This document shows positions 1 to 64,000 of a DNA stretch of 64,000 bases, piece by piece. Position 1 is the first letter of the stretch, and each line of letters starts with the position of its first letter. The position numbers and the translations under genes were made by a program. This stretch comes from Platanthera guangdongensis. Lineage: Eukaryota > Streptophyta > Magnoliopsida > Asparagales > Orchidaceae. Location of the stretch: the NCBI GenBank assembly GCA_039583875.1, contig CM077161.1, positions 63,617,885 to 63,681,884 on the forward strand. Direction: 5' to 3'. The notes beneath the pieces are model-generated. The model ran no database searches. It worked only from the letters and a program-made list of their open reading frames with translations, and was not told the DNA's origin.

Positions 1-157
1 GAGTCCGCCGAGACCGCGAGGTCGCCGAGGTCGCCGAGACCGCTGAGCTCGCCCGAGCTATGCTGGAATTCGCCGAATAGACACGGAGTCCGCCGAAGCC
101 GCGAGGCCGCGCGGACACACCGTTATTCTCCTCCTGCTGAACCTGAACTGAGGAACA
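1..157 (-). mobile_element. GC-rich LTR-element fragment X, left part
   Basis: GC-rich sequence with recurrent GTCCGC and GCCGAGACCGC motifs and no credible reading frame. It is interrupted at 157 by SirA and resumes at 9341 with the same composition. The minus orientation is inferred from a TATA-like site in the right part. The left end lies outside the window, so the family is not certain; a Tat-like or non-autonomous gypsy LTR is my best guess. Confidence 0.5.
153..157. repeat. Target site duplication of SirA, left copy (GAACA)
   Basis: GAACA immediately precedes the TG of the SirA 5' LTR and recurs at 9336-9340 directly after the CA of the 3' LTR. A matched 5-bp pair shows that SirA is one complete insertion. 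Confidence 0.93.
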
Positions 158-489
158 TGTTGGGTATTGTATCCACAACGTACCTGATTTGAAGAAGCCC
201 CTGAACAAGCTAAGGTAAATCGGCAATGTTTTTGACAAATTATTTCAAGTTGTGCTTGCAGTTATTCCACGCTAAGTGCACACCAATGTCAGGGTGCAGT
301 AGGTCAATATACACGGGTCTGCACGACGTAATCCCTCGTTGAGCAGATCAGTGTGTTGGCCTACGTGTACTCTCTCTATTGGAGTGCACTTACTTTCAAG
401 TACATGGCTGTAATCTTGCAAGAGCAGACAAGGAGCAAGGATGGGTCAAGGAGCTCATCATGGGTGGAAAGACGAAAATTCGTCTAAGT

Positions 490-835
490 GAAAATCGACG
501 AGAATCGCCAAGTGATTCTCGCCGATTCGGCGAGAATCACAAGTGATTCTCGTCGAATCGTCACGAATCAGTGGCTGATTCTCGCCGACTCGATCCAACT
601 ACACTTCAAAGCAAGCAACTCTGATTCTAAGTAAGAATCGACGAGAATCACCAAGTGATTCTCGCCGAATCGTCGAGAATCACTGGCTGATTCTCGCCGT
701 CTCGACCCGGGCTGAATCAGTGCGTGCAACCAAGTCAACTTCGACGAGAATCATCCTTGATTCTCGCCGAATCGTCGAGAATCACCTTTGATTCTCGACG
801 ATTCGACGAGACTCACTTTTGATTCTCGCCGATTT
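490..835. repeat. SirA U3 palindrome array
   Basis: Repeats of about 30 bp built around GATTCTCG...CGAGAATC inverted repeats (for example CGCCGAATCGTCGAGAATC), separated by short unique spacers. The array lies just upstream of the TATA box. The copy in the 3' LTR is one repeat (31 bp) shorter. Palindromic, CpG-rich U3 arrays are known from maize Sireviruses. Confidence 0.85.
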
Positions 836-953
836 TTACTTGGGCATTTTTCTGGAACTTCCTGAACCGGATTCTGCCGCTGACAATGTTCTGGACCGGG
901 ACTTAGGGATTCTTCTTGTGGGTCCCACAACGGTCATTTTGAAAGCGTCTACA

Positions 954-964
954 GTATATATATA
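954..964 (+). promoter_or_regulatory. SirA LTR TATA box
   Basis: AGTATATATATACGGG lies between the palindrome array and the hairpin string, the expected place for the U3/R promoter. The same site is at about 8470-8480 in the 3' LTR. Confidence 0.7.
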
Positions 965-1490
965 CGGGTATTTTGAACGGAATACGATACACAGAAAGAA
1001 GCCGAGCGAAAACCTTGACCTAAAATCGCGATCTCCACTCCGCCGCCGCCGTCGCGCTCGAGCTAGTTGGTCGCCGCCTTTGATCGAGATTTCTTCGTGA
1101 TCTTCCGGCGACAGAAGCTTAGCCAAGCTTAGAGTCTCACGTGTCTATCCAGAGATCCCTTGTCTCTCGATTTGTTGATCGGGAAAAACTTCCCCGTCCG
1201 AATCGATCGAGACGCCCGATCCTCGTGTGACCGTTGGTAGACCTAGCTTGCTTCGCTACGAAGTTTGGATCTCCAAAGAACAGCAGCCACACATCGTTGT
1301 TGCCGCCGATCCCGTGAACCTAGCCGCCGTCCATCTTACCGCAACCGGTTCCGGGGAGATTCTCTCCAAGAGAGACCAAGGTTGTGGACTCTTTGTAGAC
1401 TTCAAGATCACGTCGTCAACGAAGAGGGACACCGTAGTGTCCACACGTAGTTTGTATTTCTTGTACATTCTATTTTACTTTTGTTGTAAA

Positions 1491-1600
1491 GGAACGTTAG
1501 TTCCTAGTTGTAAGGGTTGGGTGCAACCCGGTTTGTGGGAGTGTTGACTCCTACGTGTGGAAGGTTTCCTTCCGATAGTGCAAGGATTGGATTTCAATCC
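1491..1600 (+). other. SirA R/U5 hairpin string
   Basis: Five successive short inverted repeats: 1491-1504 (GGAAC/GTTCC), 1514-1529 (GGGTTG/CAACCC), 1538-1551 (GGAGT/ACTCC), 1559-1573 (GGAAGG/CCTTCC) and 1584-1600 (GGATTG/CAATCC). Their starts are 21-25 nt apart. Linkers are related (TTGTAA, GTTTGTG, CGTGT, AGTGCAA). The same string is at 9008-9117 in the 3' LTR. Stem sequences differ but pairing is kept, which suggests structured RNA in the leader. Confidence 0.8.
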
Positions 1601-1653
1601 TGTTGGTGAAGAGACCGAGTCGTCCCTTGTTGGGAGATAGGTCGAAGGGGGAA

Positions 1654-1682
1654 AGTGGATGTACCCAAGTCGGGGAACCACT
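1654..1682 (+). other. Conserved U5 stem-loop AGTGG...CCACT
   Basis: AGTGGATGTACCCAA followed by GGGGAACCACTATAAAT forms a 5-bp outer stem with an inner CCC/GGG pairing. The same element is in SirB (23982-24011), SirD (56300-56328) and SirC (around 40388, minus strand). Confidence 0.65.
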
Positions 1683-1819
1683 ATAAATAGCTTGTGTATT
1701 CTGTGTGTTGTGTTGTTTATTTTTATTGTGCTGGTACAATCTTAAATTCCGCAAAAACGCTGCACGTCACCTATTCCCCCCCATAGGTGAACATAGTTGA
1801 CACTAGGTGGACTTTCAAG

Positions 1820-1830
1820 TGGTATCAGAG
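1820..1830 (+). other. SirA primer binding site (initiator tRNA-Met)
   Basis: TGGTATCAGAG, complementary to the 3' end of plant initiator tRNA-Met, two bases after the LTR end. This is the usual primer of plant Ty1/copia elements. Confidence 0.9.
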
Positions 1831-1907
1831 GGAGGTTGCTCATCAAAAAGGTTAACACCTTGAGTTGAATCCTGCCGCTAGTGTCAAGAAGAAGGCAAAC
1901 ATCTACT

Positions 1908-4190
1908 ATGGACAGGGTCAAGTTTTCAGGCAAGATCCCAGTGTGCACCAGGCTCAACTTTCCTATCTGGAAGGAAAGGATCAGATTCTACATGGAAGCA
2001 GTTGATCCCCGACTCTTCATGATCGTGGAGGAGGGACCTTATGTCCCCACTAAGGTCTCCACCATTGATCCTACCCAGAAAGTGCCGAAGAAACTTTCTG
2101 AAATGGACAAGGACGAGATGGTGCTCGTGGGACTTGACAAGAAGGCGCGGAACATTCTGGTCAGTGCGGTTGATGACTCAATGATGCAGAACTTCTGCAA
2201 CTGCAGGACAGCACAGGAGATCTGGCATTGCCTGATCATCCTAATGGAGGGCACTGATGAAGTGAGAGATGATCGGAGATCTCTCCTGAACCAGAAATAT
2301 GAGGCTTTCAGACAAGGGCCTAAGGAAAAGATCGGAGTCACATACGAGAACTTCCTCAAGATTGTCAACGCCCTCAAAGGATACAGAAGAGTGTTCACTA
2401 ATGGTGAACTCAATGATAAATTCCTTAGGTCCCTTACTAAGGAATGGGACACAAAGATCTGCGCCATCCGAGAGTTTGGCCGACTAGCTGAAACAGACCC
2501 TCAAATTCTGTTTGGAAAGCTAATGTCCTATGAGCTTCAACTGAATACCAGGAAAGCAGAAGAAGAAGCAGAGAAGGCTGCAGCCAAAGAAAAGACTGTG
2601 GCTCTAAAAGCCAGTCACTCCAGAAAAGGCAAGGGTGCGGTTTTATACCGTGCCAGGAATAAGGATGAAGAGGAGGACTCCGAGCCATGCTCCTCCAGCT
2701 CAGAGCTGTCGGAGGAGGATTTCTCCCTCATCACCCGAGAGTTCAAGAAGTTCCTCAAGATGAGGAATCAAAGAAAGAAAGACGGCTCCTCCTCCAGGCA
2801 TCAGAAGAAAAATTATTCTTCTGACAGGTATGCTTCTAAACCGAACAAACATCGCTCTTCTGATATTATTTGCTTTGGATGCAATAAGCCAGGACACGTC
2901 GTGGCCGACTGCGATCAAGGCAAGAGAGAAAAAGGGAAAGGAGAGGAGCACAAATCCTCTAGAGATAAGAAGAAAGAGCGGAGCTACATCGCCAGAAGGC
3001 CAAAGACACTGAGTGAGTCTGATTCCTCAGACTCCAGTGATGATGAGGAAGCCTACTTCGGGCTGGTGGGTCGCTCCGACTCAGAAGGAGAATGTCCCCC
3101 ATTTACTGGGAAGGTAAAAGCGCACACCCCTCTCTCCGACTCTGACTCTGATCCTGAGTCTCAGGATGATGAACCTGAGGATAGCCTTTCGGCCCGTGAG
3201 GCTGAGCTTCTCGAGAAGTATGAGCTTCTGCTCAACACTTTCGAGGAGTGCCGTAAGAGATTGAAGGCTGAGAAAAAGGAAGTAAAATTCCTTAAGGGTG
3301 AGTGTGTTTCCCTAAGGGAAGAGGTCACCAGTTTGATTTCTCTCCGACAGGAGCACCTTGACCTGACTTCAAAGCACTCAGAGTCTCTTAAGCTCCTTGA
3401 TCTTAAGCAGGAGGAAGTCGACAAGTTGGAAGAACAACTTGCGGCAGAAAGGAAGATCGTCAAGAGCTTCTCTATGCCAAAAACTGTTCTTCCAGTAGTT
3501 GATACCTTCTCATCTCAGGCCAAAGGAGCTGGCTTGGGGCATGTAGGGGTATCTGGTTCCTCATCCAGGAGAAACAGGAACCAGAGGAAGAATAAGGCCG
3601 CCAAGAAGGCCTCTGCTGATGAAAAGGGAAAGGCTCCGCTTAGTCCTGTTGCGTTCAGAATGCCTGGCTTTCCTTGCAACCAACATGATTTTGAATCAAC
3701 ATTTGGCCATCATTTCCGGCCCTCGGTTGCAAAGCCAAAGAGTCGATATGACGGTTGGACCTTTCCTCGGAACTTCGGTGAGAGTGCCTTCAAGGCACCT
3801 TATGAGGAAATCCACATGGGAAATTATGGTCAATTCTCTAGCGGCCATAATGGAAAGCAGGCACCAAAAGCCAAGCCTGTTATACAGAAGGTGAAGAAGT
3901 CTTGTGACTGCAATCACTGTGAGGCCCCCACCTCCAGATCCAAAGCCCCGGCTGTACCCACCGTTCCCAGGGTAAGGCAGGAGCCTAGGAAGAGGTACAA
4001 CAGATTTGACTGTTGGTGCTGTGGCAAAGTCGGTCACTTTGCCGTGGATTGTTGGTTTAATCCAAGGTATCACGAGACTCCCTATGTTAGCAATGCGAGG
4101 CCGACCACTCGTAGGGTTAACCAACCGAGGGGGAGTATGCTAACCAGGAATCTAGGACCCAAGTTCGATTGGGTTCCTAAGGGAAATTAA
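1908..4190 (+). CDS. SirA Gag polyprotein, apparently intact
   Basis: A 760-residue capsid/nucleocapsid protein, open from ATG to TAA. I chose ATG 1908 (MDRVKFSG) as the first in-frame ATG after the primer site; the frame is open upstream but has no ATG there. The N-terminal third resembles plant copia Gag/UBN2-like domains (PIWKERIRFYMEA around residues 23-35). Zinc knuckle 1 is C322-x2-C325-x4-H330-x4-C335; knuckle 2 is C702-x2-C705-x4-H710-x4-C715. Between them lie Ser/Asp/Glu-rich runs and a Glu/Lys/Leu-rich predicted coiled coil (about residues 425-525). Length and layout fit Sirevirus Gag. It should form the particle and bind genomic RNA. The stop follows a WVPKGN sequence shared with SirB. 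Confidence 0.9.
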   Translation: MDRVKFSGKIPVCTRLNFPIWKERIRFYMEAVDPRLFMIVEEGPYVPTKVSTIDPTQKVPKKLSEMDKDEMVLVGLDKKARNILVSAVDDSMMQNFCNCRTAQEIWHCLIILMEGTDEVRDDRRSLLNQKYEAFRQGPKEKIGVTYENFLKIVNALKGYRRVFTNGELNDKFLRSLTKEWDTKICAIREFGRLAETDPQILFGKLMSYELQLNTRKAEEEAEKAAAKEKTVALKASHSRKGKGAVLYRARNKDEEEDSEPCSSSSELSEEDFSLITREFKKFLKMRNQRKKDGSSSRHQKKNYSSDRYASKPNKHRSSDIICFGCNKPGHVVADCDQGKREKGKGEEHKSSRDKKKERSYIARRPKTLSESDSSDSSDDEEAYFGLVGRSDSEGECPPFTGKVKAHTPLSDSDSDPESQDDEPEDSLSAREAELLEKYELLLNTFEECRKRLKAEKKEVKFLKGECVSLREEVTSLISLRQEHLDLTSKHSESLKLLDLKQEEVDKLEEQLAAERKIVKSFSMPKTVLPVVDTFSSQAKGAGLGHVGVSGSSSRRNRNQRKNKAAKKASADEKGKAPLSPVAFRMPGFPCNQHDFESTFGHHFRPSVAKPKSRYDGWTFPRNFGESAFKAPYEEIHMGNYGQFSSGHNGKQAPKAKPVIQKVKKSCDCNHCEAPTSRSKAPAVPTVPRVRQEPRKRYNRFDCWCCGKVGHFAVDCWFNPRYHETPYVSNARPTTRRVNQPRGSMLTRNLGPKFDWVPKGN

Positions 4191-4210
4191 TTTTGTTTTG
4201 CAGGAATGTC
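4188..4210 (+). promoter_or_regulatory. SirA gag-pol junction with acceptor-like TTTTGCAG
   Basis: The gag TAA is followed by TTTTGTTTTGCAG, then pol in a different frame (+1 relative to gag). The pyrimidine run plus CAG looks like a 3' splice site. The same TGCAG occurs at this point in SirB, SirC and SirE although the gag/pol frame relation differs. Use as a splice acceptor is inference. Confidence 0.5.
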
Positions 4211-7200
4211 CAAAGGCCACCAAAACGCCAATCTGGTACTTGGACAGTGGATGCTCCCGGCACATGACCGGGACAAGAAGCCTGCTGCGTGATTTCACTC
4301 CAGTCGAGAATGGACCCAAAGTCATCTTTGGAGGGTCAGATCGAGGAGTCACCAGAGGTTACGGTATGATTTCCAACGGTATAATCTCTATCACCGACGT
4401 GGCTTATGTTGAAGGGTTAAACCATAGCCTGATCAGTGTAAGTCAGTTATGTGATAAAGGTTATGCCGTTAAGTTCTGCAAGGATAAATGTCTGATAATT
4501 TCACGTACCTCTTCTGAGACGGTATTATCAGACATTAGGAGCAGAAATATCTTCTGCTTAGATTTTCTCAGTTTAGATTCATCTACCCCCGTATGCCTTG
4601 TGGCAACAGGCAGTGCATCTCTTTGTGAACAATGGCACAAGAGATTGGCACATATTAATTTCAAGACAATTAGTATGCTGTTTTCTAAAAGCTTAGTAAG
4701 GGATGCTCCCAGTATCAAGTGCATCAAAGATAGCCCCTGTCCTGCATGCCAGATGGGCAAACAGACTCGGGCTACATTTACGAGCATTGCAGACAAAGAC
4801 TCTTCTCGATGTCTTTACCTTTTACATATGGACTTGTTTGGTCCAATGCAAGTTCATAGCTTGGGAGGCAAGTCCTATACGCTAGTGATAGTTGATGATC
4901 ATTCACGGTTTACATGGGTGTTCTTCTTAAAACGAAAGTCAGATACGTTTGACATCTTCACTAGCTTTGTCAAGCAGGACGAATTTAACTGCTCAGTGGT
5001 CAAAATCAGAAGTGACCATGGAACAGAATTCAAATCTGGTGCTATGACAAAGTTTTGTGAAGAACAAGGTATCTTTCATGAGTTTTTCTCCCCGCGCACT
5101 CCTCAGCAAAATGGAGTTGCGGAGAGGAGAAATAGAACTCTCATTGAAGCCTGCACGACAATGTTGAAAGACTCTTCTCTCCCAGAATACTTCTGGGCAA
5201 AGGCCGTCAATACAGCTTGTCATGTACAAAACTGAGCACTGATCAACAAGCATCATCGTAAGATGCCTTACGAGCTACTGAAAGGCAGGAAACCAACCAT
5301 GTCCTACTTGAGGATCTTTGGTTGCAGATGCTATGTACTGAATAATGGGAAGTACCCGCGCACTAAATTTGGTGAAAAATGCTTCGAAGGCATCTTCATG
5401 AGCTATAGTTCCCACAGTCGGGCATATAGGGTCTTCAATAAGAAAACCCTAGTGGTAGAAGAATCAATAAATGTTGTATTTGATGAAGGAAGTTTGCTTA
5501 ACAGCAATTCTTCCAGTGGTATTCTTGAAGATGCAGGTGCACGACTTGAACAGCTAAGTCTCGATGAGACCACTAAAGATGACACTCCTAAGTACGTCAA
5601 AGTTTCCACCTCCACGTCATCGGGGAATGATGAAGATCAAAATGGAACAAATCTCTTAGAAGAAGGAGAAGCCCAAGCAGTAGTTGAAGCTCCAGACGCC
5701 AGACTTCTAGAGCTCCGGCACGTGAGGGATCATCCTAGAGATCAGATCATCAGAGATCCTCGTGTCGGTGTCAGAACTCGAAGAGGTACAATTAACGAAG
5801 TTTTGCATCTTAGCTTCCTGTCACAGGTTGAGCCAAAGAAGTTTGACGAGGCGAACAAAGACGCGGCATGGATTTTGGCCATGCAAGATGAACTACATCA
5901 ATTCGAATGATGCAACGTGTGGACGCTTGTTCCCAGACCACACAAGTAGAATGTGATTGGCACCAAGTGGATCTTCAGAAACAAACTGGATGAACATGGT
6001 GTCATCGTCAAGAACAAGGCCAGGCTGGTGGCTCAAGGTTACAGACAGGAGGAGGGGATTGACTTCGACCAGACCTTCGCACCAGTAGCAAGGCTCGAGG
6101 CAATCAGATTGTTCCTGGCGTATGCTTCGCACAAAGGATTCATAGTCTATCAAATGGATGTGAAATCAGCATTCTTGAACGGAGACCTGAAAGAGGAAGT
6201 ATACGTCGCTCAACCCCCAGGTTTTGTCGATCCTACTTATCCCAATCATGTTTATTTTCTTAATAAAGCTTTATATAGGTTAAAATAAGCTCCACGAGCT
6301 TGGTATGAGACTTTATCTAGTTTTCTTCTTGAGAACAAGTTCTCTAGAGGTAAAATAGATAAGACATTGTTTCTCAGGGAAGTCAAAGGCAAGATTTTGC
6401 TGGTGCAAATCTATGTCGATGACATAATATTCGGCTCAACGGACAACAATCTTTGCAAAAAGTTTTCTAAACTTATGCATGGAACGTTTGAAATGAGCAG
6501 TATGGGAGAGCTCAAGTATTTCTTGGGACTTCAAGTGAAACAGTCTGAGGATGGAATCTTCATCTCTCTGACGAAGTTCACAAATGAACTCCTTAAGAAA
6601 TTCGGTATGGAGAGTGCAACCTCTATGAGGACTCCAATGGGATCCACTATGTCTCTGGATAAGGATGAGAAAGGTAAACCTTTCGATGAAACCAAATACA
6701 GAAGCATCATTGGATCCCTGCTCTACCTTACTGCCAGTAGACCGGATATCAAGTTCTCCACATGTGTCTGTGCCAGATATCAGGTGAACACTAAGGAATC
6801 TCACTATGTCGCTGCAAAGCGAATTCTAAGATACCTTAAAGGTACTCCCAATCTTGGCTTGTGGTACCCGAGAAACAATGATGTCGAGCTAATAGGCTTT
6901 TCAGATGCTGATTTTGCAGGGAGTAGAGATGACAGGAAAAGCACTTCCGGGACGTGTCAATTCCTCGGACGAAGGCTTATCTCTTGGAACAACAAGAAGC
7001 AGAATTGTGTAGCTACCTCCACTGCAAAGTCTGAGTACATCTCGGCTGGCAGTTGTTGCGCACAACTCCTATGGATCAGAAACCAGTTAGCCGACTACGA
7101 CCTTCAGTTCAAGGAAGTGTCGATGTACTGCGACTCCTCCAGTGCTATTGCGATTGCCAACAATCCGGTATCGCACAGCAGAACGAAGCATATTGAAGTG

Positions 7201-7359
7201 CGCTACCACTTCATTCGGGAGCACGTGGAGAACAAGTACATCTCTCTCTGTTATGTCCCCACGGACAAGCAGATTGCAAATATATTCATAAAGCCCTTAG
7301 ATGAAGCCAAGTTCAGTCTTTTCAAAACTAAATTGGGCATGCTCAATTATGAGGAATGA
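4198..7359 (+). pseudogene. SirA Pol (protease-integrase-RT-RNase H), four in-frame stops
   Basis: One continuous frame of copia-type Pol. Protease: WYLDSGCSRHMTG with the catalytic DSG at 4243-4251. Then the GAG-pre-integrase zinc region (C-x2-C in SPCPACQMGK), integrase core (LHMDLFGP, VDDHSRFTWVFF, SDHGTEF, RTPQQNGVAERRNRTL), RVT_2 reverse transcriptase with YVDD at 6412-6423, and RNase H (SDADFAG, AKSEYI, SSSAIAIANN). Stops: TGA 5233, TGA 5908, TAG 5947, TAA 6286. Comparison with SirB shows CGA-to-TGA and CAA-to-TAA type changes. There is no frameshift. The element can no longer make Pol itself, so its last move used an intact source copy or a helper. Confidence 0.93.
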
Positions 7360-7404
7360 AGACTACAGAAGCTCCAGGATCATGCATCTAGAGGGAGCCT
7401 CTAC

Positions 7405-7491
7405 AAGGTACTCAAGTTGAGCCCAGGCGCAAGAACTGAGGGGGAGCAAGGTACTCAAGTATGAGCACAGGTGCAAGAACTGAGGGGGAGC
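7405..7491 (+). repeat. SirA 3' leader direct repeat ending in GAGGGGGAG
   Basis: Two units of about 43 bp (7405-7447 and 7448-7491) share AAGGTACTCAAG...AAGAACTGAGGGGGAGC. Each ends in a purine tract resembling the true polypurine tract. The rest of 7360-7691 has no reading frame; this is where ORF3 sits in SirB. Confidence 0.75.
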
Positions 7492-7691
7492 AATGGGACA
7501 AATGCTACAGAACCCGATTTGCAGAAGCCGAAAAGGGGGAGATTACCCTCTCGGCTAAGCCTAAGGTGGCTCCAAGCTTGCTCCCAAGAAATTGGTATTG
7601 GTAATGAATAACTCACTCACCTCAATTTCAAGTTTATGATTTTCATTCCTATACGCTTTATTCACCTTAGCTTGTAGGGTTTAGGCTTCTT

Positions 7692-7706
7692 CAAATAGGG
7701 GGAGAT
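7692..7706 (+). other. SirA polypurine tract
   Basis: CAAATAGGGGGAGAT directly abuts the TG of the 3' LTR and would prime plus-strand DNA synthesis. SirB has the same 15 bases; SirC, SirD and SirE have close variants. Confidence 0.88.
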
Positions 7707-9335
7707 TGTTGGGTATTGTATCCACAACGTACCTGATTTGAAGAAGCCCCTGAACAAGCTAAGGTAAATAGGCAATGTTTTTGACAAATTATTTCAAGTT
7801 GTGCTTGCAGTTATTCCACGCTAAGTGCACACCAATGTCAGGGTGCAGTAGGTCAATATACACGGGTCTGCACGACGTAATCCCTCGTTGAGCAGATCAG
7901 TGTGTTGGCCTACGTGTACTCTCTCTATTGGAGTGCACTTACTTTCAAGTACATGGCTGTAATCTTGCAAGAGCAGACAAGGAGCAAGGATGGGTCAAGG
8001 AGCTCATCATGGGTGGAAAGACTAAAATTCGTCTAAGTGAAAATCAACGAGAATCGCCAAGTGATTCTCGCCGAATCGTCGAGAATCAGTGGCTGATTCT
8101 CGCCGACTCGATCCAACTACACTTCAAAGCAAGCAACTCTGATTCTAAGTAAGAATCGACGAGAATCACTAGTGATTCTCGCCGAATCGTCGAGAATCAC
8201 TGGCTGATTCTCGCCGTCTCGACCCGGGCTGAATCAGTGCGTGCAACCAAGTCAACTTCGACGAGAATCATCCTTGATTCTCGCCGAATCGTCGAGAATC
8301 ACCTTTGATTCTCGACGATTCGCCGAGACTCACTTTTGATTCTCGCCGATTTTTACTTGGGCATTTTTCTGGAACTTCCTGAACCGGATTCTGCCGCTGA
8401 CAATGTTCTGGACCGGGACTTAGGGATTCTTCTTGTGGGTCCCACAACGGTCATTTTGAAAGCGTCTACAGTATATATATACGGGTATTTTGAACGGAAT
8501 ACGATACACAGAAAGAAGCCGAGCGAAAACCTTGACCTAAAATCGCGATCTCCACTCCGCCGCCGCCGTCGCGCTCGAGCTAGTTGGTCGCTGCCTTTGA
8601 TCGAGATTTCTTCGTGATCTTCCGGCGACAGAAGCTTAGCCAAGCTTAGAGTCTCACGTGTCTATCCAGAGATCCCTTGTCTCTCGATTTGTTGATCGGG
8701 AAAAACTTCCCCGTCCGAATCGATCGAGACGCCCGATCCTCGTGTGACCGTTGGTAGACCTAGCTTGCTTCGCTACGAAGTTTGGATCTCCAAAGAACAG
8801 CAGCCACACATCGTTGTTGCCGCCGATCCCGTGAACCTAGCCGCCGTCCATCTTACCGCCGCCGGTTCCGGGGAGATTCTCTCCAAGTGAGACCAAGGTT
8901 GTGGACTCTTTGTAGACTTCAAGATCACGTCGTCAACGAAGAGGGACACCGTAGTGTCCACACGTAGTTTGTATTTCTTGTACATTCTATTTTACTTTTG
9001 TTGTAAAGGAACGTTGGTTCCTAGTTGTAAGGGTTAGGTGCAACCCGGTTTGTGGTAGTGTTGACTCCTACGTGTGGAAGGTTTCCTTTCGATAGTGCAA
9101 GGATTGGATTTCAATCCTGTTGGTGAAGAGACCGAGTCGTCCCTTGTTGGGAGATAGGTCGAAGGGGGAAAGTGGATGTACCCAAGTCGGGGAACCATTA
9201 TAAATAGCTTGTGTATTCTGTGTGCTGTGCTGTTTATTTTTATTGTGCAGGTACAATCTTAAATTCCGCAAAAATGCTGCACGTCACCTATTCCCCCCCC
9301 ATAGGTGAACATAGTTGACACTAGGTGGACTTTCA
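7707..9335 (+). repeat. SirA 3' LTR (1629 bp)
   Basis: Duplicate of 158-1817, starting TGTTGGGTATTG and ending CTTTCA. It contains the palindrome array (8042-8350, one 31-bp unit fewer), TATA (8470-8480), hairpin string (9008-9117) and stem-loop. The hairpin copies carry scattered point changes, for example in stems 3 and 4. Confidence 0.95.
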
Positions 9336-9340
9336 GAACA
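9336..9340. repeat. Target site duplication of SirA, right copy (GAACA)
   Basis: Matches 153-157; fragment X resumes at 9341. Confidence 0.93.
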
Positions 9341-10593
9341 CCCCTACCCGCCTGAAGCCGGCGGACAGGTTATTGAAGCTGGCAAAGATGAAACAGAACT
9401 GACAAGCCGCAGAGCGACCTCCTGCTGAGTCCGCAGAGACCGCACACTTCCAAGCACTTGACCGAAGTCAAAGCCAAACTCCTGGCTCCTTGAAGCTATC
9501 CGCGCGACCTGCACACAGCAAACCGTCAGCCTGAAACAATCCGCGCGGACTGACAAACACATACCGCAGCTCCTTGCCCAACCCAACTTACTGTTCGCTC
9601 TGGTTACTTTTGGTTTGCCAGGGGGTCCTATTTATAGGCAAGGTGAGGAGTGTGGTCACCGCCCAGGAGATAGCGACACCGCCCTAGCCCGCGCAATAGC
9701 AAAAACACCGTCCGCTGAGTCCGCAAGGACTTAGCCGGATACCAAGGAAAACCGCCAGGAGCAAGGCAAACATTGGCGAACCCTCTCCAGTCCGCCCAAG
9801 CTATGCGGACAAGGCATCAGCCCGCAAAGCTCCAACCACTGCAAGACAGCAACCCCCTTCAATGGCAGTCCGCACCAACCCGCGGCAGTCCGCAAGACTC
9901 ACACCTCAATCTGCCACATGTCCACGACCAAAGGCAGATAGTAACAGTCCGCCCGGTCACAGCGGACTTGGCGGATACCGCGGACACCATGGTCTTGGCA
10001 CAAAGTGTGACCAAGTTCAAAACCATCAAGGGCCAATGCGAGCATAGCAGACTCAAATTCCCGTCCGCCAAAAACCCTAGCACAGACCGCCATCAGTCCG
10101 CCAGCTCCTCGCACTTCTGTCCAAAGCAGCAGCCATCCCTGGACTCCAAAACCAGTCCGCCAATCGACCTCCACAGCAAATCGCCCGCTGTGCCACCAGA
10201 GCTCGACAAGGCCTCAGCCAAGCTCTAAGCTCAGTCCGCAACAGCCCACACCGCGGACACTCCAGTCCGCAAGCTACCCGCGGACACGAGCCAAACCGCC
10301 TATCAGCACAAGCTTGCACCCGCGGCCACTGAGCAATGCACCAGTCCGTAAGCCTCCATCCGCTCAGGCCGCTCCTTGGCAAAGCCAATCAGCAAACACC
10401 CTATCCGCAGAAACCAGGCCGCATAGTCCGCGGACTCCATGCAACAAGCCGCTCAGAAGACAGCCGGCTTTCCACTAGACCTTCCACCAGGCCGCACATC
10501 TCAGTCCGCCCAGTCCGCCTAGTCCGCCAAAGCTGTCCGCCCCAGGCCGCCCGGCCTGTCCCGTCACCCTCTTCCACTTCACAAATTTCAACA
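9341..10593 (-). mobile_element. GC-rich LTR-element fragment X, right part
   Basis: Continuation of 1-157 past SirA. Pro/Gln/Ser-rich translations in several frames reflect composition, not coding. CCTATTTATAGG at 9627-9638 reads as CCTATAAATAGG on the minus strand, close to the Y LTR TATA context, so this is probably a minus-strand LTR. The right boundary is placed at 10593 because the chromovirus integrase frame resumes at 10594 and the plus strand ends ...TTTCAACA, which reads TGTTGAAA on the minus strand as an LTR start should. The other end is outside the window. Confidence 0.5.
9627..9638 (-). promoter_or_regulatory. Putative TATA box of element X (minus strand)
   Basis: CCTATAAATAGG on the minus strand, close to the GCCTATAAATAGGGG of the Y LTR. 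It suggests that X and Y are related non-autonomous gypsy LTRs. Confidence 0.4.
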
Positions 10594-11892
10594 GTCCCGA
10601 GTTTGGGCAAATTGAGGGAGAGTTGATCTTTGAAGAGCACTACACGAAGTACTCAATTCACACTGGGAGCACAAAGATGTTCAGAGATATGAAAAAGCTA
10701 TTCTGGTGGCCAGGACTGAAGAAAGATATCGCTCATTATGTGGCCAAATGGCAAACTTGTGCTATGGTGAATGCGGAATGCCAGAAGCCTGGCGGTTTCT
10801 TGAAGTCATTGCCGATTCCGAAATGGAAGTTCGATGATATTTCTATGGATTTCGTGCACGGGTTGCCGAGATCTCAGCGTGGGAATGATTCCATCTGGGT
10901 GATTGTAGATCGGCTGACAAAGGTGACACACTTCATTCCAAATAAACGACACGATTCTGTGGAAACTTTGGCAAAGCTTTATGTTGAGCAGATTGTACGG
11001 TTACACGGTGTTCCTAAGAGCATCGTAAGTGATCGTGATGGGCGGTTCACATAGAGTGACTGGAGGCCAATCCATCAGCTGTTGGGCACAAAATTGGCGT
11101 TCAGTATGACCTTTCATCCCCAAACGGATGGCCAGTCTGAGAGGACCAATAGAACTATGTAGGATATGATCCATATGTGCGCCATGGATTTTGGGAAGAG
11201 ATGGGACGATCATCTCTATCTGGTGGAGTTTGCCTACAATAACATCTACCAAGCGAGCATCGGTATGACACCGTTTGAAGCTCTGTATGGTCAGAAGTGT
11301 CGTACACCGTTCACCGTTGGCTTGGGTAGAAGCAGGCGAAGCCAAAGTTTATAGGCGTGATGAAGTCGAGGAAGCAAACTCGACGATACACACTATTCAA
11401 GAAAGTCTAATGATGTCCCACGATCGTCAAGCGAAATACTACAATGCCAAAAACCGGAATGTGGAGTTCATAGTGGGCGACTGGGTATACTTAAAGATCA
11501 AACCCTTCAAAGGTGTATCCAGGATTCGACGTCTGAAAAAGTTTAGTCCTAGATACCTTGGTCTGTTTGAAGTGGTCGAGCGAGTTGGAGGGGCTGCATA
11601 TCGGCTAGCTCTTTCAGCAGACTTGGGTGGATTACATGATGTGTTTCACGTCTCGGTGCTTCAGAAGGCTGTTAAAGATCTAGCTCAGGTGATCGAGAAT
11701 GATCGTGTGCCGGTGGAGTATGAGCTAACGACAAAGGTTAGGCCCATTCAGATCGAGGATCGTGCCGATAAACAGTTGCGGAACAAGACGATCGGGATGG
11801 TAAAAGTCCGATGGGATAATTACGGCCGTAAAGAACTCACATGGGAGCGAGAACAGACAATGCGAGCTGAGTTTCCCGAGCTCCTTGTGTAA
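10594..11892 (+). pseudogene. DelA chromovirus integrase and chromo-like C-terminus, broken
   Basis: C-terminal half of a Ty3/gypsy Pol. The zinc-binding region (EEHYTKYSIHTGS ... TCAMVNAEC) has lost its first cysteine to Trp. The catalytic core shows SMDFVHG, SDRDG and [14 protein letters not shown], followed by YGQKCRTP, a GDWVYLKI-type C-terminal domain, VFHVSVLQKA, and a terminal VKVRWDNYG...LTWEREQTM segment like the chromodomain tail of Del/Tekay chromoviruses. TAG stops at 11052 and 11160 and a frameshift near 11320-11340 break it. The frame begins exactly where X ends, so X was inserted in it. Upstream RT and gag are outside the window. Confidence 0.9.
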
Positions 11893-12007
11893 CTGTTGTG
11901 CAGTGTGTGTTACGTTGTATTATATAATTGTGGAATGTAACTTCTTCTGATGAATTCCTCACTTTCTACAAATTTTGGGGACGAAATTTTTGTAAGGAGG
12001 GGAGGGT
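11893..12007 (+). other. DelA 3' untranslated region and polypurine tract
   Basis: Contains GGGGACGAAATTTTTG, typical of Del/Tekay elements just before the 3' LTR, then the purine tract AAGGAGGGGAGGG at 11994-12006, one base before the LTR TG. Confidence 0.8.
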
Positions 12008-12054
12008 TGTAACACCCTAAATTCCAGAGTTGGGAACAATAGAGTGACATGGCC

Positions 12055-12570
12055 GGGGACACGGGCATGTCCCGGGGCATGTCCTGCTCGGGTGAGCAGC
12101 CGACGAGTGATCGACAAAAAATGGGTTCGACGAAAAATGGGGGGAACACGCCATCTGACACGCGCATGTTAGAGGCCGTGTCCTCCTCTGGTCAACGAAC
12201 TCAGCTCGACGAAGTTGAGCTAGGGCGTGTTTGGTGTCGTGTATGGGCATACGGCCTGGGACATGGGCGTGTCACAGGCCGTTTCCTTTTCTGGATGAGC
12301 CCAAGGCATTGAGGCTTGGTGAACACGGGTGTGACACGGTTGTGTCTTGGGGTACACGGCCTAGGACACGAGCATGTCCCTAGTAATGTCCCGCTCGGGT
12401 TGAAGTCGATTTTGTGCAGCTTGAAGTACACGGCCACAGACACGGGCGTGTCTGAAGGCATGTCAGGTGACACGGCCCGTGACACGGGCGTGTACTGGAT
12501 TGGATAAGTCGGTTTAGCACCGCTTGAGGTAAACGGCCGAGGACACGGGCGTGTCACAGGCCGTGTTAGG
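12055..12570. repeat. ACACGGGCGTGTC-type palindrome array in DelA LTR
   Basis: About ten dispersed copies of variants such as GACACGGGCGTGTC and ACAGGCCGTGT, often paired 15-25 bp apart. Similar motifs fill 43145-43620 (DelB LTR, opposite orientation) and 25320-25870 (Athila LTR). Confidence 0.8.
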
Positions 12571-13144
12571 CAAAAAATATGATTTCGTGGCAAAATCGTG
12601 GCTGTTCATTTTCTCAGCTGGGATCCAATGACTGAGCTTCCTCCATGTGTCCTTAAGGCCGAGAAATGAGTTGGAAAAGCTCATTTGAGTTTTGGCCTTC
12701 TCTTTCTACATACCTAGAGAGAGAGGGAGAGGAAGAAGGAGGAGGAGGAAGTAGAGCTGGTCACCGGTGGTGCTGCGGAGTTCCGACGAGAGATCTGAGG
12801 CCAGCATTGTGGAGGAAAAGCCGTTGCGGTTCTTTCCAGCCAGCTAGGAGCTCATGGAGACGAAATGGTCTTCAAGGGTAGTAACGTTTCTTCCTATCCA
12901 TGTGAAAGCTTCCTTTTTGGCATATGCATTTGATTCCCCCACCAGAGGGTGGCTTGTTATGGGAGTCCCTTGGGTTGATTCATGGAATCCTCAATCATTT
13001 GGCATATAGATCCCAAAAAGGAGTACGGAATAGGCATGCTGTGTGAAGCCCATCTGGACAGGTTGGTCTGGATTGGTGATGTTGCAACTATGCACTGGAG
13101 AACACTCCGTGATAAACATGTAGTTTAGGAGTCGATGGGTTGCA

Positions 13145-13495
13145 CCTGTGAAGGGAAGTAGCAGGAAGTACTGGAGTGGTATTCCAGGAAAATACCCTTG
13201 TGATGGTTGTGCTATTGGGTTATACCTGTGAAAGGGAGTAGCAGGAAGTACTTGATTTGCAGTCCAGGAAATACCTTTTGTAATGCTTGATGTTCGTGGG
13301 TGGTACCTGTGAAGGGAAGTAGCAGGAAGTACTGGTGTGGTAAGCTAGGAAAATACCCTTGACATTTGTAATATTTGCGGGGTTGTACCTATGAAGGGGA
13401 GTAGCAGGAAGTACTGGTGTGCCCAGGAAACACCCTCTGATGTTGTGATATGAATGGGTATGATAGTAAGTACTGGTGTGCCCAAGAAAAAACCC
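13145..13495 (+). repeat. About 80-bp tandem repeats in DelA LTR
   Basis: Four full units and a partial one, each with CCTGTGAAGGGAAGTAGC then AGGAAGTACTGG and CCAGGAAAATACCC. One reverse-complement unit is visible at 42535-42585 in the DelB LTR. Confidence 0.8.
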
Positions 13496-14268
13496 AGGCT
13501 TTATGCCAAACAGGTAAGGTGAATCCAACCCATGCCTTTTCTTTAGCCGCGAGTACGCTGTACTCGGTGATGGCAAGGCGATTTGAGTAACGGGGGGTGG
13601 ATGATCCGACCTGTGTTATGTCCGTCCGACGTGATTCTTGAAAGTGAGGTCTGTTGGAGTGCATAGCGAGAGTCGTAGGCCTGCGCGCCGTGATACAATG
13701 GGGGGCTACGGGCCAATCCAGCTTCACTAAGACTATAATCTCCGGCTGCACGCCATGGAGTAAATGCTCAATGTTTTACCGTTGGGTTGCGACCCTGAGA
13801 TGTTATTTGGCAACTGGTTCGTCGGTACACCAAGAATGTGCCCTGAGTGCACGGATCGTTGGGCCGTGTGGCTGACGGTTGTGATGGAATGGACGTGCGA
13901 GAGAGCACATTATATGATATACATCTCGGCTTATGAAATGCTATGCCTGCAGGGAAGAAATACCACTGCCCCGGGAAAGGGGTAGGGTCGTTATAAAATT
14001 GGTCAGCTGAATGCTGACCGTTGCCTTATTTGTCACCGTTGGGTGGGCTGTCCCTATGTAGGTGCTACAGAGCCAAGCTGGACACATAAAGGCTGAAGGC
14101 CATGCTGCTATTTTTACTGCTGCCGCCGCTAGCCCTTGAAGGCTACATGAAAAATGCTATTTTGTTATACGTGGCCGGTCTGCCCGCCAATGTTTGAGGC
14201 CACTGTTGTGGAAACCTCTGTAAGGCCATAAGGCCGACTATTTTGTATTTGGACATTCATATGCTATG

Positions 14269-14277
14269 TATATAAAT
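14269..14277 (+). promoter_or_regulatory. DelA LTR TATA box
   Basis: TATATAAAT in the last 200 bp of the LTR, in the position expected for U3/R. Confidence 0.5.
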
Positions 14278-14470
14278 GCGGAGCTTATGTATGGTGGACA
14301 TTCCTTTGTGTGAGTTCAGCTTCGTGTTATAGACTTCTGCTATAATGCAATAAGTTAGGATGCGCAACTCTAGTATCACTACGTGACTTCCCCGCTCGTT
14401 TTATGGTATATGCTATGGGGCCCCGGCCGGACCTTCTAGTATATACCTATGAACGGATGGAGTCGTTACA

Positions 14471-15872
14471 TAGTGATCGACAAAGAAAAGGCTAAAGCAG
14501 CCACGACAGGTGTACTCCTAAACAGAACAAACATACTTCTACTGACATCGTTCGTTACTATTGTAATAAGCCAGGTCATGTCATTGTTGTCTGCCCCCAT
14601 AAGAAGAAGGAGGGTGGAAGATGAGAGGAAAAGAAGTCCTCATACAATAAGAAGAGGACAAAGAAGAGCCTGATAGCCAAGAAGGGCAAAACTCTTAGTG
14701 ACTCCGACTCATCTGAGTCGAGTGAAGAGGAAGAAGCCTACTTCGGGCTTATGGCTCAGACAGATGACGAACAAGAGCCCCAGTTCACTGGGAAGGTAAA
14801 CTCTCACACTCCTCTTTCAGAATCTGAAGCTTCTGAGCATGATAATGAGGACAGCTCTTCTGACGATGAGTCTAAACTCATGGCCCAGTATAAGAAGTTG
14901 ATCATGGCTTACGACAAATGTCGTCGAGCTTTGAAAACTAAAGCTAAAGAGATAAAGTCTCTAAAAGCTGAAGAGAGCATCTTGAGAGAGGAAGTCGCTA
15001 AGACTGACTCACTCAAAGAGAACTTCAATAATGCTATTGAAGAATACAACAAAGCTTTTGAGCACCTTGACTTAAAAGAGAAAATCATCAAAGAGTTGGA
15101 AGAACAACTCGCTGTTGAGAAGAAACTTGTTGAAAGTTTCTCGAAGAATAAGACTGTTCTTCCATTCGTTGCTGAATTCTCGGCTAAGGCCAAGGGTGCT
15201 GGACTAGGCCATGAAGAAGCTCCTAGTAAATCTTCTAGGAGGAATAAAGCTCAAAGAAAGAATAAGGCCGCCGAGAAGGCCTTGGCCAAAGAGAAGGGGA
15301 AAGCCCCTCAAGATCAGACTTCGTTCAAGAAAGTCATATTTCCAACTAATGATTTTGATCTTGACTCATCCTACGGTCACTTGACCAGGCCTACCTATGT
15401 AGAGCCAAAGTCCTGTTACCAAGGATGGACTCACCCCAGAAACTTTGGTGAGAGTGTCTTTAAGGCACCTTATGAAAAAGTCATTCTTCAGAGCTATGTC
15501 CCTTACAATCATGGTCATAACTTCAAGAAAGCACCAAAGGTAAAGCCCATTGTGGAAAAGCCAATGAAGGAGAAGAAATCATGTGATTGCCATCATCATG
15601 AAGCTTCTTCCTCTAAGAATGCTGCTCCTTCTAGACCACAACTTCAAAAGGTCAAGCAGGAGAACATGAGGCAAAGATACAACATGTTCGACAGTTAGTG
15701 CTGTGGCAGAATTGGTCACTTTGGCATCGATTGCTGGTTTAACTCCAGAAATTTTGCAACTCCTCAAGTTAGTAGTATGAGAAAGTCCACTCATAATGCT
15801 AATACTCGTAGGGGGAGTGTTCTAACATGAGACCAATGACCCAAACGTGTTTGGGTTCCTAAGGCAAACTGA
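14471..15872 (+). pseudogene. SirB Gag, 3' half, broken
   Basis: Starts at the DelA insertion point just before zinc knuckle 1 (CNKPGHVIVVC near 14560-14600; the expected first Cys is Arg). A stop in the Lys-rich stretch near 14610-14620 is followed by an open stretch (14751-15698) with acidic and Ser-rich runs and a Glu/Lys/Leu coiled coil homologous to SirA Gag. TGG-to-TAG at 15696-15698 destroys the start of knuckle 2 (CCGRIGHFGIDC). The frame ends at TGA 15870-15872 after a WVPKAN sequence matching the end of SirA Gag. Confidence 0.85.
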
Positions 15873-15884
15873 TTATAATTGCAG
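15873..15884 (+). promoter_or_regulatory. SirB gag-pol junction with TTGCAG
   Basis: TTATAATTGCAG between the gag stop and pol. Here pol is in the same frame as gag, separated by TGA and TAA, whereas in SirA it is shifted; the TTGCAG stays in place. Spliced pol expression is inferred only. Confidence 0.45.
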
Positions 15885-18800
15885 GTATGTCCAAAGGCCA
15901 CCAAAACGCCTATCTAGTATTTGGACAGTGGATGCTATCGGCATATGACCGGGTCAAGAAGCCTACTTTAGAACTATTCTCCAGTCGTGAACTGACCAAA
16001 GGTCATATTTGGAGGTTTAGACCGAGGAATCACTAAAGGCTATGGTATGATCACTAACGGTAGTGTATCCTTCTCAGATGTAGCTTATGTTGAAGGATTA
16101 GAACACAATCTCATAAACATAAGCCAACTCTACGATAAAAGATACATAGTTGAATTTCACGCTGATAAGTGCTTGATAAATCCACTGAAAATATGGAAAC
16201 GATTCTATCCGGCACTCGAAGCAGGAACATATTTTGTTTAAATTTCATTTGTATAGAGTCTTCTACACCTGTGTGCTTTTTAGCAAAAGATAGTGCGTCT
16301 CTTGGTGACCAATGACATAAGAGACTAGCACATATTAATTCCAAAAATATTAATAAATTATTTTCACTGAATTTAGTACGTGATGCCCCAAATGTCCAGT
16401 ACGTCAAAGATAGACCTTGTCATGCATGTGTAAAAGGCAAACAAACAAGGACTACCTTTAAAAGCATTATTGGCAAAGATTCTAATAGATGTCTCCATCT
16501 ACTCCATATGAACTTGTTTGGTCCACTACAAATTAGAAGTTTGGGAGGTAAGGACTATACGTTAGTAATTGCTGATGATTACTCGCTCTCTGCATGGGTG
16601 TTCTTTCTGAAACAAAAGTTAGATACCTTCGACATCTGTACTAATTTTGTCAGGCAAATCTAGAATGAATACAATTGCTCCATAGTCAAAATCAGAAGTG
16701 ATAATGGAACAGAGTTCAAGTCTGGGGCTATGACAGAATTCTATGAAAGCTTAGGTATCTTTCATGAGTTTTTCTATCCTTGTACTCCACAACAGAACGA
16801 AGTGGCTGAGAGAAGGAATAGAACACTCATTGAGGCTTGCAGGACATGTTGAGTGATGTCTCACTTCCGGAATACTTCTGGGCTGAAGCCGTCAACACTG
16901 CATGCAACGTGCAAAATCGAGCACTCATAAACAAAAACCACGATAAGACACCTTACGAACTTCTAAAGGGCAGGAAACCAACTGTCTCATACTTTAGAAT
17001 TTTTGGTTGTAAGTGCTTCATGCTTAACAATGGCAAGTATCATACTACCAAGTTTAGCGAAAAGAGTTTTGAAGTTATTTTTGTAGGATATAGTAGCCAT
17101 AGTAAGGCATACCAAATATTTAATAGAAAAACTCTGGTCGTTGAAGAATCAATACATGTTGTATTTGATGAGACAAGCTTACTGCAAAGCAACTCTTCTA
17201 GTGTGCTCATTGAAGATGCATGTACAAAGTTGAAAGAACTTAGCTTGGATGAACCGTCCGAAGAAAAAGGTGAAAAGTTCATCAAGATCACCACTCCAAC
17301 TCCTATTGGAGAGGTTGAGGATCAAGATGAATAAGTTGTAAAAGTTGATGAAGTCACTCCGGTGATTGAAGACAATCCATTAGCAAGGATCCTAGCGCTC
17401 AGACATCTGAAGGATCACCCCATGGACCAAATCATAGGAGTTCTCCGAGATGGTGTCAGAACTCGTCGAGGTACAACTAACGAGAATTTATATTTAAGTT
17501 TTTCTCACAGATTGAACAAAAGAAGTTTGAGGAAGCGAACTCCGATACATCTTGGATAATGGCGATGGAAGAAGAACTAAATCAGTTCAAATGCTATCAA
17601 GTATGGAAACTTGTTCCAAGACCCAAAGGTAAGAATGTCATCAGGACAAAATGGGTCTACAGGAATAAGATGGACGAGGATGAAACAATCATAAAGAACA
17701 AGGCTAGACTCGTCGCCAAAGGATAACATCAAGAAGAAGGAATCGACTTCGATCAGACATACGCTCCAGTGGCAAGGCTGGATGCCATCAGGTTATTCCT
17801 AACATATGCTGCACTCAAAGGCTTCACCGTCTATCAGATGGACGTGAAGTCTGGCTTCCTTAATGGTGACATAAAGGAAGAGGTGTATGTGGAACAACCT
17901 CCATGTTTCTTTGATTCTAACTTTCCTAATTATGTTTACTTATTGCATAAAGCTTTATATGGTCTGAAACAAGCTCCTCGAGCTTGGTATGAGACGCTGT
18001 CTAGCTTTCTTCTTAAGAATAAGTTCACAAGGGGAAAGATAGATAAGACATTATTTCTTAGGGAAATAAAAGGCAAGATTTTGCTAGTGCAAATATATGT
18101 CGACGACATTATTTTTGGCTCTACTGACGACAACCTCTACAAGAAGTTTTCAAAACTTATGCAAGGGAAGTTCGAAATGAGCTATATGGGCGAGCTGAAG
18201 TATTTCTTAGGGCTTTAGGTGAAATAATCTGAAGATGGAATTTTCATCTCGCAGACTAAGTTCACCAAAGAGCTAATTAAGAAATTGGAAATGGAGAAGG
18301 CAACCTCAATGAGGACTCCAATGGGTTCAACTATGTCTCTGGACAAGGATGAGAAAGGGAAACCTTTTGATGAAACCAAGTACAGAAGCATAATTGGATC
18401 CCTGCTCTACCTTACTGTCAGCAGACCTGACATAATGTTTTCAACATGTGTATGTGCTAGATTTCAGGTGAACTCTAAGGAAACTCACTACACTGCTGTA
18501 AAGCGGATTTTGAGATACATTAAAGGTACGCCAAATCTTGGCTTATGGTACCCAAGAAGTAATGAAAGTAAGTTAATTGGTTTTTCAGATGCAGATTTTG
18601 CAGGTAGCAGAGACGATAGGAAAAGCACTTCCGGGACTTGCCAATTCCTTGGAAGAAGGCTTATCTCCTGGAGTAGCAAGAAGCAGAACTATGTTGCATC
18701 TCAACATCTGAGTCAGAGTATATCTCTGCAGGAAGTTGCTGTGCACAGTTGCTGTGGATAAAGAATCAATTTGAAGATTACAATATGAAGTTTCAGAACA

Positions 18801-19042
18801 TTCCATTGTTTTGTGACTATTCCAGCGCAATTGCAATAGCCAACAACCCAGTCTCGCACAGCCGGACAAAGCACATAAAGTTGAGGTATCACTTCATTCG
18901 GGAGCATGTGGAGTATGTGGACATAGATCTACAATATAGATATACAGACAGGAAGATTGCATACATTTTTACGAAGCCGTTGGACAAGACCAAGTTCTTG
19001 TTCTTCAAAACAGAACTTGGAATGCTCAACAAAGAAGATTAG
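15885..19042 (+). pseudogene. SirB Pol, heavily broken
   Basis: Homologous to SirA Pol across its length: protease YLDSGCYRHMTG (with TGG-to-TAG just before), integrase pieces (16500-16850, including SDNGTEF and RNRTLIEA), variable linker (to about 17560), reverse transcriptase with YVDD near 18096-18107, and RNase H (SDADFAG, SSAIAIANN). Several stops (for example near 15915, 18216 and 18225) and at least three frame changes (around 16240-16840, 17560-17770 and 18700-18760) inactivate it. Confidence 0.88.
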
Positions 19043-19119
19043 AGAAGGTGGACTCACAAGGAGGCTCAGAGATCAAGAATCAGTCAAAAGTTGGAATTCT
19101 ATAAATTTCTAACTCTTTG

Positions 19120-19395
19120 ACTCGAGTACGAAAATGACCTACTCGAGTAATCCACTTAACCTACTCGAGTACCCTATCAGCCACTCAAGTAACCTACTCG
19201 AGTAGCAGAATGACTTACTCGAGTAGCAGAATCACTCACTCGAGTAATAAAACTTCACTCGAGTACTTCAACATAACTACTCGAGTACTTCAACACAACT
19301 ACTCGAGTACTTCCAGACATCACTCGAGTACTTCCAGCTATCTCTACTCGAGTACCTCCATATCTTTACTCGAGTACTATCAAGTCTCTTGAGTA
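19120..19395. repeat. SirB internal palindrome array (TACTCGAGTA) before ORF3
   Basis: About a dozen copies of ACTCGAGT, spaced 15-30 bp, between the end of pol (19042) and ORF3 (19664). The same 8-10 bp palindrome forms the U3 array of the SirB LTR (22567-23300). The remaining bases of 19043-19663 are AT-rich and show no other feature except one more CTCGAGTAA near 19566. Confidence 0.88.
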
Positions 19396-19663
19396 TATGA
19401 CAGGCAAATTTTTTTCCTTGATTCAAATTTCTTTATTCGCAACCCGAGGCTTATGCCGCCATTTCTAGGGCATGTTTACATTATTTATCTCTTACTTAGA
19501 CATAAACCTAGAGTTATATAAATCATAAATTCCAAAATCATTTTCTACACGAATCAACTTCCCTCTCTCGAGTAAGCAAACAAACGGTTCGTCTTCCACC
19601 AAGAAGTTGCAGAGCCCGCATCATCTTCCTCCCCGCCGCAGATTTTTCTCTTCTTTCTGGATC

Positions 19664-22036
19664 ATGGCCTCTTCCTCGAAGATTGGAATCGGTTCAGAAC
19701 TGGTTATCGCCGGTATAGCTGAAATTTCAGATGATTTTAGAAACCTTCTGATATTTCTCGACACCGCCAGCCTCACCTTCATTCTCCAGGAGCCATGTAA
19801 AATCCCGTTTCTAGACGTTGCAAAGTTCTTCAAAAATGTCAAAGTCAAGAGACATGGAGTAGTTCTCAAGTCTAGAGTCAGAGGAATCAAATTCAAACTT
19901 ACCAAGACCTCTATTTCACAACTTCTTCGACTGTCGATTATTGATGAAGAAGATCATCTTGATCCTGATGAATCTGATAGGACCTGTATGTTCTGTGGAA
20001 TTTCTCCAGATGAAGAATACATCAAGAGATCTCAGTTGAATCCTGAAGGAAAGCTACTAGTGGATATCATAGGTAAAGTCCTTCTCTGCAAAACTAGTTC
20101 CATAAGAGACATCTCTCTGTCTTTCTTTGATATCATACAAGCAATAGTCTGCAGGAAGAAATTTCAGTTTGGGATGATGATTCTAGATAAGATAAAAGAT
20201 ATCATTAAGGCTCCCAGTTATGCCAGGATTATATCTCTTCTACTTCATGAAATCAATCCAGAAATCTTCAGCTTCTCCAAAGGAACAGTTCTCCATCATA
20301 TGAAGAAAGTCTCTATTTCATCAATCCAGAGATGGGACTTGAAGTTACAAAATCCAGTTCAAGCTGCCAAAGCTCAAGAGCTTCAAGCTCCAGAGGACAG
20401 GACCCCATCTCCCTCTCCATTTCAGGTTGCCAGCTCCTCTGGTGTACCTATTGAGGGGGAGCCTGCTCCTTGTGGTTCAGTCAGAATTCCTACCCCTCCA
20501 GATGTTACATCTCCTCCTCCTTCCACACATGAACAAGTTTCATCAGAAGTTCCATCAGAAACTCTTTTATCCACTGAAGCAGCAATAAATGAGATGATTG
20601 TAGAATTAACAGCTGATGAACCCCTTCCCCCTCTTCCAAAAGTACCAACTGATGATGTGCCCAAGCAACCCACTCAAGTACAATCTCCGTCACACACTCC
20701 ATCCCCAACTCCACTGTCTCCTGCTGTAAATCAAGAGTAGGATGACATCATTTTAATTTCTGATGAGAAAGAGAAAACTCCTGAACTAGCTGAAGCTCTA
20801 TTAAGAAATTTGAACTTCACCATTCCCAAAGTCACTGATGAAGGGGATGCCCCGATTCATACTACCAGAGCTGAGAGCTCTGTAATAATTAAAGAGACAA
20901 CTCCATGGGTTGATCCTCCTCCTCCAGTTCCCTCTTCTGTTGCTCCTCATGCTGTAGTGGCTCCTCTCAGTGATTTGATGACTTAGTTTGTACTTCTACT
21001 TCAAGAACAAAGGACATATTTTGATTCTTCTCTCAAAGCTGTTACTGACAAAGTCACTGCTCTAGAGACTGAGATGAGCAGTGGATTTGCTGAGATCCAG
21101 CATAATACAGATCAGCTCAGACACCTCTTTCAAATTGGTGAAAAGGCTCTAGATCACACTATTACTAGTGTTGGTCAAGTCATGGAGCAAGGTGTGACTC
21201 TTATAAATAATCATATAGAATTGGATAAGAGAAATGAAGCTACGAAGATGAAGATTTGTGACAAAGTAGGCACTTTCAAAGAAGATGCCATAAATAAACT
21301 GACTGTATAAGTCAGAAAATGGGAGAGGTTAGTGAAGGAATACCTAGAGAAATCAGATGCACTCAAGCAAGAGCTCTAGGAAGCTAAGATGAAAGAAATC
21401 CATGATGATGTTCTAGGACAAATATAAAGTGTCAAATTCCATACATATGACACAGCTGTCTAGATGCACAATCAAATTCTTCCTGAGTTTGCTGTAGATC
21501 CAAACATCATTCCTCACCACCTAAACCCATTAGCTGCTGCTGCTCCTGCTCAAGCTCAACAGCCTACCTTCTCTCCTAGACCTGAAGGTTGTGATGGTCC
21601 TCCTCCAGAATCATATGCTCAAGTCTAGGAAGCTGTCCTTGCAGACATATTCTTCCAAGCTCCTCCTGAGATCAACACTTCAAAGAAGAAGAGAAAATAT
21701 AGTGATGGTGCCTCTGCCAGCAGGTCAATCCCAGTTCCAAATGCTGAAAAGAGAAAAGCTCCAGAGTTTGCAGAGATCTGGTCTCCTACTTCAAAATCTC
21801 TTATTTTAGATACTCTCAAACTGGCTATGGATTACAATGAAAGCAGGAATGAACATTATAGCTCCCAGGAATGGGAATTATATGAAAAGTCTATGACAAA
21901 GAGAAGACTGTATGATAGAGAATTTAGGAGGAACAACCCTGCTGCTCCTCCAAAGCCTCTTAAGTACTATCCCAAGCCATTCAGCTACCAAAGGAGACAA
22001 TAAGAGAAAAAAGACAGGCAGCAACACCAAGAGTAA
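19664..22036 (+). pseudogene. SirB ORF3: conserved extra Sirevirus ORF, with nonsense changes
   Basis: About 790 codons in one frame with no frameshift. ATG 19664 (MASSSKIG) is preferred over an in-frame ATG at 19607 because SirC and SirE ORF3 also start MAP-. Residues 1-225 form a globular domain shared with SirC, SirD and SirE (GKLLVDIIGKVLLCK, RIISLLLHEINPE). The middle is Pro/Ser/Thr-rich, then a coiled coil (about 440-560). A C-terminal block has WSPTSKSLILDTLK, HYSSQEWELYEKS and KYYPKPFSYQRRQ. In-frame stops near 20738, 20984, 21308, 21377, 21425, 21461, 21626 and 22001 are all TAG or TAA, as expected from CAG/CAA decay. I see no signal peptide or membrane segment, so it does not look like an envelope protein. 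Function unknown; the N-terminal part may match 'putative plant transposon protein' families. Confidence 0.8.
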
Positions 22037-22231
22037 GCAAAAAGGATTATGAGAGTTTGGAAATGATTTTTGTAGAAATGATATTTTGACAATCACATTT
22101 ATATAATTCTCAATTTTGGTCATATAATCTTGATTATAGTCTTATGCTTGCTTACACTGATTTATCTATTTACATATTTAGCTCTTTTTTATGTTTATAA
22201 TTCACCTTAGTGTAAAGAGTTCTGACTTCTA

Positions 22232-22246
22232 CAAATAGGGGGAGAT
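22232..22246 (+). other. SirB polypurine tract
   Basis: CAAATAGGGGGAGAT abuts the 3' LTR and is identical to that of SirA. The stretch 22037-22231 between ORF3 and the tract has no other feature. Confidence 0.88.
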
Positions 22247-22566
22247 TGTTGGGTATTGTATCCACATTAACCCAAATTTGATGAAGTCACCTTTGAACTA
22301 AGATGAATTAAGTTGTATTTGATGCTTTATTTAAGTTATGTGTTTGTAGGATTCTAATGCCAAGTGTAGACCAATGTCAGTCTACAATGGGTCACCAAAT
22401 ACAGGACCATACAATGTAATCCCTCATTGTGTGATCCATGATGTTGGCTCATGTGTAGCCTCTCTATTAGGATACACTTCATATTCAAGCACTAGGTCTA
22501 ATTGGAGAAAGGCTTGTTGATGTATTCGACAAAGAAGAAGAGAATTCTGTTTAAAGAATTTTGCTA

Positions 22567-23300
22567 AGTACTTTACTCGAGTAGATACCTAAATACTCGA
22601 GTGAAATACTAAGTCAATACTCGAGAAAGATTATAAGTACTCGGGTGAAGGAATTAGTTCTCGAGTAGTCACATTATAGCTCTCGAGTAGCTAAGACAAC
22701 TACTCGAGTAGATCCCTTCTCATTCTCGAGTAAACAGAATTTCTTCTCCAGAAAATGTTCTAAGTAAAATACTCGAGTAGTCATATAAGTACTCGAGTAG
22801 TTTAGTCTTTTGTATCAAGTTACAGAAGACTGGATTTCATTCAATTTTTCCTCACTCGAGTAGTCAAATTCATGTACTCGAGTAGTCCATCTACTACTTG
22901 AGTAGTCCAGACTAAATACTCGAGTAATAAGATTTTCTTCCCTCAGAATTTTTCTAAGTCCATTACTTGAGTAGCTATTTCTATATACTCGAGTAGCTTA
23001 TATCCTCTCGAGTAGTTCAGTTTCACTACTCGAGTAACCCAGATTTTTCTTTCATAAAATTTTCTAAGTCCTTGACTCGAGTAGTTCCTCTACCTCTCGA
23101 GTAATACTTCTTGTACTCGAGTAGTAAATCTCCACATCTCGAGTAGCTATATTAGCACTCGAGTAAGTCTCTTTTTACTCGAGTAGCTGCTCATCATTTC
23201 TGGACTTTCTCTCGAGTCATTCACCCGAGTAGTTTTCTTCTATTCACTCGAGTAGTCTTATTAAGTGCTCGAGTAGGTTAACCTTCTCTCAAGTATGTCA
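22567..23300. repeat. SirB U3 array of ACTCGAGTAG palindromes
   Basis: More than 20 copies of (A/T)CTCGAGTA(G/A), spaced 15-35 bp with unrelated AT-rich spacers; each contains CTCGAG. The array lies just upstream of the TATA box. Confidence 0.92.
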
Positions 23301-23417
23301 GTCATCCTTTTCAGAAAAATTGTTAAGTCCAGTTTTTGACAGAAATTTCAAACCGCCGTGACGTGATTTGTCCATGTGTACGTCATTAAGAATAATTATG
23401 ACCGTTAGGGAAGATCC

Positions 23418-23425
23418 TATATAAA
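23418..23425 (+). promoter_or_regulatory. SirB LTR TATA box
   Basis: CCTATATAAAG, about 120 bp downstream of the palindrome array. Confidence 0.7.
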
Positions 23426-23801
23426 GTCTTGTCAAACCGACAAACTCGAACAATAATTGTTGTCAAGATTATTCTAAGTAAATCTGAATCTCATTCTCTC
23501 TCTCTCTCAAAAAAAAATGAAAGTCGCCGCCGCCGACCTTCATCGCGCATATCCGGCTAGGGTTTTCGATTCCAGAGGATTCAGATCAAGAAGATTCACA
23601 GATCGAGGTTTTCGCTCCATTCTTCATCATCTATCCGATCGTGTGAAGCCAAGAAATTTCAAATTTTCCTTTGCCGAGATTCTTCTTCAACTTCTCTGAT
23701 AAAGCCGCAAAGATCCAAGAAGAAGATTCATGCTGACTGTTTTCAGATCTAAGAAAGTTGTACTGTTTGTATTTTCACATACTTTCTATTTCATTCTTGT
23801 A

Positions 23802-23932
23802 GGAGAATTCTCTTCGAGTGTAGGAGCTTTTGTCTCCGAGTTGTAGGAAGTATTATCTTCCGAGTGTAAATCCGTTTTGTGGACCGAGATTGTAGGAACT
23901 TTGTTCCGAGGCGTAGGATTGATTTTCAATCC
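23802..23932 (+). other. SirB R/U5 hairpin string
   Basis: Six stems starting at 23802, 23823, 23846, 23871, 23895 and 23916 (pitch 21-25 nt): GAGAATTCTC, GGAG/CTCC, GGAAG/CTTCC, TCC/GGA, GGAAC/GTTCC and GGATTG/CAATCC. Linkers are nearly constant (CGAGTTGTAGG, CGAGTGTAGG, CGAGATTGTAGG). Confidence 0.85.
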
Positions 23933-24151
23933 GAGATAGTGGAGTGGCCGAGTCTACTGTATTGCTAGATTGGTGAGGGAAAGTGGATGTACCCAAGGTT
24001 GGGGAACCACTATAAATCTTTTGTCGTCTGTGATTGATTGGCAGATAATCGTGTGCATAGATCTTAAATTTTTATTCCGCAAAAAGACACACAACTCACC
24101 TATTCACCCCCTCTAGCTGATTTAGGTAGACAACTAAACACTTTCAACCAC

Positions 24152-24802
24152 CTCAATTGGGCTTAGCCCAAATGGATTGGGCATGGTTAGACCAACTTGA
24201 GCAAGTTTGACCTAAACCTATGTTAAGTTGACTTTGGTCAAATTGGCTTTTTGAGCTAACCCCAATGGGTCCTTGGTGACCCATTGGCCTCCCCTAAGGT
24301 CTAGGAAGGGTCGGGTAGGGTGGGCTTGGCACTATGGAGGCCCCTTGACCGTTAGTTAGGGCACTTTGACCATTTTGGGACTAGGGTTGACTTTTGTCAA
24401 CTTGACCTCATTATTTGCCCCCAATGGGTCCTTAGTGACCCATTGGCCTTACTTAGGGATTAGGAAGGAGTAGGTATGGTTAGATTGGCTAAGGTAAGTG
24501 TAACTGACCCTATATAGGCTAGTTTGACCCATTTAGTGTTAGGTTGACTTGGGTCAACTTGACCCTTTTGGTTGATCACAATGGGTCCTTGGAGAGCCTA
24601 TGGACCTCTTAAAAGGTTAGGGGTGCGAGTCAAGTTGAAGCCCTAAAGTCAAACCCTATGGTGGGTAATAGAAAATTATGATTTGCAGCCCAAGGTGGTT
24701 TTCTCCTTCATGCCTAAGTTCATTTGGTTTTCTTGGGTTTCTTAGGATTTTATCATGACCTAGTCATGACAAAGCCACTATTAGATGTCTAATAGTTTGA
24801 GG
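24152..24802 (-). repeat. TekC: old chromovirus LTR, minus strand
   Basis: Lies downstream (minus strand) of the TekC chromodomain fragment and begins on that strand near GTTAGAAATCCC/GGGATG, a decayed TGTAACATCCC start at about 24802. It contains two copies of a hairpin (CCAATGGGTC with GACCCATTGG, at 24265-24290 and 24421-24447) in repeats of about 155 bp, plus small GTTGAC/GTCAAC inverted repeats. SirB interrupts it at 24146. Confidence 0.6.
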
Positions 24803-24884
24803 GATGTTAGAAATCCCAATACATAAAAAATAAAAATTTAGTCCCTGAAATTAATGTTAGGCCTACGGGGTTTCTACAAAAGTA

Positions 24885-25141
24885 AAAGTATGTAGCATCC
24901 CTAGGAAGTTGAAGGTATACCTGACTCGAAGAGATCCTGGTACCTCTGCTACATCAGGTCCTATGGCTTCCAGATGTGCTCTTCCTGCCCATGATTCCTC
25001 CATAGGACCTTGACTAGCGGGACCTTCTTGCGCCGCAAGACCCGCACCACTGTATCATCGATCTTGACCGGCTCCATGCTGACTGATCGGTCCAAAGCCA
25101 CCAGGCCATCTGTAGTGGAGATCAGCTTCTCAGGTCGTAGT
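24885..25141 (-). pseudogene. TekC chromovirus integrase end and chromodomain, fragment
   Basis: Minus-strand translation gives a gypsy Pol C-terminus: VKIDDTVVRVLRRKKVPL followed by VKVLWRNHGQEEHIW, then stops and a YQDLFESG tail. This matches the chromodomain region of Del/Tekay elements. It is cut at 25141 by the Athila insertion, and the rest of the element is absent. The region 24803-24884 is the decayed 3' untranslated part (GGGACTAAATTTTT). Confidence 0.75.
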
Positions 25142-25319
25142 TGATAAGATTCAAATATTTGTATTTTTAAGTACTATATTTAGGTCGTTTAAGTTTATTT
25201 TTGTTGTTTTTAGTTACTTTTGTTCAATATAATGTTCTTTTTTGTATATACTCTTCTAACTTAGCTTTATTTTTGTTTTCCAGAAATTTTAAGAAAGAGT
25301 CAAAATTTTCAAAGTACAC

Positions 25320-25870
25320 GCCCATGTCCACTGGGTCACGCCCGTGACCTGGGTGTGTCACATTGATTCCAGTAGAAAGTTATCGCCTGCAATGCCAAAG
25401 TCAAGTCACGCCCGTGTCCCGTCTGACATGCCCGTGTTCAGTCCGACACACCCATGTCATGCCACTCGACACTCAATGACTCGACACTCAATGCCAGTTG
25501 ACAATCAATGCTACAGACATGCCCATGCCATTTCCTACATGCCCATGTTCGTTCTAGAGAATCCAACCCAATCCAAATGTCCCGTCAGACCCAAGGTACA
25601 CACCCGTGTCATTCGGTGCACACCCGTGACCGCCTCAATTTTTCTAGACAAGACGTCGCCAGCGAGGAAACAACGTGATGCCTTCAGCACACCTTTGCTA
25701 GTCACGCCCTCAATACACGCCCATGACCTCCATTTCATGCTCGTGACCTCCACGTGGAACGAACAGAAGAAGCACCGAAGTCAACCACCAATAACTATTC
25801 AATTTATCCATCCGCTGGATTCGACACACCACCCATACATGCCCGTGACCAGGGCATGTAAATCTCAAAT
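25320..25870. repeat. CACGCCCGTG motif array in Athila LTR
   Basis: A dozen or more variants of CACGCCCGTGTC and CATGCCCATG, spaced 15-40 bp. The core is the same as in the DelA and DelB LTRs although the element belongs to another gypsy clade. Confidence 0.75.
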
Positions 25871-26693
25871 TTTTTGCTTATAAATAGATGTTTTTTGTAT
25901 GATACAAGGGTTGAAATTTTTGATCCATCTTGCTGTTGGGCTGCTGCTAGGAGGCTTTTTGTGCTATGTAAGAATAATTTCCCCCCGCCTCTTTGTGTTT
26001 GTTTTAGATTTCGTAATCCGACTTTTTACTTAATAAAATTTGTTAGTCTTTTCATCCTTATATTGTACTGGAATGCCTCTGAGTATCTCTTTCAGCAATC
26101 TTATGTATCTTCGCTTTCCTTTTTAATATGTGTGTGTGTGTGTATGAGTTTGATTTATCATTTTTTACGTTTTCAAATCTTCAACTTGCTTAGCTTAGTT
26201 TTAGATTTTTTCAAACTTACTAGTTGTTATTATAGCTTTTGTTATCGTGTCCCATAAGTATTGTTTAGATTTAGGATTTTTTTTGTGCTTTTCATTCATT
26301 CTTATGGATTTATAAAAATGGTTTTAAAGTGGTTTTTATCTTTTTTTTAATTAGTTTTTTTAGCTTGTAAAACTTTTGGTTATTTTAAACTTTCTTCCAC
26401 ATTTTAAACACTTTTACAAAATTATAAGAATGGATTAGTTGTTATTTTAATTTTTCAAACACTTTGATTTTTGAATTTATTTGAAAACCCTTTTGCTTCT
26501 TTAATTTTTATTTCTTCTTTTTATGCATTTTCAGCAATTTCTAACAATAAAAATATAATCGTTTTAATTTTTCGATCACTTTGTTTTTCTCCTTTTTGCT
26601 TGTGTTTGTGAGTGTATGAGTTAGGTTTTCATTTCTTTCTTTCAAGTAGAGTATGTGCGTTCATGAGTTAGCTTTTACCGCTTTAATTTCCCG

Positions 26694-27190
26694 CCTACTC
26701 GTTTAAGTAGGACTTGTCATTTCTCGCCTACTAGTTTGAGTAGGACTTTCAATTTTCAACTTTCATTTCCCGCATACTCGTTTGAGTAGGACTTAACATT
26801 TCCTGCCTACTCGTTTGAGTAGGACTTGCAATTTTCAGCATTCATTTCCCGCCTACTCGTTTGAGTAGGACTTGCATTTTTCAGCTTTAATTTCCCGCCT
26901 ACTCGTTTGAGTAGGACTTGCAATTTTCAGCTTTCATTTCTCATCTACTCTTTTGAGCAGGACTTGTTATTTCCCTCCTACTCGTTTGAGTAGGACTTGT
27001 CATTTCCCGCCTACTCATTTGTGTAGGACCTACATCTTTCAGCTTTCATTTCCCGCCTACTCGTTTGAGTATGACTTGTCATTTTCAGCTTTCATTTCCC
27101 GTGTACTCGTTTGAGTAGGACTTGTCATTTCCAATTTACTCATTTGAATAAGACTTGTCATTTTTCGCCCGCTCATTTGAGTAGGACTTG
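26694..27190. repeat. Tandem CTACTCGTTTGAGTAG array
   Basis: About 13 units of 30-50 bp, each with CCCGCCTACTCGTTTGAGTA then GGACTTG and a variable T-rich spacer (CATTTTCAGCTTT). The core CTACTC..GAGTAG is an inverted repeat. Confidence 0.88.
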
Positions 27191-28161
27191 TCATTTTAAT
27201 TATGTTTTTTTTCCTTTTTTGTAACTTAGCCTTTTCTTTTATTATGGCTTTGGTTGAGTGCGTGTGTTTTTTTTCCTTTTTTAGTAAGCTCTTCCTTTTC
27301 TAATGTAAGGTTATTTTATTTCTTTTTCTTTATAACCCTTCAATGCTTAGATTACGTAAGCCGTCCCCATCCCGATGAGTGGCTAATCGCTCTTAGCCCT
27401 CTGTATCGATGAGCATTGGGACTTAAAAATCTTTTTAAATAATTAAAGGTCTTCTTTTTCTATTTAATTAAGAACTTAAGGTTTACCCTGGGTATGAGAC
27501 GCGTAGAATCACATATCGATGTGTGGGCACTATTTCTATGGTCCATACGCTAGCTAGTAGAAAGGCCATGTATATGGACCGATCACCCTTGGGTAAAGAG
27601 AGTTTCGCATTAAACCTCGAGAGAGGAGGCGCGGAATTCTTCTGGATTGGGTCCCCCCCCTAATAGCGGGGTTCTTAGCGTAAACCAGGCATTAAGAGGA
27701 ATCATTCACTGAACTAGATCTCGGCCGAATAATCTTAATGTTCAGGTGAGCGATATTCCTTGAGATAGGCGAGCTCATTCTTTTGGAACCTACACGACCA
27801 AGTTTTCCCTTTAATTGAATTGAAATCTAGGATCTCTAGTAATATAAATATATTTTAGTCCTAACGTAATTCTATACCAAGTGTTATTTCTTCATCGATC
27901 TTTTTCAATCTAATTTCAGCACTTTCTAATCAACCGCTATAATTTGTTAATCCGACAACTTAAATTTTTTGGTAAGATAATAATCCTTCCGGGAGGAGTA
28001 GAGATAATCAACCCATCCATGGGAAATATATGATCTCGATATTCCCCCGAATATCCTATATTACTTACGATATGTGCACTTGCCTCCTTTGGTCGCGCAA
28101 AATCCGGACCCTGTGTGCTCACTAGATAAATCAGAGCCGGGCATCACACACATCAAGTTTT

Positions 28162-28179
28162 TGGTGCTGTTGTCGGGGA
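28162..28179 (+). other. Athila primer binding site, decayed
   Basis: TGGTGCTGTTGTCGGGGA resembles the tRNA-Asp-complementary TGGCGCCGTTGCCGGGGA usual in Athila elements, with three C-to-T changes. Preceded by ATCAAGTTTT. Confidence 0.75.
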
Positions 28180-28443
28180 GGCTTCGAGTTGTTATTTCGA
28201 ATTTCGGAGTCTATTACTTTTAAATACTTTTCTAAAAACTAAAAAAACTTAAAAACTCTACTTAAAAAAAGAGTTAATTATTTAGTATATATTTTAGGGT
28301 GCGTGACCCGTGGAAAACCTTCGGAGTTTGAGAATTTTGATTTCCATCCTGAGATCGAATGCTCACTTGCGTGTATTCGATATCAACGCTGAAATCCCTC
28401 TTTAGAACCCGAAGAATCCGTTGGAGAACCCTCTGCCATTGTT

Positions 28444-28803
28444 ATGGCCGACCCTCTTCCAAACGTGGTCGTGGAGCGTACAATGTCTTATTATGCCCAA
28501 CCGAATTTAGATGATACCGAGTACAGTATTGTTCGCTCGACGGTGACAAACAATTATTTTAAAATAAAATCTAGCGTTATCCAAATGATCCAAAATGCCG
28601 TGGAGTTCGATGGACTACTGGATGAGGAGCCGAACGTCCATTTATCTAGTTTTCTGGAAATCTGCGATACTTTTAAAATTAGTGGCGTCACTGATGACAC
28701 CATTCGCTTGCGCCTTTTTCCGTTTTCCTTAAAATCCAAAGCTAAGGCATTGTCGAATTCCCTCCCGCGAGGATGTATCACTGTAATGCCTCCGATTTTC
28801 TGA
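28444..28803 (+). pseudogene. AthA Gag, N-terminal fragment
   Basis: ATG 28444 starts a 119-residue frame: an acidic N-terminus, then FLEICDTFKISGVTDDTIRL and RLFPFSLKSKAKALSNSLP, the hallmark capsid segment of Athila/gypsy Gag (Retrotrans_gag). Homology stops near residue 110, where minus-strand DelB sequence begins. The missing remainder shows a deletion or recombination breakpoint. The leader 28180-28443 has no other feature. Confidence 0.8.
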
Positions 28804-29361
28804 TGTCATTATTTGGATTGTCGACGTCATGATTATGACGTCAGGGCATTTTATCAAGAAAAGTAGCGAAAACCCCTCAGTCGAGACTTCTGTTAGTTGC
28901 CTGCCCGCTAAGTGGTGTAACTCTATCTCGTACCACCTAGCTGAGCCTGTCCTTCTAACAAGAAGGTGGCCAAGGCGACCTTCTGATTTTCCTCCGTCCT
29001 TATCGCCGTCAAAATTCGCTTGACCCGCGACAACCAATATTCCGCCTACATTGGGGATCCCACACCCGTAAACGTAGGAGGATTGAAGCTCATAAATTGC
29101 TTCAACTGCCGTTCAGCTACCCGAGGATCAACAACCTCAACAGGTTCTGGTATTACACCAAACCCAGTCTGTCATTAATGTCGGCTGCACCTGCCCAGTA
29201 GGCTATGCATGAATCATTGCCCAACACCACTACGAGTCACCTATAAGTGTACAAGAAACAAATTAGCGACCTTGCACAAGCAATAACAATAATATAGGAA
29301 CGCGTAGGTTTCTCAAACAGCTGTATTTGCATTCCTTAGTGGACATTCTTGAGTTCATTAC
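28804..29361 (-). pseudogene. DelB Gag fragment and leader, minus strand
   Basis: The minus strand from about 29120 to 28830 gives chromovirus Gag pieces in shifting frames: VAERQLKQFMSFNPPTFTG, a stop where Gln is expected, AEYWLSRVKRILTAIRTEE and NQKVALATFLLEGQAQ, then FLDKMP. This is the Retrotrans_gag region next to a Del/Tekay 5' LTR. It ends abruptly against AthA near 28800-28850. The stretch 29150-29361 is a degenerate leader; only a weak primer-site match (GAGTTCATTAC on the plus strand) is seen. Confidence 0.7.
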
Positions 29362-29577
29362 TGTTATAGTGGTTTGCACTTACACGTGCTCGCCACCCCA
29401 CAAAAGAATTCGACCACGAATTCGAAAGAGGAAGACCAAGATAAGCATATGACACAAACAGGTGATGAAGTTACGAGTTAATATCAAAACTATTTGCATC
29501 CTAACTCAGAGCATTCCATCAGAAGTTTTTAAGTTGTTTGAACTCAACTCATCGGAATGTCCACAATATATAAACCA

Positions 29578-29580
<3 letters not shown>

Positions 29581-29658
<78 letters not shown>
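29581..29658. repeat. (TA)n microsatellite
   Basis: Nearly 80 bp of perfect TA dinucleotides inside the DelB LTR, next to a TATATAAAC that may be the original TATA region. Confidence 0.97.
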
Positions 29659-29659
<1 letters not shown>

Positions 29660-29970
29660 CATTACGAAGGAATGTTCTCCGAATACACAACAAGTCTGGC
29701 CTTATGGCCTTATAGTTAAGCTTTATAACCATGACGTTCATACATCGACACGCAGGTCGGCCACATATGTAAATACATCATATGAACTTCTTCGGCCTTC
29801 GAGGGTCAGCATAGCAGCAGCAGCAATAACAACAACAATGGCATCAGCCCCCTATTTTCTGCTCGGCTCTCCTGCACCTGCACGGGACAATCCACCGCAA
29901 TGGTGGCAAACAAGGCAACGGTCAGCGTTCAGCTGACCAATTTATAACGACCCTGCCCCTTACCTGGGCC

Positions 29971-29975
29971 AGTGG
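29971..29975. repeat. Target site duplication of SirC, left copy (AGTGG)
   Basis: AGTGG precedes the LTR terminus TGAAAG and recurs at 41907-41911. Confidence 0.92.
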
Positions 29976-30241
29976 TGAAAGAATTGTTTTCAAGATGTCC
30001 TAAACACCTAGAGGGGGGGGGGGTGAATAGGTTCAATTTGTTTTCTAACTTAGGCAGACAAATCTATCTAGTTTATCAATTTATTCAGTAGATATCACAG
30101 CACAACATTCACATACACACAACATTCCATAGATTGCACACCAGATTTATAGTAGTTCCCCAAATGATGGGTACATCCACTTTCCCCCTTCGCCTATCTA
30201 GTAGTATACTAGATTCAGCCTAACTTCCTTCTTTCTTCTCA

Positions 30242-30533
30242 GATCCGCAGATCTTATAGCTCAGAACCAAGAATGGTTCCTACAACTCAGAGTGAATCCA
30301 CACTCCTACAACTCGGGCACAAGCCCTACCTCAGCCTCTTTCACAGGCCTATAACTCAGAGTGAAACCCCACTCCTACAACTCAGGAAAAAGCCCTACCT
30401 CAGCCTCTTTCACAGGCCTACAACTCAGGGAAAAGATTCCCCTACCTCAGGCACTCAGCCCTACCTCAGCCTTTATTATTTAGGCTTACAAGTCAGAAAA
30501 ATAAATCTTCTACACTCAGATCTATTACAGATC
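30242..30533 (-). other. SirC R/U5 hairpin string (3' LTR copy)
   Basis: At least ten short inverted repeats with starts 19-26 nt apart (plus-strand 30242, 30264, 30290, 30315, 30334, 30359, 30402, 30428, 30450, 30469, 30518), such as GAACCAAGAATGGTTC, GAGTGAATCCACACTC and GGGAAAAGATTCCC. They are joined by CTACAACTCAG/CTACCTCAG linkers, the reverse complement of the SirB linker. Confidence 0.85.
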
Positions 30534-30878
30534 CTACAAAATTATTGATGAAAAGATAATAATATCTTCAACAAGATGGAGAGAGAATTGGTTGAAGGCT
30601 TCTTGATCAGTTCTTGATAGAACTGATTACTTAAGGATCAACCTATCTTAACTTCTTCAAAGCTTCTTGAATCTGAACAAAGTAAGGTTGATCTTCTTAG
30701 TGTTGGAGTTGATATTTAATCAGCTTCCTTCTTATTCGGAAATTAATCTGAATTCTTCTTCAGAATTGATCTGAATTCTTCTAGCAGACTGTTCAGGATC
30801 TGCCTTCACTGGATGGGGACTTCTCTCCTTTATTGGACTTTGACTCAGTAGTAGAGAATGTCGAGTGAATACTTCACA

Positions 30879-31272
30879 TATCTCGACACACATAGTCCAT
30901 GTGCCGACACAAGTCTTCATGATGTCGACACAGCTTCACTTTTACTTCTCGACACAGCTTCTGTGGAATGTATCGACACAAGTCCTATGTGTCGACACAG
31001 TCACTCCTTGTCTTGACAAAGTTGGTGTCGACAGAATTCTGGTGTGTGTCGACACAAGTTCTGCGTGTCGACACAGTCATTGTCGACATAATTCTGGAAT
31101 GTGTCGACAACTTCTCTTTGTGTCGACACAAATTTTGGGTGTCGACACAATCTGGCCCTTGGTGTCGACACAGCATTTACGACAGATTTTTTGTGTGTTG
31201 ACACAAATTCTAGGTGTCGACACAATCTGACCCTTGGTGTCGACACAGCCATTCCTAAGTGTCGACACTTGT
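30879..31272. repeat. SirC U3 array of TGTCGACA palindromes (3' copy)
   Basis: About 18 copies of GTGTCGACACA or close variants, spaced 15-30 bp; the core contains GTCGAC. Confidence 0.9.
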
Positions 31273-31408
31273 ACTTAGAAATTATTTTCTTCCATTTACT
31301 TAACATGCACATGATAACTCAACACAACATCAAATACAAATTAATGCATATCATTGAGTTAGGTGAAGCTTCTCCAAATCTGGTATACCTTTTCCAATGT
31401 ACCCAACT

Positions 31409-31424
31409 ATCTCCCCCTATTTGG
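31409..31424 (-). other. SirC polypurine tract
   Basis: The minus strand reads CCAAATAGGGGGAGAT, abutting the 3' LTR. The stretch 31425-31672 is AT-rich 3' leader with no other feature. Confidence 0.88.
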
Positions 31425-31672
31425 AGAAGTCATAACCCTTAGTCAATGATATACATCACTTATAATAAAATAAACAATATGATGTATAAAAGAATTCAAT
31501 GATAGGGTAACATATAAGCAAAACAAGTATATTATATCATCACAGAATATGATACAAACATAATAAGCATGAATCATTGTTTTGTTTAAACTTCAAAAAA
31601 AGTTTGTTAACAACAGATTACATAGATTTTAAAACTGAAGAATACAATGTTCTAAAATCTAGTCAATCTATC

Positions 31673-34420
31673 CTAAGGCTGATCAGGCTCCTTGCTCACT
31701 ATGCCTTTGCCAGACTGGACCATTGCTTGTACTGGAGCTTCAGTATCTTCAGCTGGCTTCTTGCCTTTGAGATCCTTCTTCTTAAGTTCTTCAGCCTTAA
31801 CCATTTGCCTTTCAAAATAGTGATAAGGCTTGAGAAAGTATTTACTGGGCTCCACAGCAGTAGCAGGTTTTTTCCTAGCCTTTTGATCCCTTCTAAACTT
31901 ATATATAGCATCTTATCTCTGCAGATATTTGCTCCACTCAAGTTCAGAATACCACTTGTCTCTATCATGCATTTTGTCTTTGACAGCTTTCCATGCAGTG
32001 AGTATTATATTTCTGGAGGTGGGACTCCATCTTTCAAAATCAGGCTTCATTTCAGCCTGCTCTCTAAACCTTTTCTTTGAGAGTTGAGCTTCTTGCTCTT
32101 TATTTAATGCTACCTCTAACATTTCAACTTCCTCAATATTCACATTCTGAACCTCCTTTGGAGGACTATACATGTGTTGAACACCATTTTGAATACCTTC
32201 AAAATCAGCAGGGGGATAAATAGTTTGAGTTACTACCTGCTGAGCCCCTTCATTATAAGCAATTTGAATGCCTGACTCAGTAGTATTATCATCATCACAT
32301 AGGGGTGGATATCCCAGAGTTGCTCTAACAGTATTTGTTATCCATTTAGCATGCTCTGAGCTAGCATTGACTAACACCCTCTCCCCCTTTATAACTTCTC
32401 TTTCAACATGATTTCTGAGATCATCTTTCTGAAATCAGATTTGATCAACTAAGTAGTTTGTACCTTCTGTATAATAAGCTTTAAACTTCTGTAGCTGAGC
32501 AGATATAATCTTCTGAGAGGCTTGAATGGCAGATTGGAAAGTGGCTAAATCTTCTAGAAGTTTGTTATCAAACTCTAACTTCTCTTTAGCCCTTTCCTCA
32601 GTTAATGCAGTTGCAGTATTCTTTAACTCAGTAACAATCACATTATATGATTCAGTAAGATTATCATTCATCCTGAGCTGATTTTCCAGAACATATCCTT
32701 GCTTAACTACTATGTCATCAATTTGAGTCCTGGCCTCTTGTTGCTGCTTGGCCAGATAAACTACAACATTACCTCCTTTATGGAAGCAGTCTGTCATCTC
32801 TTTCTTATTCTGGTTTACTTCAAATCTGAATGATTTTATATCTTAAGCCAAAGTAAACTGAAGTTCCTTATGACTTTCATCCACATTTTTTTCAAGAGCT
32901 TATCTTTGCTCATCCATTTTAACTTACAGAGAAACCAACAGTGAACTGAAGTCAACTGCTAGAGCTGAGGTTTGTGAGGCAGTCTATAAAGCTTTCTTAT
33001 AGCTTGAGCTTTTCTTCCTGTAAACCATCAGTTTTCTCTTCTTTTCTCTGAGTGCTTCACCATCATCAGATTCAGAAGAACTTTCAATGTTCAATGTGTC
33101 CTTTGGACTAGAGGGCAGCTCCTTGTCAGTCCTTGGCAACTCCCCCTTAGTCCCTGGCTCCTCCCCCTCAGTCCTTGGCACCTCTTGTAAGTCAGGAAAC
33201 AATTCCTCAAGATTGAATTCTTGTTGCAGTTGAACTGGAGGAATATCTTGCTCCTGTGCAGTAGATGGAGGGACATCACATGCAGAGATGTCATCCATTG
33301 CAACATCCTGTGGTTGGACATAGACTTGAGTAGTCTGTTCAACATCAGTATTTTTACCAACATGATTTATATCATTTATTACCTCAAGTATTGTGTCAGT
33401 GACTGTGTCAGTCAGTAGTTCAGCTTGCTCAGTCTCATGAGCATCCTTTGAAGGTGATGGAGCTTCGGAAACTGGAACTTGTAGAGGCTCCCCCTGGAAT
33501 TTCTCCATCAGCTCCCCCTGAAAGTGATCCATCTGCTCCCTCTGCATCTGACTATCATCAGCAGTCTCAAGAGCAAGTGATTTTCTAGCAGTTTCTGGTC
33601 TTTCCTCTTCTGATCTGAAGACCACTTCTTCATTTGAATCACTAGAAGATTCAGGTTTCCTTTGGGTTCTCTTTTTCTTTTTCAGTTATGGTTGTTTATG
33701 TGGTGTAGAACCATCCTTTGTCAGAACTCTTTCCCACCTGGATAGTATTTTCATATCCATCCTTCTCATTTGGTTTATCCTAGATCCTGTTGTGTGGTTC
33801 ATCACTTCAGGAATATTCATTGCCAGATACAGACTCAGTATTCTTCCTAAATTAGGTTTCTTCAAACTTTCCTTGATCTTTTCAAAGATCACAGCAGACC
33901 AGTTAGTTTTTACTCTGAAAATAACTCTGGTCATTAAGCTGAACATATATGCTGAGATCCTATCATGTCCTGCTGGTTTGCAGAGAATTACTTTTCCCAT
34001 AATCTATGAAAGAAACTTTCCTTGAGAGTTTATCCCCTTCCTCTGCATTGATGATTCAATCTTAGTGGTGGGATCCAGTCCACACCATTGAAGAGATTCT
34101 TTTGTCATTGAAGATGTGACTTCATCATCTTCTTGAGTCCTGGGCAACTGTAGTGTCTTCCTTAGATGCTTCTGTGTAAGTTTCACCTTGCTTCCTTGAA
34201 TTGATGACCTAATCTTCAATACAGTTGAATCCAGTATTGCTGCTCTATAGAATTCAAGAACCTCCTTCTTCCAGATCTTGGTCGATTCTGAAACTAGATA
34301 TTCCAAACCACTTTCTTTTATTAGGGTTATAACATCTCTGATGTCAGTCACAGCACTCTCAAAAGCATCACGAACTAATTCATAGCCTTCGTTGATGTTG
34401 TTCTCCAATTTTGGCGCCAT
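31673..34420 (-). pseudogene. SirC ORF3: conserved extra ORF with in-frame stops
   Basis: About 915 codons in one minus frame from ATG 34420 (MAPKLENN) to 31673, interrupted by about five stops (near 34001, 33683, 32980-32800, 32432 and 31910) but without a frameshift. N-terminal domain: LEYLVSESTKIWKKEVLEF, GKVILCKPAGHDRISAYMFS and LGRILSLYLAMNIPE. The middle is acidic, Ser/Thr/Pro-rich with TEGE-type repeats encoded by purine tracts. Central coiled coil (about 32797-32435). C-terminus: RWSPTSRNIILTAWK, KWYSELEWSKYLQ and SKYFLKPYHYFERQ. The same three-part plan occurs in SirB, SirD and SirE. No signal peptide or membrane segment seen. Confidence 0.8.
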
Positions 34421-34576
34421 TGGTGACGAGAAATTTGAGGAGAAGAGAGATAAAGGTTTGTCGACTCAAAGATTTGGTCCCAAAAATGTTGAGAGCGTGG
34501 TCGACAAAGTTGTTCTGTGACCTATTTATATGTTTGTCAACATAGAAGGTTAAAAGGCGGGTAATAAATACTTAAT

Positions 34577-34935
34577 GTGTCGACACTGTAGAGATTGTGT
34601 CGACACAGACTTCTAATGTCTCGACAGGGTCAGACAACACTATATGTCGACAAGTTTGCGATGTGTCGACACAAACTTCTTAACAGTCGACTCTTATATC
34701 TGCGTGTCGACACAGACGACTGTATGTGTCGACACTTCTATCTAAATGATAGAACTTCTACGTGTCAACACCAAACTCTGAGTGTCGACACCACTATCTC
34801 ACCACTATTTTGTTGTGTCGGCACAACTTTCCTTATGTGTCGACACAAACTACTATATGTTGACACAGATTTCCTTTTGTGTCGACATCAAATACTATAT
34901 GCCGACACAGATTTCCTTTTGTGTTGACATTGAAT
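34577..34935. repeat. SirC internal TGTCGACA array between pol and ORF3
   Basis: About 15 copies of TGTCGACAC and variants between the pol stop (34957) and ORF3 ATG (34420), the same core as its U3 array. Mirrors the arrangement in SirB. Confidence 0.9.
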
Positions 34936-34956
34936 TACTTTGTCAGATTTACTAAG

Positions 34957-37900
34957 TTACTCAAGGTTTAACATGCCTAATTCAATTTTAAAATAATTGA
35001 ATTTACTTTCATCTAGTGGTTTAGTAAACATTTCAGCAATTTGATTATTTGTGGTGACAAATTCCAAACAGATATCTTCTTTTTCAACATGCTCTCTAAT
35101 GAAGTGAAATATAATTCCTATATGCTTTGTTCTGCTATGTGATATAAGATTTTTAGCAATAGAAATATCACTTGTAGAATCACAAAATAGTGGAGTTCTA
35201 CTTACCTTGAGACCATAGTCTTCAAGTTGATGTTGAATCCATAAAAGCTGAGCACAGCAGCTGCCGGCAGCAACATATTCAGACTCAACATTGGAAATTG
35301 CCACACTTGTCTGCTTCTTACTGCTCCATGACACCAATCTACCACCTAGAAACTGACATGTGCCAGTGGTGCTCTTTCTATCTTTTTTGCAACCTGTAAA
35401 GTCTGCATCTGAAAAACAAGTCAGTAGAAAGTCTCTATTCTTAGGGTACCAAAGACCAAGATTAGGGGTGTCCTTAAGATATCTCAAAATTCTTTTAACT
35501 ATAGTATAATGAGATACTTTAGGGCTTGCTTGGTACCTAGCACAGACACATGTAACATACATAATGTCTGGTCTACTAGCAGTTAAGTATAGAAGGGAGC
35601 CAATTATCCCTCTATACAAAGACTCATCTATAGGTTTTCCTACATCATCTTTGCCTAAAGGCATACTTGTCCCCATTGGAGTTCTCATGGTGGTGGATGA
35701 CTCCATACCATATTTCTTAATTAACTCCTTGGTGAACTTAGACTGTGAAATGGACAAGCCATCATCAGTCTGTCTTACTTAGAGTCCCAAGAAGAATTTC
35801 AGCTCACCCATACTGCTCATCTCAAACTTCTCTTGCATAAGTTTTGCAAACTTCCTACAAAGGTTGTTTTCTGTTGATCCAAAGATTATGTCATCAATAG
35901 AAATCTGGACTAGGATCATCTTGCCCTTTGACTCCCTAAGGAATAGAGTCTTGTCTATTTTCACCCTTAAAAATTTGTTCTCAATGAGGAAGGTAGACAA
36001 TGTTTCATACCAAGCCCTAGGGGATTGTTTCAAACCATATAAGGCTATCTTAAGCCTATAAACATAATCAGGATATTGTGGATCAACAAAACCTGAGGGC
36101 TGTTCAACATAGACTTCTTCTTTCAAATTACCATTTAGGAATGCTGACTTGATATCCATTTGGTATACTTTGAACCCTTGGAAAGCAGCAAATGCAAGAA
36201 ATAGCCTTATTGCTTCCAACCTTGCCACTGGGGCAAATGTATATCAAAGTCTATGCCCTCTTCCTGTCTATAACCTTTGGCAAACAGTCTTGCTTTGTTC
36301 TTCACTATGATGCCATTTTCATCTAGTTTGTTCCTGTAGATCCACTTAGTCTCAATAATATTATGATCCTTTGGTTTTGGAACCAGCTCCCATACTTTAC
36401 ACCTTCTGAATTGATTCAACTCCTCCTGCATTGTATCAATCCAGTTGGAGTCTTGTATAGCTTCTTCAAATCTCTTTGGTTCCACCTGTGACAGGAAACT
36501 TGAGCAAAACACTGTATTCATGTGTTTGCTTCTGGTTTGCACACCATGTCTTGGATCACCAATAATTTGGTGTGCTGGATGATCCTTTAGATTCCTTATT
36601 GTTGGAGACATTCTATCAACAATTTGAACTTCTTTAATTTCTCCACCATGCTGTACTTCATTGTCTTCAATGTCAGCTTGTGGACCTTGTACTCCCCCTG
36701 GACAACAACCATCATTTTCCTCATCCTGTCTTGCAGTTTGGTCTTCATTAATGGTCAGCATGTACAACTTTTCTTTTAAACCTGTTGAGTTACAAGAATT
36801 GCTAGACAACTCACAATTAATTAACTCAGATTCATCAAATACTACATGAACAGATTATTCTACAACTTGTGTAGTCAAGTTGTAGACCCTATATGCCTTA
36901 CTTTCATTGCTGCACCCAACAAATATCCCATCTTGGGATTTGGCAGCAAACTTAGTTAGGTGAGACTTGCCAGTGTTAAGCACATAACACCTACTACTAA
37001 AGATCCTAAAGTAGGATATGTTTAGTTTTCTGCCCTTCATAATCTCATAAGGTGTCTTTTTGTGGCTCTTAGTTATGGATGCTCTATTGAGAACATGACA
37101 AACATTATTCACTGCCTCAACCCAGAAATATTCTGGGAGAGAAGTGTCACTTAGTAGAGTTATACCAGCCTCAATAAGAGTCCTATTCTTTCTTTTAGCA
37201 ATTCCATTTTGCTGAGGTGTTCTAGGTGAGGAGAATTCTTGATGAATCCCTAGTTCTTCACAAAACCCATGTAAATCTAGAATAATCATCTACTACCACA
37301 AAAGTATAGACTTTCCTACCTAGACTATGAACTGACATAGGACCAAATAGATCCATATGCAAGAGGTACAAACACCTCACAGAGTCTTTGGTATCAAGAC
37401 TATGAAAAGAGGATTTGGTCTGCTTGCCTTTTTGACAAGCTGAACATATACCCTCTTTTATGCACTTAAATTGAGGACCATTCCTCACTAACTCTAAACT
37501 ATAGAGTTGGCCTATAGTCTTATAGTTCAGATGAGTTAGCCTCTTATGCCATTGGACACACTAATATGCTTTCTCATCTACAACTAAACATACATGTGAG
37601 TTCATGTGTTCATAATCAAAATTTAAACAATAAACATTCCCTTTTCTATAACCAGACAAGATCACCTTCTGATCACTTGTCCTTTTAATCTGACACCCAT
37701 TCTTAATAAATGAAGTGTCATACCCAAGATCACTCAGCTGACTTATGCTTATCAAGTTATGTTTCAAACCTTTTACATAAGCCACTTGAGTGATTGTTAT
37801 AGAACTAGGAGAAATATTACCAAACCCATTGATGACCCCTTTTTCTAATCCACCAAAGATCACTTTGGGTCCACTTTCTATGGGAGTATAGTCCTTTAAC

Positions 37901-37977
37901 ATTCTTCTTGTTCCAGTCATGTATCTGGAACATCCACTGTCCAAGTACCATATAGGAGTATGACAACTTGGACTCAC
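34957..37977 (-). pseudogene. SirC Pol, broken
   Basis: Protease WYLDSGCSRYMTG near 37930, pre-integrase zinc region (CSACQKGKQT), integrase pieces (LHMDLFGP, VVDDYSRFTWV, RTPQQNGIAKRKNRTLIEAG), reverse transcriptase ([12 protein letters not shown]; the catalytic motif reads SIDD, not YVDD, near 35910) and RNase H (CFSDADFTG, ESEYVAAGS). Stops near 37561 and 35780 and frame changes around 37260-37300 and 36210-36230 inactivate it. Confidence 0.9.
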
Positions 37978-40131
37978 CTGCATCAAATAAGATAACTTAA
38001 CCTTAGAACCCCAATAATTATTGGGTCCTAGGTTCTGGTTAGACTGAAACCTATCAAACTTACCAGCAGTCTTTTTGACAAGTAAGCTGACATTCTTCCT
38101 GACAGTTGTGTTGTACCAACAGTCAATGACATAATGGCCCACCATGCCACAACACCAACACTCATATCTATTATATCTCCTTTTTAATACAGTTTTAACA
38201 GCATTACTATCAGCAGTCTTTAAAACTATAGGTTCAGTGGTTCTATTCCTGAGAGCTGGGGCTGGAGCATCAACCATTGATGATCCGTGATGACCATGTG
38301 TGATATCATGATCATATCTATTAGTTGGCTGCCACACTTTTCTGAAGGAAATGGGGGGTTTGAAGGCTAGTGACTGTACTGGGGCTTTGCCTTTTCTTTT
38401 GGAATTGGCAGCCCTTGCATTTACCTTAAAGCCCAATCCTGTCTTACCCTTTTTGGGAATAAAGTCATCAATTAAGGGTAAGACTGATTTTGGCTTAGAT
38501 AATCTAGCCACCAGATCCTTCTCCCTCTGAAGTTTGACTTCCAGACTTTTGAATTGATCATTCTTGAATGAAATTGTACCCATCTGAATAACAGTTATGT
38601 TTTTTAGTTTGGATACCACATTCATCTTTAGATCCAGCATTTGTTCTGAATCTAATGTAGCCAACTTAAGAGATGTAATTTCCTTAGTCTGACTTTTAAC
38701 TAGGTTCCTGCTTCTCTTAAGTTCTTTCAACAAATCACCTTATTCATCAATGAGTTGATTAACATCTCCTCAGATTTAGATCTATCCACATCTCTTGATG
38801 CAGATGCTTCTGATTCTGATCCAGTGTAATAATCAGAACCTGATAGCATATTGTTTACCTTACTCGGACCAGGCTGATCCTGACACTGATCTTCATCAGT
38901 CATAGCCATCAGTCCTTTATAATGAGGATCTTCAATTCCTTTTACTGAGTCCAGCAATTTCAAGAACTCAGACTCTTCTGCATCCTCTTTAGTTGCAAAC
39001 ACTCCTATGTATGCTTCAGCTTCAGCTTCAGCCTTAGAATCTGATGATGAAGAATCTGACTAGCTTTTTTGCTTCTTTGCAACAAAGGATTTCTCCTTCT
39101 TGCCCTTGTTTTTTAGTTTCTTCTTGTCATTAGATTCTTTCCTTTTATTAGGACAATCAGCTACCACATGTACAAGCCTGTGCTTTCTAGAGGATTTCTT
39201 TTTCTGATAGTAATCATCCTTGGATTATGAGGAGGATGGCTTGGATCTTCACTATTTCTTCTTCAAGAACCTTTGAAATTATCTTGAGAAAGCCGCCAAG
39301 TCTTCATCAGAATTTGGACTATCTGATGTCTGACTGTCAGAACTTTTTGAAAATACTTCTACAACATTCTTAGGAGGAGATGGTGACATCCTCCTGTCCT
39401 TTCTTATGGCTTCAGTCTTGAAAGCCACTAACTTATCTCTGTAATCAACTTTATAACTTTTCTCCTCCTCCTTTTTGGCCATCAGCTGCATCTCATATGA
39501 AAGCAGTTTGACAAATAATGTAGGAGGTGAGATTTCTGCTAGTCTAGCCACTTCCCTAATGGCACATATCATGGTGTCCCAGTCCTTAGTTTATGATCTC
39601 AAAAACTTATCATTTAACTTATATGTGCTGAATACTCTTCCATATGACATCAATTCATTAACTATTCTGAAGAACTTCTTGTAACATTCAGTTATGCTGT
39701 CTGTTTTAGATTGTCTAAAACTTTCATACTCCTGATTCAACATAGACTTTTTATCTTCTCTCACTTCTTCTGATCCCTCCATGTAGACAATCAGGGTGTC
39801 CCACATTTCTTTGGAGGTCTTGTAGTGAATCAAATTTTGGGATGTTGAGTCATCTATAGCACTGACTATTATATTCTGTGCTCTCTTATCCATAGTAGCC
39901 AAGATGATCTCATCCTTTGTAATTTCAGAATACTCCTTTGGTGTCCTGAGATTTGCATCAAGAACTGAGACTTTCATTGGGATGAATGACCCTTTTTGAC
40001 TATCATATAGATTCTTGGATCTGAAGCTTCCATAAACAGTCTAACTCTTTCTTTCCATATGCCAAAAATCTCTTTCCTGCATATAGGTAATTCATGGAAC
40101 CAAACTCCTTATGATTCTCAATGGAACCCAT
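37978..40131 (-). pseudogene. SirC Gag, broken, in frame with protease
   Basis: ATG 40131 (MGSIENHKEF). A frameshift lies before the conserved WKERVRLFMEASDPR segment (about 40040). Further blocks: 39977-39591 (NIIVSAIDDS, SMLNQEYESFRQ), 39572-39279, 39002-38727 (acidic), coiled coil 38733-38500, zinc knuckle 2 (CWCCGMVGHYVIDC near 38150). Knuckle 1 near 39160 is decayed. No stop lies between the end of Gag (NNYWGSKV) and protease, so gag and pol are fused here, yet TTTGATGCAG still marks the junction. Confidence 0.85.
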
Positions 40132-40198
40132 TTTGCCTAATAGATTTCTGCCTTGGAGATCTACTCAGACTGTTAAGTCTATTCTTTGAGTAACCTCC

Positions 40199-40209
40199 CT
40201 CTGATACCA
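40199..40209 (-). other. SirC primer binding site
   Basis: TGGTATCAGAG on the minus strand, initiator tRNA-Met type, just inside the 5' LTR end. Confidence 0.9.
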
Positions 40210-40479
40210 CTTGAAAGAATTGGTTTCAAGATGTCCTAAAAACCTAGATGGGGGGGGGGGGTGAATAGGTTCAATTATTTTTCTAACTTAGGCAGACAAA
40301 TCTAACTAGTTTAGCAATTTATTCAGCAGATATCATAGCACAACATTCACATACACACAACATTCCAAAGATTGCACACAAGATTTATAGTGGTTCCCCA
40401 AATGATAGGTACATCCACTTTCCCCCTTCACTTATCTAGCAGTGTACTAGATTCGGCCTAACTTCCTTCTTTCTTCTCA

Positions 40480-40772
40480 GATTCGCAGATCTTATAGCTC
40501 AGAATCAAGAATGGTTCCTGCAACTCAGAGTGAATCCACACTCCTACAACTCGGGCACAAGCCGTACCTCAGCCTCTTTCACAGTCCTACAACTCAGAGT
40601 GAAACCCCACTCCTACAACTCAGGCAAAAGCCCTACCTTAGCCTCTTTCACATGCCTACAACTCAGGGAAAAGATTCCTCTACCTCAGGCACTAAGCCCT
40701 ACCTCAGCCTTTATAATTTAGGCTTATAACGAAGAGAAATAAATCTCCTACACTCAGATCTATTACAGATCC
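40480..40772 (-). other. SirC R/U5 hairpin string (5' LTR copy)
   Basis: Same series as 30242-30533, with some stems better preserved (for example AGGCAAAAGCCCT where the other copy has AGGAAAAAGCCCT). Confidence 0.85.
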
Positions 40773-41194
40773 TACAAAAGTTATTGATGAAAAGATAATA
40801 ATATCTTCAACCATATGGAGAGAGAATTGGTTGAAGGCTTCTTGATCAGTTCTTGATTGAACTGATTACTTAAGGATCAACCTGTCTTAGCTTCTTGAAT
40901 CTGAACAAAGTAAGGTTGATCTTCTTGGTGTTGGAGTTGATCTTCAATCAGCTTCCTTCTTATTCAGAAATTAATCTGAATTCTTCTGGCAGACTGTTCA
41001 GGATCTGCCTTCACTGGATGAGGACTTCTCTCCTTCTTATTTTTCTCTCTCTACCTTTTTTTGACTGTTTCTTCTTTCTCTTCTTCTAGATCTTCAATCC
41101 TTCAGAGATTATTCTTCATTCACTGATCGTGTTCACGATCACTTCTTCACAATTGATAATTATATATTTTCCAATTGTTGAGAGAGAGCATATC

Positions 41195-41208
41195 TATATA
41201 TATATAAA
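41195..41208 (-). promoter_or_regulatory. SirC LTR TATA box
   Basis: CCTTTATATATATATAG on the minus strand, between U3 array and hairpin string; absent from the 3' LTR because of its deletion. Confidence 0.6.
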
Positions 41209-41377
41209 GGCAACATCCATGGTTACCAGCTGTTTCGGTTCCAAACGGTCTTCTGACACCTCTGACAGATGTGACAGCAATGTCAGTAATGACAGCTGTC
41301 AAGTCTCTAGTTGTATTACTTCAACCTTCATTGGAATTTGACTCAGCAGCAGAGAATGTTGAGTGAATACTTTACAT

Positions 41378-41772
41378 GTGTCGACACACATAGTCCATGT
41401 GTCGACACAAGTCTTCATGATGTCGACACAGCTTCACTTTTACTTCTCGACACAGCTTCTGTGGAATGTATCGACACAAGTCCCGTGTGTCGACACAATC
41501 ACTCATTGTCTTGACAAAGTTGGTGTCGACAAAATTCTGGTGTGTGTCGACACAAGTTCTGTATGTCGACACAGTTGTTGTCGACAGAATTCTGGAATGT
41601 GTCGACAGCTTCTCTGTGTGTCGACACAAATTCTAGGCGTCGACACTATCTGGCCCTTGGTGTTGACACAACGTTGTCGACAGATTTTCTGTGTGTCGAC
41701 ACAAATTCTGGGTGTCGACACAATCTGGCCCTTGGTGTCGACACAGCCATTCTCAAGTGTCGACACTCGTAC
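41378..41772. repeat. SirC U3 array of TGTCGACA palindromes (5' copy)
   Basis: About 18 copies, collinear with 30879-31272. Confidence 0.9.
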
Positions 41773-41906
41773 TTAGAAATTTTTTTCTTCCATTTACTTA
41801 ACCTGCACATGATAACTCAACACAACATCAAATACAACTTAATGCATATCATTGAGTTAGGTGAGGCTTCTCCAAATCTGGTACACATTTTACAATGTAC
41901 CCAACA

Positions 41907-41911
41907 AGTGG
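41907..41911. repeat. Target site duplication of SirC, right copy (AGTGG)
   Basis: Matches 29971-29975. Confidence 0.92.
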
Positions 41912-43667
41912 CCTTCCTTCCCTATAGGCAAAATATTTCACAAGCAGATATATCGCACAATGTGCACTCACGCACAATCAATATATCACAAATGTCGACC
42001 ACGCAGCCCGACGCTCCGTGCACTCAGAGCACATTCAAGGCCCGAATCCCAATGGCAAATTTGAGCATTTAGCTCCACGACCCTCATCCGGAGACTTTAG
42101 TCTTAATGGCGCGCAGGCCTAAGACTCTCGCTAGGTGTTTCTGCCGAATGCCAATAGCCCAGGCACTCATGGAGGACAACCAAAATGTGGAGACAGTTCA
42201 GCCTTTTCCCGTTGCTCAAATCGTCAGTTTAATGTCTAGACTGACGTAGGTCAGCATCCCCTTATCTGTTCGGCACGAAGCCCTTTCAAGAGCTCACAAA
42301 TCTCACAAATAACCACACTGTCCCCGAAGGACTGACTTCATAATCACAGGTTAGCTAGGAGCCATCACTAGCGACACTCACTATCGCCCGACGTTAGCGA
42401 CAGAACTCACTTTCCATATCCAAACCTAACCTTATCTGGATCAACCACCCAGCAATCCCTGCAGCCATCTGTAGTGCCAGAAACACTGGTCTTTCATAGC
42501 ATACAACACAAGCACTTTGCGGTTATTTTCCTGGAAATTCACTCCAGTACTTCCTGCTACTATCCTTAACAGGCACAATCCACCGACTCCACAAATGTAC
42601 TCATTTATACGCAGAGTCTTCTTCGGTGTGCAAAATAAAACATCACTAATCCAGACCAACCTGTCCAGATGGGCTTCACATAGTATGCATATTTCGTACT
42701 ACACATTTCTGAATATACATGCAAGATATCTTGGGGATATCCAGAATCAACATAAGGGAATCCCTCAATAAGCGACCTTTTGGTGGGGAAACCCATGCAT
42801 ATGCCAAATTAAGGACTTCACATGTCCAAGGAAGAAAGATCGTTACCCTTGATGATCGCTTTGGAGCCTTGGAAAACGAGCCGGATGAAAAGAACCACAA
42901 CGGCCTTGCCTCTACGAATCTGGACTCGGCACGAAGCTCCACCGACAGCCAAATTCCTCCTCCTCCTCCCTTGCTCTCCCCACTTTCTACCTCTTTACAA
43001 AGAGAGAGAAAGTCCTTTGCTAATGAGAGAGTTTATCCTCAACTCATAGCCTTATAATAGCAGGGAGATCTCAGGACCATTGGATCCTAGTTGAAAGGAA
43101 TGAACGATCACGAAAAGCCCTGAAAAAACATTTTCCAAGGCTAAACACGGCTTGTGACACGCTCGTGTCACAGGACGTATGCCTTAAGCGACAAAGAAAC
43201 TGACTTGACCCGACCAGGACACGGCCGTGTGACATGCCAGTATCACAGGCCGTGTGCTAGACACGACTTCGGACATGCCCGTGTCCAGCCTGTGTTCATC
43301 AGTCCTTATAAAACTGCCCAAGCACAGAGAAGGACACGAACTTTGACATGTACGTGTCACAGGCCGTGTGCCTTACTCATGGATCATCGAGCTCACTCGA
43401 GAAAATGTCGAGCTCATAGCAGGATAAGGCCCTGGACACGCCCGTGTCACAGGCCGTGTACCCAAATCGAGGATCATCGACTGCATTTTGTCGAAATCAC
43501 TCGAGACCACCCTACCAGGACTCGAGGGTAGGACACGGACATGGACACGCCCGTGTCCCCGTCCGTGTACCTCACACAGAGTAGGACACGGCCTTGGACA
43601 CGCCCTTTCCCAGGCCCTGTTGCCCACCCTACTCAGCCCATCCATCCTCGAGATTTGGGGCGTTACA
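41912..43667 (-). repeat. DelB 5' LTR, part 2 (minus strand)
   Basis: On the minus strand starts TGTAACGCCCC at 43667. Contains the CACGCCCGTGTC palindrome array (43145-43620) and an AGTACTTCCTGCTAC block (42545-42565) that is the reverse complement of the DelA tandem unit. ACTGG (43668-43672) is the likely duplication; its partner is lost. DelB is inserted in SirD ORF3. Short frames here are translations of palindromes. Confidence 0.8.
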
Positions 43668-44623
43668 ACTGGATCCCATGACTACCTCTCCTCTGAGATG
43701 TTCAAAATTCTTGTGGCCATCATCTGCTGGAAGGTAATGGATTGGGGTACTGTGTTGTTTGCTAAGATCAAAGATAGTCTCTGTGCTCCAGACTTTGGAA
43801 GGATTCTGAGTTTGTACTTGAATTAGATGGATAGAGACACATTTTATATGTCCAAAGGTGTACCTATTCACCACTTGAATAAAATCTACTCATCCATCTT
43901 CTTGAGGTGGGATAGGAAAATCCAGAGGCTAGAGGGAGAAAGAGACCTGCCTGAGGTAGAGAAAGAGGAAGTACCTGAGGATAGGATTCTGACATCCACC
44001 CCTAGTGAGATTCTTGATAGACTGAGTGTAGGAATTGAGGGGGAGTCTACTGGGACACAAGTATCCACTGAGGTTGGGCCCTTGTGTGCTGCCGCAACTA
44101 CAAAGATAAATGCTCTAGTCAGTTCTGAGCCAGGGTCACTAGCTCTAGCTACAGAGGTTTCAATTTCAATTTTAGTTGTTGCAGTTACAGTTCCAGAGAT
44201 AGTTAATCTTCTTACAAAGGTTGCAGAGATTGCTCATATTTTTACTGCCAAGGTATTGCCTGATGAGGCTGAGAATGAGATATTAGCTGAAGATGTTCTG
44301 ATTGCTACTGATCTCGAGGATGTTCCTGCTGCTACTGATGTTTTTAATGTTGTTGCTACTGATTTGGTTGAGCTAGTCGATGATACTGAGCTCGATGTTA
44401 CTGAATATGATATTGTTGATGAGGATAAGCTTGTTACTGCTTATTATGTAAATAATTCTACTACGCTTGATGTCCTAGAGAATCTGCTTGAAACTCTCCC
44501 ATATGTTCTCCCTATAAGGACTGAGGGGGAGCAGACTCACTCCTTGGTCTCAATGCAGACAATACTTGATCAGTTTGTCAGAAGGAAACAAAGGAGAATG
44601 GATGACCTTCGAGGTGGACTTCT
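43668..44623 (+). pseudogene. SirD ORF3, middle part (between DelB and Y insertions)
   Basis: Begins inside the conserved N-terminal domain (GSHDYLSSEMFKILVAI ... DFGRILSLYLN) with a TAG at 43824, then HHLNKI and FLRWDRKIQRL, an acidic Val/Thr/Asp-rich middle with IEGES and TEGEQ encoded by GAGGGGGAG tracts. Interrupted at 44623 by Y and continues at 53374. The part upstream of 43668 is not in the window. Confidence 0.8.
44619..44623. repeat. Target site duplication of Y, left copy (CTTCT)
   Basis: Recurs at 53369-53373. Confidence 0.93.
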
Positions 44624-45285
44624 TGATAAGCCCGGAATCCGCGACCTGCCCGCGCAGTTTTCCAGATCGGGCGGTCTGAGTATTCAAGCCGCCAATCCTC
44701 CCAAGCCGGGCGGTCTCCATGTCAGACCGCTGCCAACGCCGACCCTTCTCAGCGACAAGGTTCCAGGACCAGACTGTCAGCTCGCCAGGAGGAATCCGCC
44801 AGGCCGCGCGGCTTCCCTCCTTTCTTGTTTCTTTCTCTTTTGCTTCCCCTCACCTCTGCCCGGTTCTCCTGTACCCCGGGCAGCCGGTAACTTTAGCCCT
44901 GCCCGTTTGGGCAGGCCCCCGAGCCTATAAATAGGGGGAGGATGCAATCCCCAAGACACGCTGACTGGGATCCAGTAGCTCGCCTGTTAAGAGCTGCGGT
45001 CTCAAGTCTAGTGTATTGCGGCTTGTAGTCCGGCCGGCTTCTTCTTTTACTCGTTGTAACTGTTTCTCATTTTTAAGTAAAGGAAAGCCCGCCGCAAGAG
45101 TGGCATTTAAGCCGCGGCGGGCGAACTCTGCTGTTGCCGCTGCCAGCGGCCCCCTTTTCCGGTCCTTTAGCCGCGACCGCTAGTAACCGATTGGTCGACA
45201 GTCTTCTCCTTTCCTCCCCTATTCCCCGGTGTTCGAACCGTTAGCTGGTGGTGCCCGACTCCCTGTCCGTTTTCGTGCATCAACA
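44624..45285 (+). repeat. Y 5' LTR (662 bp)
   Basis: TGATAAGCCCGG to GTGCATCAACA, GC-rich, with TATA at 44926-44934 in GAGCCTATAAATAGGGGGAG. The leader 45286-45561 has no frame. Confidence 0.93.
44926..44934 (+). promoter_or_regulatory. Y LTR TATA box
   Basis: TATAAATAG; duplicated at about 53009-53017 in the 3' LTR. Drives the sense RNA encoding Gag. Confidence 0.75.
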
Positions 45286-45561
45286 GTTAACACGCGACCT
45301 TCAGATCTCGACTAATCGATGAAATCAGCGGTCTAGCTAATTAGACCGCTCTATCCTCTAGAGCTCGGCGGCCTGTCGAGCAAGCCGCGACTTCGCCGGC
45401 TAAGGTTTTCAGCCCGCCTCCAGTGCTATAGAACCAGGCATTCTACCCGCTCGGTTTTCTTCTCGGTCTTCTTGTCAGCTTGTTGCACCATCTAGCCGCC
45501 CGTCAAGCCGCCGCTATTCTGCGGTCTCTTGAAAAAGTTTGGCTATTTCCTTCTTTTCAAG

Positions 45562-46674
45562 ATGAATCCTGCAAAGGGTCAGAATAAATCCAGCAACGTC
45601 TCAGTTACTACAGATCTCTCAGAAGTGCAGGATTGCTCGTATTTTAATAGTGAGGTTGTTGACCCTCATAGAGAAATTTTTGCAAACAGTGTTGAGCGTG
45701 GCCTAGAGTCTGTTGCAAATGAACCTCTTTATAAGGAAGAAGAAGAGGCCCCTTCTCCATTCATTAATCGAATTCAGTGGGATACTGTCTCCGATAACTT
45801 TAGAGTACCGCGTCTCCCGGAGTATTCTGGATGTGATGATCCGTTTTCTCATTTGCAAGCTTATGAATCAGCTATTTCACTGAGAAAAGTGTCAAATGGA
45901 GTAAAATGCAAACTCTTCGTTATATCTTTTGGCAATGTTGCAAGAGAATGGTTTTATAGCCTCCCACATCGATCAGTAACCAGCTTTAAGGATCTTCGAA
46001 GTCAATTTATTTCTAGATTCGCTATTTACAGGAAGCGGAAAAGAGACGTTGGAGCTCTCTTCCGAATCAAGCAAGGAATTGACGAGTTTAATTCAGATTT
46101 TGTTGATCGGTTTCAAAAGGAGGTTTTAGATATTTGTAGCGTCCATCAAGACTATTACTTGTATGCTTTCATAAATGCACTTCAAGAAGGCCCATTGAAA
46201 TTCAAGCTCACCACAAAATATCCCAAAAGCTACGGAGATCTTATTGATATAGTTAATACATTCATAATAGGCGAAGAGGCAAATAAAGGTTATGTCTCAT
46301 TTCTGAATCAAATGGCTAAACAATCTCAAGGGACTTCTGGTCAACAACAATCTATTTCCTCACAAGATTTTTTGCAAGTTGAATATTGCAAGTCTCCTTA
46401 TATTCTCCAGGATGAAACTCCAAAGTATGAAAAAGGTTCAGGTAAGTATGTTAAGTTCAAAATTCCTATGGAAGATCTTTTGATAATCATTCAGGGAATG
46501 CCTGAGTTCAAGAAGCCTCGGCGTATGAAATCCAAAATCAAGTATCGGCACGAGCAACTTTTTTGCAAGTATCATAAAGATATTGGTCATCTAGCAGAAG
46601 ATTGCATAGCTCTCAGGGAATTGGCTAATCAACTTGTAAGAGCTGGAAAGCTGCAAGAATATGTCATTCAGTAA
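45562..46674 (+). CDS. Y Gag (gypsy-type), intact
   Basis: 370 residues from ATG 45562 (MNPAKGQNKSS). The capsid region matches Retrotrans_gag: LPEYSGCDDPFSHLQAYESA, REWFYSLPHRSVTSFKDL and FISRFA around residues 75-155, then VDRFQKEVL. The C-terminus has CKYHKDIGHLAEDC, a C-H-C knuckle-like motif lacking the first Cys-x2-Cys pair, as in several gypsy Gags. No stop or frameshift: the only intact non-copia frame here, which suggests that selection or recent mobility has kept Gag alone. It should package Y RNA into particles completed with another element's Pol. Confidence 0.85.
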   Translation: MNPAKGQNKSSNVSVTTDLSEVQDCSYFNSEVVDPHREIFANSVERGLESVANEPLYKEEEEAPSPFINRIQWDTVSDNFRVPRLPEYSGCDDPFSHLQAYESAISLRKVSNGVKCKLFVISFGNVAREWFYSLPHRSVTSFKDLRSQFISRFAIYRKRKRDVGALFRIKQGIDEFNSDFVDRFQKEVLDICSVHQDYYLYAFINALQEGPLKFKLTTKYPKSYGDLIDIVNTFIIGEEANKGYVSFLNQMAKQSQGTSGQQQSISSQDFLQVEYCKSPYILQDETPKYEKGSGKYVKFKIPMEDLLIIIQGMPEFKKPRRMKSKIKYRHEQLFCKYHKDIGHLAEDCIALRELANQLVRAGKLQEYVIQ

Positions 46675-48186
46675 TTCTCTAAGGCAATCTTCTATTTCTT
46701 ACTCAATGGTTCAAGCAGGGATTTCTCTTTCTCTTTATGATGAGAAATGCTTATATTCAGAATAGTATATAACGTCCCCTTCACAATTGGTATTAATAAG
46801 GCATGATAAAACTACAGATATATATCCTTTGTCACTTCCTTAACATCATGCAAATGTTACTTTTTCATTTGAAGCTTACTTTTAGCTTTACTCTTTATGC
46901 CAATATGCATGCATGTAGGGGCAAGAGCCCCCTTTTGAATTCTTAGCCCTTCACATCCCGCTTGACGTCAGTCGCAGATGTGTAGTGGATTTTCCACTTG
47001 GCCTTCAGTCGCAGACATTGCATACCCATCACGCATGACTTCAGTCACAGATAGGCATTACGTACTTGTCCCGCTTGACCTTCGTTGCAGACATTGCGTA
47101 CTTGTCCTGCTTGACTTCAGTCGCAGACGTTGCGTACTTGTCCCGCTTGACATTGGTCGTGGAAATTAAGAATTTCGATCCCGCTTATGTGTTCTTTGTG
47201 TGGAAAGCAATGCCACACGCACCTGCCCACATTGACACATAAGTGCATGTCTTCACCTATTTTTGCAGGACAACACACGCCTATCCGCTATCTCGCGGTT
47301 TTACTAAGCGGCCTGTGTAGGTTGTATAATTAATTACACAAGCCGCCCGGTTTCATATTCCGGCTTAAGTTTTTTAACTTTCCTGTTCCTACTTGCCGGA
47401 TTATCATTAATATATTTGGGAACTCGGCCGACTTACGTCCGCCTATCCGCTATTCAGTATCTTATTTGGCTCAAATATATCGATTGCCGGTTTGTTATTC
47501 ATATGGAAAGGAAGTCGCCCGACCTGCGTCTGGCACTTAATTCCTGGCTTTGATCTGCCGACTTATGGTATTAATTATATTAGCTAATCAGCGAACTGTC
47601 GTCACAACAATTCCCGGCTTCCATATGCCTATATCGGCCTGTATTATCGGAAGCCGAAGCTTGTTTCTCTATTCTTGTTCCTTTAATCAAATGGGCAATT
47701 CGTTTCAGAGTTCGCCCTAGCCGTAATCTAATATTTCAACGTTGTGGATGTCTGCCGACTGCGACAAGTGGCCGCGCGGCTTAGCGGTCACGGTTTATGT
47801 ATGAGCAAGCCGCGGCAATTCAGCTCTTCCAGCAGATAACGTTGAATAATTCATCAAGGAAAATTGCGGTTTAAGTTATTAGCCGCTCGGCTTATCGTCG
47901 ACGTGCACTCTGGTATAAACCGCAGGAAAATATCTCTCTCTTGCGGATAGCTTCGTTGAAGTCACAGCGCAAACTCAGCCGGTTTACATACTTATATTTT
48001 AAATCGGAAGATAAACTGAGACCGCGCGGACTTAGTCAAGTAAGAAAAGTGAAATATAACAAAGAGAAAGGTAAAAATGCCTTCATTTCCATTTCATTAA
48101 GTATTACAAAGTCTTTATCGCGCGGTTACAAAAACAATACCGCCGATGTCAAAAAGTTCAAAATACAAAAACAAGTTATAGATTTT
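46675..48186. other. Y non-coding middle region
   Basis: No credible frame on either strand. Contains the repeats at 46957-47165, then AT-rich blocks with CCGCCCGG and GCCGACTTA motifs up to the end of the antisense gene at 48187. Confidence 0.6.
46957..47165 (+). repeat. About 42-bp tandem repeats downstream of Y gag
   Basis: Five diverged units with GCTTGACTTCAGTCGCAGA then CATTGCGTACTTGTCCC. Tandem repeats near the gag/UTR boundary are known in Tat/Retand elements. Confidence 0.75.
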
Positions 48187-48633
48187 CTAATCATCCGGTT
48201 TGAGCTTCTTAGTCGCAGGAGAATCCAAATCACTGCCGTCGCCAATGTCGACGGATGATAGAGAGTATCTGCTGCTAGTTGCCGAGCTCGCTGAACCGCC
48301 AGAAGTTGTCGAGTCTGGCCGCACGGTCTCCGATTCTTGGCCGCCGGACTCAGGCGATGTGCGTGGACTCCGGCTTCCCTGGCCGACCTCTTCCACGGCA
48401 TCTCCGACCACCTCGCCGACCTCTTCCCCGACCTTGGCCTTGCCCTTGATCGACCTATATACGTCGGCCACCTGCTCTTTCAGGGAGGGGTAGATGTCGG
48501 CACATGTAAAGTCGGTGAAGCCGGTGGCCAAGCCGCCAAGGTCCCGGAGGTGGTTAAGCGCTCCGTCAATCCCTTGGACGAGTTGGGGGAAGACTTGGTC
48601 TTGGAAGATGGGATTGGCCGGGTTATACATTTC

Positions 48634-48706
48634 CTGCAAAGCAAAAGTAAAGGTAAGGTCGCGCGGTTACATAATGCTAACCGCACGAGTATTGGTAATG
48701 ACTTAC
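48634..48706 (-). other. Intron 2 of Y antisense gene 2
   Basis: GTAAGTCATT ... TTTTGCTTTGCAG on the minus strand; 73 nt, phase 0. Confidence 0.75.
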
Positions 48707-49199
48707 CGCCTCCTTTTCCTTAAGCCGCTTGTTCTCTTCTTGTTGTTCGCCTAACTGTGTCTTCAGGCCGCTGTTCTCCTTCATCAGTTGCTTGTAGGCA
48801 AGGCCCATGAAGTGACTTGCCACGAAGCTCCTCGCGCCGACTTGCGCGGCTAGCCGCGGCAGGTCGTCTGGAGGAACTCGTCGCATAGCCCTCAAGTTGC
48901 GCTTGCCATACAGCGCGCCGCCAACCGCGCTCGCGTGGCGGCCACTTCTTCTGCTCCCCAGTAGGGGATGGCGGTGGAGATCGTCACTGACTTGCCGTCC
49001 GGACTCCACCGCAAGGCCGGATCGCCATGGACATCCTTCAAGCTGCTGCCGGTTCCTTGCAGAATGAACTCTCCAGAGGAGTCCGACTCTTCCTCCTCCG
49101 CAACTCGCGCCGGATTGGCCCGCTTCGCCCTCTTCTCTCTTTGAGTGAGGGTCAAGCCGCCCAGAGTCTGCGACTTGTTCAGCGGGACCGCCACAGCAG

Positions 49200-49272
49200 C
49201 TGCAAAGATAAAGGCAAAGTTAGTTTCCAGTCCGTGCGGCTAAGAATGCAGTTCGGCCGGTTTGGAGCTTAC
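49200..49272 (-). other. Intron 1 of Y antisense gene 2
   Basis: GTAAGCTCC ... TTATCTTTGCAG on the minus strand; 73 nt, phase 1; removal joins two open frames. Confidence 0.78.
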
Positions 49273-50020
49273 TGTCTTCCGCCTCAATTCCAACTAGAGA
49301 CGGCAACAGCGGGATGTAGTAGTTTACATCAAGCCGCTCGCCTTTGAAGAAGTCGTAGATCTCCTTCTCCATGTCGTCCAAGCCGCTGCTGCCGAAGGCA
49401 GCTTCTTCGCGGATCTGGGGGTCGACCGGCAGCAACCCCAGGTTTCCCTCGAAGATGAGAAACCGCTCCGGCCAGTTCGCGATCTTGTTTGCCAAGTTGA
49501 CTATCTTCAGCCCTCTGCAGCCGAAGTAGAGGTGCCCCCGGAAGATCTTTGTCCCGGAGTCCGGGATAGACCGCACCGAGAAGCATTCACTGAAGAGCCT
49601 CATAGAGAAGCGAACTCTTTCCGACCTGAGGTAGGAGATGAAGCTGTAGATGACGGCTATCGAGTTTGGGGGAAGTTGTCCGGGCACAACCCCGTAGTGG
49701 TCGAAGACCGCTACGGCCTCTAGCAAGACCGGGAAGCTGAAGCCGCAGTCGAAGTGGTCGATGGGGACCGCGATCTGATTTGCATTGGAGGAGTTGATCC
49801 GCTCATCCTGTCGGGGAAGCCGCGCGATCAGCGGACTTCCTTGCATGTGTTTCTCAACAAAGTCATCCAGCTCGGCTTTTGTAAGCCGGCATTCTTTGTG
49901 GTCAGCTGAGTGGAAAGCGGAGGCCGCATTTGTCCTAACCACAGTGGCCTTGTCAGACCGCAACGACTTGGACTTAGCCCGCATCCTTCTTGATTTGTGA
50001 CGAAATCTACGGGATCTGCT

Positions 50021-50030
50021 CTATTTATAG
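50021..50030 (-). promoter_or_regulatory. Antisense TATA box for gene 2
   Basis: CTATAAATAG on the minus strand, about 37 nt upstream of ATG 49984, implying a very short 5' leader. The gap 50031-50444 shows no other feature. Confidence 0.6.
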
Positions 50031-50444
50031 AAAATCCGTGAAGCTACAGTGCCCAACGTCAAGTCGCGGCTAGTCGTCACGCCGCGCGGCCTAAGTCCGC
50101 TGGAAGTGCAGATCAGCTTAGTGACCAAGCCGCCGTTTAGTCCATCAGTTCGCCCGGCTATTTCCCCGCACTTGGAAAAATTCTATGGAGAATCATGTGG
50201 ATATCAAGTATTCAAGCCGGCGTTCTGTTCGCCAGACCACGCGGCTACTATCCTATGCTTTAAATTTCTCAGAACAAAGCAGCAGACATGTGGATTATAA
50301 ATACAAACCGCATAAGCCGCATTCAGTTCGCAGCATAATAAAATACAGCAGTTTACAGCAATCAAATAGTTCAACATCCAGAGAAAAAATATATATTACA
50401 ACATAATGTTCAATTGTCCGCGCGGCTTAGTTCTCTCAAGTCGC

Positions 50445-52499
50445 TCAGGATCTCTTGTCATCCTCCGGCCTGTCTCGTCCTATGTGCGCGACCTGTTCAC
50501 CGGTCTGCACAATCGCAACGTATACCTGGCTAACCAGATTGTGAAGCGCGTGCAGAGACCGATGAACTCGCGCAGCGTCGCGCTCTACTCTCGCAAATGA
50601 TATCATGGGGATCGCCTGGACTCCCAGACCGCTTGGAACTGCGACCTGGTTAGGCGCCGCGGCCACCGGCGGATGCGAAGTCTCGCCAGAGGCCGGGCGA
50701 CTAGTACCCGGCAACTCTGCAGGAGTTGGTAGTGCAGGCCGCTGTTCTCCGCCGGTCTCCGCCGGCATGTCTTGGTTCTCGCCGCCTTCAGCATGTGGGA
50801 TCTCTTCTCTGTCTCCTTCCAGCCGTGCGGCCATCAGCAGATACTTCTCCGTCCTTTCCTGCTCCAAGGCGACCTGCATCTCAGCAATCTTTGCCTCAGC
50901 GGCTTCCATAGCGGTCTGGCGCCTGGCGGTCTCTTCTTCCATAGCGGTCTGGAGCCTGGCGGTCTCTTCTTTCATCGCGGTCTAGAGCCTAGCAGTCTCT
51001 TGCTCCATCGCGGACTTCAACCTCATTCTCTCCTGCTCAAGCGCAGTCTGCAACCTTGAGGTCTCTTGCTCCAGGGTGGTTTGCAACTCTTGGATCCTTC
51101 TTTCGGCGGCCTCCTGGGCAACCCGCTGCTGTTCGTCTTTAATCCGCAGGGTTTCGGTGGCCGCGTCCAAAGCCGCCTGCAGCGCGCCGACGTCCTTCTA
51201 GAAGTCGGCCATCTCCTTCTCGCGAACACTTGGAGGCAGAGGCGGTGGCAGTATAGACAAAAACGACGTCAAGTCGCCCGGTTTCATCGCGGTCTCCGGT
51301 ACACCTGCAGAAGAAAAACCGCAGTCAGGTTCCGCCGGATTGTTGCGACCTTCTAGTAAGGAAATTGGTAGGATAAGACCGCCGGTTTGATGTTTATCTC
51401 CTCTAGAGGCCGCGGTATGGATTTTAATCACTGGCCGCCTGAGCCGCTCAGGATCTATCCTCTTCAGCTTTTCTTTCCATAGCCGCTCGGCTTCCTTAGC
51501 TCGGCTTTTCAGTTGAGCCGTGGTCAGGAAAAAGCTGGCCGACGGATTTAATATTATATTCGCCCCCTTCTTCCTTGACCGCAACTTGTAGAATTTAATA
51601 ATTCGCCTAATGCCCCGGTGTTTACCTTGCAGCAATGGAAGTGTAGTCGCCACCGGCTTCTCGGCGATCAGTTTCTTCATCTCCTCCATCTTCTCGCAGA
51701 GCTTCAGCTTCTCGGCTCCTTCAGAAGCCGCGGAAGCCGGTTCGCCAGGCTTCTCCCCAATAACCTGGATATCGGGGCGGTCAACCTCCTCAGAAGCCGC
51801 TGGTGTCGACAATAGCGCGTCTTGCCGCTGGAGGGTCTCCATGCCATTCAGGAGCTCGCTGAGCGAGTCGCTAACCGCAGGCGTCTCCAGTTCGCTCGGC
51901 TTGTACTCCGGTGTAGGCGGGTTCTCGGGTACCTGCTTCTCGTGCGGCCTGTGTTGCAGACTGTCCGCGCCGGTCTTTTCAGAAATGTTCCGGTTTCTGG
52001 CATGCAGCTTCCTCATTTTTCTCTTCATCCTTTCTTCAAGGGTTTCACTCCTTTCTTTCCGCCGTTTCAGGGAGCCGAACACCTTTTCAGTCCGCTTGTG
52101 CTGTTCAACCAAAGTCCGCTCGGGTTCCTGCGCCTTCTCCGGCTCGTTGTCATCCACAACGATTAAGTCGACCTTGCCCGGCAATTCGGACGGTTTCCCA
52201 GATTCAACACTCTTCTCCTCCATCCCACCGATTTTTAGGAGTGGTTCTCCTGATGGAGAGAAAGTCAGGTCGAAGGATTTGGCAATTCCGGTTTGCAGTG
52301 GAGCAGCCTTCGAAACCGCTTTGGGATCTACTGCGGCCTGCGATGGTCCGCCGACGATCTCTGTCGGCCTCTTTTCAGCTCCAGAAGCCGCTGATGTCTC
52401 TGGCTTCCTAGTCTTCTTGGCACTCTGACGGGCAGAATCATTCGAGTTCTCGCTCCGGCTCTGCTTCGTTTCTGGCGGTTTCTTGTTGCGGGCTAGCAT
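50445..52499 (-). pseudogene. Y antisense gene 1: basic/coiled-coil protein with two in-frame TAGs
   Basis: One minus frame of 685 codons from ATG 52499 (MLARNKKPPETKQS), interrupted by TAG at 51200-51198 and 50981-50979. The N-terminal half is Lys/Glu/Pro-rich with basic, possibly nuclear-targeting clusters (LKRRKERSETLEERMKRKMR). Residues about 440-550 form a coiled coil of at least six 11-residue repeats (RLQTALEQERM, RLKSAMEQETA, RLQTAMEEETA). The C-terminus is Pro-rich then VHRSLHALHNLVSQVYVAIV. A TATA box lies near 52620. A possible intron (GTAAAC near 51627 to TTCTGCAG near 51308) is not required, because the region is open. Family not recognised; antisense ORFs in Tat elements are a precedent. 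Confidence 0.65.
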
Positions 52500-52616
52500 T
52501 GATTACATCACATCCATCGCTAGAGAAATCGCGTCGGCTTGCAAAATTCTGACCGCAAGTGGCGAGTAGCGACCCGTGGCTTGGCAGGAATCCTGAAGAA
52601 TGTCAAGGGTCAGGGG

Positions 52617-52625
52617 ATTTTATAG
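52617..52625 (-). promoter_or_regulatory. Antisense TATA box for gene 1
   Basis: CTATAAAATC on the minus strand about 120 nt upstream of ATG 52499, just inside the 3' LTR. Confidence 0.5.
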
Positions 52626-52706
52626 ACGACGATGAAGCAGTCGCGGTCTCCGGCTTAGTTCTACATTTTCGAAGTTTTTTGGAAACTTAAAAATGTGCGG
52701 GGATTA

Positions 52707-53368
52707 TGATAAGCCCGGAATCCGCGACCTACCCGCGCAGTTTTCCAGATCGGGCGGTCTGAGTATTCAATCCGCCAATCCTCCCAAGCCGGGAGGTCTC
52801 CATGTCAGGCCGCTGCCAACGCCGACCCTTCTCAGCGACAAGGTTCCAGGACCAGACTGTCAGCTCGCCAGGAGGAATCCGCCAGGCCGCGCGGCTTCCC
52901 TCCTTTCTTGTTTCTTTCTCTTTTGCTTCCCCTCACCTCTACCCGGTTCTCCTGTACCCCGGGCAGCCGGTAACTTTAGCCCTGCCCGTTTGGGCAGGCC
53001 CCCGAGCCTATAAATAGGGGGAGGATGCACTCCCCAAGACACGCTGACTGGGATCCAGTAGCTCGCCTGTTAAGAGCCGCGGTCTCAAGTCTAGTGTATT
53101 GCGGCTTGTAGTCCGCCCGGCTTCTTCTTTTACTCGTTGTAACTGTTTCTCATTTTTAAGTAAAGGAAAGCCCGCCGCAAGAGTGGCATTTAAGCCGCGG
53201 CGGGCGAACTCTGCTGTTGCCGCTGCCAGCGGCCCCCTTTTCCGGTCCTTTAGCCGCGACCGCTAGTAACCGATTGGTCGACAATATTCTCCTTTCCTCC
53301 CCTATTCCCCGGCGTTCGAACCGTTAGCTGGTGGTGCCCGACTCCCTGTCCATTTTCGTGCATCAACA
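52707..53368 (+). repeat. Y 3' LTR (662 bp)
   Basis: Same length as the 5' LTR, TGATAAGCCCGG to GTGCATCAACA. By eye about 12 substitutions. Confidence 0.93.
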
Positions 53369-53373
53369 CTTCT
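53369..53373. repeat. Target site duplication of Y, right copy (CTTCT)
   Basis: Matches 44619-44623; SirD ORF3 resumes directly after it. Confidence 0.93.
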
Positions 53374-54542
53374 AGTTGAGGAGGCATAGATTGTTGATCT
53401 GTCTGATGAGGAAGGAAATGTAGAGGTGCATCCTCCTATCCTAGAGGCTCCTGCTCCTGAGCTGGTCTCTAAAGCTCGTGTTACTCCCATGGAAGAGTCC
53501 TCAAGTGACTTTGAGGGAAGTGCAGATCTCTGTTCCCCTACAAGTATTCCAGCTGTAGATATACCATCTACCCATACAGATGTTTCTATTCTAAAATCCA
53601 TTGAAGCCATGATAGCCCAACAACTACCATGTTTTGATCATTCCATGAAGAAAGTGTTAAAGAAGGTGAAGGAGACAGGGAAATACATGAATAATGGCCA
53701 AGCTGATATCAAGGTATGTATTCATAAACTGGATGATAGGCTGAACTCTTGGTTCGTGCAAGGAGACCAAGCAATTGTTCATACGATGGCAGGACTGAAG
53801 AGTAACTTGGATCTTCTTTAGATCGTGGATGAAAATGCCAAAACAATCATTACTTCCCATAATGAAGGAATGAATTATTTTGAGCTATGAAGCCATGGTA
53901 CTGGAAGAAGTTAGAAAGGGGGAGGATGCATTGAAAGCTAATGTGACAGCCCATGAATCCGCCATGGTAGAAAAATTCAAGGGAGTTAACATCTACAGTT
54001 ATGATAATTTCATCTTACTTCATAATGAGTTATTTGATTGGCAAGGTCAGACTTAAGATAAAATTCTTGAACCTGCAGTGCCTGCTCCACAATGTTCATG
54101 TTAATCCTGCTCAGGATTATTCTCAGTATTGGACTGACACTCAAGATTTTCCTCAGTTAGAACTAGGGTATGATGTTGCTACCCATCCAAAAGTTTAGAT
54201 AGTTGAAGACATACCTTAACAAGCTCAAAAAAGGAGAAAATAAGGTGAAGCTTGTAAGCTATCAGGTCTGATCCTAAAAGAGAAATGGCTGAGGTATGGA
54301 GTCTGATTTCCAAGAGTATCATTCTGGACACCTTCAAAATAGTGGACTTGGTGAATGGAAAAAGATGGGATTACTATAGCACTCATGAATAATAGAAGTA
54401 TGAGGTAGCATGCGCTGAAAGAAGACTTCATTTCAGGAAATACAATTTTGATGATCCGAATATGCCTCCAACTCCGCCAAGATATTATGTGAAGCCGAAA
54501 GCATATTTTGCCAGACAGAGTCAGAAAAGCAAGGGAAAATAG
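53374..54542 (+). pseudogene. SirD ORF3, C-terminal part, broken
   Basis: Continues the frame cut at 44623 if one duplication copy is discounted. A TAG appears at 53387-53389, then an acidic region, a coiled coil (MIAQQLPCFDHSMKKVLKKV to VHTMAGLKSNLDLL, 53606-53818), a stop at 53819 and later frame changes. The C-terminal block is recognisable: VWSLISKSIILDTFK, WDYYSTHE, RRLHFRKYNFDDPNMPP and RYYVKPKAYFARQ, ending TAG 54540-54542. The same signature ends ORF3 in SirB, SirC and SirE. Confidence 0.8.
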
Positions 54543-54736
54543 ACTTGATAGTTTCTTTTATGATTGATACTTGTAGACATTGGTTGCCCCGATATAGAAC
54601 TCATATATATATATATATAATTTAATGTTTTATTTGGGAATGGTGTTATTTCTTAATTTTATATGTCTTGTTCTTTCTATGATTTATTATTATTATGTGT
54701 ACAATTAACCATAGCTTGTAGGATTCTGACTTCTTC

Positions 54737-54750
54737 AAATAGGGCGAGAT
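54737..54750 (+). other. SirD polypurine tract
   Basis: AAATAGGGCGAGAT, one G-to-C change from the SirA/SirB tract, abutting the 3' LTR. The stretch 54543-54736 is AT-rich 3' leader. Confidence 0.82.
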
Positions 54751-55059
54751 TGTTGGGTATTGTATCCTCAATAACCCTGATTTGAAGAAGGGTCCACTTA
54801 AGCTAAGATGAATTGAGATTGTATTTGATGCTCTATTTTAGTTATGTGCTTGCAGGACTGTATTGTTATGTACAACCTAATGTCAGGTTACAGTGGGTCA
54901 TGAAATATTTGACTATATGATGTAATCCTTCATTGTGTAGGACAATGTGTTGACTCACGTGTAATCTCTCTATTGTGGTGTACTTTTATCTCAAGTGCAT
55001 TAGAAGGATCAAGAAAGGACAAAGACTTGAAATCAGAACGACAAAATTTTACCCAAGTA

Positions 55060-55620
55060 AAATTCGTCAAGTATCGTAATGGATATTTGTCGAATTCCTC
55101 GAGTATACACATAGATACTCGTCGAATTTGTCATGTATACATACTGGCACTCATCGAATTTGTCGTATTTACGTAGTGTAAAATCTCTGAGACTTGGAAA
55201 ATCAGTCAGTAAAAAACGTCGAGTATCATCAAGTATACTCGTCGAAATCGTCGAGTGTATCTTCTGATACCCATCGAGTTCGTCGAATATACATGTCGAT
55301 ACACGCCGAATTCGTCAAGATTCATTGGGTATACCATTGAGATTCCGAATTTACTTCTCTAGAATTTTCTAAGTTAGATTCGTCGAATATATCTTAGCTC
55401 ATATGTCAAATGTGTTGAGTGTATAAGCCGGTACTCGTCGAATTCTTCGAGTATGTCAGCCAATACTTGTCGAATTTGTCGAGTTAGTCTTTGCTAAGCT
55501 TTGAGTTACAGTTTCGACTATACTGAATTTCTTAATGTATTTTTCGTCGAGTTTCATTGTTGTTCACTGAGTATACTCGGCTATACTTGACGATACTCGA
55601 CGAATTATACTTAGGGTTAA
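55060..55620. repeat. SirD U3 array of GTCGAATTCGTCGAGTAT repeats
   Basis: Roughly 20 diverged copies of (C)TCGTCGA(A/G)T(T/A)..GTCGAGTATAC. Less perfect palindromes than in SirB/SirC but in the same U3 position. Confidence 0.75.
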
Positions 55621-55727
55621 TTTCTTTCTGATTTCAAATTTTTGCTTTAATCTTTTTGATAGCTATGTACAGTAACCTGCGACCTTTCCGGAATGCAATA
55701 ATTTTTCTAGCCGTTGCAAAGTAGGAT

Positions 55728-55746
55728 TCATATATATATATATATT
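55728..55746 (+). promoter_or_regulatory. SirD LTR TATA region
   Basis: CATATATATATATATATTTAG downstream of the palindrome array. Confidence 0.55.
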
Positions 55747-56087
55747 TAGGGTGGATTTTTCATCAACCCTAATTGTGCTAAAATCAAGAAATATTCCAAT
55801 CAAAAAGTTCTCGTCGGCTCACGTATACTATTTCGCGATTTCTGCTCCACCGACTACTATGCTGCACGATTTGATCATCTTCAAGCTAATCGCCTAGATT
55901 GTTGTTCTCTAAAGATTCTGATTCTCTCAGATCTAGTAGATTAGTGATCAAATTCTTCAAAGCATTATGATTTTTCGTGCTCTCCAAGACATTCAAGATC
56001 AACATTTTCGAAGAACGACGGATTGAAGACTTAGATCTAAATTAGAGTGTTTGTGATTCTTATTATGTAAATATTTTTACTTTTGTA

Positions 56088-56242
56088 GGAGTTTTTCCCT
56101 CCGAGTTGTAGATCCGTGTTTGGATAGAGTTGCAAATCCATGTTTGGATCGAGTTATAGGAGAGGTTGTTCTCCGAGTGGTAGGAGCATTGTCTCCGAGT
56201 TATAGGAGTTGAGACTCTGAGGTGTAAGATTTGTTTAAATCT
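56088..56242 (+). other. SirD R/U5 hairpin string
   Basis: Seven stems starting at 56088, 56112, 56136, 56159, 56183, 56205 and 56227 (pitch 22-24): GGAG/CTCC, ATCC/GGAT twice, GGAGA/TCTCC, GGAG/CTCC, GAGT/ACTC and AGATTT/AAATCT. Linkers GAGTTGTA, GAGTTGCA, GAGTTATA, GAGTGGTA and GAGGTGTA. Confidence 0.88.
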
Positions 56243-56448
56243 GAGATAAAGGTGAAGTAGATGAATCTATCCCTTCATGGTAGATAGGCGAGGCGGGACA
56301 GTGGACATACCCAACTCAGGGAACCACTATAAATCTCACTATTCTGTGTGCTTAATTTTTCAGTTGATTTTATTTCGAGAAAAGAGATAGAACTAACCTA
56401 TTCACACACCCCCCTCTAGGTGATTTAGGTAAACAATAGATACTTTCA

Positions 56449-56710
56449 CCTTTTGAAGGTAGATCTACTTGTGTGTTTATGTTCTTTAGTTAGCACTCAA
56501 GAACACATACAACACACAAGAATTTATAGTGGTTCCCCTATCTATGGTACATGCTCTTCCCCCCTTCACCTATCTAGTAGTGAGCTTGATTTGGCCAACT
56601 ACTCCTTTACTCAAATCAAACTGATCTTTAACCTTAGATCCCTCTGTGGATCATACAACTCAGAGTGCACTTCACTCGTACAGCTCAGACTGATTACAGT
56701 CCTACCTTTG
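56449..56710 (-). repeat. SirF: U5 scrap of another Sirevirus-like LTR
   Basis: Minus-oriented: TATAGTGGTTCCCC (stem-loop element) near 56526 and three hairpins (GATCCCTCTGTGGATC, GAGTGCACTTCACTC and GACTGATTACAGTC) at 56637-56697. SirD lies on its left and SirE is inserted on its right (CTTTG, 56706-56710). Confidence 0.6.
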
Positions 56711-56959
56711 TGAAAGTTATTTAACTAAAGGTTAGCTAGTCACCTAGAGGGGGTGGGTGAATAGGTCTTTGAAATTTTTAAGTATTTTCACTAGTTTCTT
56801 ACGATGTGATCTAGAGCTTATCCTTAGCACATGTAATATAAGAACAAACAAACACAACAACCAAGCACATTGTTATTTATAGTGGTTCCCCAATTAGGTA
56901 CATCTACCTTCCCTCCCACTTATCCAACTATTTTGTTGGACTAGGCACAGACTCCACCA

Positions 56960-57515
56960 ATATGCTCCTCGGAGCTTACACCTCAGGCCCTGAGCCTTAC
57001 ACACAGATTCTTTTCAGAATCCAAACTCAGAACCACAAAGGTTCCTACCTTAGAGACCTACAGAGCTCCTACATATCAATGGTCCACTGACCACCTGCCT
57101 CAGCCTTATTTCTAAGGCCTACACCTCAGGCTCTTTAGCCCTATAACTTCAGGCACAAAGCCTCACTCTCAGAGTGCTACAACACTCCTACAACTAAGTA
57201 CCCTACAAGTACCTACCCCGGTGCCCTTCTAGGCACCTACATCTCATCCTCCTCCAAGTAATACAACTCAGTGACACACTTGTCACCTATAGCTTAGTGA
57301 CTCACCAGTCACCCACCTTATCCTTATTATTAAGTCCAACTACTCAGTCTAGGAGGACATCCCTACTCTCAGATCCACACTTGGATTGTACCTTAGTACA
57401 CCAGTAGGGCACATTCCTCAGTGACTAGTTAGTCACCTACAGCTTAGGCCAAAAGGGCCTACAACTCAGATTCAGGTAAACTGAATCCTACAATAGTTTA
57501 TACAGGATGAAATAA
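56960..57515 (-). other. SirE R/U5 hairpin string (about 20 units)
   Basis: Examples on the plus strand: GATTCTTTTCAGAATC (57006-57021), GAACCACAAAGGTTC (57030-57044), GTGACACACTTGTCAC (57271-57286), GTGACTCACCAGTCAC (57297-57312), GTGACTAGTTAGTCAC (57421-57436), GGCCAAAAGGGCC (57447-57459) and GATTCAGGTAAACTGAATC (57469-57487). Linkers CTACAACTCA / CTACAGCTTA. Same ~24-nt pitch as in other elements. Confidence 0.85.
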
Positions 57516-57901
57516 ATTTAAGACAACTAACTCAGAGATAAATCTCTAAGTCTACCTTGCTGGACTGATCAGATATCAGTCTAGCCCACTTACTGTAGAA
57601 GGAATGATTCTTCTTCTAGAGCTAACTCCTTTACTGCACTGGTGAACAACTATCTGCTGTTGAAGGCTAACTGCCCTTCACACAGCTAACTTCTTGTTGA
57701 ATAGATGAATCAGCTGGCTTGTTTTGGAGAGAACAATATTGCTGAACTTGAAGAGCTTCAGCTTTATTTCTTTGCCTTCTGGCTAACTCTGCTGGACTTT
57801 TGCTTTTAAGCTTATCGGAGAAGATGAAGTACAGACGCCTCTGGTTTTCTTTTTTATGTTCTGTGTTTGTTCTCCGTAACACTAATCCTTTTCTTTTTCC
57901 T

Positions 57902-57910
57902 TTTTATATC
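57902..57910 (-). promoter_or_regulatory. SirE LTR TATA box
   Basis: GATATAAAAAGG on the minus strand between U3 repeats and hairpin string. Confidence 0.5.
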
Positions 57911-58239
57911 TGTTGATTTGAATCAACAACATAATTGAGGAGTGGGCCCAGCCAAGGATTGGTGAGTGCCACCTCCCTCAAAAAAGGACAAACCAGCTTT
58001 CAGTGCTACTGCAGCTTTCCTGAAATGACTTCATGTAATGTGACTTCGTTGACTTCTTAGTGACGTCAGCAGTGGTCATCCTGGTGCTGCTGTAGCTTTC
58101 CCGCAATGACTTGAAACACTTTGACTTGTTGACTTTTGTTGGCGTCAGCAGCGGTCATCACCTTTTGGACTTAGAAAAATTCTAGAACTTCTCTAAGCAT
58201 TGAGTGATGTTAAGTCACACAATGCCTTCTGTCTTGGCT

Positions 58240-58850
58240 CTCAATGCTTCTGTACTTATGAATTTTCACTGGCATTGTCTTAGCGGTACTTTCTCAGCGG
58301 TCGCAATGCTTTCTTCTTCTCAGCTAAGACTATCTTTTGTCTCAGCAGTTTCTTCTCAGCAGTCTCAATGCTTTCTTCTTCTCAGCTGAGACTGTCTTCT
58401 GTCTCAGTAGTTTCTTCTTAGTGGTCTCAGCGCTTTCTTCTTCTCAGTTGAGACTGTCTTCTATCTCAATGGTTTCTTCTCAGCGTTTATGCTGAGACAT
58501 GCTTCTCAGTTGTCTCAGTAATTTTGCCTTAGTCAATTTTTCTAAGTTTAGGTTGACGATTGTTGAACTCTGTTCGACGATTGGTGGGCTGAGCTTGACG
58601 AATTCTGAACCTCAAGCTTTTGAATTTAGCTCAATGAGTGCTAAGCTGAGCTCGACGAACTGTGAGCTGAGCTCGACGAACAGTAAGCTGAGTTCGACGA
58701 ACTGCGAGCTTAGCTCGATGAAATTTGAATCCTAAGCTAATATGTTGAGCTCAAGGAATGTTGAGCTGAGCTCGACGATCTGTGAGCTGAGCTCGATGAA
58801 CTGCGAGCTGAGCTCGATGAAATCTGAGACCCACACTTTGAACTGAGCTT
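58240..58850. repeat. SirE U3 arrays
   Basis: 58270-58490: about three 60-bp units with TTCTTCTCAGCTGAGACTG (CTCAGCTGAG palindrome). 58560-58850: about nine copies of GAGCTGAGCTCGACGA, with GAGCTC palindrome and CGACGA. Different cores from the other elements, same position. Confidence 0.82.
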
Positions 58851-59013
58851 GACAAAATTTGAATTCTCCAACATATTCTTTTTGCTGACCTGTCCAATCA
58901 TAGAATACCTGCATGCATGAAATCAAGCACGCATCAAATACATTATGCCCCTTTGCATGAATGGTGATGCCTCTTCAAATCCTGAGGAACATTATAGGGC
59001 ACAATTCCAAACA

Positions 59014-59031
59014 ATCTCTCCCTATTTGAAG
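59014..59031 (-). other. SirE polypurine tract
   Basis: The minus strand reads TTCAAATAGGGAGAGAT, one change from the consensus. The stretch 59032-59470 is AT-rich 3' leader without a frame. Confidence 0.8.
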
Positions 59032-59470
59032 AAGGCAGAACATCCATCCATGCTAAGGTGCATCAACACAAAAAAATATCATGATATGTCTTGTGAGATT
59101 TTATCATAACAACTAGGCATCCCAGTACCGGATAACTCCCCCTAAATGAGATGGCTTAACACTATGATTGAATGAAAATAATACAGGTGAATTTTCAATC
59201 ATTGACAGGGTATACATTATGATTAAGATATTCCTAATCATTAGCTAATTTTAGAGAGCTATAGTCAAACAGTAGCAGGCTAAGCTTGTGATTATAAGAT
59301 GTATATCAAGGAATATCATATTTATTAAACATTGTCACATCAATATAGTCAGCGCCAACTCAAATTAATTTCATTGATGGAGATTTGAAGTTTCTACACT
59401 GTTGATATACATTACAATTGATAAAATATTTTAAAGAAGCCTGACCCTAAACCCAATATCAGCTATTCTT

Positions 59471-61819
59471 TTATGAGATTGCATCAGCATCCTTGGTTGC
59501 AGCAGTCTTCTTCAAGTTTTCAGCTTTATTCTTCTGCCTTTTGAAGTAAAGGAATGGATTTAAAATATATCTGGAAGGTATTTTCTTAGGGTTGCTCTTC
59601 CTTACCAGATTTTCTTTAAATACTCTTTCCGTTAGAGAATTTCTTTCCAGATGCCTTATCCATTCCTTAGAGGGATATACACTATCAATGTTCTTCAAGA
59701 CTTGTCCATGGATTACCCAAGTATTTATGATGGTGGATTCAGAGGCATCACTTAGCTGTTCATAATATGGATCATCTCTATTTTCTGCTCTCCTCTTGGC
59801 CATGAACTCTTTAGTCATCTGAGTTCCTTCCCTCTTTATTCTAGGAATAAGTTGTGCATCCTGTGAAACTATAGCTTGTGCTGAGAAGTCTAGATCCTCT
59901 GGCCTCTTTTTATCCAGTAGGGGCAGGTGCAGTGCCACCCTAGTGCCTTGAATTATATTGAATGCTTGATCTTCAATGAGTCCTGCTGTCATAGCATGGC
60001 TTCTCTCACCTTTCTGCCTTCTCCAAGGATGGCTGTTTGTAGTAAGGAGGTGTTGGTTTCATTTCAACTTGATGTAGATTGGAGTATTCTCTCATTGTCA
60101 GTGAGCAACTCATTTTTCAGAAGTATTGCATGTTCAATAGAGTGGAGAGAAACATTGGTGACATGCTGATTTACATGATCTGATGCACCCCTAATCACCT
60201 CATCAATTGTACTAACAAAAATTTTTGACATATTATATGTTAGTTGCAAAAATATTTTGGAATGTTTCCATGGATTTCATGAGGGTGGTCAGCTTTATGC
60301 AAGCTGTTCTAGCCATATCAAACCAGGTTGTGACCTATTTATTTAAGTGAGAGGTTTCTTCTTTACATTCCTTGACTTCACTTAACAATTCATCCTTAAC
60401 TTGGAAACATAGTGGTCAATATACTCCTTGATGGTTATTGTCTAAGCATCCAAGAGTGCTTTGATATGATTTTGGAGTGGCCCATTAGAGATTTGGGTAG
60501 TGGGTGGTTGGCTTACTGAAGGAGGGAGTTCTGTTAGAGCAGGGACCTGTGAAGACTCCCCCTCAACTACAACACCTATAGAAGGAGCCATTTCCTTAGT
60601 TAAAGTTGTATTAGCACTACCAGTTAAGAGGGTTTTAGTATTACCTGTAGTGGGTGCAGACTCAACTAATCTGTTGACAACTTTATCCAAGGTTGTCAAA
60701 TCCATCTCATTATGCTCCCCCTCAGACTGAGCATCCTTCTCTGGGCTGGACTTATCAAGATAAGTATCTAATGTCTCAGGTGGCTCATGGTTATCTTCTG
60801 CAGCAGGGATATTTTTAATTGCTGCAACACCATCAGCGTTAGCGATGTCTTCCTCATCTTCTACAAATGCCTCTTCTTTAGTGGCATTCTTTGAAACTTG
60901 TCCTGACCTAGGACTGACATGGAATTTATCAACATGCACAACAGTATCCTGGAGTTGAATGTTTGTTGAGGAGAGACTCAGGGTTATGTCCGTCTGCAAA
61001 CCAATATTAACAGGGGGTAGTTCCTAGCTCAGGTTCAGAGCAGGAGGAACTATCTACTTCAACAACTTGCCATCTTTTATACCTTGAGGAGTCCTTTGTT
61101 TGTGTAGGATTGCTCTTGGGTAAGATCCTAGTGAATCTATCCAATGTCTTTATGTCCATTCGTTTCAGGTAGTGAATCTTTAATCCATGTTCTTGTTTGA
61201 ATGTGTTAGGGTAGGTGTTCACTAGGTATAGAGAAATAATTCTGCCCATGTTTGGAGTGGGTAGAAAGTCTACTAATCTCTGGTAGATGAGAGTAGACCA
61301 AGAGGTCTTTCTATTCAAGATAATCATGGTCATAACATCAAACATTGACCTGGAGATTGTGTCATGTGATCCAGGTTTACAGATAAGGTCTTTCCCTGCA
61401 ATATATGCTAGCAGTTTTCCTCTCTGGTTGAAGATTGTCCTCTTAAGAGATCCAAGTTTGACATCACTATATAGACACCACCTAAGAGCATTGTATATAT
61501 CCGTGACGGTGGGTTCTTCTTCCTCGCTAGGGTCGACGATGTGTATACGAAGGGCTTTGCCCGGTCTCTTAGGGTTTACCTTTATCTTGATATCCTCAAT
61601 CTTAGATTTAAGAGAGTCTTGAGAGGAGGACACTTTAATGTTGGAGAATAATTCTACTACCTCCTTTCTAAGAATGGTGGAGGATTCAAAAAGGGTGTAT
61701 TCCAGGCCTGTGATTTCAATCATCCTCAACACAGCCTTAATCTCTGGCGAGGCGTGACTAAATCCATCTCTCACAATTTCATATCCCTCCTGGAACTCCT
61801 TTATGACATTTGGCGCCAT
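59471..61819 (-). pseudogene. SirE ORF3, broken but best-preserved N-terminal domain
   Basis: ATG 61819 (MAPNVIKEFQ) opens 270 residues: LEYTLFESSTILRKEVVELF, GKLLAYIAGKDLICKPGSHD, SMFDVMTMIILNRKTSWSTL, MGRIISLYLVNTYPN and LKRMDIKTLDRF. A frame change near 61007 (beside TTGGTTTGCAG, possibly a splice acceptor) leads to an acidic Thr/Ser-rich middle (60999-60442), a decayed coiled coil (about 60420-60000) and a C-terminal block (59992-59471): SESTIINTWVIHGQVLK, SKEWIRHLERN and RYILNPFLYFKRQ. Relation to SirB/SirC/SirD ORF3 is clear in the N- and C-terminal blocks. Confidence 0.78.
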
Positions 61820-62484
61820 TGAAATTGGGCGGCAGGATGCTGCGAGGGTTTCAGTCTCGACGGCTAGGGTTAAGGCTTTTAAGAGTGGTGTGGTTTTTCG
61901 TTTTTTGTCTCCTTTATATTTATATTGAAAAATTTTAATTATTTATCATTAGGATACCCAATTAAATATTTTAGCTTAAATTAGTATATTTCGGTTTTAA
62001 CGGGTTGTGTTATGCTTCCTGTTATGAACCAGGGCATTTAGCACTTCTATTTTACCTCTCAGCATTTCTTCCATTTATTCAATGCTTGTTTAATTTTTAG
62101 CTTCCCTTACTGATTGGACGTACAATCTATTTGACACACCCTTAAAGTTTTTTTTATTAATTTTAAATAAAAGGGGGACCTATCATGCTAATAAATCAGT
62201 TTTATTAGCAACCTAATTATGCACTGATTTACCTTGAGGCTTGCTAATAAGTTATTTGAACTTGAGATTAAGGGCTGCATAATTTAACAATGCAAATAAT
62301 TATAAAGAATAATTGAATCACTGTTATCTATTTGGTGTGCTTGATTAGGCTCATTCTTAGCACATATAACTTAATTTATCAATTAGTAAATTTAGTCTCT
62401 ACATATAAGAGAGAGACTTATCTTGAGGCTTGCTTCCTCTAGCTTTTGAGGATGGCATACTTGATAGCCTCAACCTTAATTTGT
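61820..62484. other. SirE spacer replacing pol
   Basis: AT-rich sequence without coding capacity where integrase, RT and RNase H should be. Contains a repeated CTTGAGGCTTGCT (62230 and 62422). No palindrome array like those of SirB/SirC is seen. Confidence 0.6.
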
Positions 62485-62592
62485 TTCTTTTCATGGAGCA
62501 TATTCCTTGAGCAATCATCCAGTCCCAGACCTTTGCTTTGAACACCCATTGTCCAAATACCAAGTCTTCTCTAGACAGGTAATTGAACTATC
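62485..62592 (-). pseudogene. SirE protease remnant
   Basis: Minus strand TWYLDNGCSKQRSGTG: the copia protease motif with DSG changed to DNG, then stops. TTTTTCTTTGCAG (62593-62605) precedes it, the junction acceptor-like element seen in SirA and SirB. Everything downstream in pol is deleted. Confidence 0.75.
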
Positions 62593-64000
62593 CTGCAAAG
62601 AAAAATTATTTACCCTTATGCACCCAAAGATAATTGGGTCCTAGGTTCTTATTAGCATCATAAAACATTTGCCCAACTCTCTGCCTGGGCGGAGCACCTT
62701 TCTATCCACTAGTCACATTCAGGTTGTGCCAACAATCAATGGCAAAGTGACCCACTTTCTCACAACACCAACATTTATGAATGTTGTACCTTCTCTTTAG
62801 GACAACACAGAATTGTTGTCCATGAGAGATGTGAGCAGCACTAGACTTTGTTGGATGAGGATTACATGATACTGCCCCCTTCATCCTGAGTGAAGGTGCT
62901 GAAGAGATAAACATAGCTGGTCTAGGATGGGCCAGATTTATTTTTGGAGTCTGCTATCTAGTGGACTCTCTTATTTACTTAGATAAAGGATATTTGGATC
63001 CAAATCTAAAGAACTTACCCTGAGCATTATGGCTAGAGTGGACATTATCACTCTTTTTGAGATCATGTGTCTTCACCCCACTGGTGGAGCACACATTAGT
63101 TTGATCCTTCTAGAGTGCTGCAAACTTGATAGTTTTAGAACATAAATTCACTTTTTGAAATACTGTCACTTTATCAGGGATATTTGATTTGACTTCATAA
63201 TTTGTGTGATCAATATCCAGCTTCTCAGAGGTTTGGCAAGTTGCAGCTTTTGGTAACCTACCAAGAGATTGAGAAGGGTTAATCACAATCCTTAATCTCT
63301 CAATAATTTTTTGTTCTAGATATTTAATATGTTTCGATATTTCTTCTAGAGCCATGGACTACCACTCAAGACTTTTCTTGAGTTCAGACACCTCATGACA
63401 TTTCTTATCAAACTTAATATATTTATTGTTATAAAGAGTTTGATAAGGCTTGAGGACTTCAATATCCCTTGCATGCCTTTTGACAAGAGTTCTGCACTTC
63501 TTTAGAGCATCTAAGAGCAGTTCATACTTGTTAATCAATTGATTGAATTCAGACTCAGATTCTGAGCAATCTTTATTACGGGAAGAAGATGCAACAGTAT
63601 CTGGACTGGTTTCATAGTCAGAAGAAGATGAAGAAATGGAGAGAGGATGTATCTTGATTGATTCTGTTTGTAGCTCATTTCTTTCTTCATTTATTGCCAT
63701 CAGCATATGACATTCATAGTCTTCTTCGTCCTCCTCATTGTCACTGTCAGAGTGTGACAAAGGGGCCCTTATTTCTATCCGGGTAGCAGGATATTCTTCT
63801 TATTCTTCTGGATCTGCAACAACCGAGATCAACACTATATAGGCTTATTCCTCATCATCTTCTGATTCTGAGGAGAAAGAATCTGTCCATCTTTTCTTCT
63901 TCTTAGCCATAAAGGATTTCTCCTTCTTCCCATCCTTGTGGTCATGGTGATGCTTCTTCTTCTTCTTCTTATTCTTCTCATCTTCTTCCTTTATCCTGAC
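62593..64000 (-). pseudogene. SirE Gag, C-terminal part, broken
   Basis: Acidic Ser/Asp/Glu run (63760-63560), coiled coil KYELLLDALKKCRTLVKRHA (63540-63360), a second block to 63110, and zinc knuckle 2 (CWCCEKVGHFAIDC near 62720-62765). Homologous to the C-terminal half of SirA/SirC Gag; several stops. The Lys-rich knuckle-1 region runs off the right edge. Confidence 0.8.

What the first reader, a model, noticed from the sequence alone, without database searches (positions are those of the whole stretch)
23802..23932. A 23-nt-pitch string of short hairpins with changing stems and constant linkers fills R/U5 of all six Sirevirus-like LTRs
Seen directly: SirA has 5 stems (1491-1600), SirB 6, SirC at least 10, SirD 7, SirE about 20 (56960-57515), SirF 3. 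Starts are 19-26 nt apart, typically 22-25. Each unit is a 4-7 bp stem with a 4-9 nt loop, followed by a linker close to CGAGTTGTAGG. Stem sequences differ from unit to unit and element to element, yet both arms change together, which is the signature of selection on pairing rather than on sequence. The location is the 5' leader of the genomic RNA. Inference: an RNA scaffold for packaging, dimerisation, Gag binding, translation or small-RNA interference; unit number evolves by repeat gain and loss.
Basis: partly seen in the sequence, partly recalled or inferred. Interest (0 to 1): 0.92.

Follow-up and report, generated by a model that had tools for sequence, protein, structure and literature searches.

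The report
Tandem RNA hairpins in retrotransposon leader
Downstream of their predicted promoter, nearly all sampled Sirevirus-like jumping genes of this plant-type genome carry a string of a few to about 20 tiny hairpins whose stems differ from unit to unit yet stay base-paired, with near-constant spacers every 23 or so bases; this points to an RNA structure kept by selection, likely an exposed docking scaffold for the element's own coat protein.

Summary
Parsing units by their linkers alone (no pairing used), 38 of 40 loci sampled on a downstream LTR motif (25,238 exact genomic copies) carry the string: 267 units, 244 of them paired at 3 or more of the 4 inner stem positions. At stem positions 3-5 Watson-Crick pairing is 73-90% against 28-33% when 3' halves are re-dealt (0 of 500 re-deals reach it), and all four pair types occur. 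Stems within an array are barely more alike than stems of different loci (0.36 against 0.33), yet each pairs with itself. In two elements tested, the two LTRs differ at paired sites only by one-sided, mostly pair-breaking changes, so pairing is not restored after insertion. AUG is depleted 8- to 14-fold from TATA through the array but not in U3, which marks a scanned 5' leader. A-runs about 25 nt after TATA, and a published model, put the poly(A) site upstream of the array: it is probably U5, not R. That disfavours my own first idea, a UGUA poly(A) enhancer. Best mechanism, untested: single-stranded GAG-U-UGUA linkers held open at regular pitch as a repeated Gag docking site. My literature searches listed no such string.

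The parts
23790..23935 (+). hairpin string in the LTR named by the finding (six units, near-constant linkers)
23802..23815 (+). unit 1
23823..23837 (+). unit 2 (GGAG..CTCC)
23838..23845 (+). linker GAGTTGTA between units 2 and 3
23846..23861 (+). unit 3 (GGAAG..CTTCC)
23869..23885 (+). unit 4, imperfect stem in this copy
23895..23907 (+). unit 5 (GGAAC..GTTCC)
23916..23932 (+). unit 6 (GGATTG..CAATCC)
22247..24146 (+). LTR that holds the finding, preceded by a polypurine tract
23418..23426 (+). predicted TATA box of this LTR
23983..24016 (+). GTGGATGTACCC..GGGGAACCACTATAAAT motif downstream of the string; its second half was the sampling anchor
1488..1602 (+). five-unit string, 5' LTR (158-1817) of element A
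9007..9120 (+). same string, 3' LTR (7707-9335) of element A; the two strings differ at 4 of 129 aligned positions
30230..30490 (-). string in the 3' LTR of the minus-strand element 29976-41906 (target duplication CCACT)
40468..40730 (-). string in the 5' LTR of the same element
56085..56245 (+). seven-unit string, LTR beginning at 54751
56955..57515 (-). longest string in the window, about 20 units
56630..56710 (-). short string, three clear units

Best explanation
The string is a tandem array of short hairpins whose stems differ in sequence while keeping their pairing, it lies in what AUG depletion marks as the 5' leader of Sirevirus-like Copia retrotransposons, and it likely works as a repeated docking site that holds single-stranded GAG-U-UGUA linkers open for the element's own Gag zinc-knuckle protein during packaging of the genomic RNA. 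Shown by calls: the array, its pitch, self-pairing of variable stems, near-constant linkers, AUG depletion across it, and a Gag ORF with a CCHC zinc knuckle in element A. Inferred: the array is in U5 and so only at the 5' end of the RNA; the linkers are the recognised part, since inner stems and loops carry no shared sequence; the stems act as spacers. Many weak hairpins (predicted median -4.7 kcal/mol) rather than one strong structure would let ribosomes scan the same leader. Predicted and untested: Gag binds it cooperatively and packaging rises with unit number.
For: Linker-only parse, then pairing test: 197 unique units, Watson-Crick at positions 3/4/5/6 = 0.90/0.88/0.73/0.64 against 0.28/0.33/0.31/0.29 after re-dealing 3' halves, 0 of 500 re-deals reach any of these. 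Re-pairing arms inside one array lowers mean pairing in 39 of 39 sets of at least 4 units (36 sampled loci and 3 window sets, one of which pools three LTRs); own pairing passes the 0.5% level in 24 of 39, a level that sets of 4 or 5 units cannot reach. Direct compensatory sets such as GGTCTT/AAGACT, GGACTT/AAGTCT, GGCCTT/AAGGCT. Within arrays, stem positions 3-6 are 29-45% identical, linker-side positions 1-2 72-95% (871 unit pairs). G-U departures outnumber A-C departures 77 to 41 at positions 2-5 (382 unique units), as expected if the sense RNA pairs. AUG observed/expected (first-order Markov of the same stretch): U3 149/121, TATA+30 to array 12/103, array 6/80 (22 of 40 loci). Gag with zf-CCHC PF00098 in element A. 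In HIV-1, packaging depends on stem-loops plus several unpaired guanosines acting together (PMC9142903, passages); MPMV has redundant purine-rich sites (PMC7674771, passages).
Against: The G-U over A-C excess is modest once arm composition is allowed for (re-deal expectation 186:150 on the unique set; observed 47:23 against 82:63 on the clustered set), and not significant among 41 one-sided transitions traced to a near-identical relative (26:15, p 0.12). Sense-strand folding z is weaker than antisense. The linker varies: of 267 parsed linkers 207 end in TGTA, 55 in GGTA, 5 in AGTA, and the parse itself demanded GTA. AUG depletion fits a translation role just as well, and is milder after the array (25/59, then 28/97). 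A cruder count over all loci with three or more linkers, foreign inserts included, found 39 ATG and 47 CAT in arrays. All copies come from one genome, so spread across plants is untested. The Sirevirus name rests on LTR motifs, not on an RT tree.
Confidence: 0.42

Rival explanations
1. Translation leader: a run of small local hairpins keeps a long, AUG-poor leader from folding into large structures, so ribosomes can scan to gag; the linkers are simply the unstructured gaps.
For: AUG depletion over TATA+30..array (12/103) and array (6/80), not U3 (149/121); unit energies weak, median -4.7 kcal/mol.
Against: Does not explain why linkers keep GAG..GUA while stems vary freely; an AUG in GTGGATGTACC follows the array in 20 of 22 loci and opens short reading frames.
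Confidence: 0.25
2. Poly(A) enhancer: the UGUA-bearing linkers are a far-upstream element, and hairpins bring UGUA pairs together for the CFIm25 dimer.
For: 207 of 267 parsed linkers end in UGUA; plant FUEs contain UGUA and more UGUA goes with stronger terminators (PMC11245536, passages); a NUDT21 dimer binds two UGUA at least 7 nt apart (PMC10476966, passages); UAUAAAU plus a GU-rich stretch follow the array.
Against: Behind the TATA word, A10 runs occur in 18 matches (16 places) within 61 nt, 1 in the next 61 nt, T10 in 0; in 11 of 15 places fetched the run sits at the ACA(G) site about 25 nt after the TATA start with the LTR continuing beyond. PMC3601003 section 13 puts the Sire poly(A) site at a CAACAAA motif beside TATA. 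The array would then be downstream of the cleavage site. No A15 run follows the downstream motif within 61 nt; the 4 places with A10 there sit in LTRs that continue too, so A-runs inside LTRs alone are not proof of a poly(A) site.
Confidence: 0.07
3. Reverse-transcription element: the array lies in the minus-strand strong-stop region and paces or pauses RT, or shapes the first strand transfer.
For: If R is short, strong-stop DNA must copy the whole array before transfer (inference).
Against: A pausing role would suggest strong stems, and these are weak. Recombination at unit borders was not tested.
Confidence: 0.1
4. Mutational origin: RT or polymerase template switching turns imperfect palindromes into perfect ones, so co-changes need no selection.
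For: Would also give compensated stems; units do duplicate in tandem (L043). The G-U over A-C excess is only modest.
Against: Between the two LTRs of one element all changes at paired sites are one-sided: 3 or 1 in element A and 5 or 7 in the minus-strand element, by whichever copy is folded, none two-sided, so no repair after insertion; linkers stay near-constant and AUG is avoided. Repair during reverse transcription itself is not excluded.
Confidence: 0.08
5. Small-RNA related: hairpins feed or block silencing.
For: Palindrome clusters in maize Sirevirus LTRs attract siRNAs (as cited in PMC10760457, passages).
Against: Those are one palindrome repeated in the cis-regulatory part; these are 4-7 bp stems downstream of TATA, all different; a 23-nt pitch follows from stem plus loop plus linker length. 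No small-RNA data here.
Confidence: 0.04

Closest known systems
Sirevirus U3 repeated motifs (RM boxes; PMC2829016, abstract, passages and sections 11-13 seen; Bousios 2016 known here only as cited in PMC10760457)
   Same: Repeated inverted-repeat boxes in LTRs of the same group of elements
   Different: RM boxes lie upstream of TATA, repeat one palindrome, most with a CGG-CCG core, and are read as promoter elements. The string here lies downstream of TATA, each stem differs, and the constant part is the linker. The parts of the paper that I saw do not mention it.
Retroviral packaging signals (HIV-1 SL1-SL4 with unpaired guanosines, PMC9142903; MPMV ssPurines/bpPurines, PMC7674771; passages)
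   Same: Leader stem-loops with single-stranded purine- or G-rich stretches, redundancy, conservation of structure over sequence
   Different: A handful of individually distinct stem-loops there; here a tandem array of like-built units at fixed pitch whose number varies from a few to about 20. Gag binding is not shown here.
Plant far-upstream poly(A) element / CFIm25 UGUA pairs (PMC11245536, PMC10476966, passages)
   Same: UGUA recurs in most linkers
   Different: The array appears to lie downstream, not upstream, of the likely poly(A) site
Copia LTR models Sire and Retrofit (PMC3601003, passages and section 13)
   Same: TATA, CAACAAA-like site, short R
   Different: No hairpin array downstream of TATA is described in the parts seen

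Membership tests
Sirevirus (genus of Copia) | LTR/PBS junction CA-A(T/G)TGG-TATCAGAGC | tested here: met
   TTTCA-AGTGG-TATCAGAGG in two elements, last base G for C (definition in PMC2829016 section 12)
Sirevirus (genus of Copia) | TATA near mid-LTR | tested here: met
   23418 in LTR 22247-24146; 582-822 nt upstream of the downstream motif in 23 sampled loci (definition)
Sirevirus (genus of Copia) | poly-C integrase signal near the LTR end | tested here: met
   CACCTATTCCCCCCC / TATTCACCCCC near LTR ends (definition)
Sirevirus (genus of Copia) | terminal PPT tethered to a distinctive attachment site, multiple PPTs | tested here: inconclusive
   AAATAGGGGGAGATTG before the LTRs at 7707 and 22247, with one change before 54751; one further PPT in element A at 7533; the exact published motif was not read
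Sirevirus (genus of Copia) | palindromic RM boxes, CGG-CCG core, upstream of TATA | tested here: inconclusive
   31-nt palindromic repeats at 493-834, without the strict core
Sirevirus (genus of Copia) | RT/RH phylogeny within the Sirevirus clade | not tested
   Only Pfam: PF14223, PF00098, PF00665, PF07727
Retroviral-type packaging signal | structured element in the 5' leader of genomic RNA | tested here: met
   structure; leader placement inferred from AUG depletion; no transcript data
Retroviral-type packaging signal | Gag binding and effect on packaging | not testable with these tools
   needs bench work
Plant far-upstream poly(A) element | UGUA motifs | tested here: met
   207 of 267 parsed linkers
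Plant far-upstream poly(A) element | 30-150 nt upstream of the cleavage site | tested here: inconclusive
   A-runs and the published model put the site upstream of the array; no transcript ends available
Sirevirus U3 palindromes | upstream of TATA, one palindrome repeated | tested here: not met
   array lies downstream of TATA where TATA was found; within-array stem identity at positions 3-6 is 29-45%

The most novel reading that the evidence does not exclude
A new architecture of RNA packaging signal: a modular, tandem-repeat Psi in which the protein-binding word sits in the linker and each hairpin is a freely mutable spacer, so the element tunes packaging by adding or losing 23-nt units. It would be carried by tens of thousands of LTRs in a single plant genome.
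Probability: 0.3. Interest if true: 0.87.

Novelty: new variant of a known kind. Interest (0 to 1): 0.72.

Why it matters
My searches listed no leader RNA structure or packaging signal for a plant LTR retrotransposon, and the review PMC12786077 holds none of the terms packaging signal, stem-loop or hairpin, although such elements fill large plant genomes. Here nature has run the mutagenesis: hundreds of units with different stems, one shared linker, graded copy number. That makes it possible to say which letters carry the signal, and it gives a short non-coding RNA on which Gag binding, translation and reverse transcription can be tested. It may also serve as an annotation mark for such leaders.

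Tried and rejected
Disfavoured: UGUA/CFIm poly(A) enhancer, my own first favourite, on the position of the likely poly(A) site. The two anchors cannot be compared as rates, because the count of the TATA word did not complete. Not supported: selection for stems that avoid pairing with other units of the same array; full cross-pairing within arrays (2.1% of 856) is no lower than between arrays (1.8%). Kissing-loop dimerisation: no shared loop sequence. Folding energy as proof: sense z weaker than antisense. Co-change of near-identical units points the right way (82 of 2280 in register; 68 of 2280, 28 of 1824, 26 of 1824, 25 of 1368 at offsets +1, -1, +2, -2), but the +1 offset comes close, so I rest. 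Looking for the array outside this genome: exact motifs in viral contigs and genome contigs; the viral-contig loci, when scanned, gave no array and looked like phage or other microbial sequence, and the 37 genome-contig loci bear prokaryote titles and were not scanned. No other plant genome was at hand. Dropped rows: 2 of 40 sampled loci have no unit (L179, L191; other sequence stands where the array should be); 18 of 40 were left out of the AUG count because TATA in the expected range or four linkers were not recognised; of the 80 loci chosen by linker, 28 had fewer than two units, some plainly unrelated sequence.

Full report
What is there. The window is part of a 4.25-Gb plant-like genome and is packed with Copia LTRs. 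Element A has both LTRs (158-1817 and 7707-9335) and a target duplication GAACA; ORFs between them carry Gag (PF14223 plus a CCHC knuckle), integrase and RVT_2 matches, split over several frames or pieces. A second element on the minus strand spans 29976-41906 with duplication CCACT. The finding lies in an LTR at 22247-24146 that follows a polypurine tract. Junction, TATA and poly-C features fit Sireviruses as defined in PMC2829016 (sections 11-13 read); I did not build an RT tree.

Is the string real? In the LTR named by the finding six hairpins follow each other between 23802 and 23932, each starting right after GTA and ending right before GAG (unit 4 imperfect). To avoid circularity I parsed units by linkers only (GAG-N0..5-GTA on both sides), then asked whether the segment between them pairs. 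The first 80 loci came from a linker word on contig 1: 52 of 80 had at least two units; with the window arrays this gave 250 units, 207 unique. A less biased sample used a motif downstream of the array, which has 25,238 exact copies genome-wide. I took 40 of its 100 listed places, from the first 31 Mb of contig 1, skipping near neighbours. Of these, 38 of 40 have at least two units and 37 of 40 at least three; 267 units, 244 with three or more of the four inner pairs formed.

Pairing against controls. For 197 unique units, Watson-Crick pairing at stem positions 3-6 is 0.90, 0.88, 0.73, 0.64, against 0.28, 0.33, 0.31, 0.29 when 3' halves are dealt anew; 0 of 500 deals reach any of these. Position 1 says nothing, being fixed by the linker. 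After merging units within three mismatches (97 left) the values are 0.85, 0.80, 0.77, 0.67 against 0.31, 0.28, 0.33, 0.29. At position 4 the pairs are CG 86, GC 46, AT 25, TA 15. Re-pairing arms inside one and the same array, which removes relatedness between elements, lowers pairing in 39 of 39 sets (36 loci and 3 window sets, one pooled from three LTRs); 24 of 39 pass the 0.5% level, which sets of 4 or 5 units cannot reach. A pairing-only parse in a fixed window, blind to linkers, finds 3.7 stems of at least 5 bp per 245 nt against 0.9 in Markov shuffles, with pitch peaking at 22-25 nt, and recovers GAG in 39 and GTA in 36 of 42 gaps of 5-12 nt. The stretch just upstream is stem-rich too (3.3 per 245 nt); I did not analyse it further, and long arrays reach into it in some loci.

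RNA or DNA, selection or mutation? At positions 2-5, departures from Watson-Crick are G-U in 77 and A-C in 41 cells (382 unique units; 1:1 rejected at p 0.001; but re-dealt arms alone give 186:150, so the corrected signal is modest). Traced to near-identical relatives, one-sided departures are G-U 26, A-C 15, other 33 (p 0.12). Units fold better as sense than as antisense in 155 of 197, with 19 ties, which a G/U-rich strand would tend to show anyway. The two LTRs of an element are taken as identical at insertion: in both pairs tested every change at a paired site is one-sided, mostly breaking. So pairs decay in the genome and must be held together over replicative generations. Adjacent units are hardly more alike in their stems than distant ones (0.361, 0.357; between loci 0.334): the array is old or diversifies fast, while linker-side letters stay put.

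Where in the RNA? In 22 of 40 loci with a recognisable TATA, AUG is at or above expectation in U3 (149/121) and strongly depleted from TATA+30 to the array (12/103) and inside it (6/80); after the array it is milder (25/59, then 28/97). CAT, the same letters on the other strand, is 79/111 before and 23/11 inside the array. I read this as the mark of a leader that ribosomes scan. A regular AUG sits after the array in GTGGATGTACC (20 of 22). A cruder count over more loci, foreign inserts included, is less clear (39 ATG, 47 CAT in arrays). For the 3' end of R, I looked for captured poly(A): behind the TATA word GAAGGCCTATAAATAGGC, A10 runs occur in 18 matches (16 places) within 61 nt, 1 in the next 61 nt, and T10 in 0. 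Of 15 such places fetched, 11 have the run at the ACA(G) site about 25 nt after the TATA start while the LTR goes on behind it; several are one subfamily, so I count by eye about five independent events. The site is already A-rich, a confounder, and 4 places have A10 behind the downstream motif, also in continuing LTRs. PMC3601003 (section 13 read) gives a very short R for Sire LTRs with the poly(A) site at CAACAAA beside TATA. I therefore place the array in U5 with fair, not full, confidence.

How it probably works. Three observations narrow the choice: the constant part is predicted single-stranded, the stems are interchangeable, and the leader appears to be scanned. A repeated single-stranded word held open by spacer hairpins suits a multivalent RNA-binding protein. 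The element encodes one itself, a Gag with a CCHC knuckle, and retroviral Gag recognises unpaired guanosines between leader stem-loops, with several sites acting together (PMC9142903, passages). The linker GAGU(U)GUA offers three unpaired G per unit. This step is inference; a translation-only leader is the main rival. UGUA in 207 of 267 parsed linkers first suggested CFIm25 and poly(A) site choice, but the position argues against it.

Prior art. Searches listed no paper that I recognised as describing such an array; I saw listings and abstract openings for most, and passages or sections of the papers cited. Bousios 2016 (Genome Research) is not held and is known to me only as cited in PMC10760457. 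The claim of novelty is limited to that.

Limits. One genome, contig 1 for both samples, no transcripts, no proteins tested. Counts are lower bounds where linkers have mutated.

Noticed in passing
22 sampled loci (of L168-L207); window 23983-24016: AUG is depleted 8- to 14-fold between TATA and the end of the hairpin string; a regular AUG follows in GTGGATGTACC and opens a short frame, often 8-9 codons ending at the TATAA of CCACTATAAAT.
   Followed up: partly
L213-L227, about 25 nt after the TATA start: Pure A-runs of about 10 at one site inside otherwise continuing LTRs (11 of 15 fetched), as if a poly(A) tail had been copied in at the R/U5 border; might serve to map poly(A) sites from genome sequence alone.
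   Followed up: partly
493-834, 8153-8351: 31-nt tandem palindromes (GAATCGACGAGAATCAC..) in U3 of element A, upstream of TATA: candidate Sirevirus RM boxes without the CGG-CCG core.
   Followed up: no
19157-23036; 31025-31068, 34828-34930, 41486-41745: Other palindromic repeats: ACTCGAGT boxes and GTGTCGACAC boxes in and near neighbouring LTRs.
   Followed up: no
L168-L207 downstream of CCACTATAAAT: A GU-rich stretch (up to 83% G+T in a 10-nt bin) follows the UAUAAAU motif for about 50 nt, resembling a poly(A) downstream element; unexplained if the poly(A) site is beside TATA.
   Followed up: partly
L043, L073, L203: Runs of identical or near-identical units side by side, suggesting recent tandem gain of single units.
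   Followed up: no
29580-29658: 39.5 copies of AT, a pure dinucleotide array.
   Followed up: no
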